DNA of 64,000 nucleotides from Leucobacter soli (GTDB taxonomy: Bacteria > Actinomycetota > Actinomycetes > Actinomycetales > Microbacteriaceae): the NCBI RefSeq assembly GCF_910593785.1, contig NZ_CAJVAP010000013.1:1-64000 (forward strand), in the 5' to 3' direction. Position numbers and translations under genes: made by a program. The notes under the pieces were generated by a model. It saw only the letters and a list, made by a program, of their open reading frames with translations. It had not been told where the DNA came from and searched no databases. Positions 1 to 64,000 of this stretch are shown one piece after another (positions within the stretch are counted from its first letter, which is position 1; every line of letters starts with the position of its first letter).

Positions 1-1064
1 AGGGGGATCCGCGCGGTCACAATACCGTCCTCGACCGATGCTCGGGGTATCGGAGCGGTGACCGGTGAGACGCGGCGGATGCGGGGCGAGGCGCGCTGTA
101 CGGCGGCGCGCATGTCGGCCGCGGAGGCGAATCGGTGCGCGGGATCCTTCTGGAGGGCGCGCAGCACGAGCGCGTCGAGCTGCGACGGGAGCCCGGGGCG
201 CAGCAGCGAGGGCTGGGTGGGGGCCGCGCCGACGTGGGCATCCCGCGTCTCGAGCGGGGAGTCGCGGAGGAACGGCGGCAATCCGGTCAGGAGGAAGTGG
301 AGCAGACCGCCCACCTGGTAGAGGTCGCCCCGATCCGTGACCGGCTCTCCCCGTGCCTGCTCGGGAGAGAGGTAGAGCGGGTTGCCCAGCACGCCGACGT
401 CGTGGCCGAGCGCCGGCTCGCCCGAGGCGCCCGCGATGCCGAAGTCGATCAGCCGGACCGACTCGCGAGCGAGCGGTGTGCCGGGGGTGACGTCGGCCAT
501 GACGTTCGCCGGGGTCACATCACGGTGCACGAAGCCGGCCAGGTGCACCGCCTCGAGGGCGTCGAGCACCGCGTCGACCGCCATGAGGGCGTCCCCTGGG
601 TCGAGCGGGCCCCGATCCCGCACCAGTGCCCCGAGCGAGCGCCCCGGGACGAGGTCGGTCGCGATCCATGAGCTCTGGGAGGTGGATGCGCTCGGGGCGA
701 TCGACGCGTTCCGCGGATTCGTCTGCTGCCCGACCCAGCGCACGATGCCCGGATGGTGGAGCGCCGCGAGGATATCCGCCTCGCGCAGGAAGGCCGACCG
801 CTCCTCCGGCGACTCGGCGAGGTGAGCGTGCAACAGTTTGACGGCGAGCATTCCGCCGGTCCGCAGATCCTGGGCGGCGAAGACTCGGGCGGTGCCTCCG
901 CGCCCCAGGAGCCGGAGCAGTTCGAAGCCCTCCACCTGCGGGAGCGCGGCAGCATCGGTGCAGACGTCGGGCTCGTTCTCGATCTCGACGCCGAGCTCGC
1001 TCTCGAGGTCGCCGAGTGCTGGGGAACCCGGATTCCGCGACGACGCGATGACGCTGCTTCGCAC
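1..1064 (-). CDS. Serine/threonine protein kinase (PknB-like), 3' end beyond window
   Basis: Cytoplasmic Hanks-type kinase domain; about 354 residues are visible and the C-terminus runs off the left edge. Seen in order: glycine-rich loop LGRGGTARVF, VAIK-type lysine in LAVKLLH, catalytic loop HRDVTPANV, DFG in LIDFGIAG, APE-like SPEQARGE, then helical lobe ending with HRFASAADMRAAV. The catalytic-loop lysine (normally HRDxKPxN) is threonine, while the HRD aspartate and the asparagine are kept. The start is GTG at 1064, with GAGAAGAGG upstream; no in-frame ATG fits the kinase N-terminus. The visible part has no transmembrane segment, but such kinases usually carry one after the kinase domain. 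It is divergent from the peroxiredoxin gene. The family assignment is sure; the substrate is unknown. Confidence 0.9.
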   Translation of the reverse strand, partial: MRSSVIASSRNPGSPALGDLESELGVEIENEPDVCTDAAALPQVEGFELLRLLGRGGTARVFAAQDLRTGGMLAVKLLHAHLAESPEERSAFLREADILAALHHPGIVRWVGQQTNPRNASIAPSASTSQSSWIATDLVPGRSLGALVRDRGPLDPGDALMAVDAVLDALEAVHLAGFVHRDVTPANVMADVTPGTPLARESVRLIDFGIAGASGEPALGHDVGVLGNPLYLSPEQARGEPVTDRGDLYQVGGLLHFLLTGLPPFLRDSPLETRDAHVGAAPTQPSLLRPGLPSQLDALVLRALQKDPAHRFASAADMRAAVQRASPRIRRVSPVTAPIPRASVEDGIVTARIP

Positions 1065-1214
1065 GACTGCACCTCTTCTCGCTTCGAGAGTAGAGGCGCC
1101 GGGTGACCGGCAGGTGTCCGGGCGGTGACGAATCCGGTATGCGAGCGGCACGGTTTGGCGCCGTGGATCGGGTGCCGTCTAAGCTTGGGAGCAGGCTACG
1201 AGAGGAGCACGCAC

Positions 1215-1673
1215 ATGGTGATTCAGGCAGGCGAGATCGCCCCGGACTTCACGCTGTCGGATCAGCACGGCGAGGAACTGACGCTGTCCGAGTTGGTGGC
1301 CGAGCAGCCGGTGGCGCTCGTGTTCTTCCCGCTCGCATTCTCCGGCATCTGCACGGGGGAGCTGTGCGAGTTGCGCGACAACATCGCGATCTTCGGCGAC
1401 GCCCGCGTGCGCCTCCTCGGGATCTCCGTCGACTCGGTGCACGCCCTGCGCGCCTGGGCGACGCAGGAGGACTACGAGTTCTCGATCCTCTCCGACTTCT
1501 GGCCTCACGGGGGCGTGGCGCGCGAGTACGGCGCCTTCGTCGAGGAGCGAGGTATCGCGACACGGGCCACGGTGCTGATCGGAGAGGACCGCCGCGTCAT
1601 CGCCTCCTTCGAGAACCAGCCGGGCGAGGCGCGCGACTTCGCCGCGTACCGTGAGGCGCTCGCCTCGGTCTGA
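1215..1673 (+). CDS. Peroxiredoxin, AhpE-like (thioredoxin-fold peroxidase)
   Basis: 152-residue cytoplasmic peroxidase that should reduce H2O2 and organic hydroperoxides. The N-terminus GEIAPDFTLSDQHGEEL is the standard AhpC/TSA opening. The peroxidatic cysteine is Cys46 in FSGICTGELC, and Cys51 five residues later could be a resolving partner; the AhpE subgroup is usually called 1-Cys. The ATG at 1215 was preferred over an in-frame upstream GTG because AGAGGAG lies 7 nt before it and it removes a tail foreign to the family. A TAAGCT hexamer at 1180-1185 is a plausible -10. It stands alone, divergent from the kinase gene and followed by tRNA-Val. Confidence 0.93.
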   Translation: MVIQAGEIAPDFTLSDQHGEELTLSELVAEQPVALVFFPLAFSGICTGELCELRDNIAIFGDARVRLLGISVDSVHALRAWATQEDYEFSILSDFWPHGGVAREYGAFVEERGIATRATVLIGEDRRVIASFENQPGEARDFAAYREALASV

Positions 1674-1721
1674 TCCGGGTCTCGCGCCTCGGTCTCGGCA
1701 CCGACACCGGTGCCGGAGCGC

Positions 1722-1750
1722 GTTCCTGCGGCGTGTGGATCCCCTAGACT
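1722..1750 (+). promoter_or_regulatory. Probable promoter of tRNA-Val
   Basis: A good -10 hexamer TAGACT lies at 1745-1750. A weak -35 (GTTCCT, 1722-1727) sits 17 bp upstream. The mature tRNA begins 24 nt after the -10. The -10 is convincing, the -35 less so. Confidence 0.55.
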
Positions 1751-1773
1751 TGGGGGGCCCGCCCTGCGGGCGA

Positions 1774-1846
1774 GGGCCCGTAGCTCAGCTGGTAGAGCGC
1801 CACGTTTACACCGTGGATGTCGTCGGTTCGATCCCGGCCGGGCCCA
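1774..1846 (+). tRNA. tRNA-Val (anticodon TAC)
   Basis: A full cloverleaf can be folded by eye. The acceptor stem GGGCCCG (1774-1780) pairs with CGGGCCC (1839-1845). The D stem is GCTC/GAGC. The anticodon stem CCACG/CGTGG encloses loop TTTACAC with anticodon TAC at 1807-1809. The T stem GTCGG/CCGGC encloses TTCGATC. The discriminator base is A1846. The CCA end is not fully encoded (ACCG follows). It would read GUA and, by wobble, other valine codons. Confidence 0.95.
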
Positions 1847-1904
1847 CCGAACCGGCCTGGTCGGTACGCGCGCGCCGCCGGCATCGCCGCAGCGACGGCG
1901 CGGC

Positions 1905-3089
1905 TCAGCCCTTCGCGGCCTTGCCCGTCGCCAGCTTCGTGACGACCGAGACGATCGTCGGGCTGAAGTCGCCCCAGGCGTCGCTCACCCGTGCGAGGTC
2001 GACCTTGCCGGTGTGCACCTGCTCGCAGAGCCGGATCCAGCCCTCGCCCGTAGCCGCGGTGATCGCGGAGGCGACAGCCGCGTTCACCGCGCTGCCCGCC
2101 ATCGGGATGAGCTTGACGAAGCTGTGGGCGAGCGCCCTGCCGGCCATCTGCGCGCCTAGCTGGGCGAGGGCCGAGGTCGACAGCATCGTCCGCAGTTCGA
2201 GGTCGTAGATGACGGAGATGCGCGCCATCATGCTCAGCTGGATCGGCGCCAGCGTCGCCGCGTCGGCGACGGGGATGGGGACGGCGGCCGCTGCCGCCGC
2301 AGCGGCGGACGCAGCCGCGACGACGCGGCGCGCCATCTCCCGCTTCCAGGGAAGGTTGAGCCGCTGCGCGATGCGAAACGCCTCCTTCTCGTCTTCCGGC
2401 GAGAGGGCCAGCGTCTCCGCCACGAGCTCACCGAGCCCGTGCCCCGTGCCCTTTCCCTGCGTGCCCTTGCCGTGCGCGCCGTGCGCCGACGTGAGGATGA
2501 CCCGTCGGATCGGCAGGTGGATCGGCGCGCCCTCGGCATCGACCGGGTGCTCGAGCCAGTCACGGAACTCCTCGGCATCCTTCGACGCCCGGACCCTGCC
2601 GGTCACGGGATGCTTCGTCCAGTTCACCTTCGTGAGCACGAGGATCACCGGCAGGCCGGAGGCATCGAGCTCGCGGATCATCTCGATATCGGGCAGCGTG
2701 AGCCGGTCGGCGTGGGCCGCCACGCAGTACCAGACGACCGCTATCTGCTCGTCGGCCGGCCGCTCCGACACGGTCCGCAGATGCGCGCGGAGCGTCTCGG
2801 CGGGGGAACGGCTCGATCCGATCTCGAAGCCCTCGAAGTCCCAGATGCCGAGAGAATCGTCGTGGTAGTAGTTCACCCCGCTCGTCACGGGCAGCCCTTT
2901 GCCCACCTTCGCATGGTCGCGGCCGAACACGGCGTTGACCAGCGAGGACTTGCCCACGCCCGTTCCGCCGACGATCGCGAGGTTGAACCGGCCGTACCGC
3001 TGCCGCGCCTGGGACGACGCCTCGATGAACGGGCGCTCATCGACCTCGGGGCGCTCCTCCCCGTCGGCCTGCTCCGGTGCACCGCTCAT
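1905..3089 (-). CDS. Era-like GTPase with C-terminal DUF697 domain
   Basis: 394-residue predicted GTP-binding protein. The P-loop GGTGVGKSS is near residue 42, a G3-like DFEG follows, and the G4 motif is LTKVNWTKH. The C-terminal third is an alanine-rich hydrophobic region with the look of DUF697, which may associate with membrane. ATG 3089 was chosen because GAGG and GGAGG lie just upstream; an in-frame ATG at 3146 would add 19 residues of low complexity. It is convergent with tRNA-Val. Biological role unknown: related GTPases exist in many actinobacteria without an assigned function. Confidence 0.8.
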   Translation of the reverse strand: MSGAPEQADGEERPEVDERPFIEASSQARQRYGRFNLAIVGGTGVGKSSLVNAVFGRDHAKVGKGLPVTSGVNYYHDDSLGIWDFEGFEIGSSRSPAETLRAHLRTVSERPADEQIAVVWYCVAAHADRLTLPDIEMIRELDASGLPVILVLTKVNWTKHPVTGRVRASKDAEEFRDWLEHPVDAEGAPIHLPIRRVILTSAHGAHGKGTQGKGTGHGLGELVAETLALSPEDEKEAFRIAQRLNLPWKREMARRVVAAASAAAAAAAAVPIPVADAATLAPIQLSMMARISVIYDLELRTMLSTSALAQLGAQMAGRALAHSFVKLIPMAGSAVNAAVASAITAATGEGWIRLCEQVHTGKVDLARVSDAWGDFSPTIVSVVTKLATGKAAKG

Positions 3090-3259
3090 CTCTGCCTCGA
3101 TCCTCCGTGCCTCTATTCTCCGCACCTCGCTCCTCGCTGCGCCCATCTGCGCTCGTGCCAGCAGCCCGCGGAGCCGCAGTCAGGTACTGACGAGTGTAGT
3201 GATCAGCGACACGGTCATCGCGACGACGAGCGCGTTGAATCGGGCGCACGGATCTCTGG

Positions 3260-4372
3260 CTACGCGAGCAGCTCCCGGTAGTCGATCTCGTGCCACGCGT
3301 TCTCGCAGGGCGGGCCGACGGTGAAGGCCAGCGCGCGGCGCGCGGGGTGCATGACCACTGAGGCGATCGTCGTCCAGCGCTCATCGGGCCCACCCGCAGG
3401 GTCGGGGTGGCAGCAGACCGAGTTCGGCCACTCGGCGTGGTCGGCGAGCGCTGCGCGCAGATCCTCATCGCTCAGTCGGTCCTCGGCCCGAGCGACGCGC
3501 CGGGTCATGCGGCCGAACCGCACGAAGCTGTCGGCCATCGCGAGTGGCGCGAGATCGTGCCCGCCTGGCACGGGGTCGACGAAGTGATTCGCATGCACCA
3601 CGGCCCCGGTCGTGGCGATCTGCGGCGTCACGTTCCGCGGTCCGCCCGGCGAGGTCTCGAAGTTGAGCACCGCGCCATCCGCGTTCGCGAGGATGTAGTT
3701 GCCGGACGCCGCACGGGGTACTCCCGCGACGCGCTCGAGCGCACCGGCGATGTGCGGGCTGTCGGCGAGCGACCGGATCACGAAGTGGAAGGGCACGCGG
3801 TCCGCGGTCCCGTCGAGCGAGGTCGCGAGCGTGTTGATGCCGATCGCGAGGCCGCTCTCGGTGAGGATCATCTTCGCGAGCAGACCGGCCTCGACCAGGG
3901 TCGCGTAGTTCGGGCCGTCCTCCCGCTCGACCTCGAGCAGGATCGTGGCGTCGCTCAAGAACTCGAGCCAGTCCCAGTTCTGGCCGAGCACAGTCTCGCC
4001 CGACGCGGTGCGGTCGGGCTCCAGGGCGAACGACGTGCACTCGCCGATGATCCGGCCGGCCTTCGCCACGGTCGCCGCGTGCAGGATCTCGCTGCGGCAG
4101 TTGATCGTCAGGATCTCCTCGAACGCGAGCCCGCTGCCCTCGGCGATGCCGCGGATCTCGTCGAGCAGCCCGGGCAGGTGCCGCTCGATGGCCGGCATGT
4201 AGGCGCGCGCCTGGGCGGTCGCCCGCGCCCAGTCGACGCCCTTCGCTGCGAAAGCGCGCTCATAGCCGCGGCGGGTGATCAGGATCTGCTGACGCGCGAG
4301 TTCCCCGTAGCGACGCGACCGCTCGCCCGCGTCGCCGCTCACCCGGATCCGGGGGAAGCCCGCGCCGCTCAT
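3260..4372 (-). CDS. C45-family (acyl-CoA:6-APA acyltransferase-like) Ntn hydrolase
   Basis: 370-residue protein of the penicillin acyltransferase / peptidase C45 family, N-terminal-nucleophile amidohydrolases that self-cleave before a cysteine. The probable nucleophile is Cys112 in GECTSFAL, followed by the family hallmark GQNWDW. The residue before it is Glu rather than the common Gly or Asp. Residues 1-111 would be the small subunit. There is no signal peptide, so it acts in the cytoplasm. It is last in the leftward operon hyuA-hyuB-CE4-C45: its ATG overlaps the stop of the CE4 gene as ATGA. The context suggests it cleaves or transfers an acyl-amide bond in a compound handled by the hydantoinase-type enzymes. 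The exact substrate cannot be read from sequence. Confidence 0.85.
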   Translation of the reverse strand: MSGAGFPRIRVSGDAGERSRRYGELARQQILITRRGYERAFAAKGVDWARATAQARAYMPAIERHLPGLLDEIRGIAEGSGLAFEEILTINCRSEILHAATVAKAGRIIGECTSFALEPDRTASGETVLGQNWDWLEFLSDATILLEVEREDGPNYATLVEAGLLAKMILTESGLAIGINTLATSLDGTADRVPFHFVIRSLADSPHIAGALERVAGVPRAASGNYILANADGAVLNFETSPGGPRNVTPQIATTGAVVHANHFVDPVPGGHDLAPLAMADSFVRFGRMTRRVARAEDRLSDEDLRAALADHAEWPNSVCCHPDPAGGPDERWTTIASVVMHPARRALAFTVGPPCENAWHEIDYRELLA

Positions 4373-5187
4373 GCGCCGATCCTCAGCTCGAGTGGTCCGT
4401 GCGCCCGGGCGTGTGCGGCGATCTCGTGGGTCGGCGCGATCCAGGCGCCGGTCTCCTGCAGGTGCGCGATGACGGTCTCGAGCATGGCGAGCCGGGAGGG
4501 GCGCCCCGAGAGCATCGGGTGCGTCGTGATCATCACGTGGCCCCCGAGGCGGGCGATGCCGTCGATCTCGGGCAGCCAGACGTCGAGCACTTCGCGCGGC
4601 GAACGGATCGTCTTCTCCCAGGTGTCGTTCGCGAACCAGAAGTGCGGGGCGTCGTCGAGGATCCACGAGACCGGTACCTCGATGAGGTCGTGCGTCGTGT
4701 GCCGGTAGGGGAGGATGTGGTCGAGCAGGTTCGAGCTGTAGGCGAAGCCGGCCTCCACGAGCAGGTCGAGCGTCGACGAGCTGAAATCCCACGAGGGTGA
4801 ACGGTAGCCGACGACCTCGCCGCCGAGGTCGCGGAGGGCCTCCAGCCCCGCGTAGAGCTCCTCGCGCTCTTCTTCCGGGCTGAGCGTCGTGGGCGAAGTG
4901 TGCGAATGCCCGTGATGCGCGACCTCGTGCCGGGCGGCGATGATGTCCCGCACCGCCTGCGGATGACGCAGCGCGTCCTTGCCGCACACGTAGAACGTCG
5001 CCCGGACGCCGCGCCGCTCGAGCAGATCGAGGATCAGCGGCACGCCAACCTTCGGGCCGTAAGCGCCCTGCGAGAGCACCCCGGGGGCCGAGGCGTTCGC
5101 CGGGTTCTCGCCGAGCCACACCTCCTCGGCGTCGAAGTCGAAGCTCACCGTCGCGGCGTAGCTCTTTCCGTCAGGCCAGGTCGTCAC
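4369..5187 (-). CDS. Polysaccharide-deacetylase-fold (CE4) hydrolase, possible cyclic imidase
   Basis: 272-residue NodB-homology protein. The metal-binding motifs are visible: SFDFDAE (Asp17/Asp19), the HxxxH histidines 92 and 96 in HHGHSH, and GYRSPSWDF as in the HP0310-type branch. It has no signal peptide, which argues against cell-wall deacetylation. Cytoplasmic members of this branch include allantoinase-like and, as I recall, cyclic-imide hydrolases, so amide-ring opening fits the hydantoinase neighbours better (inference). The start is GTG 5187, overlapping the hyuB stop as GTGA; the end overlaps the C45 gene as ATGA. The operon link is therefore tight. Confidence 0.82.
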   Translation of the reverse strand: MTTWPDGKSYAATVSFDFDAEEVWLGENPANASAPGVLSQGAYGPKVGVPLILDLLERRGVRATFYVCGKDALRHPQAVRDIIAARHEVAHHGHSHTSPTTLSPEEEREELYAGLEALRDLGGEVVGYRSPSWDFSSSTLDLLVEAGFAYSSNLLDHILPYRHTTHDLIEVPVSWILDDAPHFWFANDTWEKTIRSPREVLDVWLPEIDGIARLGGHVMITTHPMLSGRPSRLAMLETVIAHLQETGAWIAPTHEIAAHARAHGPLELRIGA

Positions 5188-6824
5188 AGCCGTCCCTCCA
5201 CTTCGTCCAGGTCTCGCAGCTCCTGCGGGCGGTCCGCAGGGTCGCCGAAGCCGCCACCGCCGGCGCTCTCGACCCGCACCACGGTGCCGGGCTGGAGGAT
5301 GCGCGACGTCTTGCGCGGCGTGTCGAGCACGGAGCCGTCGGGGCCGAGCACGGTGATGGTCGTCGGCAGGGCCGTACCGCCGCTCGCCGCGCCCTCCGGA
5401 GCGAAGCGGGAGTCGGTCTGCTCGGCGTAGAAGGTCGCGTGCTGCGGGTGCTCGAGGATCTCGTACTCGCGCACCAGCCCGAGGCCGCCGTTGTAGCGTC
5501 CGCGCCCCTGCGAGCCGGGCCGGAACTCGGTCTTGCGGATGCGGATGTTGTAGTTGGTCTCGACGACCTCGGTCGGCATCACGCCCACGTTCGACATGTA
5601 GGTGTCGACGCCGTCGAGCCCGTCGCCGTGCGCGGTCGCCCCGGTACCGCCACCGACCACGTCTGCCATCACGGCCTGCTGTCCGGTCGCGGGGCTCGTG
5701 GAGCCGACGTTGAAGCAGAAGAAGCTCACCGAGCTCGAGGCCACGGCGCGATCCGGCCAGATCTCGTACATCGCCCGGATCAGGGTGTCGGCCAGGCGCT
5801 GGCACGAGTTGTGCCGGATCGAGACCGCGGCCGGGGGCGTCGGATTGACGACGGTGCCCTCGGGAGCGGTGACGTCGAGGGCGCGCAGGAGGCCGTCGTT
5901 CGAGCCGAGACCCGGAGCGACGACGCAGCGCACGGCGTAGACGAGGCCCGCGCGGGCGCTCGCCCACGGGATGTTCATCGCCCCGGCGGTCTGGCGATCC
6001 GACCCCGAGAGATCGATGCTCAGGCGGCCGCCGCGCTTCTCGATGCGCGCGTGGATGCGGGTCGGGGGGCCGGCGCGGCCGTCGTCGTCGAGAGCGCCCT
6101 CCGCCTCGCCGACGCCGTCGGGCAGCTGCTCGAGCAGGCGGGTGACCGCGGCCTCGACCACGTCGAGCATGCGGGACATGACCGCGAGCATCGTGTCCTT
6201 GCCGTAGAGCCGCATGAGCTCGTGGACGCGCTCCTCGCCGAGACGGCAGGAGGCGCGCTGGGCGCGGAAGTCGCTGAGCGTGCTCAGCGGGTCGCGGAAG
6301 TTCTCGGTCAGCAGATCGACGAGCTCCTCGTTCTCGGCGCCGGCGACCGAGAGCCGCAACGGCGGGATCACAACGCCCTCGCCGTAGAGCTCGGTCAGCT
6401 CGGGGCCCTCGCTGCCGGGGTTGACGCCGCCGACATCGATGTGATGCGCTGCCGTGCCGGCCCAGGCGACGAGCTCGCCGTCGAAGAAGATCGGGATCAC
6501 GATGTTCACGTCCGGCAGATGCATGGCCCCCTGGTAGGGGTGGTTGCAGATGTAGGCGTCGTGCTCCCGGATGCGGCCGTCCCACCGCTTCAGCACGGAT
6601 TTCACGACGAGCGACATCGCTCCGAGCTGCGCCGGGATGTAGTCCGCCTGGGCGACCAGATCTCCGGTCGCGGTGAAGACGGCGCACGAGAAGTCGTCCA
6701 TGTCCCGGATGATGGGGCTGTAGCTCGAACGCTTGAGCACGCTCCCCATCTCCTCGGCGGCGGACTGCAGCGCCGCGGAGGCGACCTCAAAGGTCACGGC
6801 GTCGATCTGAAGCTCGGTGGTCAT
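5184..6824 (-). CDS. hyuB: Hydantoinase B / 5-oxoprolinase beta-type subunit
   Basis: 546 residues, full length for the HyuB family. Family landmarks seen: SSYSPIIRDMDDFSCA near residue 33, HPYQGAMHLPDV near 95, GGGTGATAHGDG near 390, YNGGLGLVREYEI, and the terminal SAGGGGFGDP. HyuA and HyuB form a cytoplasmic complex that opens 5-membered cyclic amides (hydantoins, 5-oxoproline, N-methylhydantoin) with ATP hydrolysis. The ATG at 6824 is preceded by AAGGAG. It lies 2 nt downstream of hyuA and overlaps the CE4 gene by 4 nt. Which ring is used (hydantoin, oxoproline, succinimide or other) cannot be decided here. Confidence 0.93.
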   Translation of the reverse strand: MTTELQIDAVTFEVASAALQSAAEEMGSVLKRSSYSPIIRDMDDFSCAVFTATGDLVAQADYIPAQLGAMSLVVKSVLKRWDGRIREHDAYICNHPYQGAMHLPDVNIVIPIFFDGELVAWAGTAAHHIDVGGVNPGSEGPELTELYGEGVVIPPLRLSVAGAENEELVDLLTENFRDPLSTLSDFRAQRASCRLGEERVHELMRLYGKDTMLAVMSRMLDVVEAAVTRLLEQLPDGVGEAEGALDDDGRAGPPTRIHARIEKRGGRLSIDLSGSDRQTAGAMNIPWASARAGLVYAVRCVVAPGLGSNDGLLRALDVTAPEGTVVNPTPPAAVSIRHNSCQRLADTLIRAMYEIWPDRAVASSSVSFFCFNVGSTSPATGQQAVMADVVGGGTGATAHGDGLDGVDTYMSNVGVMPTEVVETNYNIRIRKTEFRPGSQGRGRYNGGLGLVREYEILEHPQHATFYAEQTDSRFAPEGAASGGTALPTTITVLGPDGSVLDTPRKTSRILQPGTVVRVESAGGGGFGDPADRPQELRDLDEVEGRL

Positions 6825-6826
6825 GG

Positions 6827-8908
6827 CTACTGCTCCTTGCTCTCGTGCGAATCGGCGCCGATCCGCGAGTCCGTGACGACGATGTCGAGCGTGCTCGTGA
6901 CGCTCACGTGCTGCTCCGGGAGGATGACGGAGGTCGCGTCCATCTGCTGGATCACGGCCGGACCCTCGAAGGCGGTGCCGGCCGGCAGCGCGGACCGCTC
7001 GATCACCGGGACCTCTACCGCGCCGTAGCCGGGGAGCAGGATCTCCCGGCGGGTGACGACGGCCTCCTCCGGCAGGGCGGCGGCGTCGACGGGCGCCACG
7101 CGGTCGCGACTGCGGGAGATCTCGCCCGTCGCCGCGAGACGCACGGTGACGATCTCGACCGGTTCGTCATGATTGCTGTGCCCGTAGCGCTCGAGGTGGG
7201 CGGCGTGGAAGAGCTCCGGGATCGCGGCGAGCGACGCCTCGTCCCAGCCGTCGAGCGCGATGCCCAGTTCGAAGCCCTGGCCCCGGTAGCGGCAGTCGAC
7301 CTGGGCGAGCAGGGCGACCTGATCCTCCTCGATGCCGTCGCTCGCGAACTGCCTGATCGACTCGGCGACCGCCTCGGAGTACCAGGCCGCGGTCTCGCGG
7401 TACGACTCCGCATCGGCCGGCTTGAGGAGGGTCTGCGACCGGTCGATGCGCAGTCCGGCGACGAGCAGGCCGTCGGCCGCGAAGAGGCCCGGGCGCAGCG
7501 GCAGGATCACGTTCTTCAACGTCATGTGGCGGAGCATCAGCCCGGCGTGGAGCGGGCCGGCGCCGCCGAAGGGCACGAGCGAGAACTCCCGCGGATCGAG
7601 ACCGCGCTCCACGCTGACCTTGCGTACGGCGCGGATCATGTGCGCGAGACCGATGGCCAGGATCGCCTCGGCGCCCTCCTCGGCCGTCATGCCGAGCGGC
7701 GTCGCGATCCGCTCGACCGCGGCGACCGCGAGATCGCGATCGATGCGCAGTCCGCCGGCGAGCTCGCCTGCGCCGAGAGTGCCGAGCACCGCGTGCGCGT
7801 CGGTGATCGTCGGCTCCACGCCGCCGCGACCGTAGCAGGCCGGGCCGGGCACCGCCTTGGCCGAGGCCGGGCCCACCTTGAGGCTGCCGGCCTGATCGAT
7901 CCAGGCGATGCTGCCCCCGCCCGCACCGATCGTATGGATGTCAACGGTCGGGGCGAGCAGGGTGTGATCCTGCACCTCCTGCACCGTCGTGAAGGGGATC
8001 GTGGCATCGCGCAGCAGGCAGACATCGGTCGAGGTGCCGCCCATGTCGAGGCTGATGAGGTTCGGCTCGTCGAGGGTCTCCGCGAGCGCCGCGAGGCCGG
8101 CGACACCGCCGGCGGGCCCGGAGAGCACGAGCTTGTGCGCCTCGGCGCCGGCGCGCTCCGCCGGCACGCTGCCGCCGTTGGACTGCATCACGAGGAGGGG
8201 CGCCTGCACGCCCCGCGCGGCGAGGGCCTCGCTCGCGCGGTTGAGGTAGTTCTCGACCAGCGGCCGGAGCGCGGCGTTGATCGCGGTGGTCGCGGTGCGC
8301 GGGTACTCGCGGAACTCGCGCGCGATCTCGGAGGAGAGCGTCACCGGTCGATCCGGGAATGCGGCGCGTATGGCCTCGCCCGCACGGCGCTCGTGATCGT
8401 CGTTGAGGTAGCTGAAGAGGAAGGAGACGGCGATCGACTCCGGATCGTCCCGCCGCAGCCGTTCGATGATCTCGGAGAGCTCGGCCTCGTCGAGGCCGCT
8501 GACGACCTCGCCGGACGAGTCGATCCGCTCGGTGACCTCGTACCGGAGACCGCGCGGGACGAGCTCGCTCGGGCGCTCGGGCGTGAGGCTGTAGACGTCG
8601 GGCCGGTTCGATTGGCGGTAGCCGAGCACATCGCGGAAGCCGCGGGTCGTCACCAGGGCGGCGCGGCCGAGGTTGCCGGTCAGCGTGGCGTTCGTGGCGA
8701 CGGTCGTGCCGTGGCACACCAGGGATACATCGGTCAGCTCGACTCCGAGCCCCTCGAGCGCCGCCACCGCGTTGCTGAGTCCGCGTGACGGGTCTTCGGG
8801 CGTGGAGGCGACTTTCGCCTCGTGGATCTCGCCGTTCGATCCACGGGCGATGGCGTCGGTGAACGTGCCACCGGCATCGATGCTGATGGTCCAACGTTGG
8901 GCTGTCAT
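6827..8908 (-). CDS. hyuA: Hydantoinase A / 5-oxoprolinase alpha-type subunit (ATPase)
   Basis: 693 residues, the usual HyuA length. The actin-like ATPase fold is marked by DAGGTFTDA at residue 10, HGTTVATNA near 65, DMGGTSTDV near 288, and GAGGGSIA near 325. It supplies the ATP-dependent activation step for ring opening with HyuB. ATG 8908 was chosen because family members begin about six residues before the DAGGTFTD motif and a GGAG lies upstream; a longer reading would add about 100 residues lacking family character. It is first gene of the leftward operon. Its promoter probably uses CAGAAT at 8983-8978 with the dyad at 9002-9021 just upstream. Confidence 0.94.
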   Translation of the reverse strand: MTAQRWTISIDAGGTFTDAIARGSNGEIHEAKVASTPEDPSRGLSNAVAALEGLGVELTDVSLVCHGTTVATNATLTGNLGRAALVTTRGFRDVLGYRQSNRPDVYSLTPERPSELVPRGLRYEVTERIDSSGEVVSGLDEAELSEIIERLRRDDPESIAVSFLFSYLNDDHERRAGEAIRAAFPDRPVTLSSEIAREFREYPRTATTAINAALRPLVENYLNRASEALAARGVQAPLLVMQSNGGSVPAERAGAEAHKLVLSGPAGGVAGLAALAETLDEPNLISLDMGGTSTDVCLLRDATIPFTTVQEVQDHTLLAPTVDIHTIGAGGGSIAWIDQAGSLKVGPASAKAVPGPACYGRGGVEPTITDAHAVLGTLGAGELAGGLRIDRDLAVAAVERIATPLGMTAEEGAEAILAIGLAHMIRAVRKVSVERGLDPREFSLVPFGGAGPLHAGLMLRHMTLKNVILPLRPGLFAADGLLVAGLRIDRSQTLLKPADAESYRETAAWYSEAVAESIRQFASDGIEEDQVALLAQVDCRYRGQGFELGIALDGWDEASLAAIPELFHAAHLERYGHSNHDEPVEIVTVRLAATGEISRSRDRVAPVDAAALPEEAVVTRREILLPGYGAVEVPVIERSALPAGTAFEGPAVIQQMDATSVILPEQHVSVTSTLDIVVTDSRIGADSHESKEQ

Positions 8909-8977
8909 CGTCGACTCCGTAACTTCCGTGGCGCCGTTCCGCCGATGCGGGAGCGCCGTTCTGGTCTCTGCAGGCCC

Positions 8978-8983
8978 ATTCTG
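8978..8983 (-). promoter_or_regulatory. Candidate -10 box of the hyuA operon
   Basis: On the minus strand this reads CAGAAT. It lies exactly 18 nt downstream of the conserved motif at 9002-9021, the same distance as between the matching motif and the -10 before the transporter operon. The -35 position would overlap the end of the motif, as expected for a class II activator site. Confidence 0.5.
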
Positions 8984-9001
8984 CGGAACACGGGAGCGCT
9001 C

Positions 9002-9021
9002 GGCATGCGTTATTCGACGTA
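9002..9021 (-). promoter_or_regulatory. Operator candidate A (upstream of hyuA)
   Basis: The plus strand reads GGCATGCGTTATTCGACGTA. The reverse complement of 12484-12503, before the transporter operon, is identical except at two positions (C for T, T for C). The core is an imperfect dyad around TTATTCGA. Relative to each promoter the motif has the same orientation and the same 18-nt spacing to the -10. It is a likely binding site of the island's own regulator. Confidence 0.65.
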
Positions 9022-9048
9022 CGCGACCCGGTCGATCGCGGGGATGCC

Positions 9049-9066
9049 ATCGGTCATTTGACTGAT
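9049..9066 (+). promoter_or_regulatory. Operator candidate C (upstream of the SDR operon)
   Basis: This 18-bp dyad, ATCGGTCATTTGACTGAT, has arms of 8 bp matching at 7 positions around a TT centre. Its core GTCATTTGAC is identical to the core of the motif at 12484-12503. The dyad centre lies about 48 bp upstream of the start expected from the -10 at 9094, a usual place for activators. Confidence 0.55.
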
Positions 9067-9093
9067 GCCGCGCGGCGCGACCCGGAGGCAGAG

Positions 9094-9099
9094 TAGCCT
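9094..9099 (+). promoter_or_regulatory. Candidate -10 box of the SDR-regulator operon
   Basis: TAGCCT, of the TANNNT type seen before many genes in this window. No good -35 is visible, which fits a promoter that needs an activator. The 287-bp divergent gap 8909-9195 holds no gene. Confidence 0.5.
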
Positions 9100-9195
9100 C
9101 ACTGGAAGTACGACGGAGACGGCCCGATGGCCGGGAACGGGCGCCGGCGGAGCCTGAGACCGTTGCGCAGAGGCAGCAGAGAGGCGGAGAGCTCG

Positions 9196-9966
9196 ATGGG
9201 TGGTTCACCGGTCGCGATCGTTACCGGGGCGGGGGCGGGCATCGGGCTCGCGATCGCCAGGCGCTTGGTCCGGGACGGGTTCCGCCTCGGCCTCTGCGAC
9301 CTCGACACGGGTCTTCCCGACGCCTTCGCCGCGGAGATCGCTGACGGTCGCGCCTTCGCCGTGGTCGGCGACATCAGCGATGAGCGCGTCCGGGACGAGC
9401 TCATCGGCGGGGTGCGCAAGCGATTCGGCCGGCTCGACGCCCTGGTCAACAACGCCGCGAGCGGCGGGCAGTCCGCCGAGATCGCCGAGATGGACCTGGC
9501 GACGCTCCGGCGGACGCTCGATATCAACGTCGTCGCCGTGGTCGCGCTCACACAGGCCGCGGTGCCGCTCCTGGAGGAGTCCGGACGGGGGAGCGTCGTC
9601 AACCTCGGTTCCGTCTTCTCCGACGAGCCCGTCGCCCGCGGCGGCGACTACTGCATGAGCAAGGGCGCCGTCGAGGTGCTGAGCCGCGTCCTCGCCCTCG
9701 AGCTCGGCCCGCGCGGCATCACCTGCAACACGGTCGCCCCCGGGTACATCCTGACCCGGATGCACGAGGCGGAGGTCGAGGTCCAGGCGCAGCAGCGCGG
9801 GATCACGACCGAGCAGCGCCTCGCCGAGCTGCGCGCGGAGGTGCCGGTCGGGCGTCACGGCACGCCGGACGACATCGCCGACGCCGTCGCCTGGCTGATC
9901 GGGACCGAGAGCCGGTACATCAGCGGCCACAAGCTCTCGGTGAACGGCGGGATCTCCTTCTCATGA
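9196..9966 (+). CDS. Short-chain dehydrogenase/reductase (active type)
   Basis: 256-residue classical SDR. The cofactor loop TGAGAGIG starts at residue 10, followed by NNAAS, catalytic Ser139, and YCMSK (Tyr152, Lys156); the C-terminal half ends with the usual SGHKLSVNGG. It should oxidise or reduce a hydroxy/keto group with NAD(P)H. Asp35 and Asp37 at the end of beta-2 (CDLDTG) suggest NAD(H) preference. The start was set at ATG 9196, after a GCGGAGAG ribosome site; an upstream ATG at 9127 would add an arginine-rich tail. It is first gene of a three-gene operon, overlapping the next gene as ATGA. Confidence 0.9.
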   Translation: MGGSPVAIVTGAGAGIGLAIARRLVRDGFRLGLCDLDTGLPDAFAAEIADGRAFAVVGDISDERVRDELIGGVRKRFGRLDALVNNAASGGQSAEIAEMDLATLRRTLDINVVAVVALTQAAVPLLEESGRGSVVNLGSVFSDEPVARGGDYCMSKGAVEVLSRVLALELGPRGITCNTVAPGYILTRMHEAEVEVQAQQRGITTEQRLAELRAEVPVGRHGTPDDIADAVAWLIGTESRYISGHKLSVNGGISFS

Positions 9967-10694
9967 CCGGTGAGGCCGAGCCGGGACTCGTCGTCGCCGG
10001 CCATCTGGACGATGTCGCCGAGGCCCTGCTGCGGCTCGCCGTCTCGCGCGGATGGCGGGTCGCGTTCATCGGAACGGAGCACTCGACGCGACTCTGCGAG
10101 GTCGGTGTGCAGATGCATGTCGCGGACCTCGCGGACTCGGTCGCGATCGAGGCGCTCCTCTCGAACCTCACCTCGCAGTGGGGTCGTGCGCCGATCGCGG
10201 TCGTGCACATCGGGCATCTCGAGCGCACGAGACCGGCGGTCATCGAGTCCTCCGAGGGTTGGGACGCGTTCCAGAACGAGCAGCTGCGCGCCGGCTTCGT
10301 CCTCGCGCAGGCGGGGGCCCGGGAGATGCTGCGTCTGCGCGGAGGCGCCCCGGTCGACGACGGGGCCGTCGTGCTGGTCGGCGAGGCGAGCGCGGCCCGG
10401 GGGCTGCCGGGCCATCCTCAGACGGTCGCCGGCGCGGCGCTCGCCGGCCTCGCCGGCATGACGCGGCAGCTGGCCGTCGAATGGGGCCGCCTCGGGATTC
10501 GCGTGAACATGGTCGAGGCGGGCATCGTCGGCCCGGATTCCGAGCAGGACTTCGATGTGCTGCGACGGGTGCCCCTCGCCCGCGCCGGCACCCCGGAGGA
10601 GATCGCGGAGGCTTGCTACTATCTCATCAGCCGGGCCTCGTCTTACGTAACGGGAGCGGTCCTGCCGGTCGACGGGGGATTCCTGGCGACGTAG
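9963..10694 (+). CDS. Degenerate SDR-fold protein, probably non-catalytic
   Basis: 243 residues. The C-terminal half is plainly SDR: RQLAVEWGRLGIRVNMVEAGIVG, then PLARAGTPEE and VTGAVLPVDGG. The catalytic signature is missing. The TGxxxGIG loop is replaced by VAGHLDDVAEAL, no NNAG is seen, and where YxxxK should stand the sequence reads HPQTVAGAALAG. It overlaps the active SDR upstream by 4 nt, so the two are made together and a heteromer with a structural or regulatory subunit is a reasonable idea. It could also be an evolving paralogue of the third SDR at 17444, whose C-terminus it resembles. Confidence 0.8.
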   Translation: MTGEAEPGLVVAGHLDDVAEALLRLAVSRGWRVAFIGTEHSTRLCEVGVQMHVADLADSVAIEALLSNLTSQWGRAPIAVVHIGHLERTRPAVIESSEGWDAFQNEQLRAGFVLAQAGAREMLRLRGGAPVDDGAVVLVGEASAARGLPGHPQTVAGAALAGLAGMTRQLAVEWGRLGIRVNMVEAGIVGPDSEQDFDVLRRVPLARAGTPEEIAEACYYLISRASSYVTGAVLPVDGGFLAT

Positions 10695-10724
10695 TCCAGC
10701 GGACGGGTCCGCGCCGGGAGCACG

Positions 10725-12434
10725 ATGAGTCATTGGGTGGTCGAACGGTCGATCGATGTCGACACGGTCGATGCGACGCTGCCGAAGCAGGTGCCGGCCG
10801 AGATCTGGGGGTATGCGAGGGCGTTCCTCCTCATCGAGCGCTTGAGCGCGCGCTTCGTCTGGCGCGCGGATTCCGAATGGCTCGACGTGCAGCTGGTGCT
10901 CGAGAGCTCCGAGCGGGTGCTCGTGCGGGTCTCTACGACCGAGATGCCTCGCGGCGTCACCGCGCGCGAGCTCGACGTGCTCACCCTGGTCGCGCTTGGC
11001 CTCACGAACGCGGGGATCGCGGAACGGCTCGGCACTTCCGCGCGCACCGTTTCGAGTCAGCTGGAGCGGCTGCTCGAGAAACTGGGTCAGAGCTCCCGCG
11101 GCGGGCTCGCCGCCATCGCTGTCGATCTCGGCCTCCTGCGGCTCCCGCTCCCCGGCGGGCCGCCCGAGGAAGGCGGCATCGCGGTCGCCCAGCTGGAACT
11201 CGCCTCTCACCGGCGCCTCGACCGTTCGCAGCCGGGGATCAGGGCCGACGTCTCCGCGCGGGTTCCGATCCGGCTCGGAGTCATCGTGCCCGACGGCGCG
11301 GGCTCCGACTCGGACCAGGTGCGCAACGGCGCACTGCTGGCGATCGACGAGATCAATCAGCTGGGCGGCATCGGGGGCCGGACCATCGAGGTCTTCCAGG
11401 AGCGGGTCGACATATTCGACTGGTCGAGTGTGGAGGCGGGACTCCAGCGGATATTCGACAGCGACGTCGACGCGATCATCACGAGCTACGTGAGCGCGGA
11501 GCATCCCCAGTTCATCGAGCGGATCGCCGAGTACGGTCGGCCGTTCCTGCACACTGCGACGTTCGAGGCCGACGTCCTCCGTACCGAGTCCGAGCCATGG
11601 CGCTACGGCATGGTGTTCCAGACGTGCGCCTCGGAGACCTACTACGGGCCGGGCATGCTCAGGCTCCTCGGCAAGCTCGAGGCGGCGGATCTGTGGCGCG
11701 GCCGGACGCGGAGCATCGTGTCGATCGAGATGCCCTCGGAGAGCATGCACCTGACCACACCGGCGTTCCTCGACGCCGCCGACGCGCAGGGGTGGCGGGT
11801 AGCGGCCACCATCGGGACGCCGGTCGGCGAGACGGACTGGCCGGCGGTGATTGAAGAAGCTCGGAGCCACGATCCGGACGTCGTGCTGATCGCGAACTTC
11901 GTCGACCGGGAGCTGATCGAGTTCCAGCGGGCCTTCCTCCGAGCGCCGATGCCGGCGCTCGTGTACGGGATATACACCCCCTCGATCCCGTCGTTCACGA
12001 AATCCCTGGGCGAGGGCGCGCACGGCATCATCTGGTCGACCACGACCGGCACCTACGACGACGACCTCGGGCGGCGCTTCCGGAACCAGTACCGGGTGAA
12101 GTACGGCGAGGATCCCGGCTGGTCCCAGGCCGGCGCCGTCTACGACCAGGTGCGCATGCTGGCCGCCGCGTGGTCATCGGTGGATTCGCGCTCGGTCGCC
12201 GACGTGGTCCGCTACCTGCGACGCTGGCCCTACCGGGGCGTCAACGGCGTCTACTACTTCGGCGAGACCGGCCAGGCGCCGAAGCTCTACCCGGACATGA
12301 CGAGCGACGCGGCGCTCGGTCAGGCGCATCTCGTCTACCAGATCGGGCCCGCCGGGCACGCGCTGCTCGATCCGGAGCCGTTCGGGATCATCACCGACTT
12401 CGTGCGGCCGAGCTGGTTCGGGGCGTCCGACTGA
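10725..12434 (+). CDS. LuxR-type HTH fused to a Leu/Ile/Val-binding-protein-like sensor domain
   Basis: 569 residues. Residues 78-135 are a LuxR/GerE-type helix-turn-helix (TARELDVLTLVALGLTN, then IAERLGTSARTVSSQLERLLEKLG). Residues 182-550 are a complete type I periplasmic-binding fold of the Peripla_BP_6 class. There is no signal peptide or membrane segment, so the ligand domain sits in the cytoplasm joined to a DNA-binding domain. The ligand domain resembles the adjacent secreted binding protein along its length, for example GIIWSTTTGT against GVIWSTTIGT and HLVYQI against HLTYQI. Known relatives in logic are AmiC, a cytoplasmic binding-protein-fold sensor, and LuxR regulators, but LuxR HTH domains are normally C-terminal. 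It is likely the activator acting at the shared operators. The start ATG 10725 follows GGGAG; a 30-nt gap separates it from the SDR gene. Confidence 0.88.
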   Translation: MSHWVVERSIDVDTVDATLPKQVPAEIWGYARAFLLIERLSARFVWRADSEWLDVQLVLESSERVLVRVSTTEMPRGVTARELDVLTLVALGLTNAGIAERLGTSARTVSSQLERLLEKLGQSSRGGLAAIAVDLGLLRLPLPGGPPEEGGIAVAQLELASHRRLDRSQPGIRADVSARVPIRLGVIVPDGAGSDSDQVRNGALLAIDEINQLGGIGGRTIEVFQERVDIFDWSSVEAGLQRIFDSDVDAIITSYVSAEHPQFIERIAEYGRPFLHTATFEADVLRTESEPWRYGMVFQTCASETYYGPGMLRLLGKLEAADLWRGRTRSIVSIEMPSESMHLTTPAFLDAADAQGWRVAATIGTPVGETDWPAVIEEARSHDPDVVLIANFVDRELIEFQRAFLRAPMPALVYGIYTPSIPSFTKSLGEGAHGIIWSTTTGTYDDDLGRRFRNQYRVKYGEDPGWSQAGAVYDQVRMLAAAWSSVDSRSVADVVRYLRRWPYRGVNGVYYFGETGQAPKLYPDMTSDAALGQAHLVYQIGPAGHALLDPEPFGIITDFVRPSWFGASD

Positions 12435-12483
12435 GCCCGCCTCGGCGCAGTGCGGAAGCGCCGATTCACGGCCTCTGCGAGGA

Positions 12484-12503
12484 TACGTCAAATGACGCAT
12501 GCC
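12484..12503 (+). promoter_or_regulatory. Operator candidate B (upstream of the transporter operon)
   Basis: TACGTCAAATGACGCATGCC, the counterpart of the site before hyuA. Its centre is the dyad CGTCA-AA-TGACG. It ends 18 nt before the -10 candidate TAACGT at 12522-12527, so its end covers the -35 position. The rest of 12435-12587 holds no gene. Confidence 0.65.
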
Positions 12504-12521
12504 TGCGGATGCGCGGAACTC

Positions 12522-12527
12522 TAACGT
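12522..12527 (+). promoter_or_regulatory. Candidate -10 box of the Liv-type transporter operon
   Basis: TAACGT, placed 28.5 bp from the centre of the dyad at 12484-12503. That distance equals the one in the hyuA promoter, which supports both assignments. Confidence 0.5.
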
Positions 12528-12587
12528 GAGAGCGTCACGGCACCTCTCCGGTGCCCGGGCGAGGGAACAGGTCACGAAGGAGTGGAC

Positions 12588-13925
12588 ATGAGCGAGAACA
12601 AGGCGGCTTCGAGCGGGGCCAAGAAGAGCGGCATCAGCCGTCGCGATCTGGTGAGGAACGCGGGGATCGCGGGTGTGGGCGGCCTCGTGGTCGGCGGCGC
12701 CGGCGGCTACCTCCTCGCGCCGCGCGATTCGGCATCCGGCGGTGGCGCGGCGGCGAGCGGTGAAACGCTCAAGGTCGGCATCTTCGCCCCGGTGACCGGC
12801 CCGTACTCGGGCGACGGCCAGGAGATGGTGCGCGGTGCCGAGATGGCGATCGCCGACATCAACGCGAGCGGCGGCGTGCTCGGGCAGCAGCTCGAGCTGG
12901 TGACTGCGGATATCAGCGACATGGCGCCCGAGAACTTCGTGCAGGCCGCGGAGCGCCTCGTCTCCCGCGAGGGCTGCGTCGCGGTCTCGGGCGGGTACAC
13001 CACCGCGACCTCGGTGGAGTTCGACACCTTCGCGCAGGCGGGCGTGCCGATGTTCCATACGAACACGCTGCAGGACAACACGAACTACGTGGTCGACAAC
13101 GGCATCACGAACATCTTCCAGTGCTGCCCGACGGAGATCTGGTACGCGAGCGGCTTCATCAAGCTGATGCAGGAATGGATCGACGCGGGCACCTGGACGC
13201 CCTCCTCGAAGACCGCTGCGGTGATCTCCAGCAACGATTCGTACTCGATCTCGATCGCGAACGTGCTGCAGGAGGGCATCAAGGAGCTCGGGTGGGAGAT
13301 CACGATGTACGAGGAGGTGTCGGTGCCGTACGCGGACTGGGGTCCGCAGCTCTCCAAGATCCGCAACGATCCGCCCGGGCTGATCTTCATCACCGATTAC
13401 CTGGCCGGCGACCTGGCGAGCTTCGCGAAGCAGTTCGCGTCCGCACCGACGAACTCGCTGCTCTACCAGCAGTACGGGCCGAGCGTGCCCGAGTACCTCG
13501 AGCTCGCGGGCGATGCCGCGAACGGGGTGATCTGGTCGACGACGATCGGCACCCTGCCCGACGAGAAGGGCGCAACGTTCCGGGACCGCTACCAGGCGGA
13601 GTACGGCTCCGAGGCCGGGCTCAGCCAGTCCGGCGCGCAGTACGACATCTTCCGTCTCTGGGCGCGCGCGGCCGCGGTCGCGGGTGACGCGAACGACTTC
13701 GAGCGTGTCGCCGCCGCGGTGCGGGACAACACGTTCCGCGGCGTGGTCGGCACCTACGCCTTCGATCAGACCGAGCTGACGGCGGTGCCCTACCCGGACA
13801 AGATCAACGATCCGAGCCTCGCGATGCCGCACCTCACCTACCAGATCAAGGGCGGCGAGCAGGTGCTCATCTCGCCGGCGCCGTACACGAACGGCGAGTT
13901 TGAGCTGCCGAGCTGGGTGTCCTAG
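12588..13925 (+). CDS. ABC transporter substrate-binding protein, Liv/urea/amide type, Tat-exported
   Basis: 445 residues. The N-terminus carries a twin-arginine signal: SRRDLV followed by a glycine- and alanine-rich hydrophobic stretch, ending near residue 45. Residues 60-430 are a Peripla_BP_6 domain beginning LKVGIFAPVTGPYSGDG. It captures the ligand outside the cell for the four downstream transporter subunits. The start was chosen at ATG 12588 because AAGGAG (12577-12582) lies 5 nt before it. A GTG at 12582 overlaps the ribosome site. Only 4 nt separate it from the first ATPase gene. Its resemblance to the sensor domain of the gene upstream implies a shared ligand. Confidence 0.92.
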   Translation: MSENKAASSGAKKSGISRRDLVRNAGIAGVGGLVVGGAGGYLLAPRDSASGGGAAASGETLKVGIFAPVTGPYSGDGQEMVRGAEMAIADINASGGVLGQQLELVTADISDMAPENFVQAAERLVSREGCVAVSGGYTTATSVEFDTFAQAGVPMFHTNTLQDNTNYVVDNGITNIFQCCPTEIWYASGFIKLMQEWIDAGTWTPSSKTAAVISSNDSYSISIANVLQEGIKELGWEITMYEEVSVPYADWGPQLSKIRNDPPGLIFITDYLAGDLASFAKQFASAPTNSLLYQQYGPSVPEYLELAGDAANGVIWSTTIGTLPDEKGATFRDRYQAEYGSEAGLSQSGAQYDIFRLWARAAAVAGDANDFERVAAAVRDNTFRGVVGTYAFDQTELTAVPYPDKINDPSLAMPHLTYQIKGGEQVLISPAPYTNGEFELPSWVS

Positions 13926-13929
13926 TCGG

Positions 13930-14724
13930 ATGCAGGACGCGATACTCGACGTTCGGGGCGCGACCAAGCGGTATGGCGGCCTGGTCGCGGTGAACGATGT
14001 CAGCTTCGAGGTGGAGCGCGGCGAGATCTTCGGGATCGCCGGTCCGAACGGGGCCGGGAAGACGACGCTGTTCGATGTGGTGACGGGGATGGTGCGCGCG
14101 TCGGGCGGGGAGATCCTGTTCAAGGGCGAACCGATCCACAACGCGTCGATCCACGAGATCTGCCACCGGGGGATCACGCGCACGTTCCAGAAGCCGTCGG
14201 TGTTCGACAGCGAGACGGTGATGGGCAACGTGGTCGTCGGTGGGCACTTCGGATCGGGGAAGCCCTGGTGGAAGAGCCTGCAGCGCGACCCGGAGGTGTG
14301 GGATCGCGCCGCCGAAGCGCTCGATTTCGTGGGACTCGCGGAGCGTGCGGACGAGGTGTCGGGCGATCTGCCGGTCTACGACAAGAAACGGCTGATGATC
14401 GCGTCCGCCCTGGCCTCGTCGCCGGAACTGCTGTTCCTCGACGAGCCGTTCGGCGGTCTCACCGACGACGAGATCGACGCGCTGCTCGTCCTGCTGAAGC
14501 GGATCAACGAGGAGCGGGGGATCACGATCGTGCTGATCGAGCACGTGATGCGTGCGCTGATGGCCCTCGCGGATCGGATCCTGATCATGGACCAGGGCAA
14601 GACGCTGCTCCAGGGGCAGCCGAAGGCGGTGATGAGCGATCCGGAGGTGGTGCGCGTGTATCTGGGCACCGCCGCCGACGAGGTCGTCGCGCAGGGGAAG
14701 GAGACCCCGGATGCTGAAGATTGA
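13930..14724 (+). CDS. livG: ABC transporter ATPase, LivG-like
   Basis: 264 residues; energises the importer at the inner face of the membrane. Walker A is GPNGAGKTTL near residue 37, and Walker B is LLFLDEP, followed by the D-loop region GGLTDDEID. The C-loop is unusual: where LSGGQ or LSYGQ is expected the sequence reads LPVYDKKRLMIASAL. This looks like a real divergence and not a frameshift, because the frame runs cleanly through it. Start ATG 13930 gives the standard N-terminus ILDVRGATKRYGG. It overlaps livF by 14 nt. Confidence 0.9.
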   Translation: MQDAILDVRGATKRYGGLVAVNDVSFEVERGEIFGIAGPNGAGKTTLFDVVTGMVRASGGEILFKGEPIHNASIHEICHRGITRTFQKPSVFDSETVMGNVVVGGHFGSGKPWWKSLQRDPEVWDRAAEALDFVGLAERADEVSGDLPVYDKKRLMIASALASSPELLFLDEPFGGLTDDEIDALLVLLKRINEERGITIVLIEHVMRALMALADRILIMDQGKTLLQGQPKAVMSDPEVVRVYLGTAADEVVAQGKETPDAED

Positions 14725-15421
14725 TGGAGTGGTCGCCGGATACGGTGGCACGACGATCGTGCAGGGCGTCTCGCTCGAGGTCCCGGCGGGGGAGTGCGCG
14801 GTGCTGGTCGGGCCGAACGGGCACGGGAAGACCACGCTGCTGCGCGCGATCAGCGGCCTGATCAAGGTACGTGACGGCGGCATCGCCTTCGACGGCGAGG
14901 ACATCACGCGCGAGCGGGCGGAGAAGATCGTGGAGCGCGGTCTCATCCATATCCCGCAGGGCGACCTCGTGTTCCCCGATATGACGGTCGCCGAGAACCT
15001 GCAGCTGGGAGCGTTCACGAAGTCGGCAGCACGGCAGTCGAAGGCCCGGCTGGAAGAGGTGTACGACATCTTCCCGAGGTTGCGCGAACGCGAGGGGCAG
15101 CGCGCGCGGACGCTCTCGGGCGGAGAGCGCCGCATGCTGGCGATCGGCCGCGGCCTGATGGGCGACGCGAAGCTGATCATGATCGACGAGCCCAGCCTGG
15201 GCCTCGCCCCGGTGATCGTCGACGAGGTGTACCGGCAGTTGCGCCGCATCGTGGACTCGGGCATGACGGTGCTGCTCGTGGAGGAGAACTTCCGGCGGGG
15301 CCAGTCGCTGGCCGACCGCATCCATCTCGTCGAGAACGGCGAGATCGTCCGCTCGGGGCAGGCCGACGAGGTGCTCGACGACCAGGCCGTCCGGGAAACG
15401 TATCTGGGGGTCGCAGAATGA
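14711..15421 (+). CDS. livF: ABC transporter ATPase, LivF-like
   Basis: 236 residues, usual LivF length. Walker A is GPNGHGKTTL, the signature LSGGERRMLAIGRGL is intact, and Walker B is LIMIDEPSLGLAP. It forms an ATPase pair with the LivG-like subunit, whose signature loop is altered, so the two ATP sites may be unequal. The ATG at 14711 lies inside the end of livG, and its stop overlaps the start of livH as ATGA, so translation is probably coupled. Confidence 0.94.
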   Translation: MLKIDGVVAGYGGTTIVQGVSLEVPAGECAVLVGPNGHGKTTLLRAISGLIKVRDGGIAFDGEDITRERAEKIVERGLIHIPQGDLVFPDMTVAENLQLGAFTKSAARQSKARLEEVYDIFPRLREREGQRARTLSGGERRMLAIGRGLMGDAKLIMIDEPSLGLAPVIVDEVYRQLRRIVDSGMTVLLVEENFRRGQSLADRIHLVENGEIVRSGQADEVLDDQAVRETYLGVAE

Positions 15422-16305
15422 ACCTCGTGCTGCAGACGATCGTCAGCACGATCGTGCAGGGCTCGCTGCTCGCGCTCATCACCATCGGTATGAGCCTCGT
15501 GTACGGCACGCTGCGCGTGCTGAACATGGCGCAGGGCGTGATGGTGATGGTGGGCGCCGTAGCGGCCTACATGACGGTCGACACGCTCGGCGTCTCGCCG
15601 TGGGTGTCGATCATCGCGGCGGTGCTCGTGACCGCGCTGCTGGGCATGCTCAGCTACGGGGTCGGCATCAGCCGGCTGATCGGCCGCGCGGGCGTCGACT
15701 TCGAGATGACGGCGTTCATCTCGACCTTTGCGATCGCGTCGATCGTGCAGAACATCGTGCAGCTGATCAACGGACCCAGGCAGAAGGACTTCCCGGTGCT
15801 GCTGGACGGGCGGATCACCCTCACCGCGGGCGTCTCCATCACCTGGCATCAGATCCTCACCGCGGTGATCGCGATCGCGGCCCTGGGGCTGCTCGGGCTC
15901 TTCCTCACCAAGTCCCGATACGGGCTCGCGATCGTCGCGGTGGCGCAGAATCTCGACGCCGCGCGGCTGATGGGGATCCCCGCTCGACGGGCGTACGTGC
16001 TCACTATGGGGCTCGCGGCGGGTTTGGCCGGGCTCGCGGGCGTGCTGCTCGCTCCGGTGTACTTCGTATCGCCGACGATGGGGGACCTGCCGCTGCTGCA
16101 GGCGCTGATCGTCGCGATCTTCGCCGGGCTGGGGAGCACGAAGGGCACCATCATCGCCGCCTACATCATCGGTTTCGTGCAGGCGGCGGTCTCGATCTTC
16201 TGGACCTCGACGTATGCGCTGCCCGTGCTGTACGCCCTGATCGTGGTGGTGCTGATCGTGCGCCCGTACGGCATCGCCGGTAAGCCTCAGGAGGCCAGAC
16301 TATGA
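15418..16305 (+). CDS. livH: ABC transporter permease, LivH-like
   Basis: 295-residue inner-membrane protein with about eight hydrophobic segments. The N-terminal GSLLALITIGMSLVYGTLRVLNMAQG is the hallmark of the LivH branch, and GLGSTKGTIIAAYIIGFVQ near residue 240 is the permease coupling region. It forms the membrane channel with LivM. Both ends overlap neighbours by 4 nt. Confidence 0.93.
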   Translation: MNLVLQTIVSTIVQGSLLALITIGMSLVYGTLRVLNMAQGVMVMVGAVAAYMTVDTLGVSPWVSIIAAVLVTALLGMLSYGVGISRLIGRAGVDFEMTAFISTFAIASIVQNIVQLINGPRQKDFPVLLDGRITLTAGVSITWHQILTAVIAIAALGLLGLFLTKSRYGLAIVAVAQNLDAARLMGIPARRAYVLTMGLAAGLAGLAGVLLAPVYFVSPTMGDLPLLQALIVAIFAGLGSTKGTIIAAYIIGFVQAAVSIFWTSTYALPVLYALIVVVLIVRPYGIAGKPQEARL

Positions 16306-17459
16306 CCACCAACGCAACCAGGACCGTGCTCGCCGGCGTGCGTTGGAACGGCCGCGCCATGGGCTGGCCGCAGCCGCGCGCACTGCTGGGCGTCGTCGTC
16401 CTGCTGGTCGCGATCGCGCTTCCGTTCATCGTGCCGGATCGCAGCTGGCTGACGACCGCGACGCTCGCGATGATCTGGATCACGCTCAATCAGAGCTGGA
16501 ACCTGGTGCTCGGATACGGCGGCGTTTGGAACTTCGGACAGCTCGCGTTCTACGCGCTGGGAGCCTATGCGGCCGCACTGCTGACCATCCACGTGGCGAT
16601 GCCGGCGTGGCTGAGCATCGTCGTCGGCGGCATCATCTCCGGCGGCCTCGCACTGCTGCTGTCCATCCCGATCCTGCGCCTGCGCGGTATCTACGTGTCG
16701 CTGCTGACCTTCGGGTTCGCGGAGGTCGTGCGCCTGCTGATCATCGCGGACGGGTCCGGGTTCACCGGTGGCCCGTACGGGCTCTCAGGAATCGACGGGT
16801 TCGGGGTGAGCGGCCCCGGGGCAGCGAACGTGAACTACTGGGTGACGCTCGGGGTAGCGGTCGCGACGACGCTCATCGTGCTGTTCCTCGTGCGCTCCCC
16901 GCTGGGGAACGGGATGATCGCGATGCGGGACAACCCGGCGCTCGCGTCTGCGCGCGGCGTCGGGCAGAAGACCTACCAGATGCTCGTCTTCGCGATCTCC
17001 GGGTTCCTCGCCGGGGTCGCAGGCGCCCTGTACGCGCACGTGTTCAAGGTCGCTTCGCCCACGCTGATGGGGCTGGGCGCGATGACGCTGCTGGTCACGA
17101 TGCTCGTGGTCGGGGGCTTGGGGACCGTGGTCGGGCCGGTCATCGGCACGCTGCTGATCGCGTTCGTGCAGATGCAGCTGCAGGACGTTCCCGAGATCCG
17201 GGTCGCCGCGCTCGGCGTGGTGCTGCTCGCGGTGATCCTGCTGATGCCGCGCGGGCTCGTCCCGTTCTTCAGTCATCTGTGGGTCGGGTTCCAGGGTTGG
17301 ATGGCGCACGAGGACGCGGAGGACGAGGACTCGGATGAGCTCCTGGATGCCGAGGTCGGGTCGGAGACCGTCGCGGTCCCGGCGGACGACTCCGGCATCG
17401 CCGGCGGGGCCCCCGCTTCCGGGGACCCGGCCGACTCGGGGGCTCAGGAGGCCAGGTAG
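16302..17459 (+). CDS. livM: ABC transporter permease, LivM-like, with acidic tail
   Basis: 385-residue membrane protein. Residues 20-320 carry the LivM fold; NQSWNLVLGYGGVWNFGQ near residue 63, GLSGIDGF and the loop RDNPALASARGVG are characteristic. The last 50 or so residues form a hydrophilic tail rich in Asp and Glu (AHEDAEDEDSDELLDAE) that typical LivM proteins lack. The last 16 nt overlap the end of the convergent SDR gene, so there is no room for a terminator between them. Confidence 0.92.
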   Translation: MTTNATRTVLAGVRWNGRAMGWPQPRALLGVVVLLVAIALPFIVPDRSWLTTATLAMIWITLNQSWNLVLGYGGVWNFGQLAFYALGAYAAALLTIHVAMPAWLSIVVGGIISGGLALLLSIPILRLRGIYVSLLTFGFAEVVRLLIIADGSGFTGGPYGLSGIDGFGVSGPGAANVNYWVTLGVAVATTLIVLFLVRSPLGNGMIAMRDNPALASARGVGQKTYQMLVFAISGFLAGVAGALYAHVFKVASPTLMGLGAMTLLVTMLVVGGLGTVVGPVIGTLLIAFVQMQLQDVPEIRVAALGVVLLAVILLMPRGLVPFFSHLWVGFQGWMAHEDAEDEDSDELLDAEVGSETVAVPADDSGIAGGAPASGDPADSGAQEAR

Positions 17460-18172
17460 CCGCCGTCGACCGGGAGCACCGCGCCGGTGATGTAGCCCGC
17501 TCCCTCGCCCGCCAGGAAGAGGCAGGCCGCGGCGACGTCGTCGGCGGTGCCCAGCCGCCTCGCCGGCAACGCCGCCAGCATCGCCGCGGTGGACGCCTCG
17601 TTCTGGGTGATGGTCGTCATCGGCGTGTCGATCACCCCGGGAGCGACGGCGTTGACCCGGATGCCGCGCGCGCCGAGTTCGACGGCGAGCTGGCGGGTGA
17701 GCGATACGACCGCGCCCTTGCTCGCCGCGTAGGCCGCACCCGGCTCCTCCTCGTCCCCGCTCGCGTAGGCGATCGAGGTGAGCAGGACGATCGCCCCGGC
17801 CTCCATCGCGCGGGCCGCGGCCTGGGCGACCACGAAAGACCCGGTGCCGTTCACCCGCATGATCCGCTCCCACTCGTCGAGGGGGAGGTCCAGCAGCGAC
17901 TTGAAGCGGTAGATGCCGGCGCAGTGGATGACAGCGTCGGGCGCCCCGCCCAGGATCTCGGCGGCGTCGTCGAAGACGTGTGCGACACTCGCCGGGTCAG
18001 TGATATCGGCGGTACGGGCGGTGAAGCCGGGCGCCGACCAGGCGCTGTCGTCGAGGTCGACGCCGAGCACCCGGCCGCCGGTGTCGAGGACCATCTGCGC
18101 CGTGGCGCGGCCGATGCCCGACATGGCGCCGGTGACGATCACTCGTCGTGGGAAGAGGCGTTCGATGCGCAC
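17444..18172 (-). CDS. Short-chain dehydrogenase/reductase
   Basis: 242-residue classical SDR with all signature elements: TGAMSGIG at residue 14, CAG at 84-86 in place of NAG, Ser133, and Tyr148/Lys152 in YAASK. The end reads TGAVLPVDGGYLAS, nearly the same as the degenerate SDR at 9963. The start is GTG 18172, preceded by AGGAGG. The neighbourhood (transporter, racemase, two more SDRs) suggests it acts on a product of the same pathway. It converges with and overlaps livM by 16 nt. Confidence 0.9.
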   Translation of the reverse strand: MRIERLFPRRVIVTGAMSGIGRATAQMVLDTGGRVLGVDLDDSAWSAPGFTARTADITDPASVAHVFDDAAEILGGAPDAVIHCAGIYRFKSLLDLPLDEWERIMRVNGTGSFVVAQAAARAMEAGAIVLLTSIAYASGDEEEPGAAYAASKGAVVSLTRQLAVELGARGIRVNAVAPGVIDTPMTTITQNEASTAAMLAALPARRLGTADDVAAACLFLAGEGAGYITGAVLPVDGGYLAS

Positions 18173-18308
18173 GGGTGGGTCCTCCTGGGGTCGAAGCGGG
18201 AGATGCCGGTTCGGCATTCCAGCATTCCAGCACAGGAGCGGGACGCCGCGCCTCGGCAGAATGACGGAGACGGGAGCCCGCCGGGTGCGCCGGCCGGTCG
18301 CCGGGGCG

Positions 18309-18998
18309 TCAGGCGAGGGCGCGGTCGACGGCGGCCTCGATGTGCAGCTTCGCGGTGGGGAAGACGGGGACGGGGCTGTCGGCCTGCGACACCAGCAGCT
18401 CGATCTCGGTGCAGCCGAGGATGATCCCCTCGGCGCCGTCGTCGACGAGCCGCCGGATGATGCCGCGGAAGGTCTCCCGTGTCGCATCGCTCACGACCCC
18501 CATCGCGAGCTCCCCGAAGATCGCGCCGTGGATCGCCTCGCGATCCGCGGCACCGGGGACGACGACCTCGATGCCGTGGCCGGCGATCCGATCGCGGTAG
18601 AACGCCTTCTCCATGGTGAACGAGGTGCCGAGCAGCGCGACCTTCTCCAGTCCCCGCTCGCGCACGGCCTCCGCGGCGACGTCCCCGATGTGGAGCACTG
18701 GCACCGACACGGCCGCCTGCACCCGATCGACGAGCAGGTGCATGGTGTTGGTGCAGATCAGGATCATGTCGGCGCCACCGGCTTCGAGCCATCGTGCGGC
18801 GTCGGCGAGCCGCTCGCCCGCCTCGTCCCACTTCGCGGCCTGCTGCAACTCGGAGATCTCCTGGAAGTTGAGCGACGCGAGGGCGATGCGCGCCGAGTTC
18901 AGGCCGCCGAGGCGATTCCGCACGAGCTCGTTCGCCTCGCGATAGTAGACCGCGGTCGATTCCCAGCTCATCCCGCCGATCAGCCCGATCGTCCGCAT
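18309..18998 (-). CDS. Aspartate/glutamate (hydantoin) racemase-family protein
   Basis: 229 residues. The two catalytic cysteines of cofactor-independent racemases are present: Cys82 in ICTNTMH and Cys196 in LGCTEIEL. The N-terminus IGLIGGMSWEST is typical of the YgeA/Asp racemase branch. Hydantoin racemase belongs to the same superfamily, which fits the hydantoinase genes 10 kb away, but substrate cannot be assigned. The gap of 136 bp to the SDR gene downstream contains the short direct repeat GCATTCCAGCATTCCAGCA and no gene. Confidence 0.88.
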   Translation of the reverse strand: MRTIGLIGGMSWESTAVYYREANELVRNRLGGLNSARIALASLNFQEISELQQAAKWDEAGERLADAARWLEAGGADMILICTNTMHLLVDRVQAAVSVPVLHIGDVAAEAVRERGLEKVALLGTSFTMEKAFYRDRIAGHGIEVVVPGAADREAIHGAIFGELAMGVVSDATRETFRGIIRRLVDDGAEGIILGCTEIELLVSQADSPVPVFPTAKLHIEAAVDRALA

Positions 18999-19149
18999 GA
19001 GGCTCCCTTCCCGTTCCCGTGCGAGCGCCCGGCCGTTCGCGCGGGCTGCTGCGTGCAGGATCCAGCCAAGCCCATCGGCGGTCGTCCGACAACGGCAGCT
19101 TGGTGAACGCTGCCGTCACCGGCGCTTATGGCAGTGCGAGGGCGAGTGT

Positions 19150-19177
19150 TTCACACTTCGTAATATTCGTATAAGTG
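19150..19177 (+). promoter_or_regulatory. AT-rich promoter/operator region of the symporter gene
   Basis: A sharp AT-rich dip in GC-rich DNA. CACTT (19154-19158) and AAGTG (19173-19177) form an inverted repeat around TAATATTCGTA. A TATAAG (19170-19175) could be the -10 and TTCACA (19150-19155) a -35, although the 14-bp spacing is short. The leader to the symporter start is about 70 nt. Confidence 0.4.
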
Positions 19178-19245
19178 ATAGTTCCCATAACTCTTGCTTC
19201 AGTAATGTCGTCTACGATCCCGTTCCCGAACGACAGGCCGTGCAG

Positions 19246-20784
19246 ATGCCAGACACCTTCGACCTCGTGTCGATCCTCGCCCTCACTGCGACCCTCGCCG
19301 TGGTCGTCATCCTGATCGGTCTGAGGATCCGCCGTGTCGGCTTCACCTCGCTCGTCCTCATCGCCCTCGCCCTCGGGATCGGCATCGGAGTGCTCTTCCA
19401 GGGCCACCTCGACTACGTCGCCTTCATCGGGGACGCCTACATCCAGATCATCACCGCCATCGTGGCTCCGCTGATCTTCATCTCGATCCTCTCCAGCGTG
19501 ACTTCGCTCGGCTCGACCGCAAAGCTCCGCACCATCGGCCTCTCGAGCCTCTTCTGGCTGCTGCTGACCAACGCGATCGCGATCGTCCTCACCCTGGCCG
19601 TCGCCCTCACCGTCGGTCTCGGCCGCGGTGCGGAGCTCGAGCTCTCGAGCGAGGGGAGCGATGCGCTCAGCGGGCTCGTGAAGCCGCTCGACCAGGTGCT
19701 GCTCGGCCTGCTGCCGAGCAACATCGCCGGCGACGTCGCGAGCAACGGCATTGTCCCGATCATCCTGTTCGCGGTGCTCTTCGCCGTCGCCTTCCTCGTG
19801 GCGAACCGTAACCGCGACCCCCGCCTGCAGACCTTCAAGCACTTCATCGACGGGGCCAAGCAGGTCGTCATGACCGCCGTCGGCTTCGTGATCGAGCTCA
19901 CCCCGTACGCCGTTCTCGCGCTGGTGGCGACCACCACGGCGACCGCCATCGCCCGGATCGAGACCGTGATCGCTCTGGTCGGCGTGCTCGTGCTCACCAT
20001 CGGGCTGGCGTTCGTCAGCGCCTACGTGATCAACGGGGTGCTGCTGCGCGTCTTCGCCGACGTCAACCCGCTGCGCTGGTTCAAGTTCCTCACCCCGGCC
20101 CAGTACACGGCGTTCACCACCCAGTCGAGCGTCGGCACGCTGCCGGTCACGATCCCCACCCTCATCCGACGGGTCGGCGTCAAGGAAGAGGTCGCCGCTT
20201 TCACCGCGCCGATCGGCACCACCATCGGCATGCCCGGATGCTCCGGCATCTGGCCGATCCTCGTCGCCGTCTTCTCGGTGCACGCGCTCGGCATCGACTA
20301 CTCGCTGGCCGATTACCTCGCACTCGCCGGCATCTGCCTGCTCGTCTCGCTGGGCACCGCCGGAGTGCCGGGCACCGCGATCGTGTCCGCAACCGCCGTG
20401 CTCACCGCCGTCGGCTTGCCCCTCGAGATCCTCGTCCTGCTGATCCCGATCAGCGCCGTCGCCGGCACGGCGAGCACCATGGCTAACGTCAGCGCGGCCG
20501 CCACGGCCGCCACCATCGTCGCCCGCCGGCAGGGCGTGCTCGACGACGCCGTGTTCCTGAGCTCCGGAGCGCCGGATCCGGCCGAAACCGCGGTCGACGC
20601 GGCACCAGCGGTCCGCGATGGCGCCTCCGCGACCCGCGATGACGCAGCCGTCCGGGCCGCTGAACCGACGGACCTCGACGCGACGCGGGAGCTGAACATC
20701 CCCGACGAGATCATCCTCGGTCGCTGCGAGCTCCCCGGAAGCCGCACCGCCGCAGAGCCGCCCCTGACCACGACCATCCGCTGA
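19246..20784 (+). CDS. Cation:dicarboxylate/cystine symporter (DAACS family, TcyP-like)
   Basis: 512 residues with about eight to ten hydrophobic segments. The substrate-binding serine-rich loop reads TTQSSVGTLPVTIPT, matching the family SSxxTLP. The second hallmark reads GTTIGMPGCSGIWP, the form seen in cystine transporters such as TcyP and not the NMDG form of glutamate carriers. L-cystine uptake is therefore favoured. The last 80 or so residues are a hydrophilic alanine- and arginine-rich cytoplasmic tail. The ATG at 19246 has no strong ribosome site; in-frame upstream sequence does not look like protein of this family. It is probably co-transcribed with the two exported proteins that follow. 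Confidence 0.85.
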   Translation: MPDTFDLVSILALTATLAVVVILIGLRIRRVGFTSLVLIALALGIGIGVLFQGHLDYVAFIGDAYIQIITAIVAPLIFISILSSVTSLGSTAKLRTIGLSSLFWLLLTNAIAIVLTLAVALTVGLGRGAELELSSEGSDALSGLVKPLDQVLLGLLPSNIAGDVASNGIVPIILFAVLFAVAFLVANRNRDPRLQTFKHFIDGAKQVVMTAVGFVIELTPYAVLALVATTTATAIARIETVIALVGVLVLTIGLAFVSAYVINGVLLRVFADVNPLRWFKFLTPAQYTAFTTQSSVGTLPVTIPTLIRRVGVKEEVAAFTAPIGTTIGMPGCSGIWPILVAVFSVHALGIDYSLADYLALAGICLLVSLGTAGVPGTAIVSATAVLTAVGLPLEILVLLIPISAVAGTASTMANVSAAATAATIVARRQGVLDDAVFLSSGAPDPAETAVDAAPAVRDGASATRDDAAVRAAEPTDLDATRELNIPDEIILGRCELPGSRTAAEPPLTTTIR

Positions 20785-20817
20785 CCACGATCATCCGCTG
20801 ACGAAGGACGAAGAGCC

Positions 20818-21594
20818 ATGCCCCGATCCATTCCGACCACCCGGCGACTCGCACTCGGCGGCGCCATCGCGCTCGCGCTGGGCGTGACCTCGCTGACCGG
20901 TGCGACCGAGCTCCTGCCCGGGAACCCGCTCACGCCGGCGCCTGCATACGCCGCCGGTGACGTCTGCGACATCTGCGGTCTCGCCTTCGACCCCGTGGCC
21001 TGCGAGGCGATCGGAGGCTGGCCCTACGACTCCGTCGAGGAGGAGCCGCCCCCGGCGGTCGCCGGCGGCACCACTCCCTCGACGCCCAGCACGCCGAAGC
21101 CGGAATCCGGCGGCAAGAAGGAGACGGGCGGTTCCGGCTCCTCGAAGCCCTCCGGCGGTTCCGGCTCCTCGAAGTCCTCGGGCTCCTCGAAGTCCTCCGG
21201 GTCATCGAAGTCCTCCGGGTCGTCCAACGCGAGCACCGGCGGCACCGGATCGGAGAACAGCGCGTCGGCGAGCGACTCGTCCGCATCGGAGAGCACGAGC
21301 GCCAAGAAGAAGAAGTCCGACGGCAAGAACTCGAAGAAGAAGGTCGAGGAGGAGAGCACGACCGGAACGGACGCCGCCTCCACCGCGGCCCCGATCTCGC
21401 TCGCGGCCCCCGCCGAGGAGACGACGGAGGCCGCCGCAGCGGCGACCGCGCAGGATCCCGTGCTGCAGCTCGCCGGTCCGGCCACGCTCGGCGGACTCGG
21501 ACTCGCCGGAGCCGGGCTCCTCGGCTGGTGGTGGCTGCGCCGCCGGACCCAGGGTGCCGCCTCGAACCCCGACGACGGACTCTCCCTCGACTGA
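20818..21594 (+). CDS. Secreted, C-terminally anchored Ser/Gly/Lys-rich protein with CxxC
   Basis: 258 residues, no recognised domain family. Residues 1-46 form a Sec signal peptide with cleavage after AYA. The mature N-terminus has three cysteines (CDIC and VAC). Then comes a long low-complexity stalk with repeated KSSGSS units and a lysine-rich patch. The C-terminus has the layout of a wall or membrane anchor: a glycine/leucine-rich hydrophobic segment, GWWWLRRR, and a short tail. There is no LPXTG motif, so a plain membrane anchor is likelier than sortase attachment. The gene starts 33 nt after the symporter with GAAGGA before it. Function unknown; the cysteines and the neighbours hint at surface thiol chemistry. 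Confidence 0.75.
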   Translation: MPRSIPTTRRLALGGAIALALGVTSLTGATELLPGNPLTPAPAYAAGDVCDICGLAFDPVACEAIGGWPYDSVEEEPPPAVAGGTTPSTPSTPKPESGGKKETGGSGSSKPSGGSGSSKSSGSSKSSGSSKSSGSSNASTGGTGSENSASASDSSASESTSAKKKKSDGKNSKKKVEEESTTGTDAASTAAPISLAAPAEETTEAAAAATAQDPVLQLAGPATLGGLGLAGAGLLGWWWLRRRTQGAASNPDDGLSLD

Positions 21595-21653
21595 GCACCG
21601 AACCGACCACGACGACCATCCCCGACACGCACACACGCACAGAAAGCACACCC

Positions 21654-23606
21654 ATGAGAACCGATAGACACAAGAAGAGAACCGCGGCCGCCGCCGCGCT
21701 GACCCTCTCGGCCGCGCTCCTCGGCGGAGCGCTGACCGCGACCGCCGCGCACGCGGAACCGGAAGCGCCGGCCTTCGACTACTTCGCGCAGAGCATCCCC
21801 GGACTGCGCACGGGCTCGGTGTTCGAATCCGTCACGTACGAGCGCTTCGAGAGCCTGCTGAAGAGCGACGGCACCTACGCGTTCCTGATCGGCGGCCCGG
21901 AGGACGAGACCGTCGCAGCCGCGGCGGCGGAGATCGACGCCGTCGCGCAGAGCTACGGCGTGGAGGCCGTCTACGCCTTCGACCCCAGGCTCGACGGCGA
22001 CGCCGTGGACGTCCGCACCTCGAGCATCGCCGCGGTCGGGGCGCTGTGGACGAACCTGACCGGCAGCTACCTGAACCGCGACACGACGCCGCAGTTCGGC
22101 GAAGGCGACGACCCCTACCTCGTGATCTACGACCGTGCGCACACGATCGGCGGTGCCGAGGACCGTATCGTCGCCTCGCTCGGCGGCTCGCTGACGGCGG
22201 CCGGCCTCGACAGCGAGGGGGAGCGGCAGGCCTACCGCACCCAGGTCAGCGACATGTTCGGCGCGGTCGCATCGGGCGGGCAGGCCCAGACCGACACCCA
22301 GTCGCAGTTCGACTTCCTCAGCAACGCGGTGAACAGTCGTCACTCGACCCAGTACGTGGACGCCTCGGCCTACGGCGGAGAGATCCTGGGCGCGGAGCAG
22401 GAGCAGGACTTCGTGATCCAGTCGATCACCTACCCCGAGCTGCGCGCGCTCCTGGAGAGCCCGGGGGAGCACACGATCCTCTTCGGCGGCACCTGGTGCC
22501 ACAACACCCGCGCGGTGATCCGGGACGTCAACGACGCTGCGGCCGCAGCCGGCGTGGAGACCGTCTACCTGTTCGACCTGCGCCTCGACGGACTGAGCGG
22601 CAACGTGCTGCACATCCGGGACTCGGCCTCAGCGCTCTCCCACCTCTACGGGGAGATCGCCGACGGCTACCTGACCAACCTGCGCACGCAGTACCAGGTC
22701 AGCAGTGCGAGCGCCAGCCACAAGGTCACCTACTACCCCGGCGGCGACACCGGGCTCCCGCTGCAGACCGCGAAGAAGCTCCAGGTGCCCTATCTGATCG
22801 AGTACGACGCCGACGCGACCGACCCGATCCTGAACGACTGGATCCAGGACAACGGCGACGGCACCTTCACCGAGTACATGACCGAGTTCTGGTGGGTCAA
22901 CGGCCTTCCGGGCAGCCGCAACACGAACCGCTACCCGGCGACCCCGGAGGGCGACGCGAACTGGGCCGCCGAGCAGGCGAAGCAGTGGGCGTTCGGCGCC
23001 TCGGCGCTCGAAGCGCTCGACGGCTTCTTCGACCGGAGCGGCGAGGAGCAGGAGGAGCCGCCGGTCGTCCTCTCGGGCGCGACGCCGACGGTGTCGGCGA
23101 AGAAGCTCGCGGTCGGGCAGAAGCTCACGGCGAAGGCCGGGAGCTGGGGCCCGACGGGCGTCAAGCTGTCGTACCAGTGGCTGCGGAACGGGAAGGCGAT
23201 CTCGAAGGCGACGAAGTCGTCCTACACGCTGACCGCGTCGGATCGCGGCAAGAAGATCTCGCTCCGGGTGACCGGTGCGCTGGCCGGCGCGGAGCCGCTG
23301 GCGCGGACCAGCAAATCGACCTCGGCCGTGAAGTACGGCGCGCTGAAGTCTGCGACCCCGAAGGTGTCGGGCACCGCGAAGGCGAAGAAGACGCTGAAGG
23401 CCAAGGCCGGGAGCTGGGGCCCGAAGGGCGTCAAGCTGTCGTACCAGTGGCTGCGGAACGGCAAGAAGATCTCGGGCGCGACGAAGTCCTCGTACAAGGT
23501 GTCGTCGAAGGACCGCGGGAAGAAGATCTCGGTGAAGGTCACCGGGAAGCTCTCCGGGTACAGCACCGTGAGCAAGACGAGCGCGAAGAAGAGCGTCAAG
23601 CGATAA
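21654..23606 (+). CDS. Secreted protein with two thioredoxin-like units and two Ig-like repeats
   Basis: 650 residues. A Sec signal peptide ends near residue 34 (AHA-EP). Two units of similar sequence follow. The first begins near residue 58 (FESVTYERFESLL) and contains AFLIGGPEDE; the second begins near residue 258 (IQSITYPELRALL) and contains LFGGTWCHNT, a thioredoxin-like active-site position with a single cysteine at 282. Each unit ends with a similar strand: VYAFDPRLDG and VYLFDLRLDG. Residues 478-650 are two copies of an actinobacterial Ig-like repeat (GSWGPxGVKLSYQWLRNGK). The first unit lost the cysteine. It lies 59 nt after the anchored protein gene. An extracellular redox or thiol-carrier role is inferred; the exact reaction is unknown. 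Confidence 0.75.
   Translation: MRTDRHKKRTAAAAALTLSAALLGGALTATAAHAEPEAPAFDYFAQSIPGLRTGSVFESVTYERFESLLKSDGTYAFLIGGPEDETVAAAAAEIDAVAQSYGVEAVYAFDPRLDGDAVDVRTSSIAAVGALWTNLTGSYLNRDTTPQFGEGDDPYLVIYDRAHTIGGAEDRIVASLGGSLTAAGLDSEGERQAYRTQVSDMFGAVASGGQAQTDTQSQFDFLSNAVNSRHSTQYVDASAYGGEILGAEQEQDFVIQSITYPELRALLESPGEHTILFGGTWCHNTRAVIRDVNDAAAAAGVETVYLFDLRLDGLSGNVLHIRDSASALSHLYGEIADGYLTNLRTQYQVSSASASHKVTYYPGGDTGLPLQTAKKLQVPYLIEYDADATDPILNDWIQDNGDGTFTEYMTEFWWVNGLPGSRNTNRYPATPEGDANWAAEQAKQWAFGASALEALDGFFDRSGEEQEEPPVVLSGATPTVSAKKLAVGQKLTAKAGSWGPTGVKLSYQWLRNGKAISKATKSSYTLTASDRGKKISLRVTGALAGAEPLARTSKSTSAVKYGALKSATPKVSGTAKAKKTLKAKAGSWGPKGVKLSYQWLRNGKKISGATKSSYKVSSKDRGKKISVKVTGKLSGYSTVSKTSAKKSVKR
23133..23460 (+). 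repeat. Near-identical 58-bp direct repeat inside the secreted protein gene
   Basis: Positions 23133-23190 and 23403-23460 match at 57 of 58 bases (one A/C difference) at a spacing of 270 nt, which is 90 codons. They encode the SWGP-to-RNG core of the two Ig-like repeats. Such DNA identity points to recent duplication or gene conversion. Confidence 0.9.
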
Positions 23607-23619
23607 GCGTTCGCAGGAA

Positions 23620-23659
23620 CGACTGAGGGGAGGCGCCGGACGGTGCCTCCCCTCAGTCG
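23620..23659. terminator. Strong bidirectional terminator hairpin
   Basis: The arms CGACTGAGGGGAGGC (23620-23634) and GCCTCCCCTCAGTCG (23645-23659) are perfectly complementary. Three further pairs leave a four-base loop. It lies between the convergent secreted-protein and universal-stress genes and serves both. There is no long T tract. Confidence 0.85.
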
Positions 23660-23723
23660 TCGACCCTGCGGCGCAGGCCCGCTCGCCCGTGCGGTCGCGC
23701 GTACGGGCGAGCGGAGAAGCCGA

Positions 23724-24575
23724 TCAGGATGCGCGGGTCACGATGGTCGTGCAGGGCAGCGTCTGCAGGACGCCGTGGCTCACCGAGCCCAGCAGCAGTC
23801 GCTGGATGCCCCCGCGCCCGCGGCTGCCGAGCACGATGGTGTCGGCGTCCTCGGCCGCCTGCAGCAGCGCGGCGACGGGCGGCGACTGGACGATGCGGCG
23901 CTCGATCGTCAGATCGGGGTAGCGCGAGGCGAGCCCGGCCGTGCCGATCGCGATCGCCTCGTCGGCGGCCAGCCGCTGCGACTCGACGAGCTCTTCGCTC
24001 CACAGGTACTCGAGCCCCGGCGTGAGCGGGGGCATCCACGCGTAGACCGCGATCAACGGCACACCCCGGAAGGAGGCCTCCTCGGCGGCGAAGGCGATGG
24101 CGCGCTTCGCGGAGTCGGAGCCGTCGACGCCGACGACGACGCCGGGCTTCGGATCGTCCTGCTGCTCGGCGGGGACCACCGCGACCGGGCAGTGGGCCAC
24201 GGCCGCGATCTTCACCGCACGGGTGCCGAAGAAGGAGCCCGCGAACTTGTTGCCCGAGTGCGCGCCGAGGATCAGCAGATCCGCCCGCTTCGAGGCCTCC
24301 TCGACCTCGCCGATCGGGTGGCCGACCACGGCCGTTCCCGTGATGGTGCCGCCGAAGCCCGACTCGAGCGCGTACTCGCGCTCGGCCGCCAGCATCCTCT
24401 CGGAGGCCTCCTGGGCCTCGGAGAGGAACGCAACGCTCTCCGACAGGAACGAGTCGTCGGCGACGTGGAGCAGCTCCACGGAGGCGCCGCTCTGCGCGGC
24501 GCGCTTCAGACCCCAATCCAGTGCGGCGCGGCTGTGCTGCGAGCCGTCTACTCCGATGATGTACTTCTCGGCCAT
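23724..24575 (-). CDS. Universal stress protein, tandem UspA domains
   Basis: 283 residues with two Usp domains of about 140 each. The first opens IIGVDGSQHSRAAL and has LGAHSGNKFAGSFFGT. The second opens VVGVDGSDSAKRAI and has LGSRGRGGIQRLLLGSVS, the full ATP-binding motif G-2x-G-9x-G-S. The first domain has a weaker version. Members of this family bind ATP in the cytoplasm under energy or redox stress. The ATG at 24575 follows AGGAG. It lies 74 nt downstream of gapB on the same strand, and could share its message. Confidence 0.93.
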   Translation of the reverse strand: MAEKYIIGVDGSQHSRAALDWGLKRAAQSGASVELLHVADDSFLSESVAFLSEAQEASERMLAAEREYALESGFGGTITGTAVVGHPIGEVEEASKRADLLILGAHSGNKFAGSFFGTRAVKIAAVAHCPVAVVPAEQQDDPKPGVVVGVDGSDSAKRAIAFAAEEASFRGVPLIAVYAWMPPLTPGLEYLWSEELVESQRLAADEAIAIGTAGLASRYPDLTIERRIVQSPPVAALLQAAEDADTIVLGSRGRGGIQRLLLGSVSHGVLQTLPCTTIVTRAS

Positions 24576-24649
24576 ATCGCTGTTCTCCTGTCGCTCGGTT
24601 GCTTCGAGGTGGTCGCTGTGCTGGGAGGTGCGGGCTGCCGGGTCCGGCT

Positions 24650-26086
24650 CTACGCCTGGAGCGCCGGCAGGTGGGCGGGGTGGTTGCCGGCGAGCTGCTC
24701 GATGATGCGCACCACCTGGCAGCTGTAGCCGTACTCGTTGTCGTACCAGACGTAGATCACGGCGCTGTCGCCGGTGGCGACCGTGGCGAGGCCGTCGACG
24801 ATGCCCGCGCGGTTCGAGCCGACGAAGTCGGTGGAGACGATCTCGGATGACTCGACGTAGTCGATCTGGGTGCGGAGCGCGCCCGTCAGCGAGACCTGCT
24901 CGAGGTGCGCGTTGATCTCCTCGCGGGTGACCTCGCGCTCGAACTGCAGGTTCAGCACCGCCATCGAGACGTCGGGCGTGGGCACGCGGATCGCATTGCC
25001 GGTGAGCTTGCCCTCGAACTCGGGCAGGGCCTTCGCGACGGCCTTCGCCGCGCCGGTCTCGGTGAGCACCATGTTCAGTGCCGCCGAGCGGCCGCGACGG
25101 TCGCCCTTGTGGAAGTTGTCGATGAGGTTCTGGTCGTTCGTGTAGGCGTGCACGGTCTCGACGTGGCCGCGCGTGACGCCGAAGGTGTCGTTGAGCACCT
25201 TGAGCACGGGGGTGATCGCGTTGGTCGTGCACGAGGCCGCCGAGACGATCGCATCGTCGCCGATGGTGTCGTTGTTCACGCCGTAGACGATGTTGAGCAT
25301 GTCGCCCTTGCCGGGTGCGGTGAGCAGCACGCGGGCGATGCCCGGGTTCTGCAGGTGCTGGCCGAGCCCCTCGGCATCCCGCCAGCGGCCGGTGTTGTCG
25401 ACGAGGATCGCATCCTCGATCCCGTACTGCGCGTAGTCGACGCTCGCGGGATCGTTCGAGTAGATCACCTGGATCCGCACGCCGTTCGCGAGGATCGCGT
25501 CCTCGTCCTCGAGCACCTTGATGGTGCCGTTGAACGGGCCGTGCACGGAGTCGCGGCGGAGCAGGTTCGCGCGCTTCTGCAGGTCGTTCTCGGCGCCCTT
25601 GCGCACGACGATCGCCCGCAGGTTCAAGCCGTTGCCGCTGCCGGAATGGTCGATGATGATGCGGGCGAGCAGGCGGCCGATGCGGCCGAAGCCGTAGAGG
25701 ACGACGTCGGTGCCTCTGCTCGGCTGCGCGCCGAGTGCCGGGGCGAGCGTCTCGCGCAGGTAGGCGTCGAGATCCTGGCCGCTGGATGCTCGGAAGCCGT
25801 TCGCGAGCAGCGCGAGATCGATCGAGACGGGGCCGGGCTGGATCGCGGCGAGCGCCTCGACGATCGCCGAGGTCTCCTCCAGGGAGAGCTCGACTTCGTC
25901 GATCTTCCGCGCGTAGCTGTGCGCGCGGATGATGTCGATCGCGGAACGGCCGACGAGGCTGCGGCCGTGCACGGACATGACCACGTCGTGTTCGCGATAG
26001 AGCTGCCCGATCAGCGGAATCATCCGCTCCGCCAGTTCCTGCTTGGTCTTCCAGGCCTCGAGGTAGGCGTCCGCGCGCTGAATCAT
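24650..26086 (-). CDS. gapB: Glyceraldehyde-3-phosphate dehydrogenase, long GapB type
   Basis: 478 residues, about 140 longer at the N-terminus than glycolytic GAPDH. The extra N-terminal part (residues 1-125) is typical of the actinobacterial GapB group, as in Corynebacterium, where GapB works in the gluconeogenic direction. The NAD(P) loop GFGRIGR is at 132-138, the catalytic cysteine is Cys286 in SAASCTTNAITP, and the C-terminal WYDNEYGYS is present. It is cytoplasmic and probably interconverts glyceraldehyde-3-phosphate and 1,3-bisphosphoglycerate. ATG 26086 is preceded by GAAAGGA. The gene is divergent from the NIF3 gene across 164 bp. Confidence 0.93.
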   Translation of the reverse strand: MIQRADAYLEAWKTKQELAERMIPLIGQLYREHDVVMSVHGRSLVGRSAIDIIRAHSYARKIDEVELSLEETSAIVEALAAIQPGPVSIDLALLANGFRASSGQDLDAYLRETLAPALGAQPSRGTDVVLYGFGRIGRLLARIIIDHSGSGNGLNLRAIVVRKGAENDLQKRANLLRRDSVHGPFNGTIKVLEDEDAILANGVRIQVIYSNDPASVDYAQYGIEDAILVDNTGRWRDAEGLGQHLQNPGIARVLLTAPGKGDMLNIVYGVNNDTIGDDAIVSAASCTTNAITPVLKVLNDTFGVTRGHVETVHAYTNDQNLIDNFHKGDRRGRSAALNMVLTETGAAKAVAKALPEFEGKLTGNAIRVPTPDVSMAVLNLQFEREVTREEINAHLEQVSLTGALRTQIDYVESSEIVSTDFVGSNRAGIVDGLATVATGDSAVIYVWYDNEYGYSCQVVRIIEQLAGNHPAHLPALQA

Positions 26087-26250
26087 GTGAACGGTGGGTT
26101 CCTTTCGGATCTCGGTGTGATGGCCTGCCCGCCTGCGCTGCAGCAGCGCCTCTTCCCATTATCCCATGCGCGGGGTGCGAATGGACGGGAGCGCTCCGGC
26201 CCGCCACTCCGCACGGCGGCATCGCGCCGGCCGTCGGGTAGCCTCGACGT

Positions 26251-27066
26251 ATGCGCGAACACACGCTTGCCGATCTGCGCCGCGTCGCCGAGTCGTTCTG
26301 GCCGGTCGGCACGGCCGAGAGCTGGGATCGCGTGGGTCTCGTCACCGGGCGCGATGATGCCCCGCTGCGCCGGGTCCTGCTCGCCGTCGATGCGGTGCGC
26401 GCGACGGTCGACGAGGCGCTCGACTGGGAGGCCGACGTGCTGCTGACGCACCATCCGCTTCTGCTGCGCGGCGTGCACACGGTGGCCGAGGACACCGCGA
26501 AGGGCGCGCTGCTCGCCTCGTTGATCCGCGGCGATTGCGCGTTGCTCGCCGCGCACACCAACGCCGATGCGCCCGAGGGCGGGGTGAGCGACGTCCTCGC
26601 TGAACGGCTGGGACTCGTCGACGCCGAGCCGCTCGAGCCCGGATCGGATCCCTCCGCCGGTATCGGGCGGGTCGGGGAGCTCGGGGAGTCGCTGACGCTG
26701 CGCGCCTTCGCCGAACGGATCGCGGCCGTGCTGCCGGGCACCGTCTCCGGTGTGCGGGTGGCGGGCGACCCTGCGCGAACCATCTCGCGCGTCGCGCTCT
26801 GCGGCGGAGCGGGGGACGGCTTCCTCGGTCACCCGCTCGTGCTCGGCGCCGACGTCTACGTCACGAGCGACCTGCGGCACCACCCGGCGCAGGAGTCGGC
26901 CGAGCAGTCGCTCGTCTCGGGCGGGCCGGCGCTCGTCGACATCTCGCACTGGGCGGCGGAGTCGCTCTGGCTGCAGGGCGCGGCCGACCGTCTCGCGACC
27001 GAGCTGCCGGGAGTCGAGTTCCGCGTCAGCTCGGTGCGGACCGACCCGTGGACGTTCGCGGTCTGA
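26251..27066 (+). CDS. NIF3-like dinuclear metal-centre protein
   Basis: 271-residue NIF3/YbgI family protein (often labelled GTP cyclohydrolase I type 2). Metal-binding motifs: THHPLLLRG near residue 66, AHTNAD near 102, and DISHWAAE near 230; TSDLRHHP precedes the last. These proteins form hexameric toroids. A real GTP cyclohydrolase activity is doubtful for most. The ATG follows a TAGCCT hexamer by 6 nt, so the message may be leaderless. It converges with the RNase P RNA gene, which ends 7 nt away. Confidence 0.92.
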   Translation: MREHTLADLRRVAESFWPVGTAESWDRVGLVTGRDDAPLRRVLLAVDAVRATVDEALDWEADVLLTHHPLLLRGVHTVAEDTAKGALLASLIRGDCALLAAHTNADAPEGGVSDVLAERLGLVDAEPLEPGSDPSAGIGRVGELGESLTLRAFAERIAAVLPGTVSGVRVAGDPARTISRVALCGGAGDGFLGHPLVLGADVYVTSDLRHHPAQESAEQSLVSGGPALVDISHWAAESLWLQGAADRLATELPGVEFRVSSVRTDPWTFAV

Positions 27067-27072
27067 ATCGAG

Positions 27073-27452
27073 GGAACGGGCCGGCCTGTACGCCGGGTTC
27101 TGTCCCGGCCCGCATGCGAGCCGGTGACGGTCATCTCTCTCGGCCCGCCGTTGCCGACGGGCTCTAGCGGCCTACCCGCAGACTCGGCGAGGAGCGTCGT
27201 CGCCTGCTGTCTGGCCTTGCTGCGAACGAGGTTTACCTGGCCGCCCGTGTCACCACGAGCGCCGGTGGGCTCTTACCCCACCCTTTCACCCTTACCCCGG
27301 CCGGCGAACCGACCCGGGCGGTCTGCTCTCTGTTGCACTTTCTCGCGGGTTGCCCCGGGTGGGCGTTACCCACCGTTCTCCTCTACGCAGCCCGGACGTT
27401 CCTCGGCGCGCTGCCGAAGCATCGCGACGCGACCGCCCGGCCGACCCGTTCC
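27073..27452 (-). ncRNA. rnpB: RNase P RNA, bacterial type A
   Basis: On the minus strand the 5' region has the universal GAGGAACGTCCGGGCT (normally GAGGAAAGTCCGGGC). The 3' end reads ACAGAACCCGGCGTACAGGCC, the usual 3' signature. Helix P1 forms between GGAACGGGTCGGCC at the start and GGCCGGCCCGTTCC at the end (one G-U pair), which sets both ends to about 27452 and 27073. It is the catalytic RNA that trims tRNA 5' ends. The interior has the expected alternation of GC stems and unpaired A-rich stretches. Confidence 0.93.
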
Positions 27453-27462
27453 ACCGGTAATG

Positions 27463-28200
27463 CTACTCGGTTTCGCCCTCGGCGACACGCACGAGGATCG
27501 CCCCGCTCTGCGGGCAGAACACGACCTCGTCGGCCGCCGCCGCTCGGAGATCGGCGAGCTCCGCCGGGGCGAGCGCCATGTTGCTGGCCTCCGAGACGTT
27601 GCCGCGCAGTCGAGCAGCGCCGACGCCGCCGCGGGCGCGGGTCCGCTCGTAGAGATCGAGCAGGTCGCGTTGCACCTCGGCGGCGAGTCCGCTGCGGGCC
27701 TCGGCCGTGCTCGCGAGCTCGGCATCGATCCCGTGCTCCGCCTCGGAGATCGCTGCGGTCAGCGTGCCGCGCCGACCGTCGACTTCCGCGAGCGCCTGCG
27801 AGACCGTCTCGAAGTTCGCCTGGGTCTCCTCATTGGCGGCCATCAGTTCGAGCTCGCGATCCTCGAGGGCGCTCTGGCGGCGCGCCAGGGTGTCGAGCTC
27901 GTCCTGCAACGCCTGAGCCTCCTTCGGCGAGGTGCTCGCCGCGAGCAGCTGGTTGTCGCGCTCCCGGCGGGCGCGGACCGTCTCGACGTCGCTCTCGAAC
28001 CTGGCGATCTCGGCGTTCTGCGAATCGAGCTCGCGCTGCACGGCCATGAAGGCCTCGCGCGCCGCACTCAGCTCGCCCTGGAGGCCGGCCAGCTCGGCGC
28101 GCTGGGGCAGCTGCTCGCGGCGGCGCCGCAACCGCGCCATCGCGGTGTCGAGCTCTTGCAGGTCGAGCAGCCGCTGCTGCTGTGCGGGCGTGGCCTTCAT
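27463..28200 (-). CDS. CdsZ/DUF164-like coiled-coil protein with degenerate zinc ribbon
   Basis: 245 residues. Residues 5-170 are long, charged heptad-rich helices (a coiled-coil hairpin). The C-terminal 50 residues align with the zinc ribbon of the family (DLYERTRARGG, then a variable pair, then DEVVFCPQSGAILVR). Only one of the four zinc cysteines remains, and the first knuckle reads ARLRGN with none. It follows the usual association of this family with NIF3 and rnpB in actinobacteria, though here NIF3 is in the opposite orientation. Function is unsettled in the family. Its ribosome site is weak. Confidence 0.82.
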   Translation of the reverse strand: MKATPAQQQRLLDLQELDTAMARLRRRREQLPQRAELAGLQGELSAAREAFMAVQRELDSQNAEIARFESDVETVRARRERDNQLLAASTSPKEAQALQDELDTLARRQSALEDRELELMAANEETQANFETVSQALAEVDGRRGTLTAAISEAEHGIDAELASTAEARSGLAAEVQRDLLDLYERTRARGGVGAARLRGNVSEASNMALAPAELADLRAAAADEVVFCPQSGAILVRVAEGETE

Positions 28201-28244
28201 GCCACAACCCTACCGGCACGCGTGCCCGCTCCGACGCCGCAGTT

Positions 28245-28291
28245 GCTCAGTAGTGCCGGGTGCGGCGTGCTCGAACCCCGCACTACTGAGC
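28245..28291. repeat. Inverted repeat in a divergent intergenic gap
   Basis: GCTCAGTAGTGC (28245-28256) and GCACTACTGAGC (28280-28291) are perfect complements, with three more pairs after one mismatch. The gap 28201-28482 separates two divergent starts, so a terminator is not expected. It may be a regulatory dyad, a small dispersed palindrome or an attenuator for the DUF164 gene. Confidence 0.7.
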
Positions 28292-28300
28292 ACTTGACCG

Positions 28301-28360
28301 TGGGCGCGGGTGTGGACCTGGGCGCGCGTGCGGGCGTGAACTTGGGCGCGGGTCGGAGCC
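28301..28360. repeat. Degenerate tandem repeat, GGGCGC-based
   Basis: TGGGCGCGGG or a close variant recurs at 28301, 28319 and 28343, with intervals of 18 and 24 bp. Both are multiples of six. No gene is evident here. Confidence 0.4.
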
Positions 28361-28428
28361 GAGGGTAGAGGGGAACAACGCCGCAGCGCGAGACGAGGAT
28401 TGACTCAGGTCGGCCATGCGCGTAATCT

Positions 28429-28455
28429 CACTTATGGTCAGTGTGACCATAAGTG
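28429..28455 (+). promoter_or_regulatory. Palindromic operator of the nad operon (probable NrtR site)
   Basis: The arms CACTTATGGTCA (28429-28440) and TGACCATAAGTG (28444-28455) are perfect 12-bp complements around the 3-nt centre GTG. It lies 28 nt before the chosen nrtR start and ahead of the whole nad operon. A self-regulated repressor site is the simplest reading. The size and placement match NrtR operators in general, but the exact consensus for this group is not known to me. Confidence 0.8.
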
Positions 28456-28482
28456 GAACAGCTACAGCAAAGGCGAAACGAG

Positions 28483-29220
28483 ATGCGGTGGGAGCAGATG
28501 AGCGTGACCGAACGGCGCACCATGCCGCCTGCCGTCGCGGTATCTACGGTCGCTTTCGCGCTTCATCCGCCGGCCGGAGCGGAGCAGGGAGGCTCGTCTT
28601 TAGCGCACGACGCCGCCATGCTCTGGATCCCGCTCGTGCGGAGAACGCGAATGCCGTTCCGCGGCCTGTGGGCCCTGCCAGGCGGGCCGACGCAGTGGGA
28701 CGAGACGCTCACCGGCACCGCACTGCGCACGCTCGTGAGCGCCGTTCAGCGCGCTCCCGGATACCTCGAGCAGCTCTACTCCTTCGGTGGGATCGAGCGC
28801 TCGGCCAACGCTCAGCGGCTCGTGACGATCGCCTACTGGGCGCTCTACGGAGAATCGGGCTCCGCGGACGGGCAGGGTCAACCCGATCCGAACGTCGCCT
28901 GGTTCTCCGCCGACGCCCTGCCGGAGCTGGCATTCGACCACGCCGAGATCGCGGACTACGCGCTCGCGCGTCTGCGCTCGAAGACGGAGTACGCGGCCGT
29001 CGCGCATCGTTTTCTCGGCGAGACCTTCACGCTCGCGCGACTGCGCTCGGTGCACGAGGCGGTGCGCGGGAGGCCCGTGGATCCCGCGAACTTCCGCCGT
29101 CAGGCGCTCGCCCAGGGCAATCTGATCGACACGGGACTCGTCGAGACCGGTGCCGCGCATCGCCCCGCACGCCTCTACCGCTTCGCCGCTGCGGCCGAGC
29201 CGCCTGCAGCGAGCGCCTGA
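28483..29220 (+). CDS. nrtR: NrtR-type Nudix-domain transcriptional regulator of NAD synthesis
   Basis: 245 residues. The N-terminal half is a Nudix-like domain (LWIPLVRRTRMPFRGLWALPGG). The C-terminal half is the winged helix typical of NrtR (FTLARLRSVHEAV, then DPANFRRQAL). The Nudix box is decayed: REXXEE is replaced by TLVSAV, consistent with sensing ADP-ribose or a similar ligand and not hydrolysing it. It should repress the downstream nad genes. ATG 28483 was preferred: AAAGG is 9 nt upstream and the start lies outside the palindrome. A GTG at 28453 falls inside it. ATG 28498 is also possible. The next gene follows after 91 nt. Confidence 0.85.
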   Translation: MRWEQMSVTERRTMPPAVAVSTVAFALHPPAGAEQGGSSLAHDAAMLWIPLVRRTRMPFRGLWALPGGPTQWDETLTGTALRTLVSAVQRAPGYLEQLYSFGGIERSANAQRLVTIAYWALYGESGSADGQGQPDPNVAWFSADALPELAFDHAEIADYALARLRSKTEYAAVAHRFLGETFTLARLRSVHEAVRGRPVDPANFRRQALAQGNLIDTGLVETGAAHRPARLYRFAAAAEPPAASA

Positions 29221-29311
29221 ATCCGAGCGTCGGGAACAGGACATGGCGGACCGCCGGCGACCGCCGATCCGGAGCATCACGAAATGCCACATCGAGAGCA
29301 GGGAACATGCA

Positions 29312-30631
29312 ATGACGAGCGTGCAGGAACTCATCCGCGACGCCGCCGATCGAGAATCGCGCGAGGCTCGCACGCCCGCGCACCGGCGCCCCATCGCCTT
29401 GCGCTCGACGGGCGCATCGAGCTGCGACGCCGGGCTGGCGGAGGATCCGTGGGTGATCGACCGGCAGGCGGGATACGGGCCGGGATCCTCAGCGGCCGAC
29501 GTGATTCCCGGTGATGCGCCGACACAGGGGCCGCTGCCCACCCGCTACACGGACGCCGACGAGGAGACGCTTCACGACTGGATCGTCGCCGCCAAGGCGG
29601 AGCTCGGCGAGCGGGTGCGGATCCTCGGCCACTTCTATCAGCGCGACGAGATCGTGAGGTACGCCGACTTCGTGGGCGACTCCTTCATGCTCGCGCAGGC
29701 GGCGACGCGCCACCCCGAGGCCGAGACGTTCGTCTTCTGCGGGGTTCACTTCATGGCAGAGACCGCCGACATCCTCTCGGGGCCGACGCAATCCGTCGTG
29801 CTGCCCAACCTCGCGGCGGGCTGCTCGATGGCAGATATGGCGACGATCGATCAGGTCGAGGGCTGCTGGCGCGAGCTCTGCGCCGTGCTCGGCGATGGGC
29901 CCGACGCGGATGGCCGGCAGCCGGTGATCCCCGTGACGTACATGAACTCCTCGGCGGCGATCAAGGCCTTCTGCGGGCGGAACGGCGGCATCGTCTGCAC
30001 GTCGTCGAACGCGCGGACCGTGCTGGACTGGGCGTTCGCACGGGGGAGACGAGTCGTGTTCTTCCCGGACCAGCATCTCGGGCGGAACACGGCGAAGGCG
30101 ATGGGGGTCGCAGAGAGTGACATGCCGCTTTGGCGCCCGCACCTGCTGAACGGCGGCAACACCGTGGAGCAGCTGCGCGACGCGAAGGTGATCCTCTGGA
30201 ACGGCTTCTGCTCGGTGCACAAGCGCTTCACGGTCGAGCAGATCGAGCGTGCGAGAGCCGAGTATCCGGGCGTGCGCGTCATCGTGCACCCCGAATGCCC
30301 GGCGCCCGTGGTCGAGGCCGCCGACGGGGCGGGCTCCACCGAGTACATCCGCAAGCAGATCGAGGCGGCGTCGCCGGGCGACGTGATCGCGGTGGGCACC
30401 GAGATCAACCTCGTGAACCGTCTGCAGGGGGAGCACCCCGAGCTCACCGTGTTCTGCCTCGACCCGGTGGTGTGCCCGTGCTCGACGATGTACCGGATCC
30501 ACCCCGCCTACCTCGCCTGGACCCTCGAGTCGCTCGTCGCCGGCGCCGTGCCGAACCGCATCGCCGTCGCGAGCACCGTCGCGACCGACGCGCGAGTCGC
30601 CCTCGAGCGGATGCTCGCGGCCCGGCCGTGA
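29312..30631 (+). CDS. nadA: Quinolinate synthase
   Basis: 439 residues. It condenses iminoaspartate with dihydroxyacetone phosphate to quinolinate using a [4Fe-4S] cluster in the cytoplasm. Cluster cysteines are placed at Cys171 (AAGCSMAD), Cys329 (HPECP) and Cys388 or Cys390 (VVCPCSTM). Other family motifs are ILGHFYQRDEIV, VTYMNSSAAIKA and FFPDQHLGRNTA. The first 75 or so residues are a variable low-complexity extension. The start ATG 29312 follows AGGG by 8 nt. The stop overlaps the nadB start as GTGA. Confidence 0.95.
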   Translation: MTSVQELIRDAADRESREARTPAHRRPIALRSTGASSCDAGLAEDPWVIDRQAGYGPGSSAADVIPGDAPTQGPLPTRYTDADEETLHDWIVAAKAELGERVRILGHFYQRDEIVRYADFVGDSFMLAQAATRHPEAETFVFCGVHFMAETADILSGPTQSVVLPNLAAGCSMADMATIDQVEGCWRELCAVLGDGPDADGRQPVIPVTYMNSSAAIKAFCGRNGGIVCTSSNARTVLDWAFARGRRVVFFPDQHLGRNTAKAMGVAESDMPLWRPHLLNGGNTVEQLRDAKVILWNGFCSVHKRFTVEQIERARAEYPGVRVIVHPECPAPVVEAADGAGSTEYIRKQIEAASPGDVIAVGTEINLVNRLQGEHPELTVFCLDPVVCPCSTMYRIHPAYLAWTLESLVAGAVPNRIAVASTVATDARVALERMLAARP

Positions 30632-32448
30632 TCCTCGTCATCGGAGCTGGGGTCGCTGGGCTCTCCTGCGCCATCGCGGCCGCCGCCGCTGGCGCAGAGG
30701 TCGAACTCGTCGCACCCGGGGTGCTGGGCCGCACTGCTGAGACGAACGCGGCCGAGGCGAACGCCGCTGAGCCGAATGCCGCCGAGGGTGCGGGTGGAGA
30801 TGCGGGTGGAGGCGCCGCCGCGATGGCGGCCCGGGTGCTCGCGGGCGGCAGCACCGCGCTCGCGCAGGGCGGGATCGCCGCCGCGCTCGACGCCGACGAC
30901 TCCGCAGCGCTGCACCTCGCGGACACGGTCGCCGCGGGCGCCGGAATCGTCGACGCGGAGGCCGCCGACGTACTGGTGAGCGAAGGCGCGCTCGCCATGC
31001 GGCGATTGATCGAAGAGGGCTTCGCGATCGACCGCGAGGCCGATGGCCGCCCCCGGCTCGGGCTCGAGGCGGCGCACGGGATGCGGCGGATCGTGCACGC
31101 GGGCGGAGACCAGACCGGAGCCGTGCTGCACGCCCATCTCGCAGCGCGGGTGCTGGCGGACGAGCGGATCCGGCTGCTCGAGGGGCGCACGATCGTCTCG
31201 CTGATCGAGGATTCGGGGGCGGTGACGGGTGCGCTTCTCCGCGACGGTTCGGGTCGTGCAGAGGTCGTGTCGGCCGAGGCGGTCGTACTCGCCACAGGCG
31301 GCTACGCCGCGCTCTATCCGCGCACCTCGAGCCACGCCGGTGCGACGGGAACGGGCGTCGTGCTCGCGGCCCGCGTCGGCGCGCTCATCGCCGATCTCGA
31401 GTTCGTCCAGTTCCACCCCACCGTGCTCGCGGGCACCGGCGTGCTGATCTCCGAGGCGGTCCGCGGTGCCGGTGCCGTGCTGCGCGACGCCGCGGGGCGT
31501 CGCTTCATGCGCGCCGCGAGTCCCGCCGCCGAGCTCGCGCCGCGCGACGTGGTGGCTCGGGAGATCCACCGGATCCTCGGCGCGGGCGGCGCAGAGAGCG
31601 TGTGGCTCGATGCGACCGCAATCGAACGCGACGGCGGCTCCGGCGCGTTCGTGCGACGATTCCCCGGGATCTCCGCTGCGCTGCAGGCGCACGGCTACGA
31701 CTGGAGCAGAGAGCCCGTGCCGGTGTCGCCGGCGGCCCACTACACGATGGGCGGCGTACTCAGCGATCTCGACGGACGGAGCACGGTTCCCGGCCTCTTC
31801 TCCGCCGGCGAGACCTCCTCGACCGGGGTGCACGGCGCGAACCGCCTCGCCTCGAACTCGCTGCTCGAAGGGCTGGTGTTCGGCGCGCGGGCCGGCCGTG
31901 CCGCAGCCGACTACGCCTGCAACGGAGGCCAGTGGAAGCCCCGGGGAAGAGGCTTCGCCTCACTCGTGCGGTCGGCAGAGCGGGTGGGATTCGCGAGCCG
32001 CGGCGTCGCGGCTGCTCGCTCGTCGAGTCCGTGCGATGCGGTTCCGGGGAGGAATGCCGCCGCGCCGGACGGCGTTGCCAAGCCGGAGAGCACCGCCATG
32101 CCGGAGAGCATCGCGACGGCGGTCGCGGCCGGCCTGGGCATCGAGCGGAACGCCCGGGGCCTCGCCGCCGCCGACGCCGTGTTCGCCGCGCACGGATGCG
32201 CAGCGTCCCAGCTCGCCCGGATGATCGGCGCGGCGGCATCGATCCGCGAGGAGTCGCGCGGAGCCCACCAGCGCGCCGACTTCCCGCGCCCCGACCCCGC
32301 CGCCGCGCACAGCCGGGCCTTCCGCTTCGATTTCGCGGAGACGCCGACGCGGGTCCCGCCCGCGCGATCCACCGCGCCTGCGCGCGCCGGGATCCGCACG
32401 AAGAACGATCATTCCGTACCGGAGCAGAGGAGGCACGTGCCGTGCTGA
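30628..32448 (+). CDS. nadB: L-aspartate oxidase
   Basis: 606 residues. It makes iminoaspartate from aspartate using FAD, the first step of de novo NAD synthesis, and hands it to NadA. The FAD loop is VIGAGVAGLSCAIAA at the N-terminus; later come GGSTALAQGGIA, LEFVQFHPT and HGANRLASNSLLEGLVFG. Between the FAD loop and the active-site region sits an unusual spacer, residues 35-60, with repeats of NAAE and a glycine-rich stretch. The start is GTG 30628 overlapping the nadA stop, and no ATG fits. The tail after residue 560 is Arg/Pro rich and overlaps nadC by 7 nt. Confidence 0.94.
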   Translation: MILVIGAGVAGLSCAIAAAAAGAEVELVAPGVLGRTAETNAAEANAAEPNAAEGAGGDAGGGAAAMAARVLAGGSTALAQGGIAAALDADDSAALHLADTVAAGAGIVDAEAADVLVSEGALAMRRLIEEGFAIDREADGRPRLGLEAAHGMRRIVHAGGDQTGAVLHAHLAARVLADERIRLLEGRTIVSLIEDSGAVTGALLRDGSGRAEVVSAEAVVLATGGYAALYPRTSSHAGATGTGVVLAARVGALIADLEFVQFHPTVLAGTGVLISEAVRGAGAVLRDAAGRRFMRAASPAAELAPRDVVAREIHRILGAGGAESVWLDATAIERDGGSGAFVRRFPGISAALQAHGYDWSREPVPVSPAAHYTMGGVLSDLDGRSTVPGLFSAGETSSTGVHGANRLASNSLLEGLVFGARAGRAAADYACNGGQWKPRGRGFASLVRSAERVGFASRGVAAARSSSPCDAVPGRNAAAPDGVAKPESTAMPESIATAVAAGLGIERNARGLAAADAVFAAHGCAASQLARMIGAAASIREESRGAHQRADFPRPDPAAAHSRAFRFDFAETPTRVPPARSTAPARAGIRTKNDHSVPEQRRHVPC

Positions 32449-33314
32449 CCGATCAGATCATCCGATCCGCCGTGCGGCGGGCACTCGCCGAGGATGCGCC
32501 GTGGGGAGACCTCACCACCGAACTCGCCATCCCCGAGGGCGCGGAGTTCCAGGCCCGGGTCATCGCGCGCGAGGCCGGCGTCTTCGCGGGCGGCCCGCTC
32601 GTGGTCGCAGCGTTCACCGAGACCGACCCGCGCGTCGAGATCGTGGGGCTCGCTCCCGAGGGTGCGCCGTTCGTCGCGGGCGATGAACTCGCGAGGATCA
32701 CGGGCCCCGCCCGCGGCATCCTCACCGGCGAACGCGTGGCGCTGAACTTCGCCCAACGCATGAGCGGCATCGCGAGCCTCACCTCGCGCTACGTCGCGAA
32801 GGTCGCGCACACACGGGCGCGCATCGCCGACACGCGCAAGACCACACCGGGTCTTCGCGCGCTCGAGAAGCACGCCGTGCGCGCAGGGGGTGGAGCGAAC
32901 CACCGCTTCGGGCTCTCCGACTCGATCATGGTGAAGGACAATCACCTGGCCGCGCTCGGGGCCGTCGATCCCGAGACGACCACCGCGGCATTGACGAAGC
33001 TGCGCGAGCGCGCCGGGCACACCACCTCGATCATCGTCGAGGTGGATCGACTCGACCAGCTCGAGGCCGTGCTCGCCGCCGGGGTCACCGGGGTGCTGCT
33101 CGACAACTTCTCCCTCGACGATCTCTCGGCCGCGGTGCGTCTGATCGACGGCGCGGTGATCGCCGAGGCGAGCGGCGGCGTGACCCTCGACACCGTCACC
33201 GGCATCGCGGAGACCGGGGTCGACGTGATCTCGGTCGGGCAGCTGACGCACGGTGCGCGGGCCCTCGATCTCGGTCTCGATGCGGGTATCGATACGGGTC
33301 TGGACGAGGGATGA
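32442..33314 (+). CDS. nadC: Nicotinate-nucleotide pyrophosphorylase (quinolinate phosphoribosyltransferase)
   Basis: 290 residues. It converts quinolinate and PRPP to nicotinate mononucleotide with release of CO2. Motifs: EDAPWGDLTTE, LNFAQRMSGIASLT, DTRKTTPGLRALEKHAV, HRFGLSDSIMVKDNH, EASGGVTLDTV. The start is GTG 32442 with GAGGAGG 9 nt upstream. It overlaps nadB by 7 nt and the desulfurase by 4 nt (ATGA), completing the nadABC set in one message. Confidence 0.96.
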   Translation: MLTDQIIRSAVRRALAEDAPWGDLTTELAIPEGAEFQARVIAREAGVFAGGPLVVAAFTETDPRVEIVGLAPEGAPFVAGDELARITGPARGILTGERVALNFAQRMSGIASLTSRYVAKVAHTRARIADTRKTTPGLRALEKHAVRAGGGANHRFGLSDSIMVKDNHLAALGAVDPETTTAALTKLRERAGHTTSIIVEVDRLDQLEAVLAAGVTGVLLDNFSLDDLSAAVRLIDGAVIAEASGGVTLDTVTGIAETGVDVISVGQLTHGARALDLGLDAGIDTGLDEG

Positions 33315-34564
33315 GCACTGCGGCAGCCGAAACCTCGTCGCGCTATCTGGATGCGGCGGCGACCGCGCCGCTGCGGACCGAGGCGCGCGCCGCCGTGCTC
33401 GCCGTTCTCGACGAGCGGCAGGCCAATCCCTCGAGCGTGCACTCGCCGGGACATCGCGCGAGAGCGAGCGTCGACGCCGCCCGCGTGGAGATCGCGAGCG
33501 CGTTCGGGGCGATGCCTGCCGAGGTTGTCTTCACTTCCGGAGGCACCGAGGCCAACAACCTCGCGATTCTCGGCCTCGCTCTCGCGAACCCGCGGGGCCG
33601 GCACCTCGTCACCACGCCGATCGAGCACCCGTCGGTGCTCGAGAGCTGTCGATATCTCGAGCGCGTGATGGGCTTCGCACTCACGATCCTGCGGGTCGAC
33701 GATCGCGGGCGGGTCGACCCGGCCGAAGCCGAGGCGGCGATCCGAACCGACACGACCCTCGTCTCCGTGGGGCTCGCGAATGCCGAGATCGGCACGGTGC
33801 AGGCCGTGCCAGAGATCGCTGCCGCGGCGCATGCGCGCGGGGCGCTCGTGCACACGGACGCCGTGCAGGCCGCTGCGTCGCTTCCCGTCGGCTTCGGCGG
33901 CGCCGGCGCTTCCGCCTGGCCTGGATCCGACGTCGACGCGATGACGATCGCCTCGCACAAGTTCGGCGGGCCGCAGGGCGCCGGTGCGCTGCTCGTGCGG
34001 CGCGGACTCGCACTCGAACCCGTTCTGCACGGGGGCGGGCAGGAGCGCGGGCTGCGCCCGGGAACGGAGAACGTCGCAGCGATCGCCGGTTTCGCGGCGG
34101 CCGTGCGGGCGCATCGCGAGGAGGGCGTCGGATCGCGAGCCCTCGCGCTCGGCAGCAGCAGGGACGCGCTGATCTCGCGGCTGCTCGCCGAGATCCCGGG
34201 CGCGCATCTCACGGGCGACCCGCAGGAGCGCCTCCCCGGCCACGCCTCCTTCGTGATTCGGGGGGTGAGCGGAGAATCGCTCCTCGTCGCGCTCGACGCC
34301 GCCGGTTTCGCCGTCTCCTCGGGCTCGGCCTGCGCGGCGGGCATGGACGAGCCTTCGCCCGCCCTCCTGGCGATCGGCCTGCCCGCCGAACTGGCGCAGA
34401 CGGCGATCCGCTTCACGCTGGCCGCACCGCTCGATACCCGTGGGATCGACCGCGTGCTGGCCGTGCTGCGCGCCGAGACCGAGGGGAGGCATCACCCGGG
34501 GCTCGAAACCCGTGCCCGTGGAGCGACCTCACCCCGGGTGCTCGACGTTACTCGGAGAGGGTGA
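33311..34564 (+). CDS. Cysteine desulfurase (NifS/IscS-like), nad operon member
   Basis: 417-residue class V PLP aminotransferase. The PLP lysine is Lys217 in [11 protein letters not shown], and the sulfur-carrying cysteine is Cys341 in [21 protein letters not shown] is also typical. It releases sulfur from L-cysteine for Fe-S assembly. Its place as the last gene of nadABC suggests it feeds the NadA cluster, as NifS homologues do in other nad operons. The C-terminal 30 residues are a basic low-complexity tail whose last 17 nt overlap the convergent methionine aminopeptidase gene. Confidence 0.93.
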
Positions 34565-35426
34565 GGATCTCGACCCCGCGCTCGCGGACCACGAGCGTGT
34601 GCTCGAACTGGGCGGTCAGACTGCGGTCCTTCGTCACCACCGTCCACTGGTCGTCCCACATCTCCCACTCGTGCGTTCCCAGGGTGAGCATCGGCTCGAT
34701 CGTGAAGACCATGCCGGGTTTGATCACGTCGTCGAAGCGCGGGGCCGAATCGTAGTGGGGGATGATGAGCCCGGTGTGGAAGGCGGCGCCGACGCCGTGG
34801 CCGGTGAAGTCGCGCACGACGCCGTAGCCGAAGCGCTTCGCGTAGGTCTCGATGGCGCGGCCGATCACGTTCACCTGACGCCCGGGGGCCACCGCCTTGA
34901 TCCCGCGCCGCAACGCCTCTTCGGTGCGCTGGATCAGCAGCTCGGCTTCCTCGGACACCTCGCCGACGCGGAAGGTGCGGTTGAGGTCGCCGTGGTAGCC
35001 GTCGAGGTAGGCCGTTACGTCGATATTCACGAGGTCGCCGTCGCGCAGCACGGTGTCGTCGGGGATCCCGTGGCAGATCACCTCGTTCACCGAGGTGCAG
35101 CACGACTTCGGGTAGCCGCGGTAGCCGAGCGTCGACGGGTAGGCGCCGTGCGACACGACGTAGTCGTGCGCGATGCGGTCGAGCTCGTCGGTGGTGACAC
35201 CGGGGCGGATCGCCGCGCCCGCCGCGTCGATCGCACGGGAGGCGATCCTGCCCGCCGCACGGATGCGCTCGATCTCGTCCTCGGAGTAGGTGTTGTCGCC
35301 GGCGTAGGGCGGCGGAGCCGACTTCCCGACGTAGGGCGGTCGCGCAATACTCGCCGGAACCTGCCGCAGGCCTGAGACGGAGCCGGGAATCAGGTGGCCG
35401 TTGGCGTCATAGGGCATACGCTTCAT
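34548..35426 (-). CDS. map: Methionine aminopeptidase, type I
   Basis: 292 residues, including a 40-residue N-terminal extension ([18 protein letters not shown]) of the kind seen in longer actinobacterial MetAPs. Metal ligands sit in [19 protein letters not shown] (the two aspartates), GHGVG, FTIEPML and FEHTLVV. It removes initiator methionine from new proteins in the cytoplasm. A conserved [16 protein letters not shown] is near residue 110. The start ATG 35426 looks right for the extension; no shorter ATG keeps the domain whole. It is divergent from a small gene at 35474. Confidence 0.95.
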
Positions 35427-35473
35427 TGTAGAGCGGTCGGGTGGCCCCGACCCCGAGACGACGGAGGTGCCGG

Positions 35474-35677
35474 ATGGGCAAGAAGGAATGGGGCATCGAG
35501 GGCCCGCCCGAGTTCTGGTTCAACACGCGCACGCACGAGGTGGAGGTGGGCCCGCAGTCGCTCTCCATCGACCGGATCGGCCCGTTCGAGACGCGAGCGG
35601 AGGCCGAGCACGGGCCCGAGATCGTCGCAGAGCGAGCCCGCCGCTGGGCAGAGGAGGACGAGGCCGAGGATTCCTGA
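35474..35677 (+). CDS. Small SPOR-like protein
   Basis: 67 residues. It begins [24 protein letters not shown] and ends in an acidic helix ([13 protein letters not shown]). The pattern, with [12 protein letters not shown] in the middle, is the compact SPOR-like fold often annotated next to map or glnA in this family. It has no signal peptide. GGAGG lies just before ATG 35474. The role is unknown. Confidence 0.75.
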
Positions 35678-35709
35678 CGGTGCGCGCCGCGCAGGCTGCT
35701 CCGTAGCGA

Positions 35710-35715
35710 TAGTCT
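35710..35715 (+). promoter_or_regulatory. Candidate -10 box of glnA2
   Basis: TAGTCT, 28 nt before the GTG start of glnA2, leaving a short leader with a GAGGGGAG ribosome site. Confidence 0.5.
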
Positions 35716-35743
35716 GGGAGCGATCGAACCGAGGGGAGTCCGC

Positions 35744-37081
35744 GTGAGCAAGCAGCGTGATTTCGTGCTCCGCACCATCGAGGAGCGCGGTGTCAAATTC
35801 GTGCGACTCTGGTTCACCGATGTGGCCGGCACGTTGAAGTCCGTCGCACTCGCACCCGCCGAGGTCGAGGGCGCTTTCGCCGAGGGGCTCGGCTTCGACG
35901 GCAGCGCGATCGAGGGCATGACCCGGGCCTACGAGAGCGACCTGCTCGCGGTGCCGGATCCCTCCACCTTCCAACTCCTGCCCTGGCGCAGCGAGACCGA
36001 GCCGACCGCTCGCATGTTCTGCGACCTGAGCACGCCGAACGGCGAGCCGGCCGCGGCGGATCCGCGCAACGTGCTGCGACGGGCGCTCGCCAGGGCGGCC
36101 GAGCGCGGCTTCACCTACTACACCCATCCGGAGATCGAGTTCTACCTGCTGAAGTCGGCCGAGTTCGGCGCTGAAGGGCCGGTGCCGGTGGACCGAGCCG
36201 GCTACTTCGACAACGTTCCGGGCGGCACGGCGCACGACTTCCGGCGGGCCAGCGTGAACATGCTCGAGGATCTCGGCATCTCGGTGGAGTTCAGCCACCA
36301 CGAGGGTGGGCCCGGGCAGAACGAGATCGATCTTCGCTATGCGGACGCGCTCACGACCGCCGACAACATCATGACGTTCCGCACGGTCGTGAAGGAGGTC
36401 GCGATCAGCCAGGGGGTGTACGCGACCTTCATGCCGAAACCGCTCGCCGGCCAGCCCGGCAGCGGCATGCACACGCATCTCTCGCTCTTCGAGGGCGACA
36501 CGAACGCCTTCTACGACCCCGGCGCCAAGTACCAGCTCTCCCAGACCGGCCGCCGCTTCGTGGCCGGCCTGCTGCGCCACGCCCCGGAGTTCACCGCCGT
36601 CACCAATCAGTACATCAACTCCTACAAGCGCCTCTGGGGCGGCGACGAAGCGCCCTCCTACGTGAGCTGGGGCCACCTCAACCGCAGCGCGTTGGTCCGC
36701 GTGCCCCTGTACAAGCCGGGCAAGGGCGGCAGCGCGCGCGTGGAGTATCGCGCCATGGACAGCGCGGCGAACCCCTACCTGGCATTCTCCGTGATGCTGG
36801 CGGCCGGCCTGAAGGGCATCGAGGAGGAGTATGAGCTGCCACCCGAGGCCGAGCACAGCATGGGCGACCTCTCCGACGGCGAGCGCCGCGCCATGGGCTT
36901 CGATCCGCTGCCGACGAGCCTCGACCATGCGCTCGCGCTCATGCAGCGGAGCGAGCTGGTGGCCGAGACGCTCGGCGACCAGGTGTTCTCGTACCTCATC
37001 CGGGAGAAGAGCCAGGAGGTCGCAGCGTACCGGCAGCAGGTGACCCCGTACGAGCTGAACTCGATGCTGGGCACGATCTGA
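35744..37081 (+). CDS. glnA2: Glutamine synthetase, type I (GlnA2-like)
   Basis: 445 residues. It shows the type I fold: FTDVAGTLKSVA, GFDGSAIEG, HPEIEFYLL, SHHEGGPGQNEIDLRYADA, PGSGMHTHLSLF and RVEYRAMDSAANPYLAF. The position where beta-type enzymes carry the adenylylated tyrosine reads YELPPEAEHSMGDLS. This is the shorter alpha-like form, so GlnE control is doubtful. It makes glutamine from glutamate and ammonium, or a gamma-glutamylated analogue. The start is GTG 35744 with GAGGGGAG before it. glnE follows after 22 nt, so both may be on one message. Confidence 0.93.
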   Translation: MSKQRDFVLRTIEERGVKFVRLWFTDVAGTLKSVALAPAEVEGAFAEGLGFDGSAIEGMTRAYESDLLAVPDPSTFQLLPWRSETEPTARMFCDLSTPNGEPAAADPRNVLRRALARAAERGFTYYTHPEIEFYLLKSAEFGAEGPVPVDRAGYFDNVPGGTAHDFRRASVNMLEDLGISVEFSHHEGGPGQNEIDLRYADALTTADNIMTFRTVVKEVAISQGVYATFMPKPLAGQPGSGMHTHLSLFEGDTNAFYDPGAKYQLSQTGRRFVAGLLRHAPEFTAVTNQYINSYKRLWGGDEAPSYVSWGHLNRSALVRVPLYKPGKGGSARVEYRAMDSAANPYLAFSVMLAAGLKGIEEEYELPPEAEHSMGDLSDGERRAMGFDPLPTSLDHALALMQRSELVAETLGDQVFSYLIREKSQEVAAYRQQVTPYELNSMLGTI

Positions 37082-37103
37082 CCGGCGGCACCCGCGGAAC
37101 CCG

Positions 37104-40100
37104 ATGAGCACCGATTCGCGGCGGCAGCCTCTCGGCGTGTTCGCGCGCGCCGGATTCCAGGATCTCGGCGCAGCGAGGGAGGGGATCGAGGCGCTGGCCG
37201 CCGCCAGGGGACGACCGCCGGAGGAACTGCTCGAGGCCTTCGAGGCGGCCGCGGATCCCGACACGGCGCTCGTGCGCATCGCCGCGCTGGGCGAGGTGCA
37301 TCCCGAGCCCCTGCGCGGGCTCGGCGACGACGAGTTCCGGCGGCTCTGCCGTCTGATCGGCGCCTCCCCGGCGCTCGGAGTCTTCTTCGCGCGGCGGCGG
37401 GAACGCCTGGGGGAGATCCTCCGCGTCGGCGGACGCGTGCTGGGGCCGGCCGAGGCGGCGGAGGAACTGCTCGCCGCCGTAGGCGCATCGGCCTCCGCTG
37501 GAGGCACCGGCGCCGATGCTCACGGGCGCGCACCGGTGGCCGGTACGGTCGGCGACCCGGGTTGGAATGCGCTCAGGGTGCGGTACCGCGAGCTGCTGGC
37601 CGAGCTGATGCTGCACGACCTCGAGGCAGGTGGGCCCGAGAGCTTCGACACGGTCTCGGCAGCCCTCAGCGACCTCGCGAGCGGAGCGCTCGAAGCCGCG
37701 CTCGCGCTCGCCCGCGGCGCTCTCGTCGCGGGCACCTCCGGGGCACCGGTTCCGGTGGAGCACGTGGCCGCGACACGGCTCTCGGTGATCGCGATGGGCA
37801 AGTGCGGCGCCCGCGAACTGAACGTGGTCAGCGACGTCGACGTGATCTTCGTCGCCGAACCGGCGGACGACTCGCTCGATGCCGACACCGCGCTGCGCGT
37901 CGCCACGCGCCTCGCCGCGGAGCTCATGCGCGCGATCCACGATCCCGCGCTCGAGCCGCCGCTGTGGCAGGTCGACCCCAATCTGCGTCCCGAGGGCCGG
38001 CAGGGCCCATTGGTCCGGACGCTGGGCTCCATGCTCAGCTACTACGAGCGCTGGGCAAAGACCTGGGAGTTCCAGGCGCTGCTCAAGGCGCGGCCGGTCG
38101 CCGGCGACCTCGAGCTGGGCGGCGCCTTCGTCGAGGCGACCCGTCCGCTGGTCTGGGCGTCGAGCGGCCGCGAGGATTTCGTCGGATCCGTGCAGCGCAT
38201 GCGCGAGCGCGTCACCGAGCACATCTCCGAGGATCAGCGGGAGATCGAGCTCAAGCTCGGGCCGGGCGGGCTGCGCGATATCGAGTTCAGCGTGCAGCTC
38301 CTGCAGCTCGTGCACGGCCAGTACGACGATCGTCTGCACCTGCGCGGCACGCTCGAGTCGCTCGCCGCGCTCGTGGAGGGCGGCTATGTCGCCCGGGGCG
38401 ACGGGGATCGCCTCGCCGCCGACTACCGCTGGCTGCGCACGCTCGAGCATCGCCTGCAGCTGCGCGAGCTGCGCCGCACCGCGCTGATGCCGCTCGAGGA
38501 CGAGCCGCTGCGGGTGCTCGCACGCGCATCCGGTCTCGCGGCCACCGGTTCGGGTCTGGTCGAAGCGTGGCGCGGCGTCAAACGCGAGGTGCGCGAGCTG
38601 CATCTGAAAGTCTTCTACGCCCCGCTGCTGAGCGCGGTCGCGGCGCTGCCCGGCGAGGAGCTGATCCTCGGCTCCGATCAGGCGCGCGCACGGCTGCACA
38701 GCATCGGCTTCCGCGATCCCGAGGGCGCGATCCGTCATCTAGCCGCGCTCACGAAGGGGACGTCGCGCAACGCCCGGATCCAGCGCAATCTCCTTCCGGT
38801 GCTGCTGCAGTGGCTCGCGGAGGGCACCGATCCGGACTACGGCCTGCTCGCGTTCCGAAGGGTGAGCGAGGCCAATCGCAGCACGCCGTGGTACCTGCGA
38901 CTGCTGCGGGACGGCAGCGAGGCTGCCGAACGTCTCACTCATGTTCTGTCGAACTCGCGCTTCGCCGCCGAGCTGCTCGAGTCCGTGCCGGAGGCGGTCG
39001 CCTGGCTCGAACGGGACGAGCTGCTGCGCCCGGTTCCGCTCGAGGCGCTGCTCGACGAGATGCGCTCGCTCGCCTCGCGTCGCGAGCACATCGAGGCGGC
39101 CGCCGAGGCGCTGCGCACCGTGCATCGACGGGAGGTGCTGCGGCTCGCGCTGGGGCGCCTGGTCGGCGTGAACGACGACGCCGGTGTCGCTGCGGGCCTC
39201 GACGCCGCGCATACCGCGCTGCTCGACGGGCTGCTGCTCGCGATCCGGGATGCGGCGAGCCACGCCTCGCCGGCCGCCGATGCCGCGACCGCGGCCGAGC
39301 CGCCCGTCGAACTCGCCCTCATCGGCATGGGGCGTTACGGAGGCCGGGAGCTCGGCTTCGCAAGCGATGTCGACCTGCTCGCCGTCTACCGGGTCTCGGC
39401 CGAGGCCACCCCTGAGCACACCGCGGCCGCGCGCAAGTCCGCGGAGCGTCTGATCGCCGAGCTTCGGCGGCTGGTGAGCGACCCGCGCTTCACGGTTGAC
39501 CTCGATTTCGATCTGCGCCCGGAGGGCAAGAACGGCCCGATCGTGCGCAGCCTCGACGCCTACCGCGCCTACTACGAGCGCTGGTCGCTGACCTGGGAGG
39601 CGCAGGCGCTGCTGCGGGCCCGCCCCGTGGCCGGCGATGCGGCGCTCGGCGCGGATTTCGTCGCGCTGGCCGACGAGATACGCTACCCGACGACGTTCGA
39701 CGAGGCCGACGTGCGCGAGGTGCGGCGGATCAAGGCGCGGGTCGAGGCGGAGCGGCTGCCTCGCGGAGCGGACCCGAAGCGGCATCTGAAGCTCGGACCG
39801 GGCGGGATCAGCGACGTGGAGTGGCTGGTGCAGCTGCTGCAGCTGCAGCGCGGCGCCTTCCATCCGGCGCTGCGCACGTCTTCCACCCTGGACGCGCTCG
39901 AGGGCGCCGTCACCGCGGGGTTGCTGAGCGAGGAGGATCGTTCGCGACTCGAGGCGTCGTGGGTGCTGGCGAGCAGGATCCGTTCGGCCGCGAAGCTGTG
40001 GAGCGGGCGGATCGACGACACGCTTCCCGTCGATCGTCTCGAGCTCGAGGGGATCGCCGGCGTGCTGGGTCTGCCGCACGGGCGCACCACCGAGCTGGAG

Positions 40101-40211
40101 GAACGGTGGCTCTCGACCGCTCGCCGCGCCCGGGCGGTCTTCGAACGGGAGTTCTTCGGTTACAGCGATCGACCGGCGACGTTCCCGCTGATCCTGCCGG
40201 GAGGCAGCTGA
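37104..40211 (+). CDS. glnE: Glutamine synthetase adenylyltransferase/deadenylylase
   Basis: 1035 residues with two nucleotidyltransferase halves. The N-terminal half has VIAMGKCGARELNVVSDVDV around residues 228-250. The C-terminal half has LIGMGRYGGRELGFASDVDL around 739-761. Each keeps the G-11x-D-x-D metal site. A repeated LKLGPGGLRDIEF / LKLGPGGISDVEW marks the helical domains. In known enzymes the N-terminal half removes AMP and the C-terminal half adds it to the glutamine synthetase tyrosine, under control of nitrogen status. The likely target is GlnA1 encoded 1.2 kb downstream on the other strand. Confidence 0.95.
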   Translation: MSTDSRRQPLGVFARAGFQDLGAAREGIEALAAARGRPPEELLEAFEAAADPDTALVRIAALGEVHPEPLRGLGDDEFRRLCRLIGASPALGVFFARRRERLGEILRVGGRVLGPAEAAEELLAAVGASASAGGTGADAHGRAPVAGTVGDPGWNALRVRYRELLAELMLHDLEAGGPESFDTVSAALSDLASGALEAALALARGALVAGTSGAPVPVEHVAATRLSVIAMGKCGARELNVVSDVDVIFVAEPADDSLDADTALRVATRLAAELMRAIHDPALEPPLWQVDPNLRPEGRQGPLVRTLGSMLSYYERWAKTWEFQALLKARPVAGDLELGGAFVEATRPLVWASSGREDFVGSVQRMRERVTEHISEDQREIELKLGPGGLRDIEFSVQLLQLVHGQYDDRLHLRGTLESLAALVEGGYVARGDGDRLAADYRWLRTLEHRLQLRELRRTALMPLEDEPLRVLARASGLAATGSGLVEAWRGVKREVRELHLKVFYAPLLSAVAALPGEELILGSDQARARLHSIGFRDPEGAIRHLAALTKGTSRNARIQRNLLPVLLQWLAEGTDPDYGLLAFRRVSEANRSTPWYLRLLRDGSEAAERLTHVLSNSRFAAELLESVPEAVAWLERDELLRPVPLEALLDEMRSLASRREHIEAAAEALRTVHRREVLRLALGRLVGVNDDAGVAAGLDAAHTALLDGLLLAIRDAASHASPAADAATAAEPPVELALIGMGRYGGRELGFASDVDLLAVYRVSAEATPEHTAAARKSAERLIAELRRLVSDPRFTVDLDFDLRPEGKNGPIVRSLDAYRAYYERWSLTWEAQALLRARPVAGDAALGADFVALADEIRYPTTFDEADVREVRRIKARVEAERLPRGADPKRHLKLGPGGISDVEWLVQLLQLQRGAFHPALRTSSTLDALEGAVTAGLLSEEDRSRLEASWVLASRIRSAAKLWSGRIDDTLPVDRLELEGIAGVLGLPHGRTTELEERWLSTARRARAVFEREFFGYSDRPATFPLILPGGS

Positions 40212-40230
40212 TGCCCGGCTGACCGTTCAC

Positions 40231-40258
40231 CAAAATGTAACGAATATATTACAGTTTG
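40231..40258. promoter_or_regulatory. AT-rich 28-bp palindrome after glnE
   Basis: The arms CAAAATGTAA (40231-40240) and TTACAGTTTG (40249-40258) match at 9 of 10 positions around the 8-bp spacer CGAATATA. It is one of the most AT-rich spots in the window and lies upstream of a 25-codon reading frame. It resembles a repressor operator. It also contains GTAAC, a GlnR half-site, but not the full array. Confidence 0.6.
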
Positions 40259-40297
40259 GTCTGGTCAAGGTCGCCGGGGAAGCGTAACCTGATCGTT

Positions 40298-40375
40298 ATG
40301 AACCAGTTGACCGCCTTCCTGGAAGCGCTGCTTGCGGAGGACGGGTTCGAGGCCGACGACGACGTCGAACTCTGA
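40298..40375 (+). CDS. Possible 25-residue acidic peptide, leaderless
   Basis: The frame encodes 25 residues: an amphipathic start MNQLTAFLEALLAEDG and an acidic tail ending DDDVEL. TAACCT at 40285-40290 is 7 nt before the ATG, fitting a leaderless message. The palindrome at 40231 lies upstream in operator position. No homology is recognised; it could be a small regulatory peptide or chance. The rest of the 345-nt gap between glnE and the hydrolase shows nothing else. Confidence 0.4.
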   Translation: MNQLTAFLEALLAEDGFEADDDVEL

Positions 40376-40556
40376 ATCCTCCGCCGACCAGCGCTCCAGC
40401 ACCCTGCGACGACGCAGCGGACGCGAGTTCAGCGGGCCCGGAGCCCGCACCGCACCGCCGCTCCTCGAAGCTGCGCGACGAAGTGAGGCTCCTGCGAGGG
40501 TTCGCTCGGTCGACGGGGAGCCGCCGGCGGGGAGCCGCTCCGGATAGGCTGAGGGG

Positions 40557-41327
40557 ATGGCGGGCACGGATCGGACGTACGAGCGCGACCGCATCACGAT
40601 GGCGTACACCGAGACCAGCGGGCCCGGTCCGTTGACGTTCGTCCTGGTCCACGGGATCGGGATGGGCAGAGTCGTGTTCTCGGAGGTCGCGGAGATCCTG
40701 TCCGAGCAGGGGCGCGTCCTCGCCGTGGATCTGCCCGGCTTCGGCGACTCTCCCGAACCGGGGAGCGAGTCGACGCTCGAGGAGACGGCGGAGGTCATCG
40801 TCGGCTTTCTCCAGGACGAGGCTCCCGGCCCCGTCGTGCTCGTCGGGCATTCGATGGGGACCCAGATCGTGGCAGAGGCGGCCTATCGCCACCCGGATCG
40901 GGTCGCGGCGCTCGTGCTGATCGCGCCGACGGTCGACCGGCATGCTCGGACGGCGACGCGGCAGGCGTTGAGGATGGTGCGTGACCTGACGGGAGAGGGA
41001 CCGAAGGTCCTGCTGCTGGGGCTCTGGGAGTACGCCAAGACCAGCCCGATCTGGTTCGTCAACAAGCTGCGCTTCATGCTCGACCACCGGCTGGAGCTCA
41101 TCTGCCCGGGCATAGCGACGCCGACGCTCGTGCTGCGCGGAGAGACCGATCGCGTCTGCCCGCGCGAGTGGGTCTCCGAGATCGCCGAGGCGCTGCCGGA
41201 GGCCCGCATGACGGAGATCTCCGGGCGCGGCCACGAAGCCATCATCAAGAGCCCCGAGCCGGTGGCGTCGCTGATCCTCGAATTCGTCGAGGCGCTGCCC
41301 CGCGCCGATCGAAGCAGCAGGAGGTAG
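40557..41327 (+). CDS. Alpha/beta-hydrolase
   Basis: 256 residues. The oxyanion region is LVHGIGMG near residue 33, the nucleophile elbow GHSMG is near 101, the acid is in RGETDRVCP near 195 and the histidine in GRGHEAI near 222. It is a soluble ester, lactone or amide hydrolase of unknown substrate. A -10-like TAGGCT (40545-40550) lies 6 nt before ATG 40557, so a leaderless start is likely. It converges with glnA1 over a long hairpin. Confidence 0.88.
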   Translation: MAGTDRTYERDRITMAYTETSGPGPLTFVLVHGIGMGRVVFSEVAEILSEQGRVLAVDLPGFGDSPEPGSESTLEETAEVIVGFLQDEAPGPVVLVGHSMGTQIVAEAAYRHPDRVAALVLIAPTVDRHARTATRQALRMVRDLTGEGPKVLLLGLWEYAKTSPIWFVNKLRFMLDHRLELICPGIATPTLVLRGETDRVCPREWVSEIAEALPEARMTEISGRGHEAIIKSPEPVASLILEFVEALPRADRSSRR

Positions 41328-41332
41328 CGGGA

Positions 41333-41402
41333 ACGCGAACGGCTCGCCGGCCGACGCACCCCCGGGTTCCGGGAGCAGCGCCTACCGACGAGCCGTTCGC
41401 GT
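41333..41402. terminator. Inverted repeat between hydrolase gene and glnA1
   Basis: ACGCGAACGGCTCG (41333-41346) pairs perfectly with CGAGCCGTTCGCGT (41389-41402). The 42-nt interior holds a smaller CCCGG-based hairpin. Its position just after the hydrolase gene and before the glnA1 stop on the other strand suggests a bidirectional terminator. Confidence 0.6.
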
Positions 41403-41412
41403 CGTCCGGCTG

Positions 41413-42837
41413 CTACACGCCGTAGTAGAGCTCGAACTCGAACGGGTGCGGGCGCAGCGCCATCGGTGCGATCTCGTTCTCGCGCTTGTACTCGATCCAG
41501 GTCTCGACGAGCTCCTCGGTGAAGACACCGCCCTCGAGCAGGAACTGGTGATCGGCCTCGAGCGCGTCGAGCGCCTCCTCGAGCGAACCCGGAACCTGGG
41601 GGATGTTCTTCGCCTCCTCCGGGGGCAGCTCGTAGAGATCCTTGTCGATCGGCTCCATCGGCTCGATGCGGTTGCGGATGCCGTCGAGCCCCGCCATCAT
41701 CTGCGCAGCGAAGGCGAGATAGGGATTGCCCGAGGCGTCGGGGGCGCGGAACTCGATGCGCTTGGCCTTGGGGTTCGAGCCCGTGAGCGGGATGCGCACT
41801 GCGGCGGAGCGGTTGCCGGCCGAGTAAGCGAGGTTCACCGGCGCCTCGTAGCCCTTGACCAGACGGCGGTAGCTGTTGATCGTGGGGTTCGTGAAGGCGA
41901 GCAGTGCCGGTGCGTGGTGCAGGATGCCGCCGATGTACCAGCGGGCGATGTCGGAGAGCTGCGCGTAGCCGTTCTCGTCGTAGAAGAGCGGGTCCCCGCC
42001 CTTCCAGAGCGACATGTGGGTGTGCATGCCCGAGCCGTTGTCGCCGAAGATCGGCTTCGGCATGAAGGTGGCGGTCTTGCCCCAGAGCTCGGCGGTGTTC
42101 TTCACGACGTACTTGAACTTGAGCACATCGTCGGCGGCCTTCACCAGCGTGTTGAAGCGGTAGTTGATCTCGGCCTGCCCGGGCGCGCCGACCTCGTGGT
42201 GCGAGCGCTCCAGCTCCAGGCCGGCCTCGATGAGCCGCAGCGAGATGTCATCGCGCAGGTCGGCCTGCTTGTCGACGGGGGAGACGGGGAAGTAGCCGCC
42301 CTTCTCCCGAGTCGTGTTGCCCAGGTTGCCGCCCTCGACCTTGCGCGACGAGTTCCAGGACGCCTCCTCCGAGTCGACTTCGTAGAAGGTGCGACGTGCC
42401 GTGGTCTCGTAGCGCACCGAGTCGAGAATGTAGAACTCCGCCTCCGGTGCGAAGAACGCGGTGTCGGCGATACCGGTGGAGGCGAGGTACTGCTCGGCCT
42501 TCTTCGCGACCTGACGCGGATCCTTCGAGTAGATCTCGCCGGTGCGGGGGTTGAAGATGTCGCAGACGACGATCAGGGTGCGCTCGGCGCGGAACTGGTC
42601 GATGTACGCGGTGGTGACATCGGGGATCAGCTGCATATCCGACTCGGCGATGCCGGCGAAGCCGCGGATCGAGGAGCCGTCGAACATCTGCCCGACCTCG
42701 AAGAAGTCGGCCTCGACGGTCGCTGCGGGGATGTTGAAGTGCTGCTGCACCCCGGGAAGGTCGGTGAACCGGATGTCGACGAACTTGACATCGGTGTCCC
42801 GGATGAAATCGAGGACTTCCTGCGGGGTCTGAAACAT
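41413..42837 (-). CDS. glnA1: Glutamine synthetase, type I, adenylylatable
   Basis: 474 residues, the length of the main GSI-beta enzyme. Motifs: [61 protein letters not shown], and [18 protein letters not shown]. The adenylylation site Tyr402 is present in [10 protein letters not shown], so GlnE can switch it off. It is the main ammonium-assimilating enzyme. ATG 42837 follows GAGGGAG. Upstream, on the same strand, is a GlnR-type box array. Confidence 0.96.
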
Positions 42838-42901
42838 ACTGCTCCCTCACGTTCGGGCGCTCGGATGCGCCACGGCTTCGGACCCACTGTAGGCGAGAGA
42901 C

Positions 42902-42939
42902 GTTTCGACTTCATGTGAACCGTGTTTCGTGGATGTTAC
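42902..42939 (-). promoter_or_regulatory. GlnR-type box array before glnA1
   Basis: On the minus strand the order is GTAAC, 6 nt, GAAAC, 6 nt, CACAT, 6 nt, GAAAC. This reproduces the actinobacterial GlnR arrangement gTnAC-n6-GaAAC-n6-gTnAC-n6-GAAAC, with only the third box degenerate. A TACAGT (-10 candidate) lies at 42891-42886. GlnR control of glnA1 by nitrogen supply is therefore likely. Confidence 0.7.
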
Positions 42940-42986
42940 GGCATGCGTGGCGCGAAGCCGCCGAGGGCGCCGATAGGATCGGACAT

Positions 42987-43424
42987 ATGTCTGGATCCGA
43001 TCGACCGCAGCGCTTCGGAGATCTCGCCCCGAGCGAATGGCCCGGCGAACGGCTCGGCCTCCCCGAGCGCGGGCAGCACTCGGTGACGAGGATCGGCCGC
43101 CGCTTCCTCGCCATCGCGATCGATTGGGGAGCCGCGCTGCTCATCGCGCTGCTGTTCGCGCCCTACAGCACGTCCGCGCACAGCTGGGCCGCCTACCTGA
43201 TCTTCATCGCGATGCAGATCCTCTTCATCCCCACGATCGGCGGCTCGATCGGGCACCGTCTGACCGGCTCCCGGGTCGTCCCCATCGCCGGCGGCTGGGT
43301 CGGCCTGTGGCGGCCGGTGGTCCGCACGGTGCTGCTCGCACTCGTCATCCCCGTGCTGGTCTGGGACAGCGACCAGCGCGGATTCCACGACAAGATCGCG
43401 GGAACCGTCCTGATCCGCGCGTAG
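42987..43424 (+). CDS. RDD-family membrane protein
   Basis: 145 residues with three hydrophobic segments and the family arginine/aspartate signature: RRFLAIAIDW near residue 38, then GHRLTGSRVV and a final DKIAGTVLIR. Function unknown; the gene is often found next to glnA in this order. TAGGAT at 42973-42978 lies 8 nt before the ATG, so the message may be leaderless. It is divergent from glnA1. Confidence 0.85.
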   Translation: MSGSDRPQRFGDLAPSEWPGERLGLPERGQHSVTRIGRRFLAIAIDWGAALLIALLFAPYSTSAHSWAAYLIFIAMQILFIPTIGGSIGHRLTGSRVVPIAGGWVGLWRPVVRTVLLALVIPVLVWDSDQRGFHDKIAGTVLIRA

Positions 43425-43506
43425 CGATCCTCGGCGGAATCGCGGGAACCCCGGGGTCTGCCGGAAGGCGAGCCCTGCGCCCGGAACGCGGGCGGGGCGG
43501 CGTCGG

Positions 43507-44208
43507 TCAGCGGGGTCGGCCGGCGCGTACCTTGAACGGATCCATGCCCTTCGGGATGCCGATCGGATCGGTCCGCATCGACGAGACGCGCTTGTACACG
43601 GCATCGACCTCTCGGCGGCTCAGCACCGGCTTCATCTTGACGAGGGTGCGCGAGAGCTTGTGCAGCGGCACCTGATCCTCGCCCGTGCCGACGTAGAGTG
43701 TGGTGACGGCGACTCCGCTCAGGGTGCGGCGCAGCTGGGTCTCCTCGCGCGTCACGAGCTGCTTCGCCCGCTGCGGCTCGCCCTCGACGATGAGCACCGC
43801 GCCGCCCCGGCCGACCACGCGGTAGACGGCGTCGCGGCTGCGGTTCATGGCCACCGGGGTCTCGCTGCCGCGCCAGGAGCGTCGGAGCGCACCGTTGATC
43901 ACGGCGCCGACAGCGCCCGGCTGACCCTCGATCTGCCGGTACGCGGTGGACTCGGCACGGCGGCCGAGCACGATCATCGCGAGCAGCAGGCCGACGAGGA
44001 TGCCGGTGATCGGCCAGACGATCCAGCCGAACACGCTGTTGTTGAGCAGCCAGGCGGCCAGCAGCGCCAGGGCGATCGGGGCGATGAAGACGGCGAGCAG
44101 CGCGAGGGTCAGGTTGCGGTCGTGACGCCGCGTCTGCTGATAGACCCGGATCATCTGCTTGATGCGCCCGGGCTCCTTGTTCGCCTTCTGCGCCTTGTCT
44201 TTCGCCAT
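43507..44208 (-). CDS. DUF4191 membrane protein
   Basis: 233 residues. A basic N-terminus is followed by two hydrophobic segments (LALLAVFIAPIALALLAAWLL and a second near residue 65) and a cytoplasmic C-terminal domain with VGRGGAVLIVEGEPQRAKQLV. It matches the actinobacterial DUF4191 pattern, usually next to lipA, RDD and glnA. Role unknown. ATG 44208 gives the usual N-terminus AKDKAQK. Confidence 0.85.
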   Translation of the reverse strand: MAKDKAQKANKEPGRIKQMIRVYQQTRRHDRNLTLALLAVFIAPIALALLAAWLLNNSVFGWIVWPITGILVGLLLAMIVLGRRAESTAYRQIEGQPGAVGAVINGALRRSWRGSETPVAMNRSRDAVYRVVGRGGAVLIVEGEPQRAKQLVTREETQLRRTLSGVAVTTLYVGTGEDQVPLHKLSRTLVKMKPVLSRREVDAVYKRVSSMRTDPIGIPKGMDPFKVRAGRPR

Positions 44209-44352
44209 GCCCTCTAGCTTACCGGCTCGGACGGGTGCGACCGGCCGCGATTCGGCGCCCGCAGCGGGGCGGAATCGGCTGTCGAGCCGAGTTCTCCACA
44301 GATACGCGAGCGGCGAGGATCGGGTCGCTCCGCGGCGCGCAGACTGTGAGAC

Positions 44353-44973
44353 ATGATGAATCGACGAGCCGCAGTGCCGGAGCTCGGTGCGGCCGAGGCC
44401 GCCTGGCTGATCCTCGAGATGATCTCGGTGGGCTTGCGGATGCATGCCCTCGGGTGGTGCCTTGGGCCGCTCCGACCCGGGGACCTGCTCATGACGCGGG
44501 CCGGCCTCGAACGCCGCTTGCCTCGCTCGTCCGCGCGGCGGCTTCTGCTGCGCTACCGAGGGCAGCGGCACCTTCGAGAGGGGCATGACTTCGGGTGCCG
44601 GGCGCTCGGCGTTCCGGGACCGGCCCTGGAGCGGATTCTGGCGGCCTGGGTCGAACCGCGGGCGCTCGGCTTCGCCCGGGCGCTGCTCCCCGAGGTGCTG
44701 CGCGAGGTGCGTCGAGAGTGGGATGCCGCGCCCGAGCCGCGGGGGTGGTCGGATTGCGCGGCGGCCGCAGCGGGGCATGCGGTGCGGTCGAGGATCACGC
44801 CGCGGCAGCCGGAACCGGTGGAACGAGCACGCGGGGGCCCGGCGTTCCCGCCGGACCCCCGCGTGCTCGATCGAACTCAGATGCCGAGGTCGGCCTCGAA
44901 GCGCGCCTCCTCCAGCCGGGACTTGACCTGGGTGAGGAAGCGGGCGGCATCCGCACCGTCGATCGTCCGGTGA
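44353..44973 (+). CDS. Hypothetical protein, uncertain
   Basis: 206 codons; high third-position GC supports coding. The first 150 or so residues are leucine-, arginine- and alanine-rich with no domain I recognise. The frame runs through the terminator hairpin of dlaT and 97 nt into dlaT itself on the other strand, which speaks against the last part being real. CAGACT lies 7 nt upstream of the ATG as a possible -10. If it is not a gene, 44209-44876 is a 668-nt gap in a place where related genomes carry lipA and lipB. Confidence 0.4.
44824..44869. terminator. Long terminator hairpin after the E2 gene
   Basis: CGAGCACGCGGGGG (44824-44837) pairs with CCCCCGCGTGCTCG (44856-44869), and inside this CCGGC pairs with GCCGG across a six-base loop. 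It starts 7 nt after the stop of the E2 gene on the minus strand. Confidence 0.85.
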
Positions 44974-46610
44974 TCGTACGAGAGCGCCAGGTAGACCGTC
45001 GAGCGGATGGCGATGGCATCGCCCTCCGGGCCCGAGATGACGGCCGGCTTCTTCACGACCGCGCCCGTGCCGAGGATGGCCGACTGCGGCAGGAACACGA
45101 TCGGGGTGTCGAACAGCGCGCCGCGCGAGCCGGTGTTCGTCACGGTGAACGTGCCGCCCGAGAGCTCATCCGGAGTGAGCTTGTTGTCGCGGGTGCGCGC
45201 GGCGAGATCGGCGATGTCGTGAGCGATCTGCGCGAGGTTCTTCTCGCCGGCATCGCGGACCACGGGCGTCAGCAGGCCGCGCTCCGTGTCCACCGCGATA
45301 CTGATGTTCTCGGCGGCGGGGTAGACGATGCTGTCGTCCTCCACCGTCGAGTTCACGATCGGGTACGTCCGCAGTGCCTCGGCGGCCGCCAGCACGAAGA
45401 AGGGCAGGAACGACAGCTTCGTGCCGGTCTTCTCCAGGAAATCGGCCTTCTTCGCGTCGCGCAGACGGGCCACCGCGGTCACGTCCACCTCGATGACCGT
45501 GGTCAGCTGGGCGGTGCCCTGCAGCGAGGCGACGGCGCGCTCGGCGATCACCTTGCGCAGCCGGCTCATCTTCTGCGTCGTACCGCGCAGCGGCGAGACC
45601 TCGACCGGTGCGGCCGCAGCGGCTCCCGGTGCCGACGATCCGGCCGACGCAGCGGGCGCGGGCTGGGCCGCCGCGAGCACGTCCTCCTTGCGGATGCGCC
45701 CGCCGACACCGGTGCCGGCGACCGTCGACAGATCGACGCCGCGCTCGGCCGCGAGCTTGCGCACGATCGGCGTCACATAGGTCGACGCAGGTGCGGCGGC
45801 GGGCTCGGCAGCTGCCGGAGCGGGCGCTGCCGGAGCAGGTGCCGCGACCGGTGCTGCGGGCGCGGGCTGTGCAGCGGCCGCCGGCGCCGGAGCAGGCGCC
45901 GCGTGGGCGGGCTGCGCGTGCGCGGCAGGTGCAGCCGGAGCCGCCGCCGGTGCCGCGGGCGCGGCGGCGCCGCTGCCGATGCGGGCGAGCACGCCACCGA
46001 CCTGGATGGTCTCGTCCTCGGCAGCGACGATCTCCTGCAGGACGCCGGCGATGGGGGAGGGAACCTCGGTGTCGACCTTGTCGGTGGAGACCTCGAGCAG
46101 CGGCTCGTCGACCTCGACGGTGTCGCCGACGCTCTTCATCCAGCGGGTGACGGTGCCCTCGGTGATGCTCTCGCCGAGCGAGGGCAGCACTACGTCCTGG
46201 GCGTCACCGGCCGGTGCGGCGGCAGCCTCGGCCGGTGCCTGAGCCGCCGGTGCTTCGGGAGCGGGCGCGGCTGCGGGAGCAGCCGGGGCGGGCGCGGGTT
46301 CTGCCGCAGGGGCCGGTTCTGCAGCGGGCGCGGGCTCTGCGGCGGGAGCCGGTGCAGCGGAGGCGGAACCGCTGCCGTCACCGATGCGGGCGAGCAGCGC
46401 GCCGACTTCGGCCGTCTCATCCTCCTGCACCAGGATCTCCTCGAGCACGCCGGCCACCGGCGAGGGGATCTCCGTGTCGACCTTGTCGGTGGAGACCTCG
46501 AGCAGCGGCTCGTCGACCTCGACGGTGTCGCCGACGTTCTTGAGCCAGCGGGTCACCGTTCCCTCGGTCACGCTCTCGCCGAGTGCGGGGAGCACTACCG
46601 ATTCACTCAT
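44877..46610 (-). CDS. 2-oxoacid dehydrogenase E2 (dihydrolipoyl acyltransferase) with two lipoyl domains
   Basis: 577 residues. There are two nearly identical lipoyl domains with the lipoylation motif STDKVDTE, at Lys43 and Lys178. They are followed by long alanine/proline linkers, a peripheral subunit-binding domain ([18 protein letters not shown]) and the catalytic domain, with His547 and Asp551 in SYDHRTIDG. It transfers acyl groups to CoA in the pyruvate or 2-oxoglutarate dehydrogenase complex; annotations vary between dlaT and sucB. The gene lies 37 nt downstream of lpdA on the same strand. The adjacent lipA and lipB genes common in relatives are missing here. Confidence 0.94.
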
Positions 46611-46647
46611 CGTGTTTCTCCGATCGTTTTCGTCTGAATGCCGCGCG

Positions 46648-48021
46648 TCAGATGGCGTGCAGGGGCTTGCCGGCGAGCTTGAGCATGGTCTCGCCGATGG
46701 TCTCGTTCTGGGTCGGGTGGCCGTGCACGAACGGGGCCACGTCCTCCGGGTAGGCCTCCCAGTTCACGATCAGCTGCGCCTCGCCCACCAGCTCGCCCAC
46801 GCGGGCTCCGATCATGTGCACACCGACGACGGGGCCGTCGTTGACGCGGATCGCCTTGACCGAGCCGGCGGTGCCGAGGATCGAGCTCTTCGCGTTGCCC
46901 GCCAGGTTGTACTCGTAGGAGGTGATGTTCTCGGCGCCGTACTTCTCGGCCGCCTTCGCCTCGGTGAGGCCGACGGACGCGACCTCCGGATCGCAGTAGG
47001 TGACCTTCGGGATGTTGACGTCCTCGACCACCACCGGGTTCAGCCCGGCCAGCTCCTCGGCGAGGAAGATGCCCTGCTGGTAGCCGCGGTGAGCGAGCTG
47101 CGGGCCGGGCACGATGTCGCCGACCGCGTAGACGCCCGGGACATTGGTGGCGAGTCGCTCGTCGGTGAGCACGAAGCCGCGATCCATCTCGATCCCGACC
47201 TCTTCGAAACCGAGACCCTGGGTCGCGGGGCCGCGACCCACCGCGACGAGCAGGTGGTCCGCGTCGAGCACGGTGCCGTCGGCGAGCGTGACCTGGACGC
47301 CGTTCGCATCCTGCGTCACCGACTGGAAGAAGACGCCGAGCTTGAAGTCGATCTTGCGCTTGCGGAACGCCCGCTCGAGCTGCTTGGAGATCGACTCCTC
47401 CTCGTTCGGCACGAGGTGGGGAAGGCCCTCGACGATCGTGACCTCCGCTCCGAAGGAGCGCCAGACGCTCGCGAACTCGACACCGATCACGCCGCCGCCG
47501 AGGATCACGACCTTGCTCGGCACCTCGGTGAGCTCGAGCGCCTGCTCGCTGGTGATGACGCGACCGCCGATCTCGAGGCCCGGGAGGGAGCGCGAGTAGG
47601 AGCCGGTCGCGAGCACGACATGGGTGCCGCTGATGCGGTCGGATCCGACCTGCACCGTATTCGCCGAGACGAGGCGACCCTCGCCCTCGACGATGGTGAT
47701 GTCGTTCGCCTTGAGCAGCCCCTGCAGCCCCTTGAACTTGCCCGAGACCAGCTTCTCGCGGAAGTCGTTCACTCCGGCGATGTCGATGCCGGCCACGCTC
47801 GACTGGATGCCGTATGCCGCGCCCTCGCGCGCCACGTCGGCGATCTCGGCGGAGTGGAGCAGAGCCTTCGTGGGCACGCAGCCGCGGTGCAGACAGGTGC
47901 CGCCCAGCTTGTCCTTCTCGATCAGGGCGACGGTGAATCCGAGCTGTTTCGCTCGGAGCGCAGTGGCGTACCCCGCGCTTCCGCCCCCTAGGACGACGAT
48001 GTCAAACTGCTGATCGGCCAA
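46648..48021 (-). CDS. lpdA: Dihydrolipoyl dehydrogenase (E3)
   Basis: 457 residues. The FAD loop is [16 protein letters not shown], the redox disulfide is Cys43/Cys48 in [13 protein letters not shown], the NAD loop is [12 protein letters not shown], and the C-terminal catalytic pair is in HGHPTQNE. It reoxidises the lipoyl arms of the E2 encoded just downstream. The start is TTG 48021, eight nucleotides after GAGGAG; the family N-terminus [13 protein letters not shown] begins right there and no ATG or GTG fits. A TAGGCT -10 candidate is at 48107-48102. Confidence 0.95.
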
Positions 48022-48237
48022 GTGGACTCTCCTCGTGACTCTGCGCTCGGTGTTGCGCGTGCGAACGGTGCCCGAACGGTCTGCCCGGCACACCGAGTTC
48101 AAGCCTACTACCAGAGACGGGGGCGGCCGGGCATGCTCGTGCGGCCCGTCGCGGTGCACCGCGCACAGTGGCCGGTTTCGCTCTCGGCGTGACCCGGAGG
48201 GCCGGAATCGGGGAGCGCGCTTCGTAGGATGGATGGT

Positions 48238-49203
48238 GTGACTGAATCCATCATCGCGAGTGTCGACCCCGGTCTCCGGGCGGGTGTGCCGAAGGGCCTT
48301 CCGATGCTCGTCGTGCTCGGCGGGATGACCGACGCCGGAGGCGTCGTCTCGCAGCTCGGCGACTATCTCTGGGAGCGCTGCGACCCGCAGGAGATCCTGC
48401 GTTTCAGCACCGATCTGCTCTTCGACTACCGCGCCCGCCGACCCACCATCACCTTCGACGAGGATCGCTTCGTCGAGTACGAGCCCGAGACGCTGGCGCT
48501 CTATCTCGCCCGCGACGAGCTCGGTTCGCCGTTCCTGATCCTGCAGGGCTTCGAACCGGACTTCCGCTGGGAGCAGTTCATCGACCAGGTGCTGCTGCTG
48601 CTCGACGAGCTCGAGGTGTCGATCACGGTCTGGAGCCACGCGATCCCGATGCCGGTCCCGCACACGCGACCGATCCGCGCCACCGTGAGCGGGACGCGCG
48701 AGGACCTGATCGGGACGCGTTCGGTCTGGAAGCCGACGAGCAAGCTGCCGGCATCGGTGACGCACGTGCTCGAGTACCGGCTGCAGACGCTCGGGGAGGA
48801 CGTGGTCGGCTTCGCCCTGCTGATCCCGCACTATCTTGCGAACACGGAGTTCCCCGACGCGCTCCTCACGTCGCTCGACAGCTTCATGGCGGCGACCGGG
48901 CTGCTCTTCGCGACGGACGAGGTGCGGGCCTCTGGGCGCGACTACCTCGAGCAGGTCGAGCGGCAGATCTCCGAGAACGAGGAATCCGTCGAGATGCTCC
49001 GAGGGCTCGAGGAGCGCTACGACGCGTACATGGAGGATCAGATGCCCTCGTCGCCGCTCGTCGGTGAGGACGGCTCGCTGCCGACAGCGGATCAGCTCGC
49101 GAGCGAGCTGGAGCGGTTCCTCGCGCAGCAGCGCGACAACGGCCTCGGCGGCCAGAACGGCACGGCGGGCCCGGGAGGCCCGGGTGTGCCGCCGTCGGCG
49201 TGA
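48238..49203 (+). CDS. PAC2-family protein (proteasome assembly chaperone-like)
   Basis: 321 residues. The N-terminal 230 residues match the actinobacterial PAC2 family: LVVLGGMTDAGGVVSQL, LQGFEPDFRWEQF, then PHYLANTEFPDALL. The C-terminal part is a helical stretch plus a glycine-rich tail. Members bind or mature the bacterial proteasome in some species, but a role here is unproven. The start was set at GTG 48238 because TAGGAT (48225-48230) lies 7 nt before it, giving a leaderless start. An ATG at 48229 would overlap that hexamer. Confidence 0.88.
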   Translation: MTESIIASVDPGLRAGVPKGLPMLVVLGGMTDAGGVVSQLGDYLWERCDPQEILRFSTDLLFDYRARRPTITFDEDRFVEYEPETLALYLARDELGSPFLILQGFEPDFRWEQFIDQVLLLLDELEVSITVWSHAIPMPVPHTRPIRATVSGTREDLIGTRSVWKPTSKLPASVTHVLEYRLQTLGEDVVGFALLIPHYLANTEFPDALLTSLDSFMAATGLLFATDEVRASGRDYLEQVERQISENEESVEMLRGLEERYDAYMEDQMPSSPLVGEDGSLPTADQLASELERFLAQQRDNGLGGQNGTAGPGGPGVPPSA

Positions 49204-49208
49204 CCGGG

Positions 49209-49229
49209 CTCCGGCGACCGATGCCGGAG
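49209..49229 (+). terminator. Short hairpin after the PAC2 gene
   Basis: CTCCGGC and GCCGGAG form a 7-bp stem with a 7-nt loop, six nucleotides past the stop. It is a plausible weak terminator without a T tract. Confidence 0.45.
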
Positions 49230-49344
49230 ATGCTGCGAGTCGGCGCTGCGGGTCACAGCTGGGGGATCGGTGACCACGTCGCAGTGCGCCTCCGAGTGAC
49301 GGGCGGGCCGCACCCGAGTGGCGATCATCCTTGCTTCCGCGTGC

Positions 49345-49350
49345 TAGAAT
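49345..49350 (+). promoter_or_regulatory. Candidate housekeeping -10 box for sigA
   Basis: TAGAAT, a close match to TATAAT in this GC-rich context. No convincing -35 is seen at the right distance. It lies 177 nt upstream of the sigA start in the 323-nt gap 49204-49526, which carries no gene. Confidence 0.5.
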
Positions 49351-49393
49351 TAAGGCGATAACCCGTTCGAGTACCCGACGTTCCCTTACTCAG

Positions 49394-49419
49394 GGAATAC
49401 CAGGGGCTTGACACGGGTT
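49394..49419 (+). promoter_or_regulatory. SigmaR/SigH-like promoter for sigA
   Basis: GGAAT (49394-49398) and GTT (49417-49419) are separated by exactly 18 nt. This is the GGAAT-N18-GTT form used by thiol- and heat-stress sigma factors SigR and SigH. In Streptomyces the main sigma gene hrdB is partly under such control. An inverted repeat TTCCCT/AGGGAA (49381-49397) overlaps the -35 part. Confidence 0.6.
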
Positions 49420-49430
49420 TTACCGGTATG

Positions 49431-49464
49431 CGCGACTTTTCGCACGCGGTTCGTGCCCGTCGCG
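49431..49464 (+). promoter_or_regulatory. Structured leader in the sigA 5' untranslated region
   Basis: CGCGAC (49431-49436) pairs with GTCGCG (49459-49464), and an inner GCACG/CGTGC stem carries a five-base loop. It lies just after the start site expected from the SigR-type promoter and 62 nt before the sigA start. Confidence 0.5.
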
Positions 49465-49526
49465 AGCGAGCTCGAGGGTCGCGCAGACCATGCTGTATCG
49501 GACTCGAATTGAAGAGAGGCGGCCGC

Positions 49527-50873
49527 GTGGCGACTGCAACCAAGTCAAGAGCTGCTGCGAGCAAGAAGGACCGAGCCGGGGAAGCCGGCGCGGAGAGCGA
49601 GGCCGCGGCGAAGACGACCGCGAGCGCAGAGACGGCGGGCGCCGCCGAGAAGCCTGCCGCGAAAAAGGCTGCGGCGAAGAAGCCCGCTGCGACGAAGGCG
49701 GCCGCGACGAAGGCGGCCGCGAAGAAGCCGGCTGCCAAGAAGGCGACGTCGAAGCGCGCCGCGAAGTCCGTAAACCCCGTCGACGAGGTCGCCGCGGAGG
49801 TCGAGGCGGAAGAGGCCGAGCAGGAGGCGGACAACGGCGAATCGACCGCCGACGCTTCCACCACCGGATCCTCCGCCGCCAACGAGCCGCTGCCGACGGG
49901 AGCGATCGTGCTCAAAGCCGGCGACGAGGAGGACGTGCCGACGACCACGACGGCGATTCCCGGTGCCACGGCCGATCCGGTCAAGGACTACCTCAAGCAG
50001 ATCGGCAAGGTCGCGCTGCTCAACGCCGCTGAGGAGGTCGAGCTCGCCATGCGGATCGAGGCGGGCCTCTTCGCGGAGGAGAAGCTCGCGACCGAGAAGA
50101 ACCTCCCCAAGAAGCTCCAGCGTGAACTGAAGTGGGTGGCGCGCGACGGTCAGCGGGCCAAGAGCCACCTGCTCGGCGCGAACCTGCGCCTCGTGGTCTC
50201 GCTCGCGAAGCGCTACACCGGACGCGGCATGCAGTTCCTGGATCTCATCCAGGAGGGCAACCTCGGCCTCATCCGCGCGGTCGAGAAGTTCGACTACACC
50301 AAGGGCTTCAAGTTCTCCACCTACGCGACCTGGTGGATCCGTCAGGCGATCACCCGCGCCATGGCGGACCAGGCTCGTACCATCCGCATCCCGGTGCACA
50401 TGGTCGAGGTCATCAACAAGCTCGCCCGAGTGCAGCGCCAGATGCTGCAGGATCTGGGCCGCGAGCCGACTCCCGAGGAGCTGAGCCACGAGCTCGACAT
50501 GACCCCGGAGAAGGTCGTCGAGGTGCAGAAGTACGGCCGCGAGCCGATTTCGCTGCACACGCCCCTGGGTGAGGACGGCGACAGCGAGTTCGGCGACCTG
50601 ATCGAGGACACCGAGGCCGTCGTGCCGGCCGACGCGGTGGGCTTCACCATGCTGCAGCAGCAGCTCGAACAGCTGCTCGACTCGCTCAGCGAGCGCGAGG
50701 CCGGAGTGATCCGGATGCGCTTCGGGCTCGGCGACGGCATGCCGAAGACGCTGGACCAGATCGGCGACACCTTCGGCGTCACCCGTGAGCGGATCCGCCA
50801 GATCGAGTCGAAGACGATGGCGAAGCTGCGCCATCCCTCGCGGTCGCAGCAGCTGCGCGACTACCTCGAGTGA
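49527..50873 (+). CDS. sigA: Primary sigma factor (RpoD/HrdB type)
   Basis: 448 residues. The first 125 are an alanine/lysine-rich tail with repeated [11 protein letters not shown]-type units, common in actinobacterial sigA. Region 1.2 begins [16 protein letters not shown] at 150; region 2 has RRYT-like [18 protein letters not shown] and [14 protein letters not shown] near 260; region 4.2 has [19 protein letters not shown] near 417-436. It directs RNA polymerase to housekeeping promoters. The start is GTG 49527 with GAGAGG 8 nt upstream; an earlier GTG or ATG would fall in the leader hairpin. Confidence 0.96.
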
Positions 50874-50881
50874 TCGGTTGA

Positions 50882-50919
50882 ACGAGAAGAGCCCCGGCCG
50901 CGGCCGGGGCTCTTCTCGT
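50882..50919. terminator. Perfect 38-nt palindromic terminator after sigA
   Basis: Nineteen bases on each side are fully complementary (ACGAGAAGAGCCCCGGCCG and its reverse complement). It lies 8 nt past the sigA stop and 14 nt before the end of the convergent small gene, so it can serve both directions. Confidence 0.88.
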
Positions 50920-50932
50920 CAGTCCGAACGCG

Positions 50933-51148
50933 TCACGCGTTCAGGCGGTGGCTCTCGTCGTGCCAGACCTCGGCCATGGGGCGGAGCTTGTCCTCGTGCT
51001 TACGGGCGTGATGCCCGCAGAAGAGCAGTTCGCTGCCGCCGAGCACGACTCGTACGTAGGCCTGCGCGCCGCAGCTGTCGCAGCGGTCGAGGGCGCTGAG
51101 CGGACGATCGGCCGCAGCCTCGGTGCGGTCCTGTTCCAGCGTCTCCAT
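50933..51148 (-). CDS. DUF7455 small zinc-ribbon-like protein
   Basis: 71 residues. The core is LDRCDSCGAQAYVRVVLGG, then LLFCGHHARKHEDKL, a likely Cys3His zinc site. This protein sits beside the main sigma gene in many actinobacteria. Function unknown; a role linked to transcription is only suggested by position. ATG 51148 is chosen for GGAGG 7 nt upstream; a further ATG at 51187 would add 13 residues. Confidence 0.85.
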   Translation of the reverse strand: METLEQDRTEAAADRPLSALDRCDSCGAQAYVRVVLGGSELLFCGHHARKHEDKLRPMAEVWHDESHRLNA

Positions 51149-51362
51149 GATGGCCTCCGATCGATAGTGGTCGTCTGGGGGTACCACTAGTCAAGCACGT
51201 TTGCCTCGATCCCGTGCGCGGTTCGGGGCCGTTTCGCTGAGCGCGTAGCCTCGATCGGGGTGCATGCCGGGCCGCTTCGGCACTCGCCGTCGCGCCATGG
51301 CACGTGCGCGGCGGGTCTGCCCTAGGGTAGGTGAGTCGGTCGTCGGAGAAAGGGGCCACCCC

Positions 51363-53456
<2,094 letters not shown>

Positions 53457-53461
53457 GGCCG

Positions 53462-53514
53462 GGATCCGCCGTGCAGACCGGAGGCCCGGCACGGGCAGCG
53501 CCGGTGGCGGATCC
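53462..53514. terminator. Possible terminator after parE
   Basis: GGATCCGCC (53462-53470) and GGCGGATCC (53506-53514) are complementary, with a GC-rich 35-nt interior. It follows the parE stop by 5 nt. The long loop makes this tentative. Confidence 0.4.
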
Positions 53515-53543
53515 GGCGCCCGGAGTGCCCTAGGCTCGGATCC

Positions 53544-54641
53544 ATGCGCAGCACCGTGATCGATCCGGCCCGCCCCAGGTTCCTGCTCCTGGACTTCCTG
53601 CGCATCCTCGGCGCGGTCGCGGTGCTCTTCTACCACTACACGGCGCGTGCGCACTCGCAGTGGGGAGAACTGCCGGGCGACGTCTTCCCCGGCCTCTCGA
53701 ACGTCGCGGCCTACGGCTTCATCGGCGTGCAGCTCTTCTTCCTGCTCAGCGGCTTCGTCATCTTCTTCTCGACCGAGGGGCGCACGGTGGGCCAGTTCGT
53801 CTCGGCCCGCATCTCGCGCCTCTACCCCGCGTACTGGGCCGCGGTGATCCTCACCTCGGTGCTGCTCGTGTTCATCGCGCCGCAGCTCGGGCGGGAGCTC
53901 TCGTTCGCGCAGATCCTCACCAACCTGACGATGGCGCAGACGGCGTTCGGCGTGCCCCACGTCGATGGCGTCTACTGGACCCTGCCGATCGAATTGCTCT
54001 TCTACACGATGATCGCGCTCCTGATCCGCGTGAACCTGACCGAGAGCAAGGTGTACTGGTTCGTCTTCGCCTGGCCGGTGCTCGGTGCACTGGCCCAGCA
54101 GACCGGCAACGAGCTGCTGGTCGCGCTGCTCTCACCGGACTACGCCTCGCTGTTCGCGGCGGGCATGGTGCTCTACCTGATCCATTCGCGCGGGCACAGC
54201 CTGCTGCGGTGGATGCTGCTGGCCTTCAACCTGATCGTGTCGATCCAGCAGTTCCTGCAGCTCGCGACGCCGGGCCGGCAGCGCCGGCTGACCGGCCTCG
54301 ACTACTCGGAGGCCATCGGGGTGCTCGTGCTCGTAGCGGTCTTCGTCGCGGTGACGCTGATCGTGCTGACGCCGCTGAAGCATCGCGGCTGGGCGTGGAT
54401 GTCGGTCGCCGGAGCGCTCACCTATCCGCTGTACCTGGTCCACGAGTACTGGGGCTGGTGGATCATCGGGATCTCGCACGAGACGCTCGGCAAGTGGGGC
54501 GCCCTCGCGGCCGCCTTCGCGGTCAGCGTTGCCCTGGCCGTCGCTCTCGAACGCTGGGTCGAGCGCCCGTTGCGCCCGCGCCTGCGTGCAGGGCTGCAGC
54601 GCTCCTTCGACAAGCTGCAGCAGAGCTCATCGGCAGGCTAG
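53544..54641 (+). CDS. Acyltransferase-3 family membrane protein (OafA-like)
   Basis: 365 residues with about ten hydrophobic segments. The catalytic histidine is in LFYHYTARA near residue 31; GVQLFFLLSGFVIFF and SRLYPAYWAAVILTS follow, as in O-acetyltransferases of surface polysaccharides. It would acylate a cell-envelope sugar from the cytoplasmic acyl-CoA pool. TAGGCT (53531-53536) is 7 nt before the ATG, so the message is probably leaderless. It converges with parC, 7 nt away. Confidence 0.88.
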   Translation: MRSTVIDPARPRFLLLDFLRILGAVAVLFYHYTARAHSQWGELPGDVFPGLSNVAAYGFIGVQLFFLLSGFVIFFSTEGRTVGQFVSARISRLYPAYWAAVILTSVLLVFIAPQLGRELSFAQILTNLTMAQTAFGVPHVDGVYWTLPIELLFYTMIALLIRVNLTESKVYWFVFAWPVLGALAQQTGNELLVALLSPDYASLFAAGMVLYLIHSRGHSLLRWMLLAFNLIVSIQQFLQLATPGRQRRLTGLDYSEAIGVLVLVAVFVAVTLIVLTPLKHRGWAWMSVAGALTYPLYLVHEYWGWWIIGISHETLGKWGALAAAFAVSVALAVALERWVERPLRPRLRAGLQRSFDKLQQSSSAG

Positions 54642-54648
54642 CTGCCTA

Positions 54649-57105
54649 TTAGGGCGCGCGGCCGATAAACGCTGCGGCACCGTCGATCGGGGTGCCCGAT
54701 CCGTCGCGCTTGCCGAGCGCCTCCGGTAGCTTGCGCGCCCCTCCGTCGCCGGCCAGCGCGCGCGGCTCGCCCGTGCCGACCCACGCGCACGAGAGCCGGT
54801 CCTCACCCTTCAGGAATCGTTGGGCCCGGACGCCGCCGGTCGCGCGGCCCTTGGCGGGGAATTCCGCCCAGTCCGAGACCTTCGCGGTGGCGACGTCGGT
54901 GCCGGGAAGCGTCAGCGAGCTGTCGGCCACCGTCACGACGCGCGCCTCGGCGCCCGCCGCGACGGCGCCGGCGAAGATGACCCGCGCCCCGGAGCCGAGC
55001 TTCATGCCCGCCATGCCCCCGGCCGGGCGCCCTTGCGGGCGCACCGCGGCGGTCGGGAAGCGCAGCAGCTGCGCGTCATCGGAGAGCACCGCGAACTCCG
55101 CGCCGTCGGGCGCGGGGAATGCGGCGACGACCGCGTCGTCACCGCTCTTGAAGGTGATCACCTCGAACGACGGCTTGGCCGGGAGATCCTGAAGGACGAC
55201 GCGCTTCACCATGCCGGACGCGGTGAACAGTCCGACGGGATCGGGGGAGTCCAGCGTCACGAGGCCCACGACCCGCAGCTTCCGGTCGGTGATCCCGAGA
55301 TAGGCGGCGAGCGGCACCCCTGCGGAGAAGGCGATGGACGCCGCGGGAACGAGCGGCAGATCGACCGGCGTGAAACGGTGCAGGGTGCCGTCGCTCAGGA
55401 TCGCGCCGAGCTCGCCGCGCACGGTGCCGTCGACCGCGGTGAGGATCGCGCCGTGCTTGGTGGCGCGCGAAGCGCCCCGCACCGGCTCGGCGGCCTCGGG
55501 GTCGCGCTCCACGCGCAGAGCCCGACCGGTCGCGGAGAGCAGCACCGTGCAGGGCGTGTCGGCGACCTCGAGCGAGGCCGAGGCGCCGGCGGAGGCGCGC
55601 GCCGGGCGGGCGACCGCCCCGGTCAGCACGGTCCTCCTCGGAGTCCCGTAGGCTTCGGCGGCCTCGTCGAGTTCCTCGGTCAAGACCGCGTGCAGTTTGG
55701 CCTCGCTCCCCAGGATCTCGAGGAGCGCCTCGATCTCGGCGCGCAGCTGGTCCCGCTCGGCCTCGAGCTCGACGCGCGAGAACTTCGTCAGCCGGCGGAG
55801 GCGGAGCTCGAGGATGTACTCGGCCTGGGCCTCCGAGAGGTCGAACACCTGCATGAGCCGGGCGCGCGCCGAATCGGCGTCGTCGCTCGTCCGGATGAGC
55901 TGGATCACCTCGTCGATATCGAGGATCGCGATGAGCAGGCCCTCGACCAGGTGCAGGCGTTCGCGACGCTTGCGCAGTCGGAACTCGGAGCGGCGCGTGA
56001 CCACCGAGAGCCGATGGTCGAGGAACACCCGCAGCATCTCGCGCAGACCGAGCGTCTGCGGCTGCCCGCCCACCAGGGCGACCGAATTGATGCTGAACGA
56101 GTCCTCGAGCGGCGTGTAGCGGTAGAGCTGCTCGAGCACCGCCTCGGGGCTGAATCCGGTCTTGAGCGTGATGACGAGGCGCAGCCCGTTCTTCCGGTCG
56201 GTGAGATCGGCGACGTCGCTGATGCCGGAGAGCTTCTTCGCGTCGACGCCCTGCTTGATCTTCTCGATGACGCGCTCGGGGCCGACGAGGTGGGGCAGTT
56301 CGGTCACGACGAGGCCGGTGCGCCGCGGCCCGAGCTGCTCGACCGCGACCTTGGCGCGGGTGCGGAAGGCGCCGCGCCCCGTGCGATAGGCGTCCTTGAC
56401 GCCGTCGAGTCCGACGATGATGCCGCCGCCGGGCAGGTCTGGCCCGGGGATGAACTCCATCAGCTCGTCGACCGTCGCGTCCGGGTGCGCGAGGAGATGC
56501 TTCGCTCCCTCGACGACCTCGATCAGGTTGTGCGGAGCAAGGTTGGTCGCCATGCCGACCGCGATTCCGCTCGCGCCGTTGACGAGCAGGTTCGGCACGG
56601 CGGACGGCAGCACCTCGGGCTGCATGATCTGGTTGTCGTAGTTCGGGACGAAGTCGACGACATCTTCGTCGAGCGCGGCGGTCATCCCGAGCGCCGCCCC
56701 CGCCAGCCGGGCCTCCGTGTACCGGGACGCCGCGGGGCCGTCGTCGAGCGATCCGAAGTTGCCGTGCCCGTCGACGAGCGGCAGCCGCATCGCGAAGCCC
56801 TGGGCCATGCGCACGAGCGCGTCGTAGATGGATGCGTCGCCGTGGGGGTGGAGCTTGCCCATCACCTCGCCGACGACGCGCGCGGACTTGACGTGCCCCT
56901 TGTCAGGCCGGAGCCCCATGTCCGTCATCATGAAGAGGATGCGGCGCTGCACGGGCTTCAGCCCGTCGCGCGCGTCGGGCAGCGCGCGCGAGTAGATCAC
57001 CGAGTAGGCGTACTCGAGGAACGACTGCTCCATCTCGTTCGAGATGTCGATGTCCTCGATCCGTTCGGACTGATCGCTGCGTTCGACGGCTGTGCTGTCG
57101 GTCAC
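54649..57105 (-). CDS. parC: DNA topoisomerase IV subunit A
   Basis: 818 residues. The cleavage domain has [58 protein letters not shown] with catalytic Tyr129, and GPDLPGGG. The C-terminal part has beta-propeller-like repeats. With ParE it separates linked chromosomes. The start was set at GTG 57105, just upstream of the family N-terminus; further upstream the frame has no gyrase-like sequence. It is encoded opposite to parE with the acyltransferase gene between. Confidence 0.92.
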
Positions 57106-57196
57106 GGTTCGGGTCGCGCCTTTCGTCGGGTTCCGGAGGATGCCCGGCGGCCGGCCGGGCGCGGGGCGCGGCGAGGCCCCGGATACGATGGTGATC

Positions 57197-58435
57197 ATGC
57201 TACCGACCGTCACCGACAACGGTGCGAGGCTGGCCGCGATTCTGCCGACCGGGATCGCCGCGCTGGCCCGCGGGCTCGGCGCCGACCCTGCCGAGCGCCT
57301 CTCGACGGCACTCGGCCGCTCGGAACAGCTGCTCGACCTCCCGGAGGCGCTGCCGTCGCTGACGGGGTTCGTCATGGTCGTGGTCGACGGCCTCGGGACG
57401 GCGAACCTCAACGCGGCGAAGGCTCACGCCCCCGTGCTGGCCTCGCTCGCGGCGAAGCGGATCGAAACGGTGCTCCCGTCGACCACCGGCGCCGCGCTGA
57501 CCACGCTCGCGACCGGGCGCCTGCCGGGCGAGCACGGTCTGATCGGGTACCGGATCCGCCATCCCGAGCTCGGCTTGCGCACGACGCTCAAGGAATGGGA
57601 CGGCATCGACGACGTGCGCTCGTGGCAGCGCGCCGAGCCGCTCTGGCGCCTTGCCGAGCCGATGGGCGCCCGCGCGGTCGCGATCGGCCGCCCGGCGCAC
57701 GCGCACGGCGGCCTCACCGAGGCGATCCTCGGTGGAGCCGAGTACCACGGCGCCCAGACGATCGCCGAGCGCTTCGGGGTCGCCTCGCGGCTTCTGCGCG
57801 CCGGCGACCCGCTGCTCGCCTACGTCTACATCGACGAGCTCGACCGCGCCGCCCACCACGATGGCTGGCAGAGCGCGGCATGGCTGCAGCGCCTGGAGTC
57901 GCTCGACGCTGCGCTGGGCGACTTCCTCCAGGGACTGCCCGGCGGAGTCGGCGTGGCGGTCACGGCCGATCACGGGATGATCGACGTGCCGCCGCACCGC
58001 CGGCTTCAGCTCGATGCGGAGGACGGCCTCGACGGCCTCTTCCGGGGCGCCGGATCACCGGTCGCCGAGATCGGCGGCGAACCGAGGATGCGGTCGCTCT
58101 ACCTCGAACCCGGTGCCGACGCGGCGACGGTTGCGGCCGACCTCGAGACGGCTCTCGGGAAGCTCGCCTGGGTCGGCACCCGAGACGAAGCGATCGAGGG
58201 GGGATGGTTCGGCCGCGTCGTCGACGAGGTCGCGCCGAGACTCGGGGAGGTGCTGATCGCGGCGCGGGGCCAGACGGCCTTCACGCTCTCCTCCGACTCG
58301 CCGTCGGCGCTCGCCATGGTCGGGCAGCACGGCGGACTCAGCGCAGAGGAGCGGGGGGTCCCCCTCGCGCTCGCGGGAGAGCTCGCGGGGACGGGCTTCG
58401 TCTCGGCGATGACGAGGATCGCGGCGACGCTATGA
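57197..58435 (+). CDS. Alkaline phosphatase superfamily phosphodiesterase (nucleotide pyrophosphatase-like)
   Basis: 412 residues. Metal ligands of the superfamily: VVVDGLGTANL near residue 62, the nucleophile threonine in PSTTGAALTTLATG near 100, DELDRAAHHDG near 212, TADHGM near 257 and GQHGGLS near 375. It lacks a signal peptide, so it acts in the cytoplasm on an unknown phosphodiester or phosphonate. The start was set at ATG 57197, 7 nt after TACGAT; ATG 57188 and GTG 57191 are alternatives. It is divergent from parC. Confidence 0.87.
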   Translation: MLPTVTDNGARLAAILPTGIAALARGLGADPAERLSTALGRSEQLLDLPEALPSLTGFVMVVVDGLGTANLNAAKAHAPVLASLAAKRIETVLPSTTGAALTTLATGRLPGEHGLIGYRIRHPELGLRTTLKEWDGIDDVRSWQRAEPLWRLAEPMGARAVAIGRPAHAHGGLTEAILGGAEYHGAQTIAERFGVASRLLRAGDPLLAYVYIDELDRAAHHDGWQSAAWLQRLESLDAALGDFLQGLPGGVGVAVTADHGMIDVPPHRRLQLDAEDGLDGLFRGAGSPVAEIGGEPRMRSLYLEPGADAATVAADLETALGKLAWVGTRDEAIEGGWFGRVVDEVAPRLGEVLIAARGQTAFTLSSDSPSALAMVGQHGGLSAEERGVPLALAGELAGTGFVSAMTRIAATL

Positions 58436-58452
58436 GGCGACAGGCCCGAGCC

Positions 58453-58743
58453 CTATGCGTCGCATTCCGCGCAGATGGGGCCGAGGTCGGTCTCGCGCGA
58501 CATCTGCGAGCGGTGGCGGACGAGGAAGCAGTTGACGCAGGTGAACTCATCGGCCTGCTGCGGGAGCACCACGACGTCCAGCTCGAGATCCGAGAGATCC
58601 GCACCGGCGAGCTCGAAGCCCGGGTTGTCGGCGTCCTCCGAGTCGATGGCAGAGGCGCCCTTCGCCGGCACGCGTTCCTTCAGCGCCTCGATCGAGTCGG
58701 CATCTTCCTCGGATTTGCGCGGGGCGTCGTAGTCGGTAGCCAT
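58453..58743 (-). CDS. DUF4193 zinc-finger-like protein
   Basis: 96 residues. Middle: DADNPGFELAGADLSDLELDV; C-terminus: FTCVNCFLVRHRSQMSRETDLGPICAECDA with four cysteines in two CxxC pairs, a probable zinc site. It is a conserved actinobacterial protein of unknown role, commonly next to sepH. The start ATG 58743 gives the usual N-terminus ATDYDAPR. Confidence 0.88.
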   Translation of the reverse strand: MATDYDAPRKSEEDADSIEALKERVPAKGASAIDSEDADNPGFELAGADLSDLELDVVVLPQQADEFTCVNCFLVRHRSQMSRETDLGPICAECDA

Positions 58744-59030
58744 GCTGGTGGTGTGTTCCCGTCGTCGGTACTCAGGCAGTGATTCTGCAAGAACTGCGGC
58801 CATAGTTTGCCCGAGAAGCGCGTCTCGCGCAAACTGCGCACCCGTGAGTTCGCTGAACGCGGATCCCGGAGGGCCCGGATCCGGCGGTTCGGACCCGTCG
58901 AGAGAGGGTGGGGGAGGTCGCGGAACTCGGCGCCGACTGCGCCGCGAAGTTCGGCTAGCACCGTGTCGGTCCGCCGGTCTCAGGGGAGAGCATGCGAACC
59001 TTGGTGCGAAACCTGGAGGAGGATCAGCCG

Positions 59031-60293
59031 ATGGATGACTTGCGCTTGGTGCGACGCGAAGATCAGTCGCTCATCGTCGCGACCGAGACCGGTGAAGAGT
59101 TTCGCCTGGTGGTCGACGAGACCGTGCTCGCGGAATTCCGCCATCTGGCGCGACCTCCGCGGAGTGCGAACCGGATCAACCCCCGCGAGGTCCAGGCGCT
59201 CGTGCGCGCCGGGAAGACGCGCGAGGAGGTGGCGATCGCGACGGGTCTCGACGAGAGCGATGTCGAGCGCTACGAGGAGCCGGTGCTGGCGGAGCGGCGC
59301 TACATCCTCGAGCTCGCCCAGGCCGTACCCGTACGGACGAGCCCCGGCGACGAGGAGGAGCAGCAGTTCGGGGCCGTGATCGCGGAGCGCCTCATCGGTC
59401 TCGGCGCGCGCGATCCCGAGTGGAACTCGTGGCGCGACGACGAGGCCGGGTGGATGATCAGCCTCGAGTTCGCCACCGGCGACTCCGGCCACCGCGCCGT
59501 CTGGTCCTTCGACCACCGCAAGAGCGCGCTCTCGCCGCTCACTCCGGACGCCGACTCGCTCTCGAAGCAGGGTGCCGTGGGAGACCGGCTGATCCCGAAG
59601 CTGCGCGCGGTGGATGCCGAGGAGCGCTTCGACTCGGGCGCTTTCGACCCGGAGCGCCTGACCGCCGACTTCCCGACCGATCCGGGCGATAGCGGAGAGC
59701 CGGTGAACGTCTCGGGTCCCGTCGCGCCGGACCATCCCTCTACCGGCTCGATCCCGATCGTCGACATCGAGGCCGAGTACGCGCGCCGCCAGCACATCGA
59801 GGAGCGCGCGATCAAGACGCCGGAGCCGGAGCTCCCCGACCTCGGCCAGACCGCCGACCTGCTCGACGCGCTGCGTCGGCGACGCGGTGAGCGGAACGCG
59901 GCCGAGCACGCCGCGGGGGACGGTGCGCGGGGGACCTCGCGAGACGCCGACGCAGGGGACGATGCGGAGTCGGGCGCAGACCGGCCGCAGGCAGGCGCCA
60001 AGGATCCGGTGCGGCTGCCCGGCACCGCGCCCGTGACCCCGATCATCATCCCGCCCACGGACGAGGAGCGGGAGCAGGCGGAGGCCGAGGCGGCGTCCGA
60101 GACCTCCGGGACCGTGCTGGAGCCGCTCGACGGGCTCTCGGCTGACCTCGCGGAGCCGGAATCGGGCGGCGACGTGACAAAGCAGCCGCTCGGGCCGACG
60201 CCCGAACGCGGCCGGCGAGGCAAGGGGCGGGCGTCGATCCCGAGCTGGGACGACATTCTCTTCGGCACGCGCAGCGACGAGGATCCCGCGTAG
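59031..60293 (+). CDS. sepH: Septation protein SepH
   Basis: 420 residues. The N-terminal DUF3071 domain (DLRLVRREDQSLIVATETGEEFRL) contains a helix-turn-helix-like part with INPREVQALVRAGKTREEVA near residue 45, which in SepH stimulates FtsZ assembly at division sites. The rest is an acidic, low-complexity tail ending in a conserved motif SIPSWDDILFGTR. The start ATG 59031 has GGAGGAGG at 8 nt and matches the family; ATG 58992 would add 13 residues behind a too-close GGGGAG. Confidence 0.93.
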   Translation: MDDLRLVRREDQSLIVATETGEEFRLVVDETVLAEFRHLARPPRSANRINPREVQALVRAGKTREEVAIATGLDESDVERYEEPVLAERRYILELAQAVPVRTSPGDEEEQQFGAVIAERLIGLGARDPEWNSWRDDEAGWMISLEFATGDSGHRAVWSFDHRKSALSPLTPDADSLSKQGAVGDRLIPKLRAVDAEERFDSGAFDPERLTADFPTDPGDSGEPVNVSGPVAPDHPSTGSIPIVDIEAEYARRQHIEERAIKTPEPELPDLGQTADLLDALRRRRGERNAAEHAAGDGARGTSRDADAGDDAESGADRPQAGAKDPVRLPGTAPVTPIIIPPTDEEREQAEAEAASETSGTVLEPLDGLSADLAEPESGGDVTKQPLGPTPERGRRGKGRASIPSWDDILFGTRSDEDPA

Positions 60294-60379
60294 GGCGAGG
60301 ATCTCGCAGTGCAGGGCGGAGCGCCTGCGGCCGCGTGATGCGTGCGTCGAGCGGCTCGCGGGCTCGGCCTACACGCGGT

Positions 60380-60835
60380 TCAGCGCTCCGCTTCGATCGC
60401 CGCCTGGAGCGCCTGCGGCTTGCGGGTCGTGACAACCCAGTACGGAGCGGGATCCGAGGGATCGGTGACGGCGATGCGCACGGCGCTGTGGATGTATCCC
60501 CGCACCATGAGATAGGCGCGAGCGTCCAGCCCCGGTCCGATTGCGGCGCGGAGCGCCTCCGCGTCGAGGATCTCGACCTCGCCCAGCTGAGCGACCGGGA
60601 TGCGGGCCTGCCCGGCGGCGAGCGCTCCGTCGCCCACGGTCACGATCGGAGCGAGCGCGAAGAGCGAGACCGCGATCGCGGCGTAGACCGCGACGGCGAC
60701 CGGGAGCGCGAGCGCCGCGTTCAGGGGGGTCATCACGAGCGTCACGGCCGGCACCAGCAGGAGGAGCGCGACGAACAGCAGCGGGCCGGGAGCGAGACGC
60801 TCGCGGAAGGCGGGCGCGGACGATGGCGTGGTCAT
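60380..60835 (-). CDS. DUF3093 membrane protein
   Basis: 151 residues with two hydrophobic helices at the N-terminus (LLFVALLLLVPAVTLVM and a second near residue 40), followed by a soluble domain ending YWVVTTRKPQALQAAIEAER. It matches the actinobacterial DUF3093 family, found next to dut. Function unknown. GATAAT lies 6 nt before ATG 60835, so the message may be leaderless. Confidence 0.88.
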   Translation of the reverse strand: MTTPSSAPAFRERLAPGPLLFVALLLLVPAVTLVMTPLNAALALPVAVAVYAAIAVSLFALAPIVTVGDGALAAGQARIPVAQLGEVEILDAEALRAAIGPGLDARAYLMVRGYIHSAVRIAVTDPSDPAPYWVVTTRKPQALQAAIEAER

Positions 60836-60906
60836 GCGTCCATTATCCCGACCGAAGGCCGCGCTCTGCTCGACAAGCGCTCCGGGGGATCCGCTACCCT
60901 GACGGG

Positions 60907-61374
60907 GTGACCGATGTCGTAGAGATTCCGATCGTGGCCGCCCCCGGGCAGACGCCCGCTTACGCCCAGCCGGGCGACGCCGGCGCCGACCTCCGCAGCA
61001 GCGAGTCGCTGGTGCTCGGCCCGGGCGAGCGCGCGCTCGTCGGGACGGGGATCAGCTTCGCGCTGCCCGAGGGCTATGCGGCCTTCGTCGTGCCGCGCAG
61101 CGGTCTGGCGGTGCGGCACGGGATCACGGTCCTCAACTCGCCGGGAACGATCGACGCGGGGTACCGCGGCGAGATCAAGGTGCCGCTGATGAACACGGAT
61201 GCGAGCGCGGAGTTCCGGATCGAGCCGGGCGATCGTATCGCTCAGCTGATCGTGATGCCCGTGTCGTGGGCGGTCTTCCAGGCGGTCGAGGCGCTGCCGG
61301 AGAGCGTGCGCGGAAACGGTGGATTCGGATCGACGGGCGTGCGCGATGGCGCACCGCTCGAATCGGCGCGATGA
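60907..61374 (+). CDS. dut: dUTP diphosphatase
   Basis: 155 residues, trimer-type dUTPase. All five motifs are visible: DAGADLRSS, PRSGLAVRHG, SPGTIDAGYRGEI, GDRIAQLIV and the C-terminal RGNGGFGSTG. It removes dUTP and supplies dUMP for thymidylate. The start is GTG 60907, 6 nt after TACCCT, consistent with a leaderless message. It is followed by DUF3710 after 24 nt. Confidence 0.96.
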   Translation: MTDVVEIPIVAAPGQTPAYAQPGDAGADLRSSESLVLGPGERALVGTGISFALPEGYAAFVVPRSGLAVRHGITVLNSPGTIDAGYRGEIKVPLMNTDASAEFRIEPGDRIAQLIVMPVSWAVFQAVEALPESVRGNGGFGSTGVRDGAPLESAR

Positions 61375-61398
61375 ACGGAAAGAGAGCTGACACTGAAC

Positions 61399-62085
61399 AT
61401 GGCTGACACTGACATGAGCGATGAGACCGCCGAGAACGATGAATCGGTGACCGACGCCGCTGAGCTCGCGGTCCGCGAGGGCGAGGGCGACGCGCCGGCG
61501 GACGATGCCAAGTCGGCGCCCGAGGATCGGGGAGCCGCAGGTCCGTTCGATCTGTCGGAGGTGCCGGCGATGCGCCCCTACGTCGACCTCGGCGGCATCA
61601 AGATCGCGCCGCGCGAGGGGCTGCAGATGCGCCTCGAGGTCGACGAGCGGGCCAAGCGCGTGGTCGCGGTGACCCTCGAGTTCGCCGAGTCCGTGCTGCA
61701 GATGCAGGCGTTCTCCGCTCCCAAGACGACCGGGCTGTGGCACGGCGTGCGCCGGGAGATCGGGCAGCAGCTGGCCGCGCAGGGTGCCGACGTGCAGGAG
61801 GAGGCGGGGCGGCTCGGGCCGGAGCTCGTGACTCGGAGCGAGGCGCCCGCCGAGCAGGGCGGCGGGGTGCGCGTCGCGCGCTTCGTGGGCGTCGATGGAC
61901 CCCGCTGGCTGCTGCGCGGCGTGATCATGGGACGCGCGACCGTCGATGCCGAGGCCCGTGCCAAGATCGACGAGATCTTCCGAGAGACCGTGGTCGTGCG
62001 AGGCGATCAGCCGATGCCTCCGAGCGAGCTGCTGCTGCTGACGATGCCGGCAGGCGTGCCCCAGGCCGGGCCGGGAGCCGCGTGA
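61399..62085 (+). CDS. DUF3710 protein
   Basis: 228 residues. The first 50 are acidic and disordered; residues 55-220 are the conserved actinobacterial domain (PYVDLGGIKIAPREGLQMRLEVDE, then WLLRGVIMGRATVD). Function unknown, cytoplasmic. An internal ATG at 61414 could also be used. It overlaps the next gene as GTGA. Confidence 0.88.
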   Translation: MADTDMSDETAENDESVTDAAELAVREGEGDAPADDAKSAPEDRGAAGPFDLSEVPAMRPYVDLGGIKIAPREGLQMRLEVDERAKRVVAVTLEFAESVLQMQAFSAPKTTGLWHGVRREIGQQLAAQGADVQEEAGRLGPELVTRSEAPAEQGGGVRVARFVGVDGPRWLLRGVIMGRATVDAEARAKIDEIFRETVVVRGDQPMPPSELLLLTMPAGVPQAGPGAA

Positions 62086-62903
62086 GCGAGCCCGCTCAGG
62101 ACGCCGGGCGGGAGGCGGCGCCGGAGCACGGGCAGGTCCCGGAGGCGAAGGGATCTGACGGGACGGAATCGGACGGGACGGCCGCCGGCGCCCCGCGGGG
62201 CGGACTGACCCGCGCGGTCGCCGCTGGACTCGAGGGCGAGTCGGTCAGCGCAGGCGGCGTGCTCGAGATCATCGGCGGGTGGCGCGGAGTCGTCGAATCA
62301 CTGCTGCCGGCCACGGTGTTCCTTGTGGTGTTCGTCGTGACGCGCGAGGCGCGGATCGCCGCGATCGCTCCCGTGGTCATCTCGCTCATCGCGGTCGCCG
62401 TGCGACTCGTGCGCCGGGAGACGCTCTCCTCCGCGCTCTCGGGGCTGCTCGGCGTGGCGGTGTGCGCCGCAGCCGTGCTGTTCACCGGCGACGGGCAGAA
62501 CTACTTCGTGCCCGGCTTCTTCATCAATGCCGCCTGGATCCTCGCCTATACGATCTCGCTCGCCTTGGGATGGCCGCTGATCGGCCTGCTGCTCGGCTTC
62601 GTGCGCGGATCCTTCACCGAGTGGCGTCGGGTCCGGGTGCTGCGGCGGGCCGCGGCGCTGTGCACGGCGCTGTGGGCGATCGTGTTCTCGGCGCGGCTCG
62701 CCGTGCAGCTCCCGTTCTACTTCGCCGCGGAGCAGGGCCATGACGGCGCGCTCGAGGCGCTCGGCGTCGCCAGGCTCGTCATGGGCGTACCGCTGTTCGC
62801 CCTCGCCGCCGTGTTCACGTGGCTCGTCCTGGCACGGGTGAACGCCGCCGCGGGGGATCCTGCTCACGAGGAGCACGACCCCGTCCAATCATCGGATGAA
62901 TAA
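62082..62903 (+). CDS. DUF3159 membrane protein
   Basis: 273 residues. A hydrophilic N-terminal 55 residues is followed by about six hydrophobic segments and conserved [17 protein letters not shown] near residue 137 and [16 protein letters not shown] near 185. It belongs to the actinobacterial DUF3159 family, found after dut and DUF3710. Role unknown. The start is GTG 62082 overlapping the previous stop. Confidence 0.88.
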
Positions 62904-62961
62904 CACGCCGACCCGTTCTGCTGGACGCGGCTCGGCGGGCGTTCTGCCGCGGAGTTCCGTG

Positions 62962-62983
62962 TAGAATTGTCTCGACATCGAGA
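62962..62983 (+). promoter_or_regulatory. Promoter and palindrome before aconitase
   Basis: TAGAAT (62962-62967) is a good -10. TCTCGA (62970-62975) and TCGAGA (62978-62983) form a dyad around CA, placed over the expected transcription start. A repressor site for aconitase is plausible; the regulator is not named. Confidence 0.5.
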
Positions 62984-63004
62984 TATTTTCGAAACGGAGC
63001 GGTC

Positions 63005-64000
<996 letters not shown>

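Follow-up and report, generated by a model that had tools for sequence, protein, structure and literature searches.

The window, the 64,000 nucleotides at positions 1 to 64,000 of Leucobacter soli contig NZ_CAJVAP010000013.1 (assembly GCF_910593785.1), carries a gene, here called REG, between a set of enzyme genes and an ABC transporter operon. The genes, and the domains of REG, are arranged as follows:

3260 to 4396, minus strand (start approximate): C45, an autoproteolytic acyltransferase or hydrolase of the C45/AAT family
4369 to 5187, minus strand: PDEAC, a PuuE-like enzyme of the polysaccharide-deacetylase fold and a steady neighbour of REG
5184 to 6824, minus strand: HyuB, a caprolactamase-beta-like subunit
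6827 to 8908, minus strand (start chosen by eye): HyuA, a caprolactamase-alpha-like ATP-dependent lactam or hydantoin hydrolase
9196 to 9966, plus strand (start chosen by eye): SDRa, a short-chain dehydrogenase
9963 to 10694, plus strand: SDRb, a short-chain dehydrogenase
10725 to 12434, plus strand: REG, a predicted LuxR-HTH/Peripla_BP_6 one-component regulator, 569 aa from ATG start to stop
10725 to 10940, plus strand: small alpha/beta region at the start of REG, aa 1-72, modelled as beta-alpha-beta-beta-beta and without Pfam match
10959 to 11117, plus strand: GerE/LuxR helix-turn-helix (HTH) of REG, aa 79-131, from Pfam
11265 to 12419, plus strand: Peripla_BP_6 ligand domain of REG, aa 181-565 (Pfam matches aa 181-518, and the resemblance to SBP runs as far as aa 564)
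12588 to 13925, plus strand: SBP, a secreted Peripla_BP_6 substrate-binding protein with a Tat-type leader judged by eye
13900 to 17459, plus strand: ABC transporter, with ATPases at 13900-14724 and 14711-15421 and BPD_transp_2 (Liv-type) permeases at 15418-16305 and 16302-17459

SDRa, SDRb and REG apparently form one operon. Beyond the transporter, another SDR gene and a gene of the Asp/Glu/hydantoin racemase family (17444-18998, minus strand) run towards the transporter operon, and 20818-23606 encodes a Ser/Lys-rich protein without Pfam match and a secreted-looking protein with 'KAGSWGP' repeats.

The sequence-only reading had described REG as a LuxR-type HTH near the N-terminus joined, in one chain, to a complete binding-protein domain that lacks a signal peptide, and Pfam bears out this architecture. 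GerE (PF00196) matches aa 79-131, in the first quarter of the protein, at E 2e-11 and 43.8 bits against a curated cut-off of 23.5, and Peripla_BP_6 (PF13458) matches aa 181-518 at E 1.4e-29. Both domains exceed the Pfam cut-offs in all six REG relatives scanned. The HTH thus precedes the sensor rather than occupying the C-terminal position typical of LuxR/GerE regulators, and no LacI-type HTH (PF00356) appeared among the Pfam matches at E <= 0.001. An AF2 model computed from 11 related sequences was of middling confidence (mean pLDDT 74, pTM 0.60); behind the HTH, its helices and strands alternate as in a binding-protein domain. The best solved match, both in sequence and in fold, is 3h5l (Foldseek against the PDB: E 5.3e-24, prob 1.00). 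This Ruegeria (Silicibacter) pomeroyi protein is named a putative ABC transporter protein, and the match covers the binding domain of REG only; together with the Peripla_BP_6 match it assigns a type I binding-protein fold to the C-terminal part. Inspection by eye of the N-terminus of REG revealed neither a hydrophobic stretch nor an export leader, as the earlier reading had held, and SBP starts with the twin-arginine-type leader SRRDLVRNAGIAGVGG, likewise read by eye.

Relatives of REG occur in other Leucobacter genomes (63-73% identity; 81% in one Leucobacter metagenome assembly) and in Mycolicibacterium/Mycobacteriaceae, which account for four of ten loci from named genomes (51-53%). Among 54 Leucobacter genomes, 19 matched the regulator profile at 1e-60; in 17 of these the match spans both domains, and in the other two (G003 and G010) it consists of fragments only. 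One genome holds a second, divergent regulator copy (L112, G014 contig 10) beside two SDR-like genes. Matches spanning both domains were found in at least 4 of 396 genomes of the phylum and at least 5 of 297 of the order, the window's genome being counted in each; these are lower bounds, since only 3-4 candidates were scored per genome. Counts outside the Actinobacteria come from a plasmid collection, in which 71 records matched and four cover at least 80% of the REG query. Two of the four are relatives at 34-35% identity on Agrobacterium tumefaciens and Paenarthrobacter plasmids, and the other two are broken copies on Paracoccus plasmids. On the Paracoccus pantotrophus plasmid (L041) the regulator is split into several 'hypothetical protein' ORFs near hydantoinase, PucR, cupin and FAD-oxidoreductase genes. 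The count of proteins with this domain order, which had been proposed beforehand as a check, finds the GerE plus Peripla_BP_6 build rare in the phylum and order samples. No description of such a protein turned up in the open-access literature, to which the search was confined; in PMC6055005 the GerE and Peripla_BP_6 terms stand in different table rows, and in PMC3466318 the word 'periplasmic' occurs 0 times. In these samples and papers, then, nothing points to a common build already characterised in a different role, which would have refuted the earlier reading.

Both intact plasmid copies (CP115909 and NZ_CP053551) are annotated 'ABC transporter substrate-binding protein', which would make REG an ordinary binding protein of an ABC transporter. 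We find this scarcely credible: the HTH scores above the Pfam cut-off in all seven proteins scanned, REG included, no leader is seen by eye, and no ABC transporter genes are annotated around these two copies.

The ligand half of REG does resemble the adjoining SBP throughout the domain, as had been noticed from the sequence (29% identity and 48% positives along aa 182-564, E 5e-49). From this likeness the sequence-only reading had suggested that the sensor arose by capture of the transporter's own binding protein. A maximum-likelihood tree was computed from 62 binding domains, half of them (31) encoded by ORFs with an HTH and the other half by ORFs that lack it. Rows were admitted if the matched stretch was at least 330 aa long, which excludes fragments such as L019, L020 and a broken Paracoccus copy; of an initial 70 rows, 8 were dropped beforehand, being either fragments at the edge of a locus or second copies of included genes, and near-copies remain. 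All 31 regulator domains fall on one side of a single branch (support 99/96, and 100% of 200 bootstrap trees), in a tree that is unrooted and has several long branches. Moreover, SBP is closer to 3h5l, from another organism (275.5 bits), than to the REG domain (about 173 bits). Since the regulators form one clade apart from the transporter proteins, the REG domain is not a recent copy of SBP; on the tree, the two are apparently old paralogs, and the fusion of HTH and binding domain looks old and single. Capture from the neighbouring SBP was accordingly discarded on the 62-row tree. Moreover, only some members of the family have a transporter of the SBP type next to the regulator: none was seen in the fetched stretches, of 10-20 kb or so, around L108-L119, L039 and L040.

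The earlier reading also had REG detect the imported ligand with the pocket that captures it in SBP. Because the SBP model was too poor (mean pLDDT 58.9), we judged the pocket by conservation, aligning 17 regulators together with 15 SBPs. Fifty columns are conserved with the same residue in both groups (at least 85% of regulators and 90% of SBPs), and three are conserved with different residues. Among residues that we take, from Liv-type proteins, to line the pocket, those common to REG and SBP are H276/H157, T279/T160, Q299/Q178, E304/E183 and Y307/Y186; Y417/Y296, P419/P298, S420/S299 and W437/W316 are also common, and Y255/Y137 nearly so, with F in 3 of the 15 SBPs. The idea of a common pocket thus stands for the columns conserved alike, but SBP residues D217, Y219 and N159, present in 15/15 SBPs, are retained in only 1, 0 and 1 of the 17 regulators. 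The REG partner of SBP Y219 differs by one place between two alignments (E339 versus S340). Overall, capture is very unlikely. It draws on the identity along the domain, on the 50 columns and on a gene order that is alike in Leucobacter and Mycolicibacterium, and it conflicts with the separate regulator clade, with the many regulators that have no such transporter alongside and with the three diverging pocket positions.

What the binding domains recognize can be narrowed. The acidic residue that presumably holds the alpha-amino group in Liv-type proteins is replaced by Tyr in both the REG and SBP families; a free alpha-amino acid is therefore an unlikely ligand for either. Of five near, transporter-type relatives annotated on plasmids, four adjoin hydantoinase, amidase, dimethylformamidase-like or aldoxime-dehydratase genes, which suggests that the ligands of this family of binding domains are amide-type. 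Two further members of the family start without a visible leader: one on Aminobacter plasmid p1 (L104:2412-6209), which follows a response regulator and an ATP-binding protein and is possibly a cytoplasmic sensor of another build, and one at L042:4983-6194.

Among the genes around the regulators, PDEAC is the most regular. A PDEAC-family gene is present in 24 of 25 stretches examined around regulators, the exception being L112. Of the 24 genomes that contain a full-length REG, 23 have their best match to a PDEAC profile no more than 6 kb from a regulator and on its contig, G001 being the exception; the profile was built from 16 REG neighbours, 11 of them from the 24 genomes tested, so that part of this count holds by construction. 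Of the 13 genomes outside the profile, 12 have PDEAC within this distance of REG. Profile matches at 1e-10 number 1-5 per genome in the 24 genomes. All 17 Leucobacter genomes with a full-length regulator have a PDEAC match above 350 bits; of the 37 without one, two genomes have a match above 330 bits and 13 more a weaker one at 1e-40. The closest solved relatives of PDEAC are 3rxz and 3qbu, followed by PuuE and its kin. A C45 gene is found in 16 of the 25 stretches, and either a C45 or a CN-hydrolase gene in 20; the CN-hydrolase gene adjoins PDEAC in L039, L040, L041 and L115. Cyclic imides are opened by enzymes of the PDEAC fold, after which nitrilase-type enzymes cleave the resulting half-amide, a scheme for which our literature search found no supporting paper. 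HyuA was recognized in the relatives' stretches by means of an Agrobacterium query. On the Agrobacterium plasmid (L039:10800-19632) the regulator adjoins a cluster of PucR, cupin, FAD oxidoreductase, HyuB, HyuA and SSADH genes; this cluster resembles genes for N-methylpyrrolidone degradation, and a search for a paper on a cluster of this type gave none.

Gap alignments of the intergenic regions revealed short fixed blocks in otherwise diverged DNA, which together make up the 20-bp palindrome CATnCGTCAnnTGACGnATG. Two sets of gaps yielded the pattern, those between hyuA and SDRa in 8 Leucobacter loci and those between REG and SBP in 11 loci from Leucobacter and Mycolicibacterium. Three sites in the window, and a hexamer next to one of them, are of interest:

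9004 to 9023: candidate operator O1, 13 of 16 informative positions, faces hyuA
9048 to 9067: candidate operator O2, 14/16, faces SDRa-SDRb-REG
12482 to 12501: candidate operator O3, 15/16, upstream of the transporter operon
12522 to 12527, plus strand: -10-like hexamer TAACGT, at a conserved offset from O3

O1 and O2 share the divergent hyuA/SDR promoter region and O3 precedes the SBP-ABC operon; the 64-kb window holds no further site at 12/16 or better. Three matches with at most three mismatches were reached by 27 of 100 shuffles of the window. As O1 and O2 match at only 13 and 14 of 16 positions and shuffles equal the count this often, the case for an operator rests on conservation and placement. 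Eighteen held-out loci (300,521 bases) contained 12, 8, 7 and 4 sites at or above 13, 14, 15 and 16 of 16, against a shuffle expectation of 1.95, 0, 0 and 0 (20 shuffles each), in tests that do not correct for relatedness of the loci. In all three loci of the f31 family, SBP is preceded by a 16/16 site and PDEAC by one at 15/16. Sites before PDEAC also occur in three loci of a clade that lacks the transporter, at 12-14/16 (14/16 in L109), and L116 has a site at 13/16, the matches at 12 and 13 being singly weak. A convincing copy was absent from 10 of the 18 held-out loci (L108, L111, L112, L114, L115, L117-L119, L039 and L041), which carry more divergent regulators; the operators of these divergent branches may differ from CATnCGTCAnnTGACGnATG.

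Across 54 Leucobacter genomes, the palindrome with at most one mismatch was found in 11, and a control with the reversed pattern gave 0. It was present in 10/10 genomes with a close REG (>830 bits), in 0/7 with only a divergent REG and in 1/37 without a full-length REG. At least six of the ten positive genomes had served to derive the pattern, so the weight of the scan lies in the absences. Among 356 genomes of the phylum, the exact palindrome occurs in 3, and these are precisely the f31 genomes in which, besides the window's, the fusion was found; the genome of the window itself lacks a 16/16 copy. The seven genomes that have a divergent REG and lack the site would be expected if another regulator bound the palindrome and REG acted elsewhere or were silent. 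This we regard as quite unlikely, given that the presence of the site follows REG across genera, that no other transcription factor was detected among the scanned window proteins around the sites, and that the Paenarthrobacter plasmid stretch, which has a 16/16 site beside REG, contains no other annotated regulator.

Sites were also found away from the regulator. A second exact site in G151 (contig 56, L129:1501-1520), on a contig other than the regulator's, lies ~100 bp upstream of a gene whose product matches the window's HyuA at 58% identity across 460 aa; in the window, O1 faces hyuA itself. On the other side of this site is a divergent aldo/keto-reductase-like ORF, named by eye. In G022 (contig 36, L124:3462-5832), again on a contig other than the regulator's, an exact site stands upstream of two tandem histone-deacetylase-domain genes, a possible extra member of the regulon. 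Off-locus matches in an intergenic inverted-repeat region of G013 and within an ORF on G000 contig 4 appear to be chance hits; G000 contig 27 holds one more match, with two mismatches.

The sites have a fixed relation to the promoters that they precede. Across 36 sites, the distance from the first base of the site to that of a -10-like hexamer is 41-42 nt; the mean score peaks at this distance, at a height attained by 0 of 500 shuffles, and the SBP, SDRa, HyuA and PDEAC promoter classes each peak at 41. These 36 are what remains of 46 site views after 10 were taken away. With all 46 and four later views (50 in total) the peak stays at 41 (0/500 shuffles), and it persists when each lineage and promoter class contributes a single site (7 sites, 0/500); the 14 views outside the 36 by themselves still peak at 41 (5/500). 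The regulator-facing side of the three f31 sites has no -10 at 41-42 nt (score 1 of 5 in 3/3), and L116 also misfits the spacing. Given this constant distance, the site would cover the -35 region and have its centre near -42. The lux box and class II activator sites occupy the same position, and sites over the -35 region occur in repressors too.

REG could accordingly be a LacI-like repressor that sits on the palindrome over the -35 region in its apo form and is released by an amide ligand. Its domain order is that of LacI, and the site would cover the -35 region. We nevertheless consider repression unlikely, as the fixed centre near -42 fits activator-dependent promoters and LuxR-type HTH proteins are mostly activators; sigma-70 -35/-10 pairs are lacking as well, although their absence between 8850 and 13000 counts for little (0 found, 0.2 expected). 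A terminator scan found none.

We favor, as the simplest and probable account, a cytoplasmic, effector-dependent one-component activator whose amide-bound form would bind CATnCGTCAnnTGACGnATG near -42 of promoters for the uptake and catabolism of cyclic amides. This account builds on what was obtained by computation, namely the architecture, the single sensor clade, the conservation of the palindrome, the constant spacing between it and a -10-like hexamer, and the genes that the sites precede. The C-terminal domain of REG would close on an amide of the pathway, which may be a cyclic imide, a hydantoin, a lactam or a ring-opened amide. In the closed and probably dimeric protein, the N-terminal LuxR HTHs would then bind the 20-bp palindrome, and from the site centred near -42 REG would recruit RNA polymerase, thus activating rather than repressing. 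Its predicted targets are the promoter of hyuA-hyuB-PDEAC-C45 leftwards, that of SDRa-SDRb-REG rightwards, which would amount to autoregulation, and, as a third, the promoter of the SBP-ABC transporter operon.

Several known systems share part of this design. Proteins of the LacI/GalR family have an N-terminal HTH and a C-terminal type I periplasmic-binding-protein fold, and are cytoplasmic and ligand-controlled. REG has the same domain order and type I fold and, by our proposal, the same location and ligand control, but its HTH is of the LuxR/GerE type, its sensor is Peripla_BP_6 (Liv/amide type) instead of a sugar-type domain, and its promoter geometry is activator-like. With the LuxR/FixJ/NarL regulators REG shares the GerE HTH and a candidate operator placed near -42, as is the lux box; it differs in that the HTH stands near the N-terminus and a binding-protein domain follows. 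The earlier description of REG as AmiC and its regulator merged into one chain is apt for function, but the layout, with an N-terminal HTH and a C-terminal type I domain, is that of LacI. As described in PMC3795266, AmiC of Pseudomonas aeruginosa is related to ABC binding proteins, senses amides and controls their catabolism, and NasS is a predicted cytoplasmic, leaderless relative of the ABC binding protein NrtA; the same text warns that NasS-like sensors may be misannotated. The solved AmiC chain 1pea was among our profile matches (E 1.8e-8). AmiR, the partner of AmiC, is a separate ANTAR antiterminator, whereas REG carries a DNA-binding HTH in the same chain, and no ANTAR match was found among the 10 window proteins scanned. 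NasS-NasT, in turn, differs from REG in consisting of two proteins, with an RNA target and nitrate/nitrite as ligand. REG would combine the layout of LacI, the sensing logic of AmiC/NasS and the DNA-binding part of LuxR/NarL, with full membership in neither the LacI nor the AmiC/NasS group.

Taken as a family, these proteins would be an unnamed group of one-component activators in which the LacI layout was reinvented once from a LuxR HTH and an amide-type Peripla_BP_6 domain. The group would have reached several families of actinobacteria as well as plasmids in Agrobacterium, Paenarthrobacter and, in broken form, Paracoccus, while being filed as transporter parts; its main branch would have its own 20-bp operator near -42, and its conserved cyclic-amide regulon a PuuE-like core. 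On balance we lean towards this broader picture. What is new here is the candidate operator with its candidate regulon, which makes the function of REG directly testable. Regulators of this build can hide as 'ABC transporter substrate-binding protein', and a check for an HTH would recover them. The candidate operator makes the regulon predictable from sequence, having pointed to the off-contig hyuA and the pair of histone-deacetylase-domain genes, and it offers a direct route to the ligand and to the substrates of unassigned amide enzymes. REG also provides a parallel to LacI for how a binding-protein fold came to control DNA binding, and it might serve as a sensor component that responds to lactams, imides or hydantoins.
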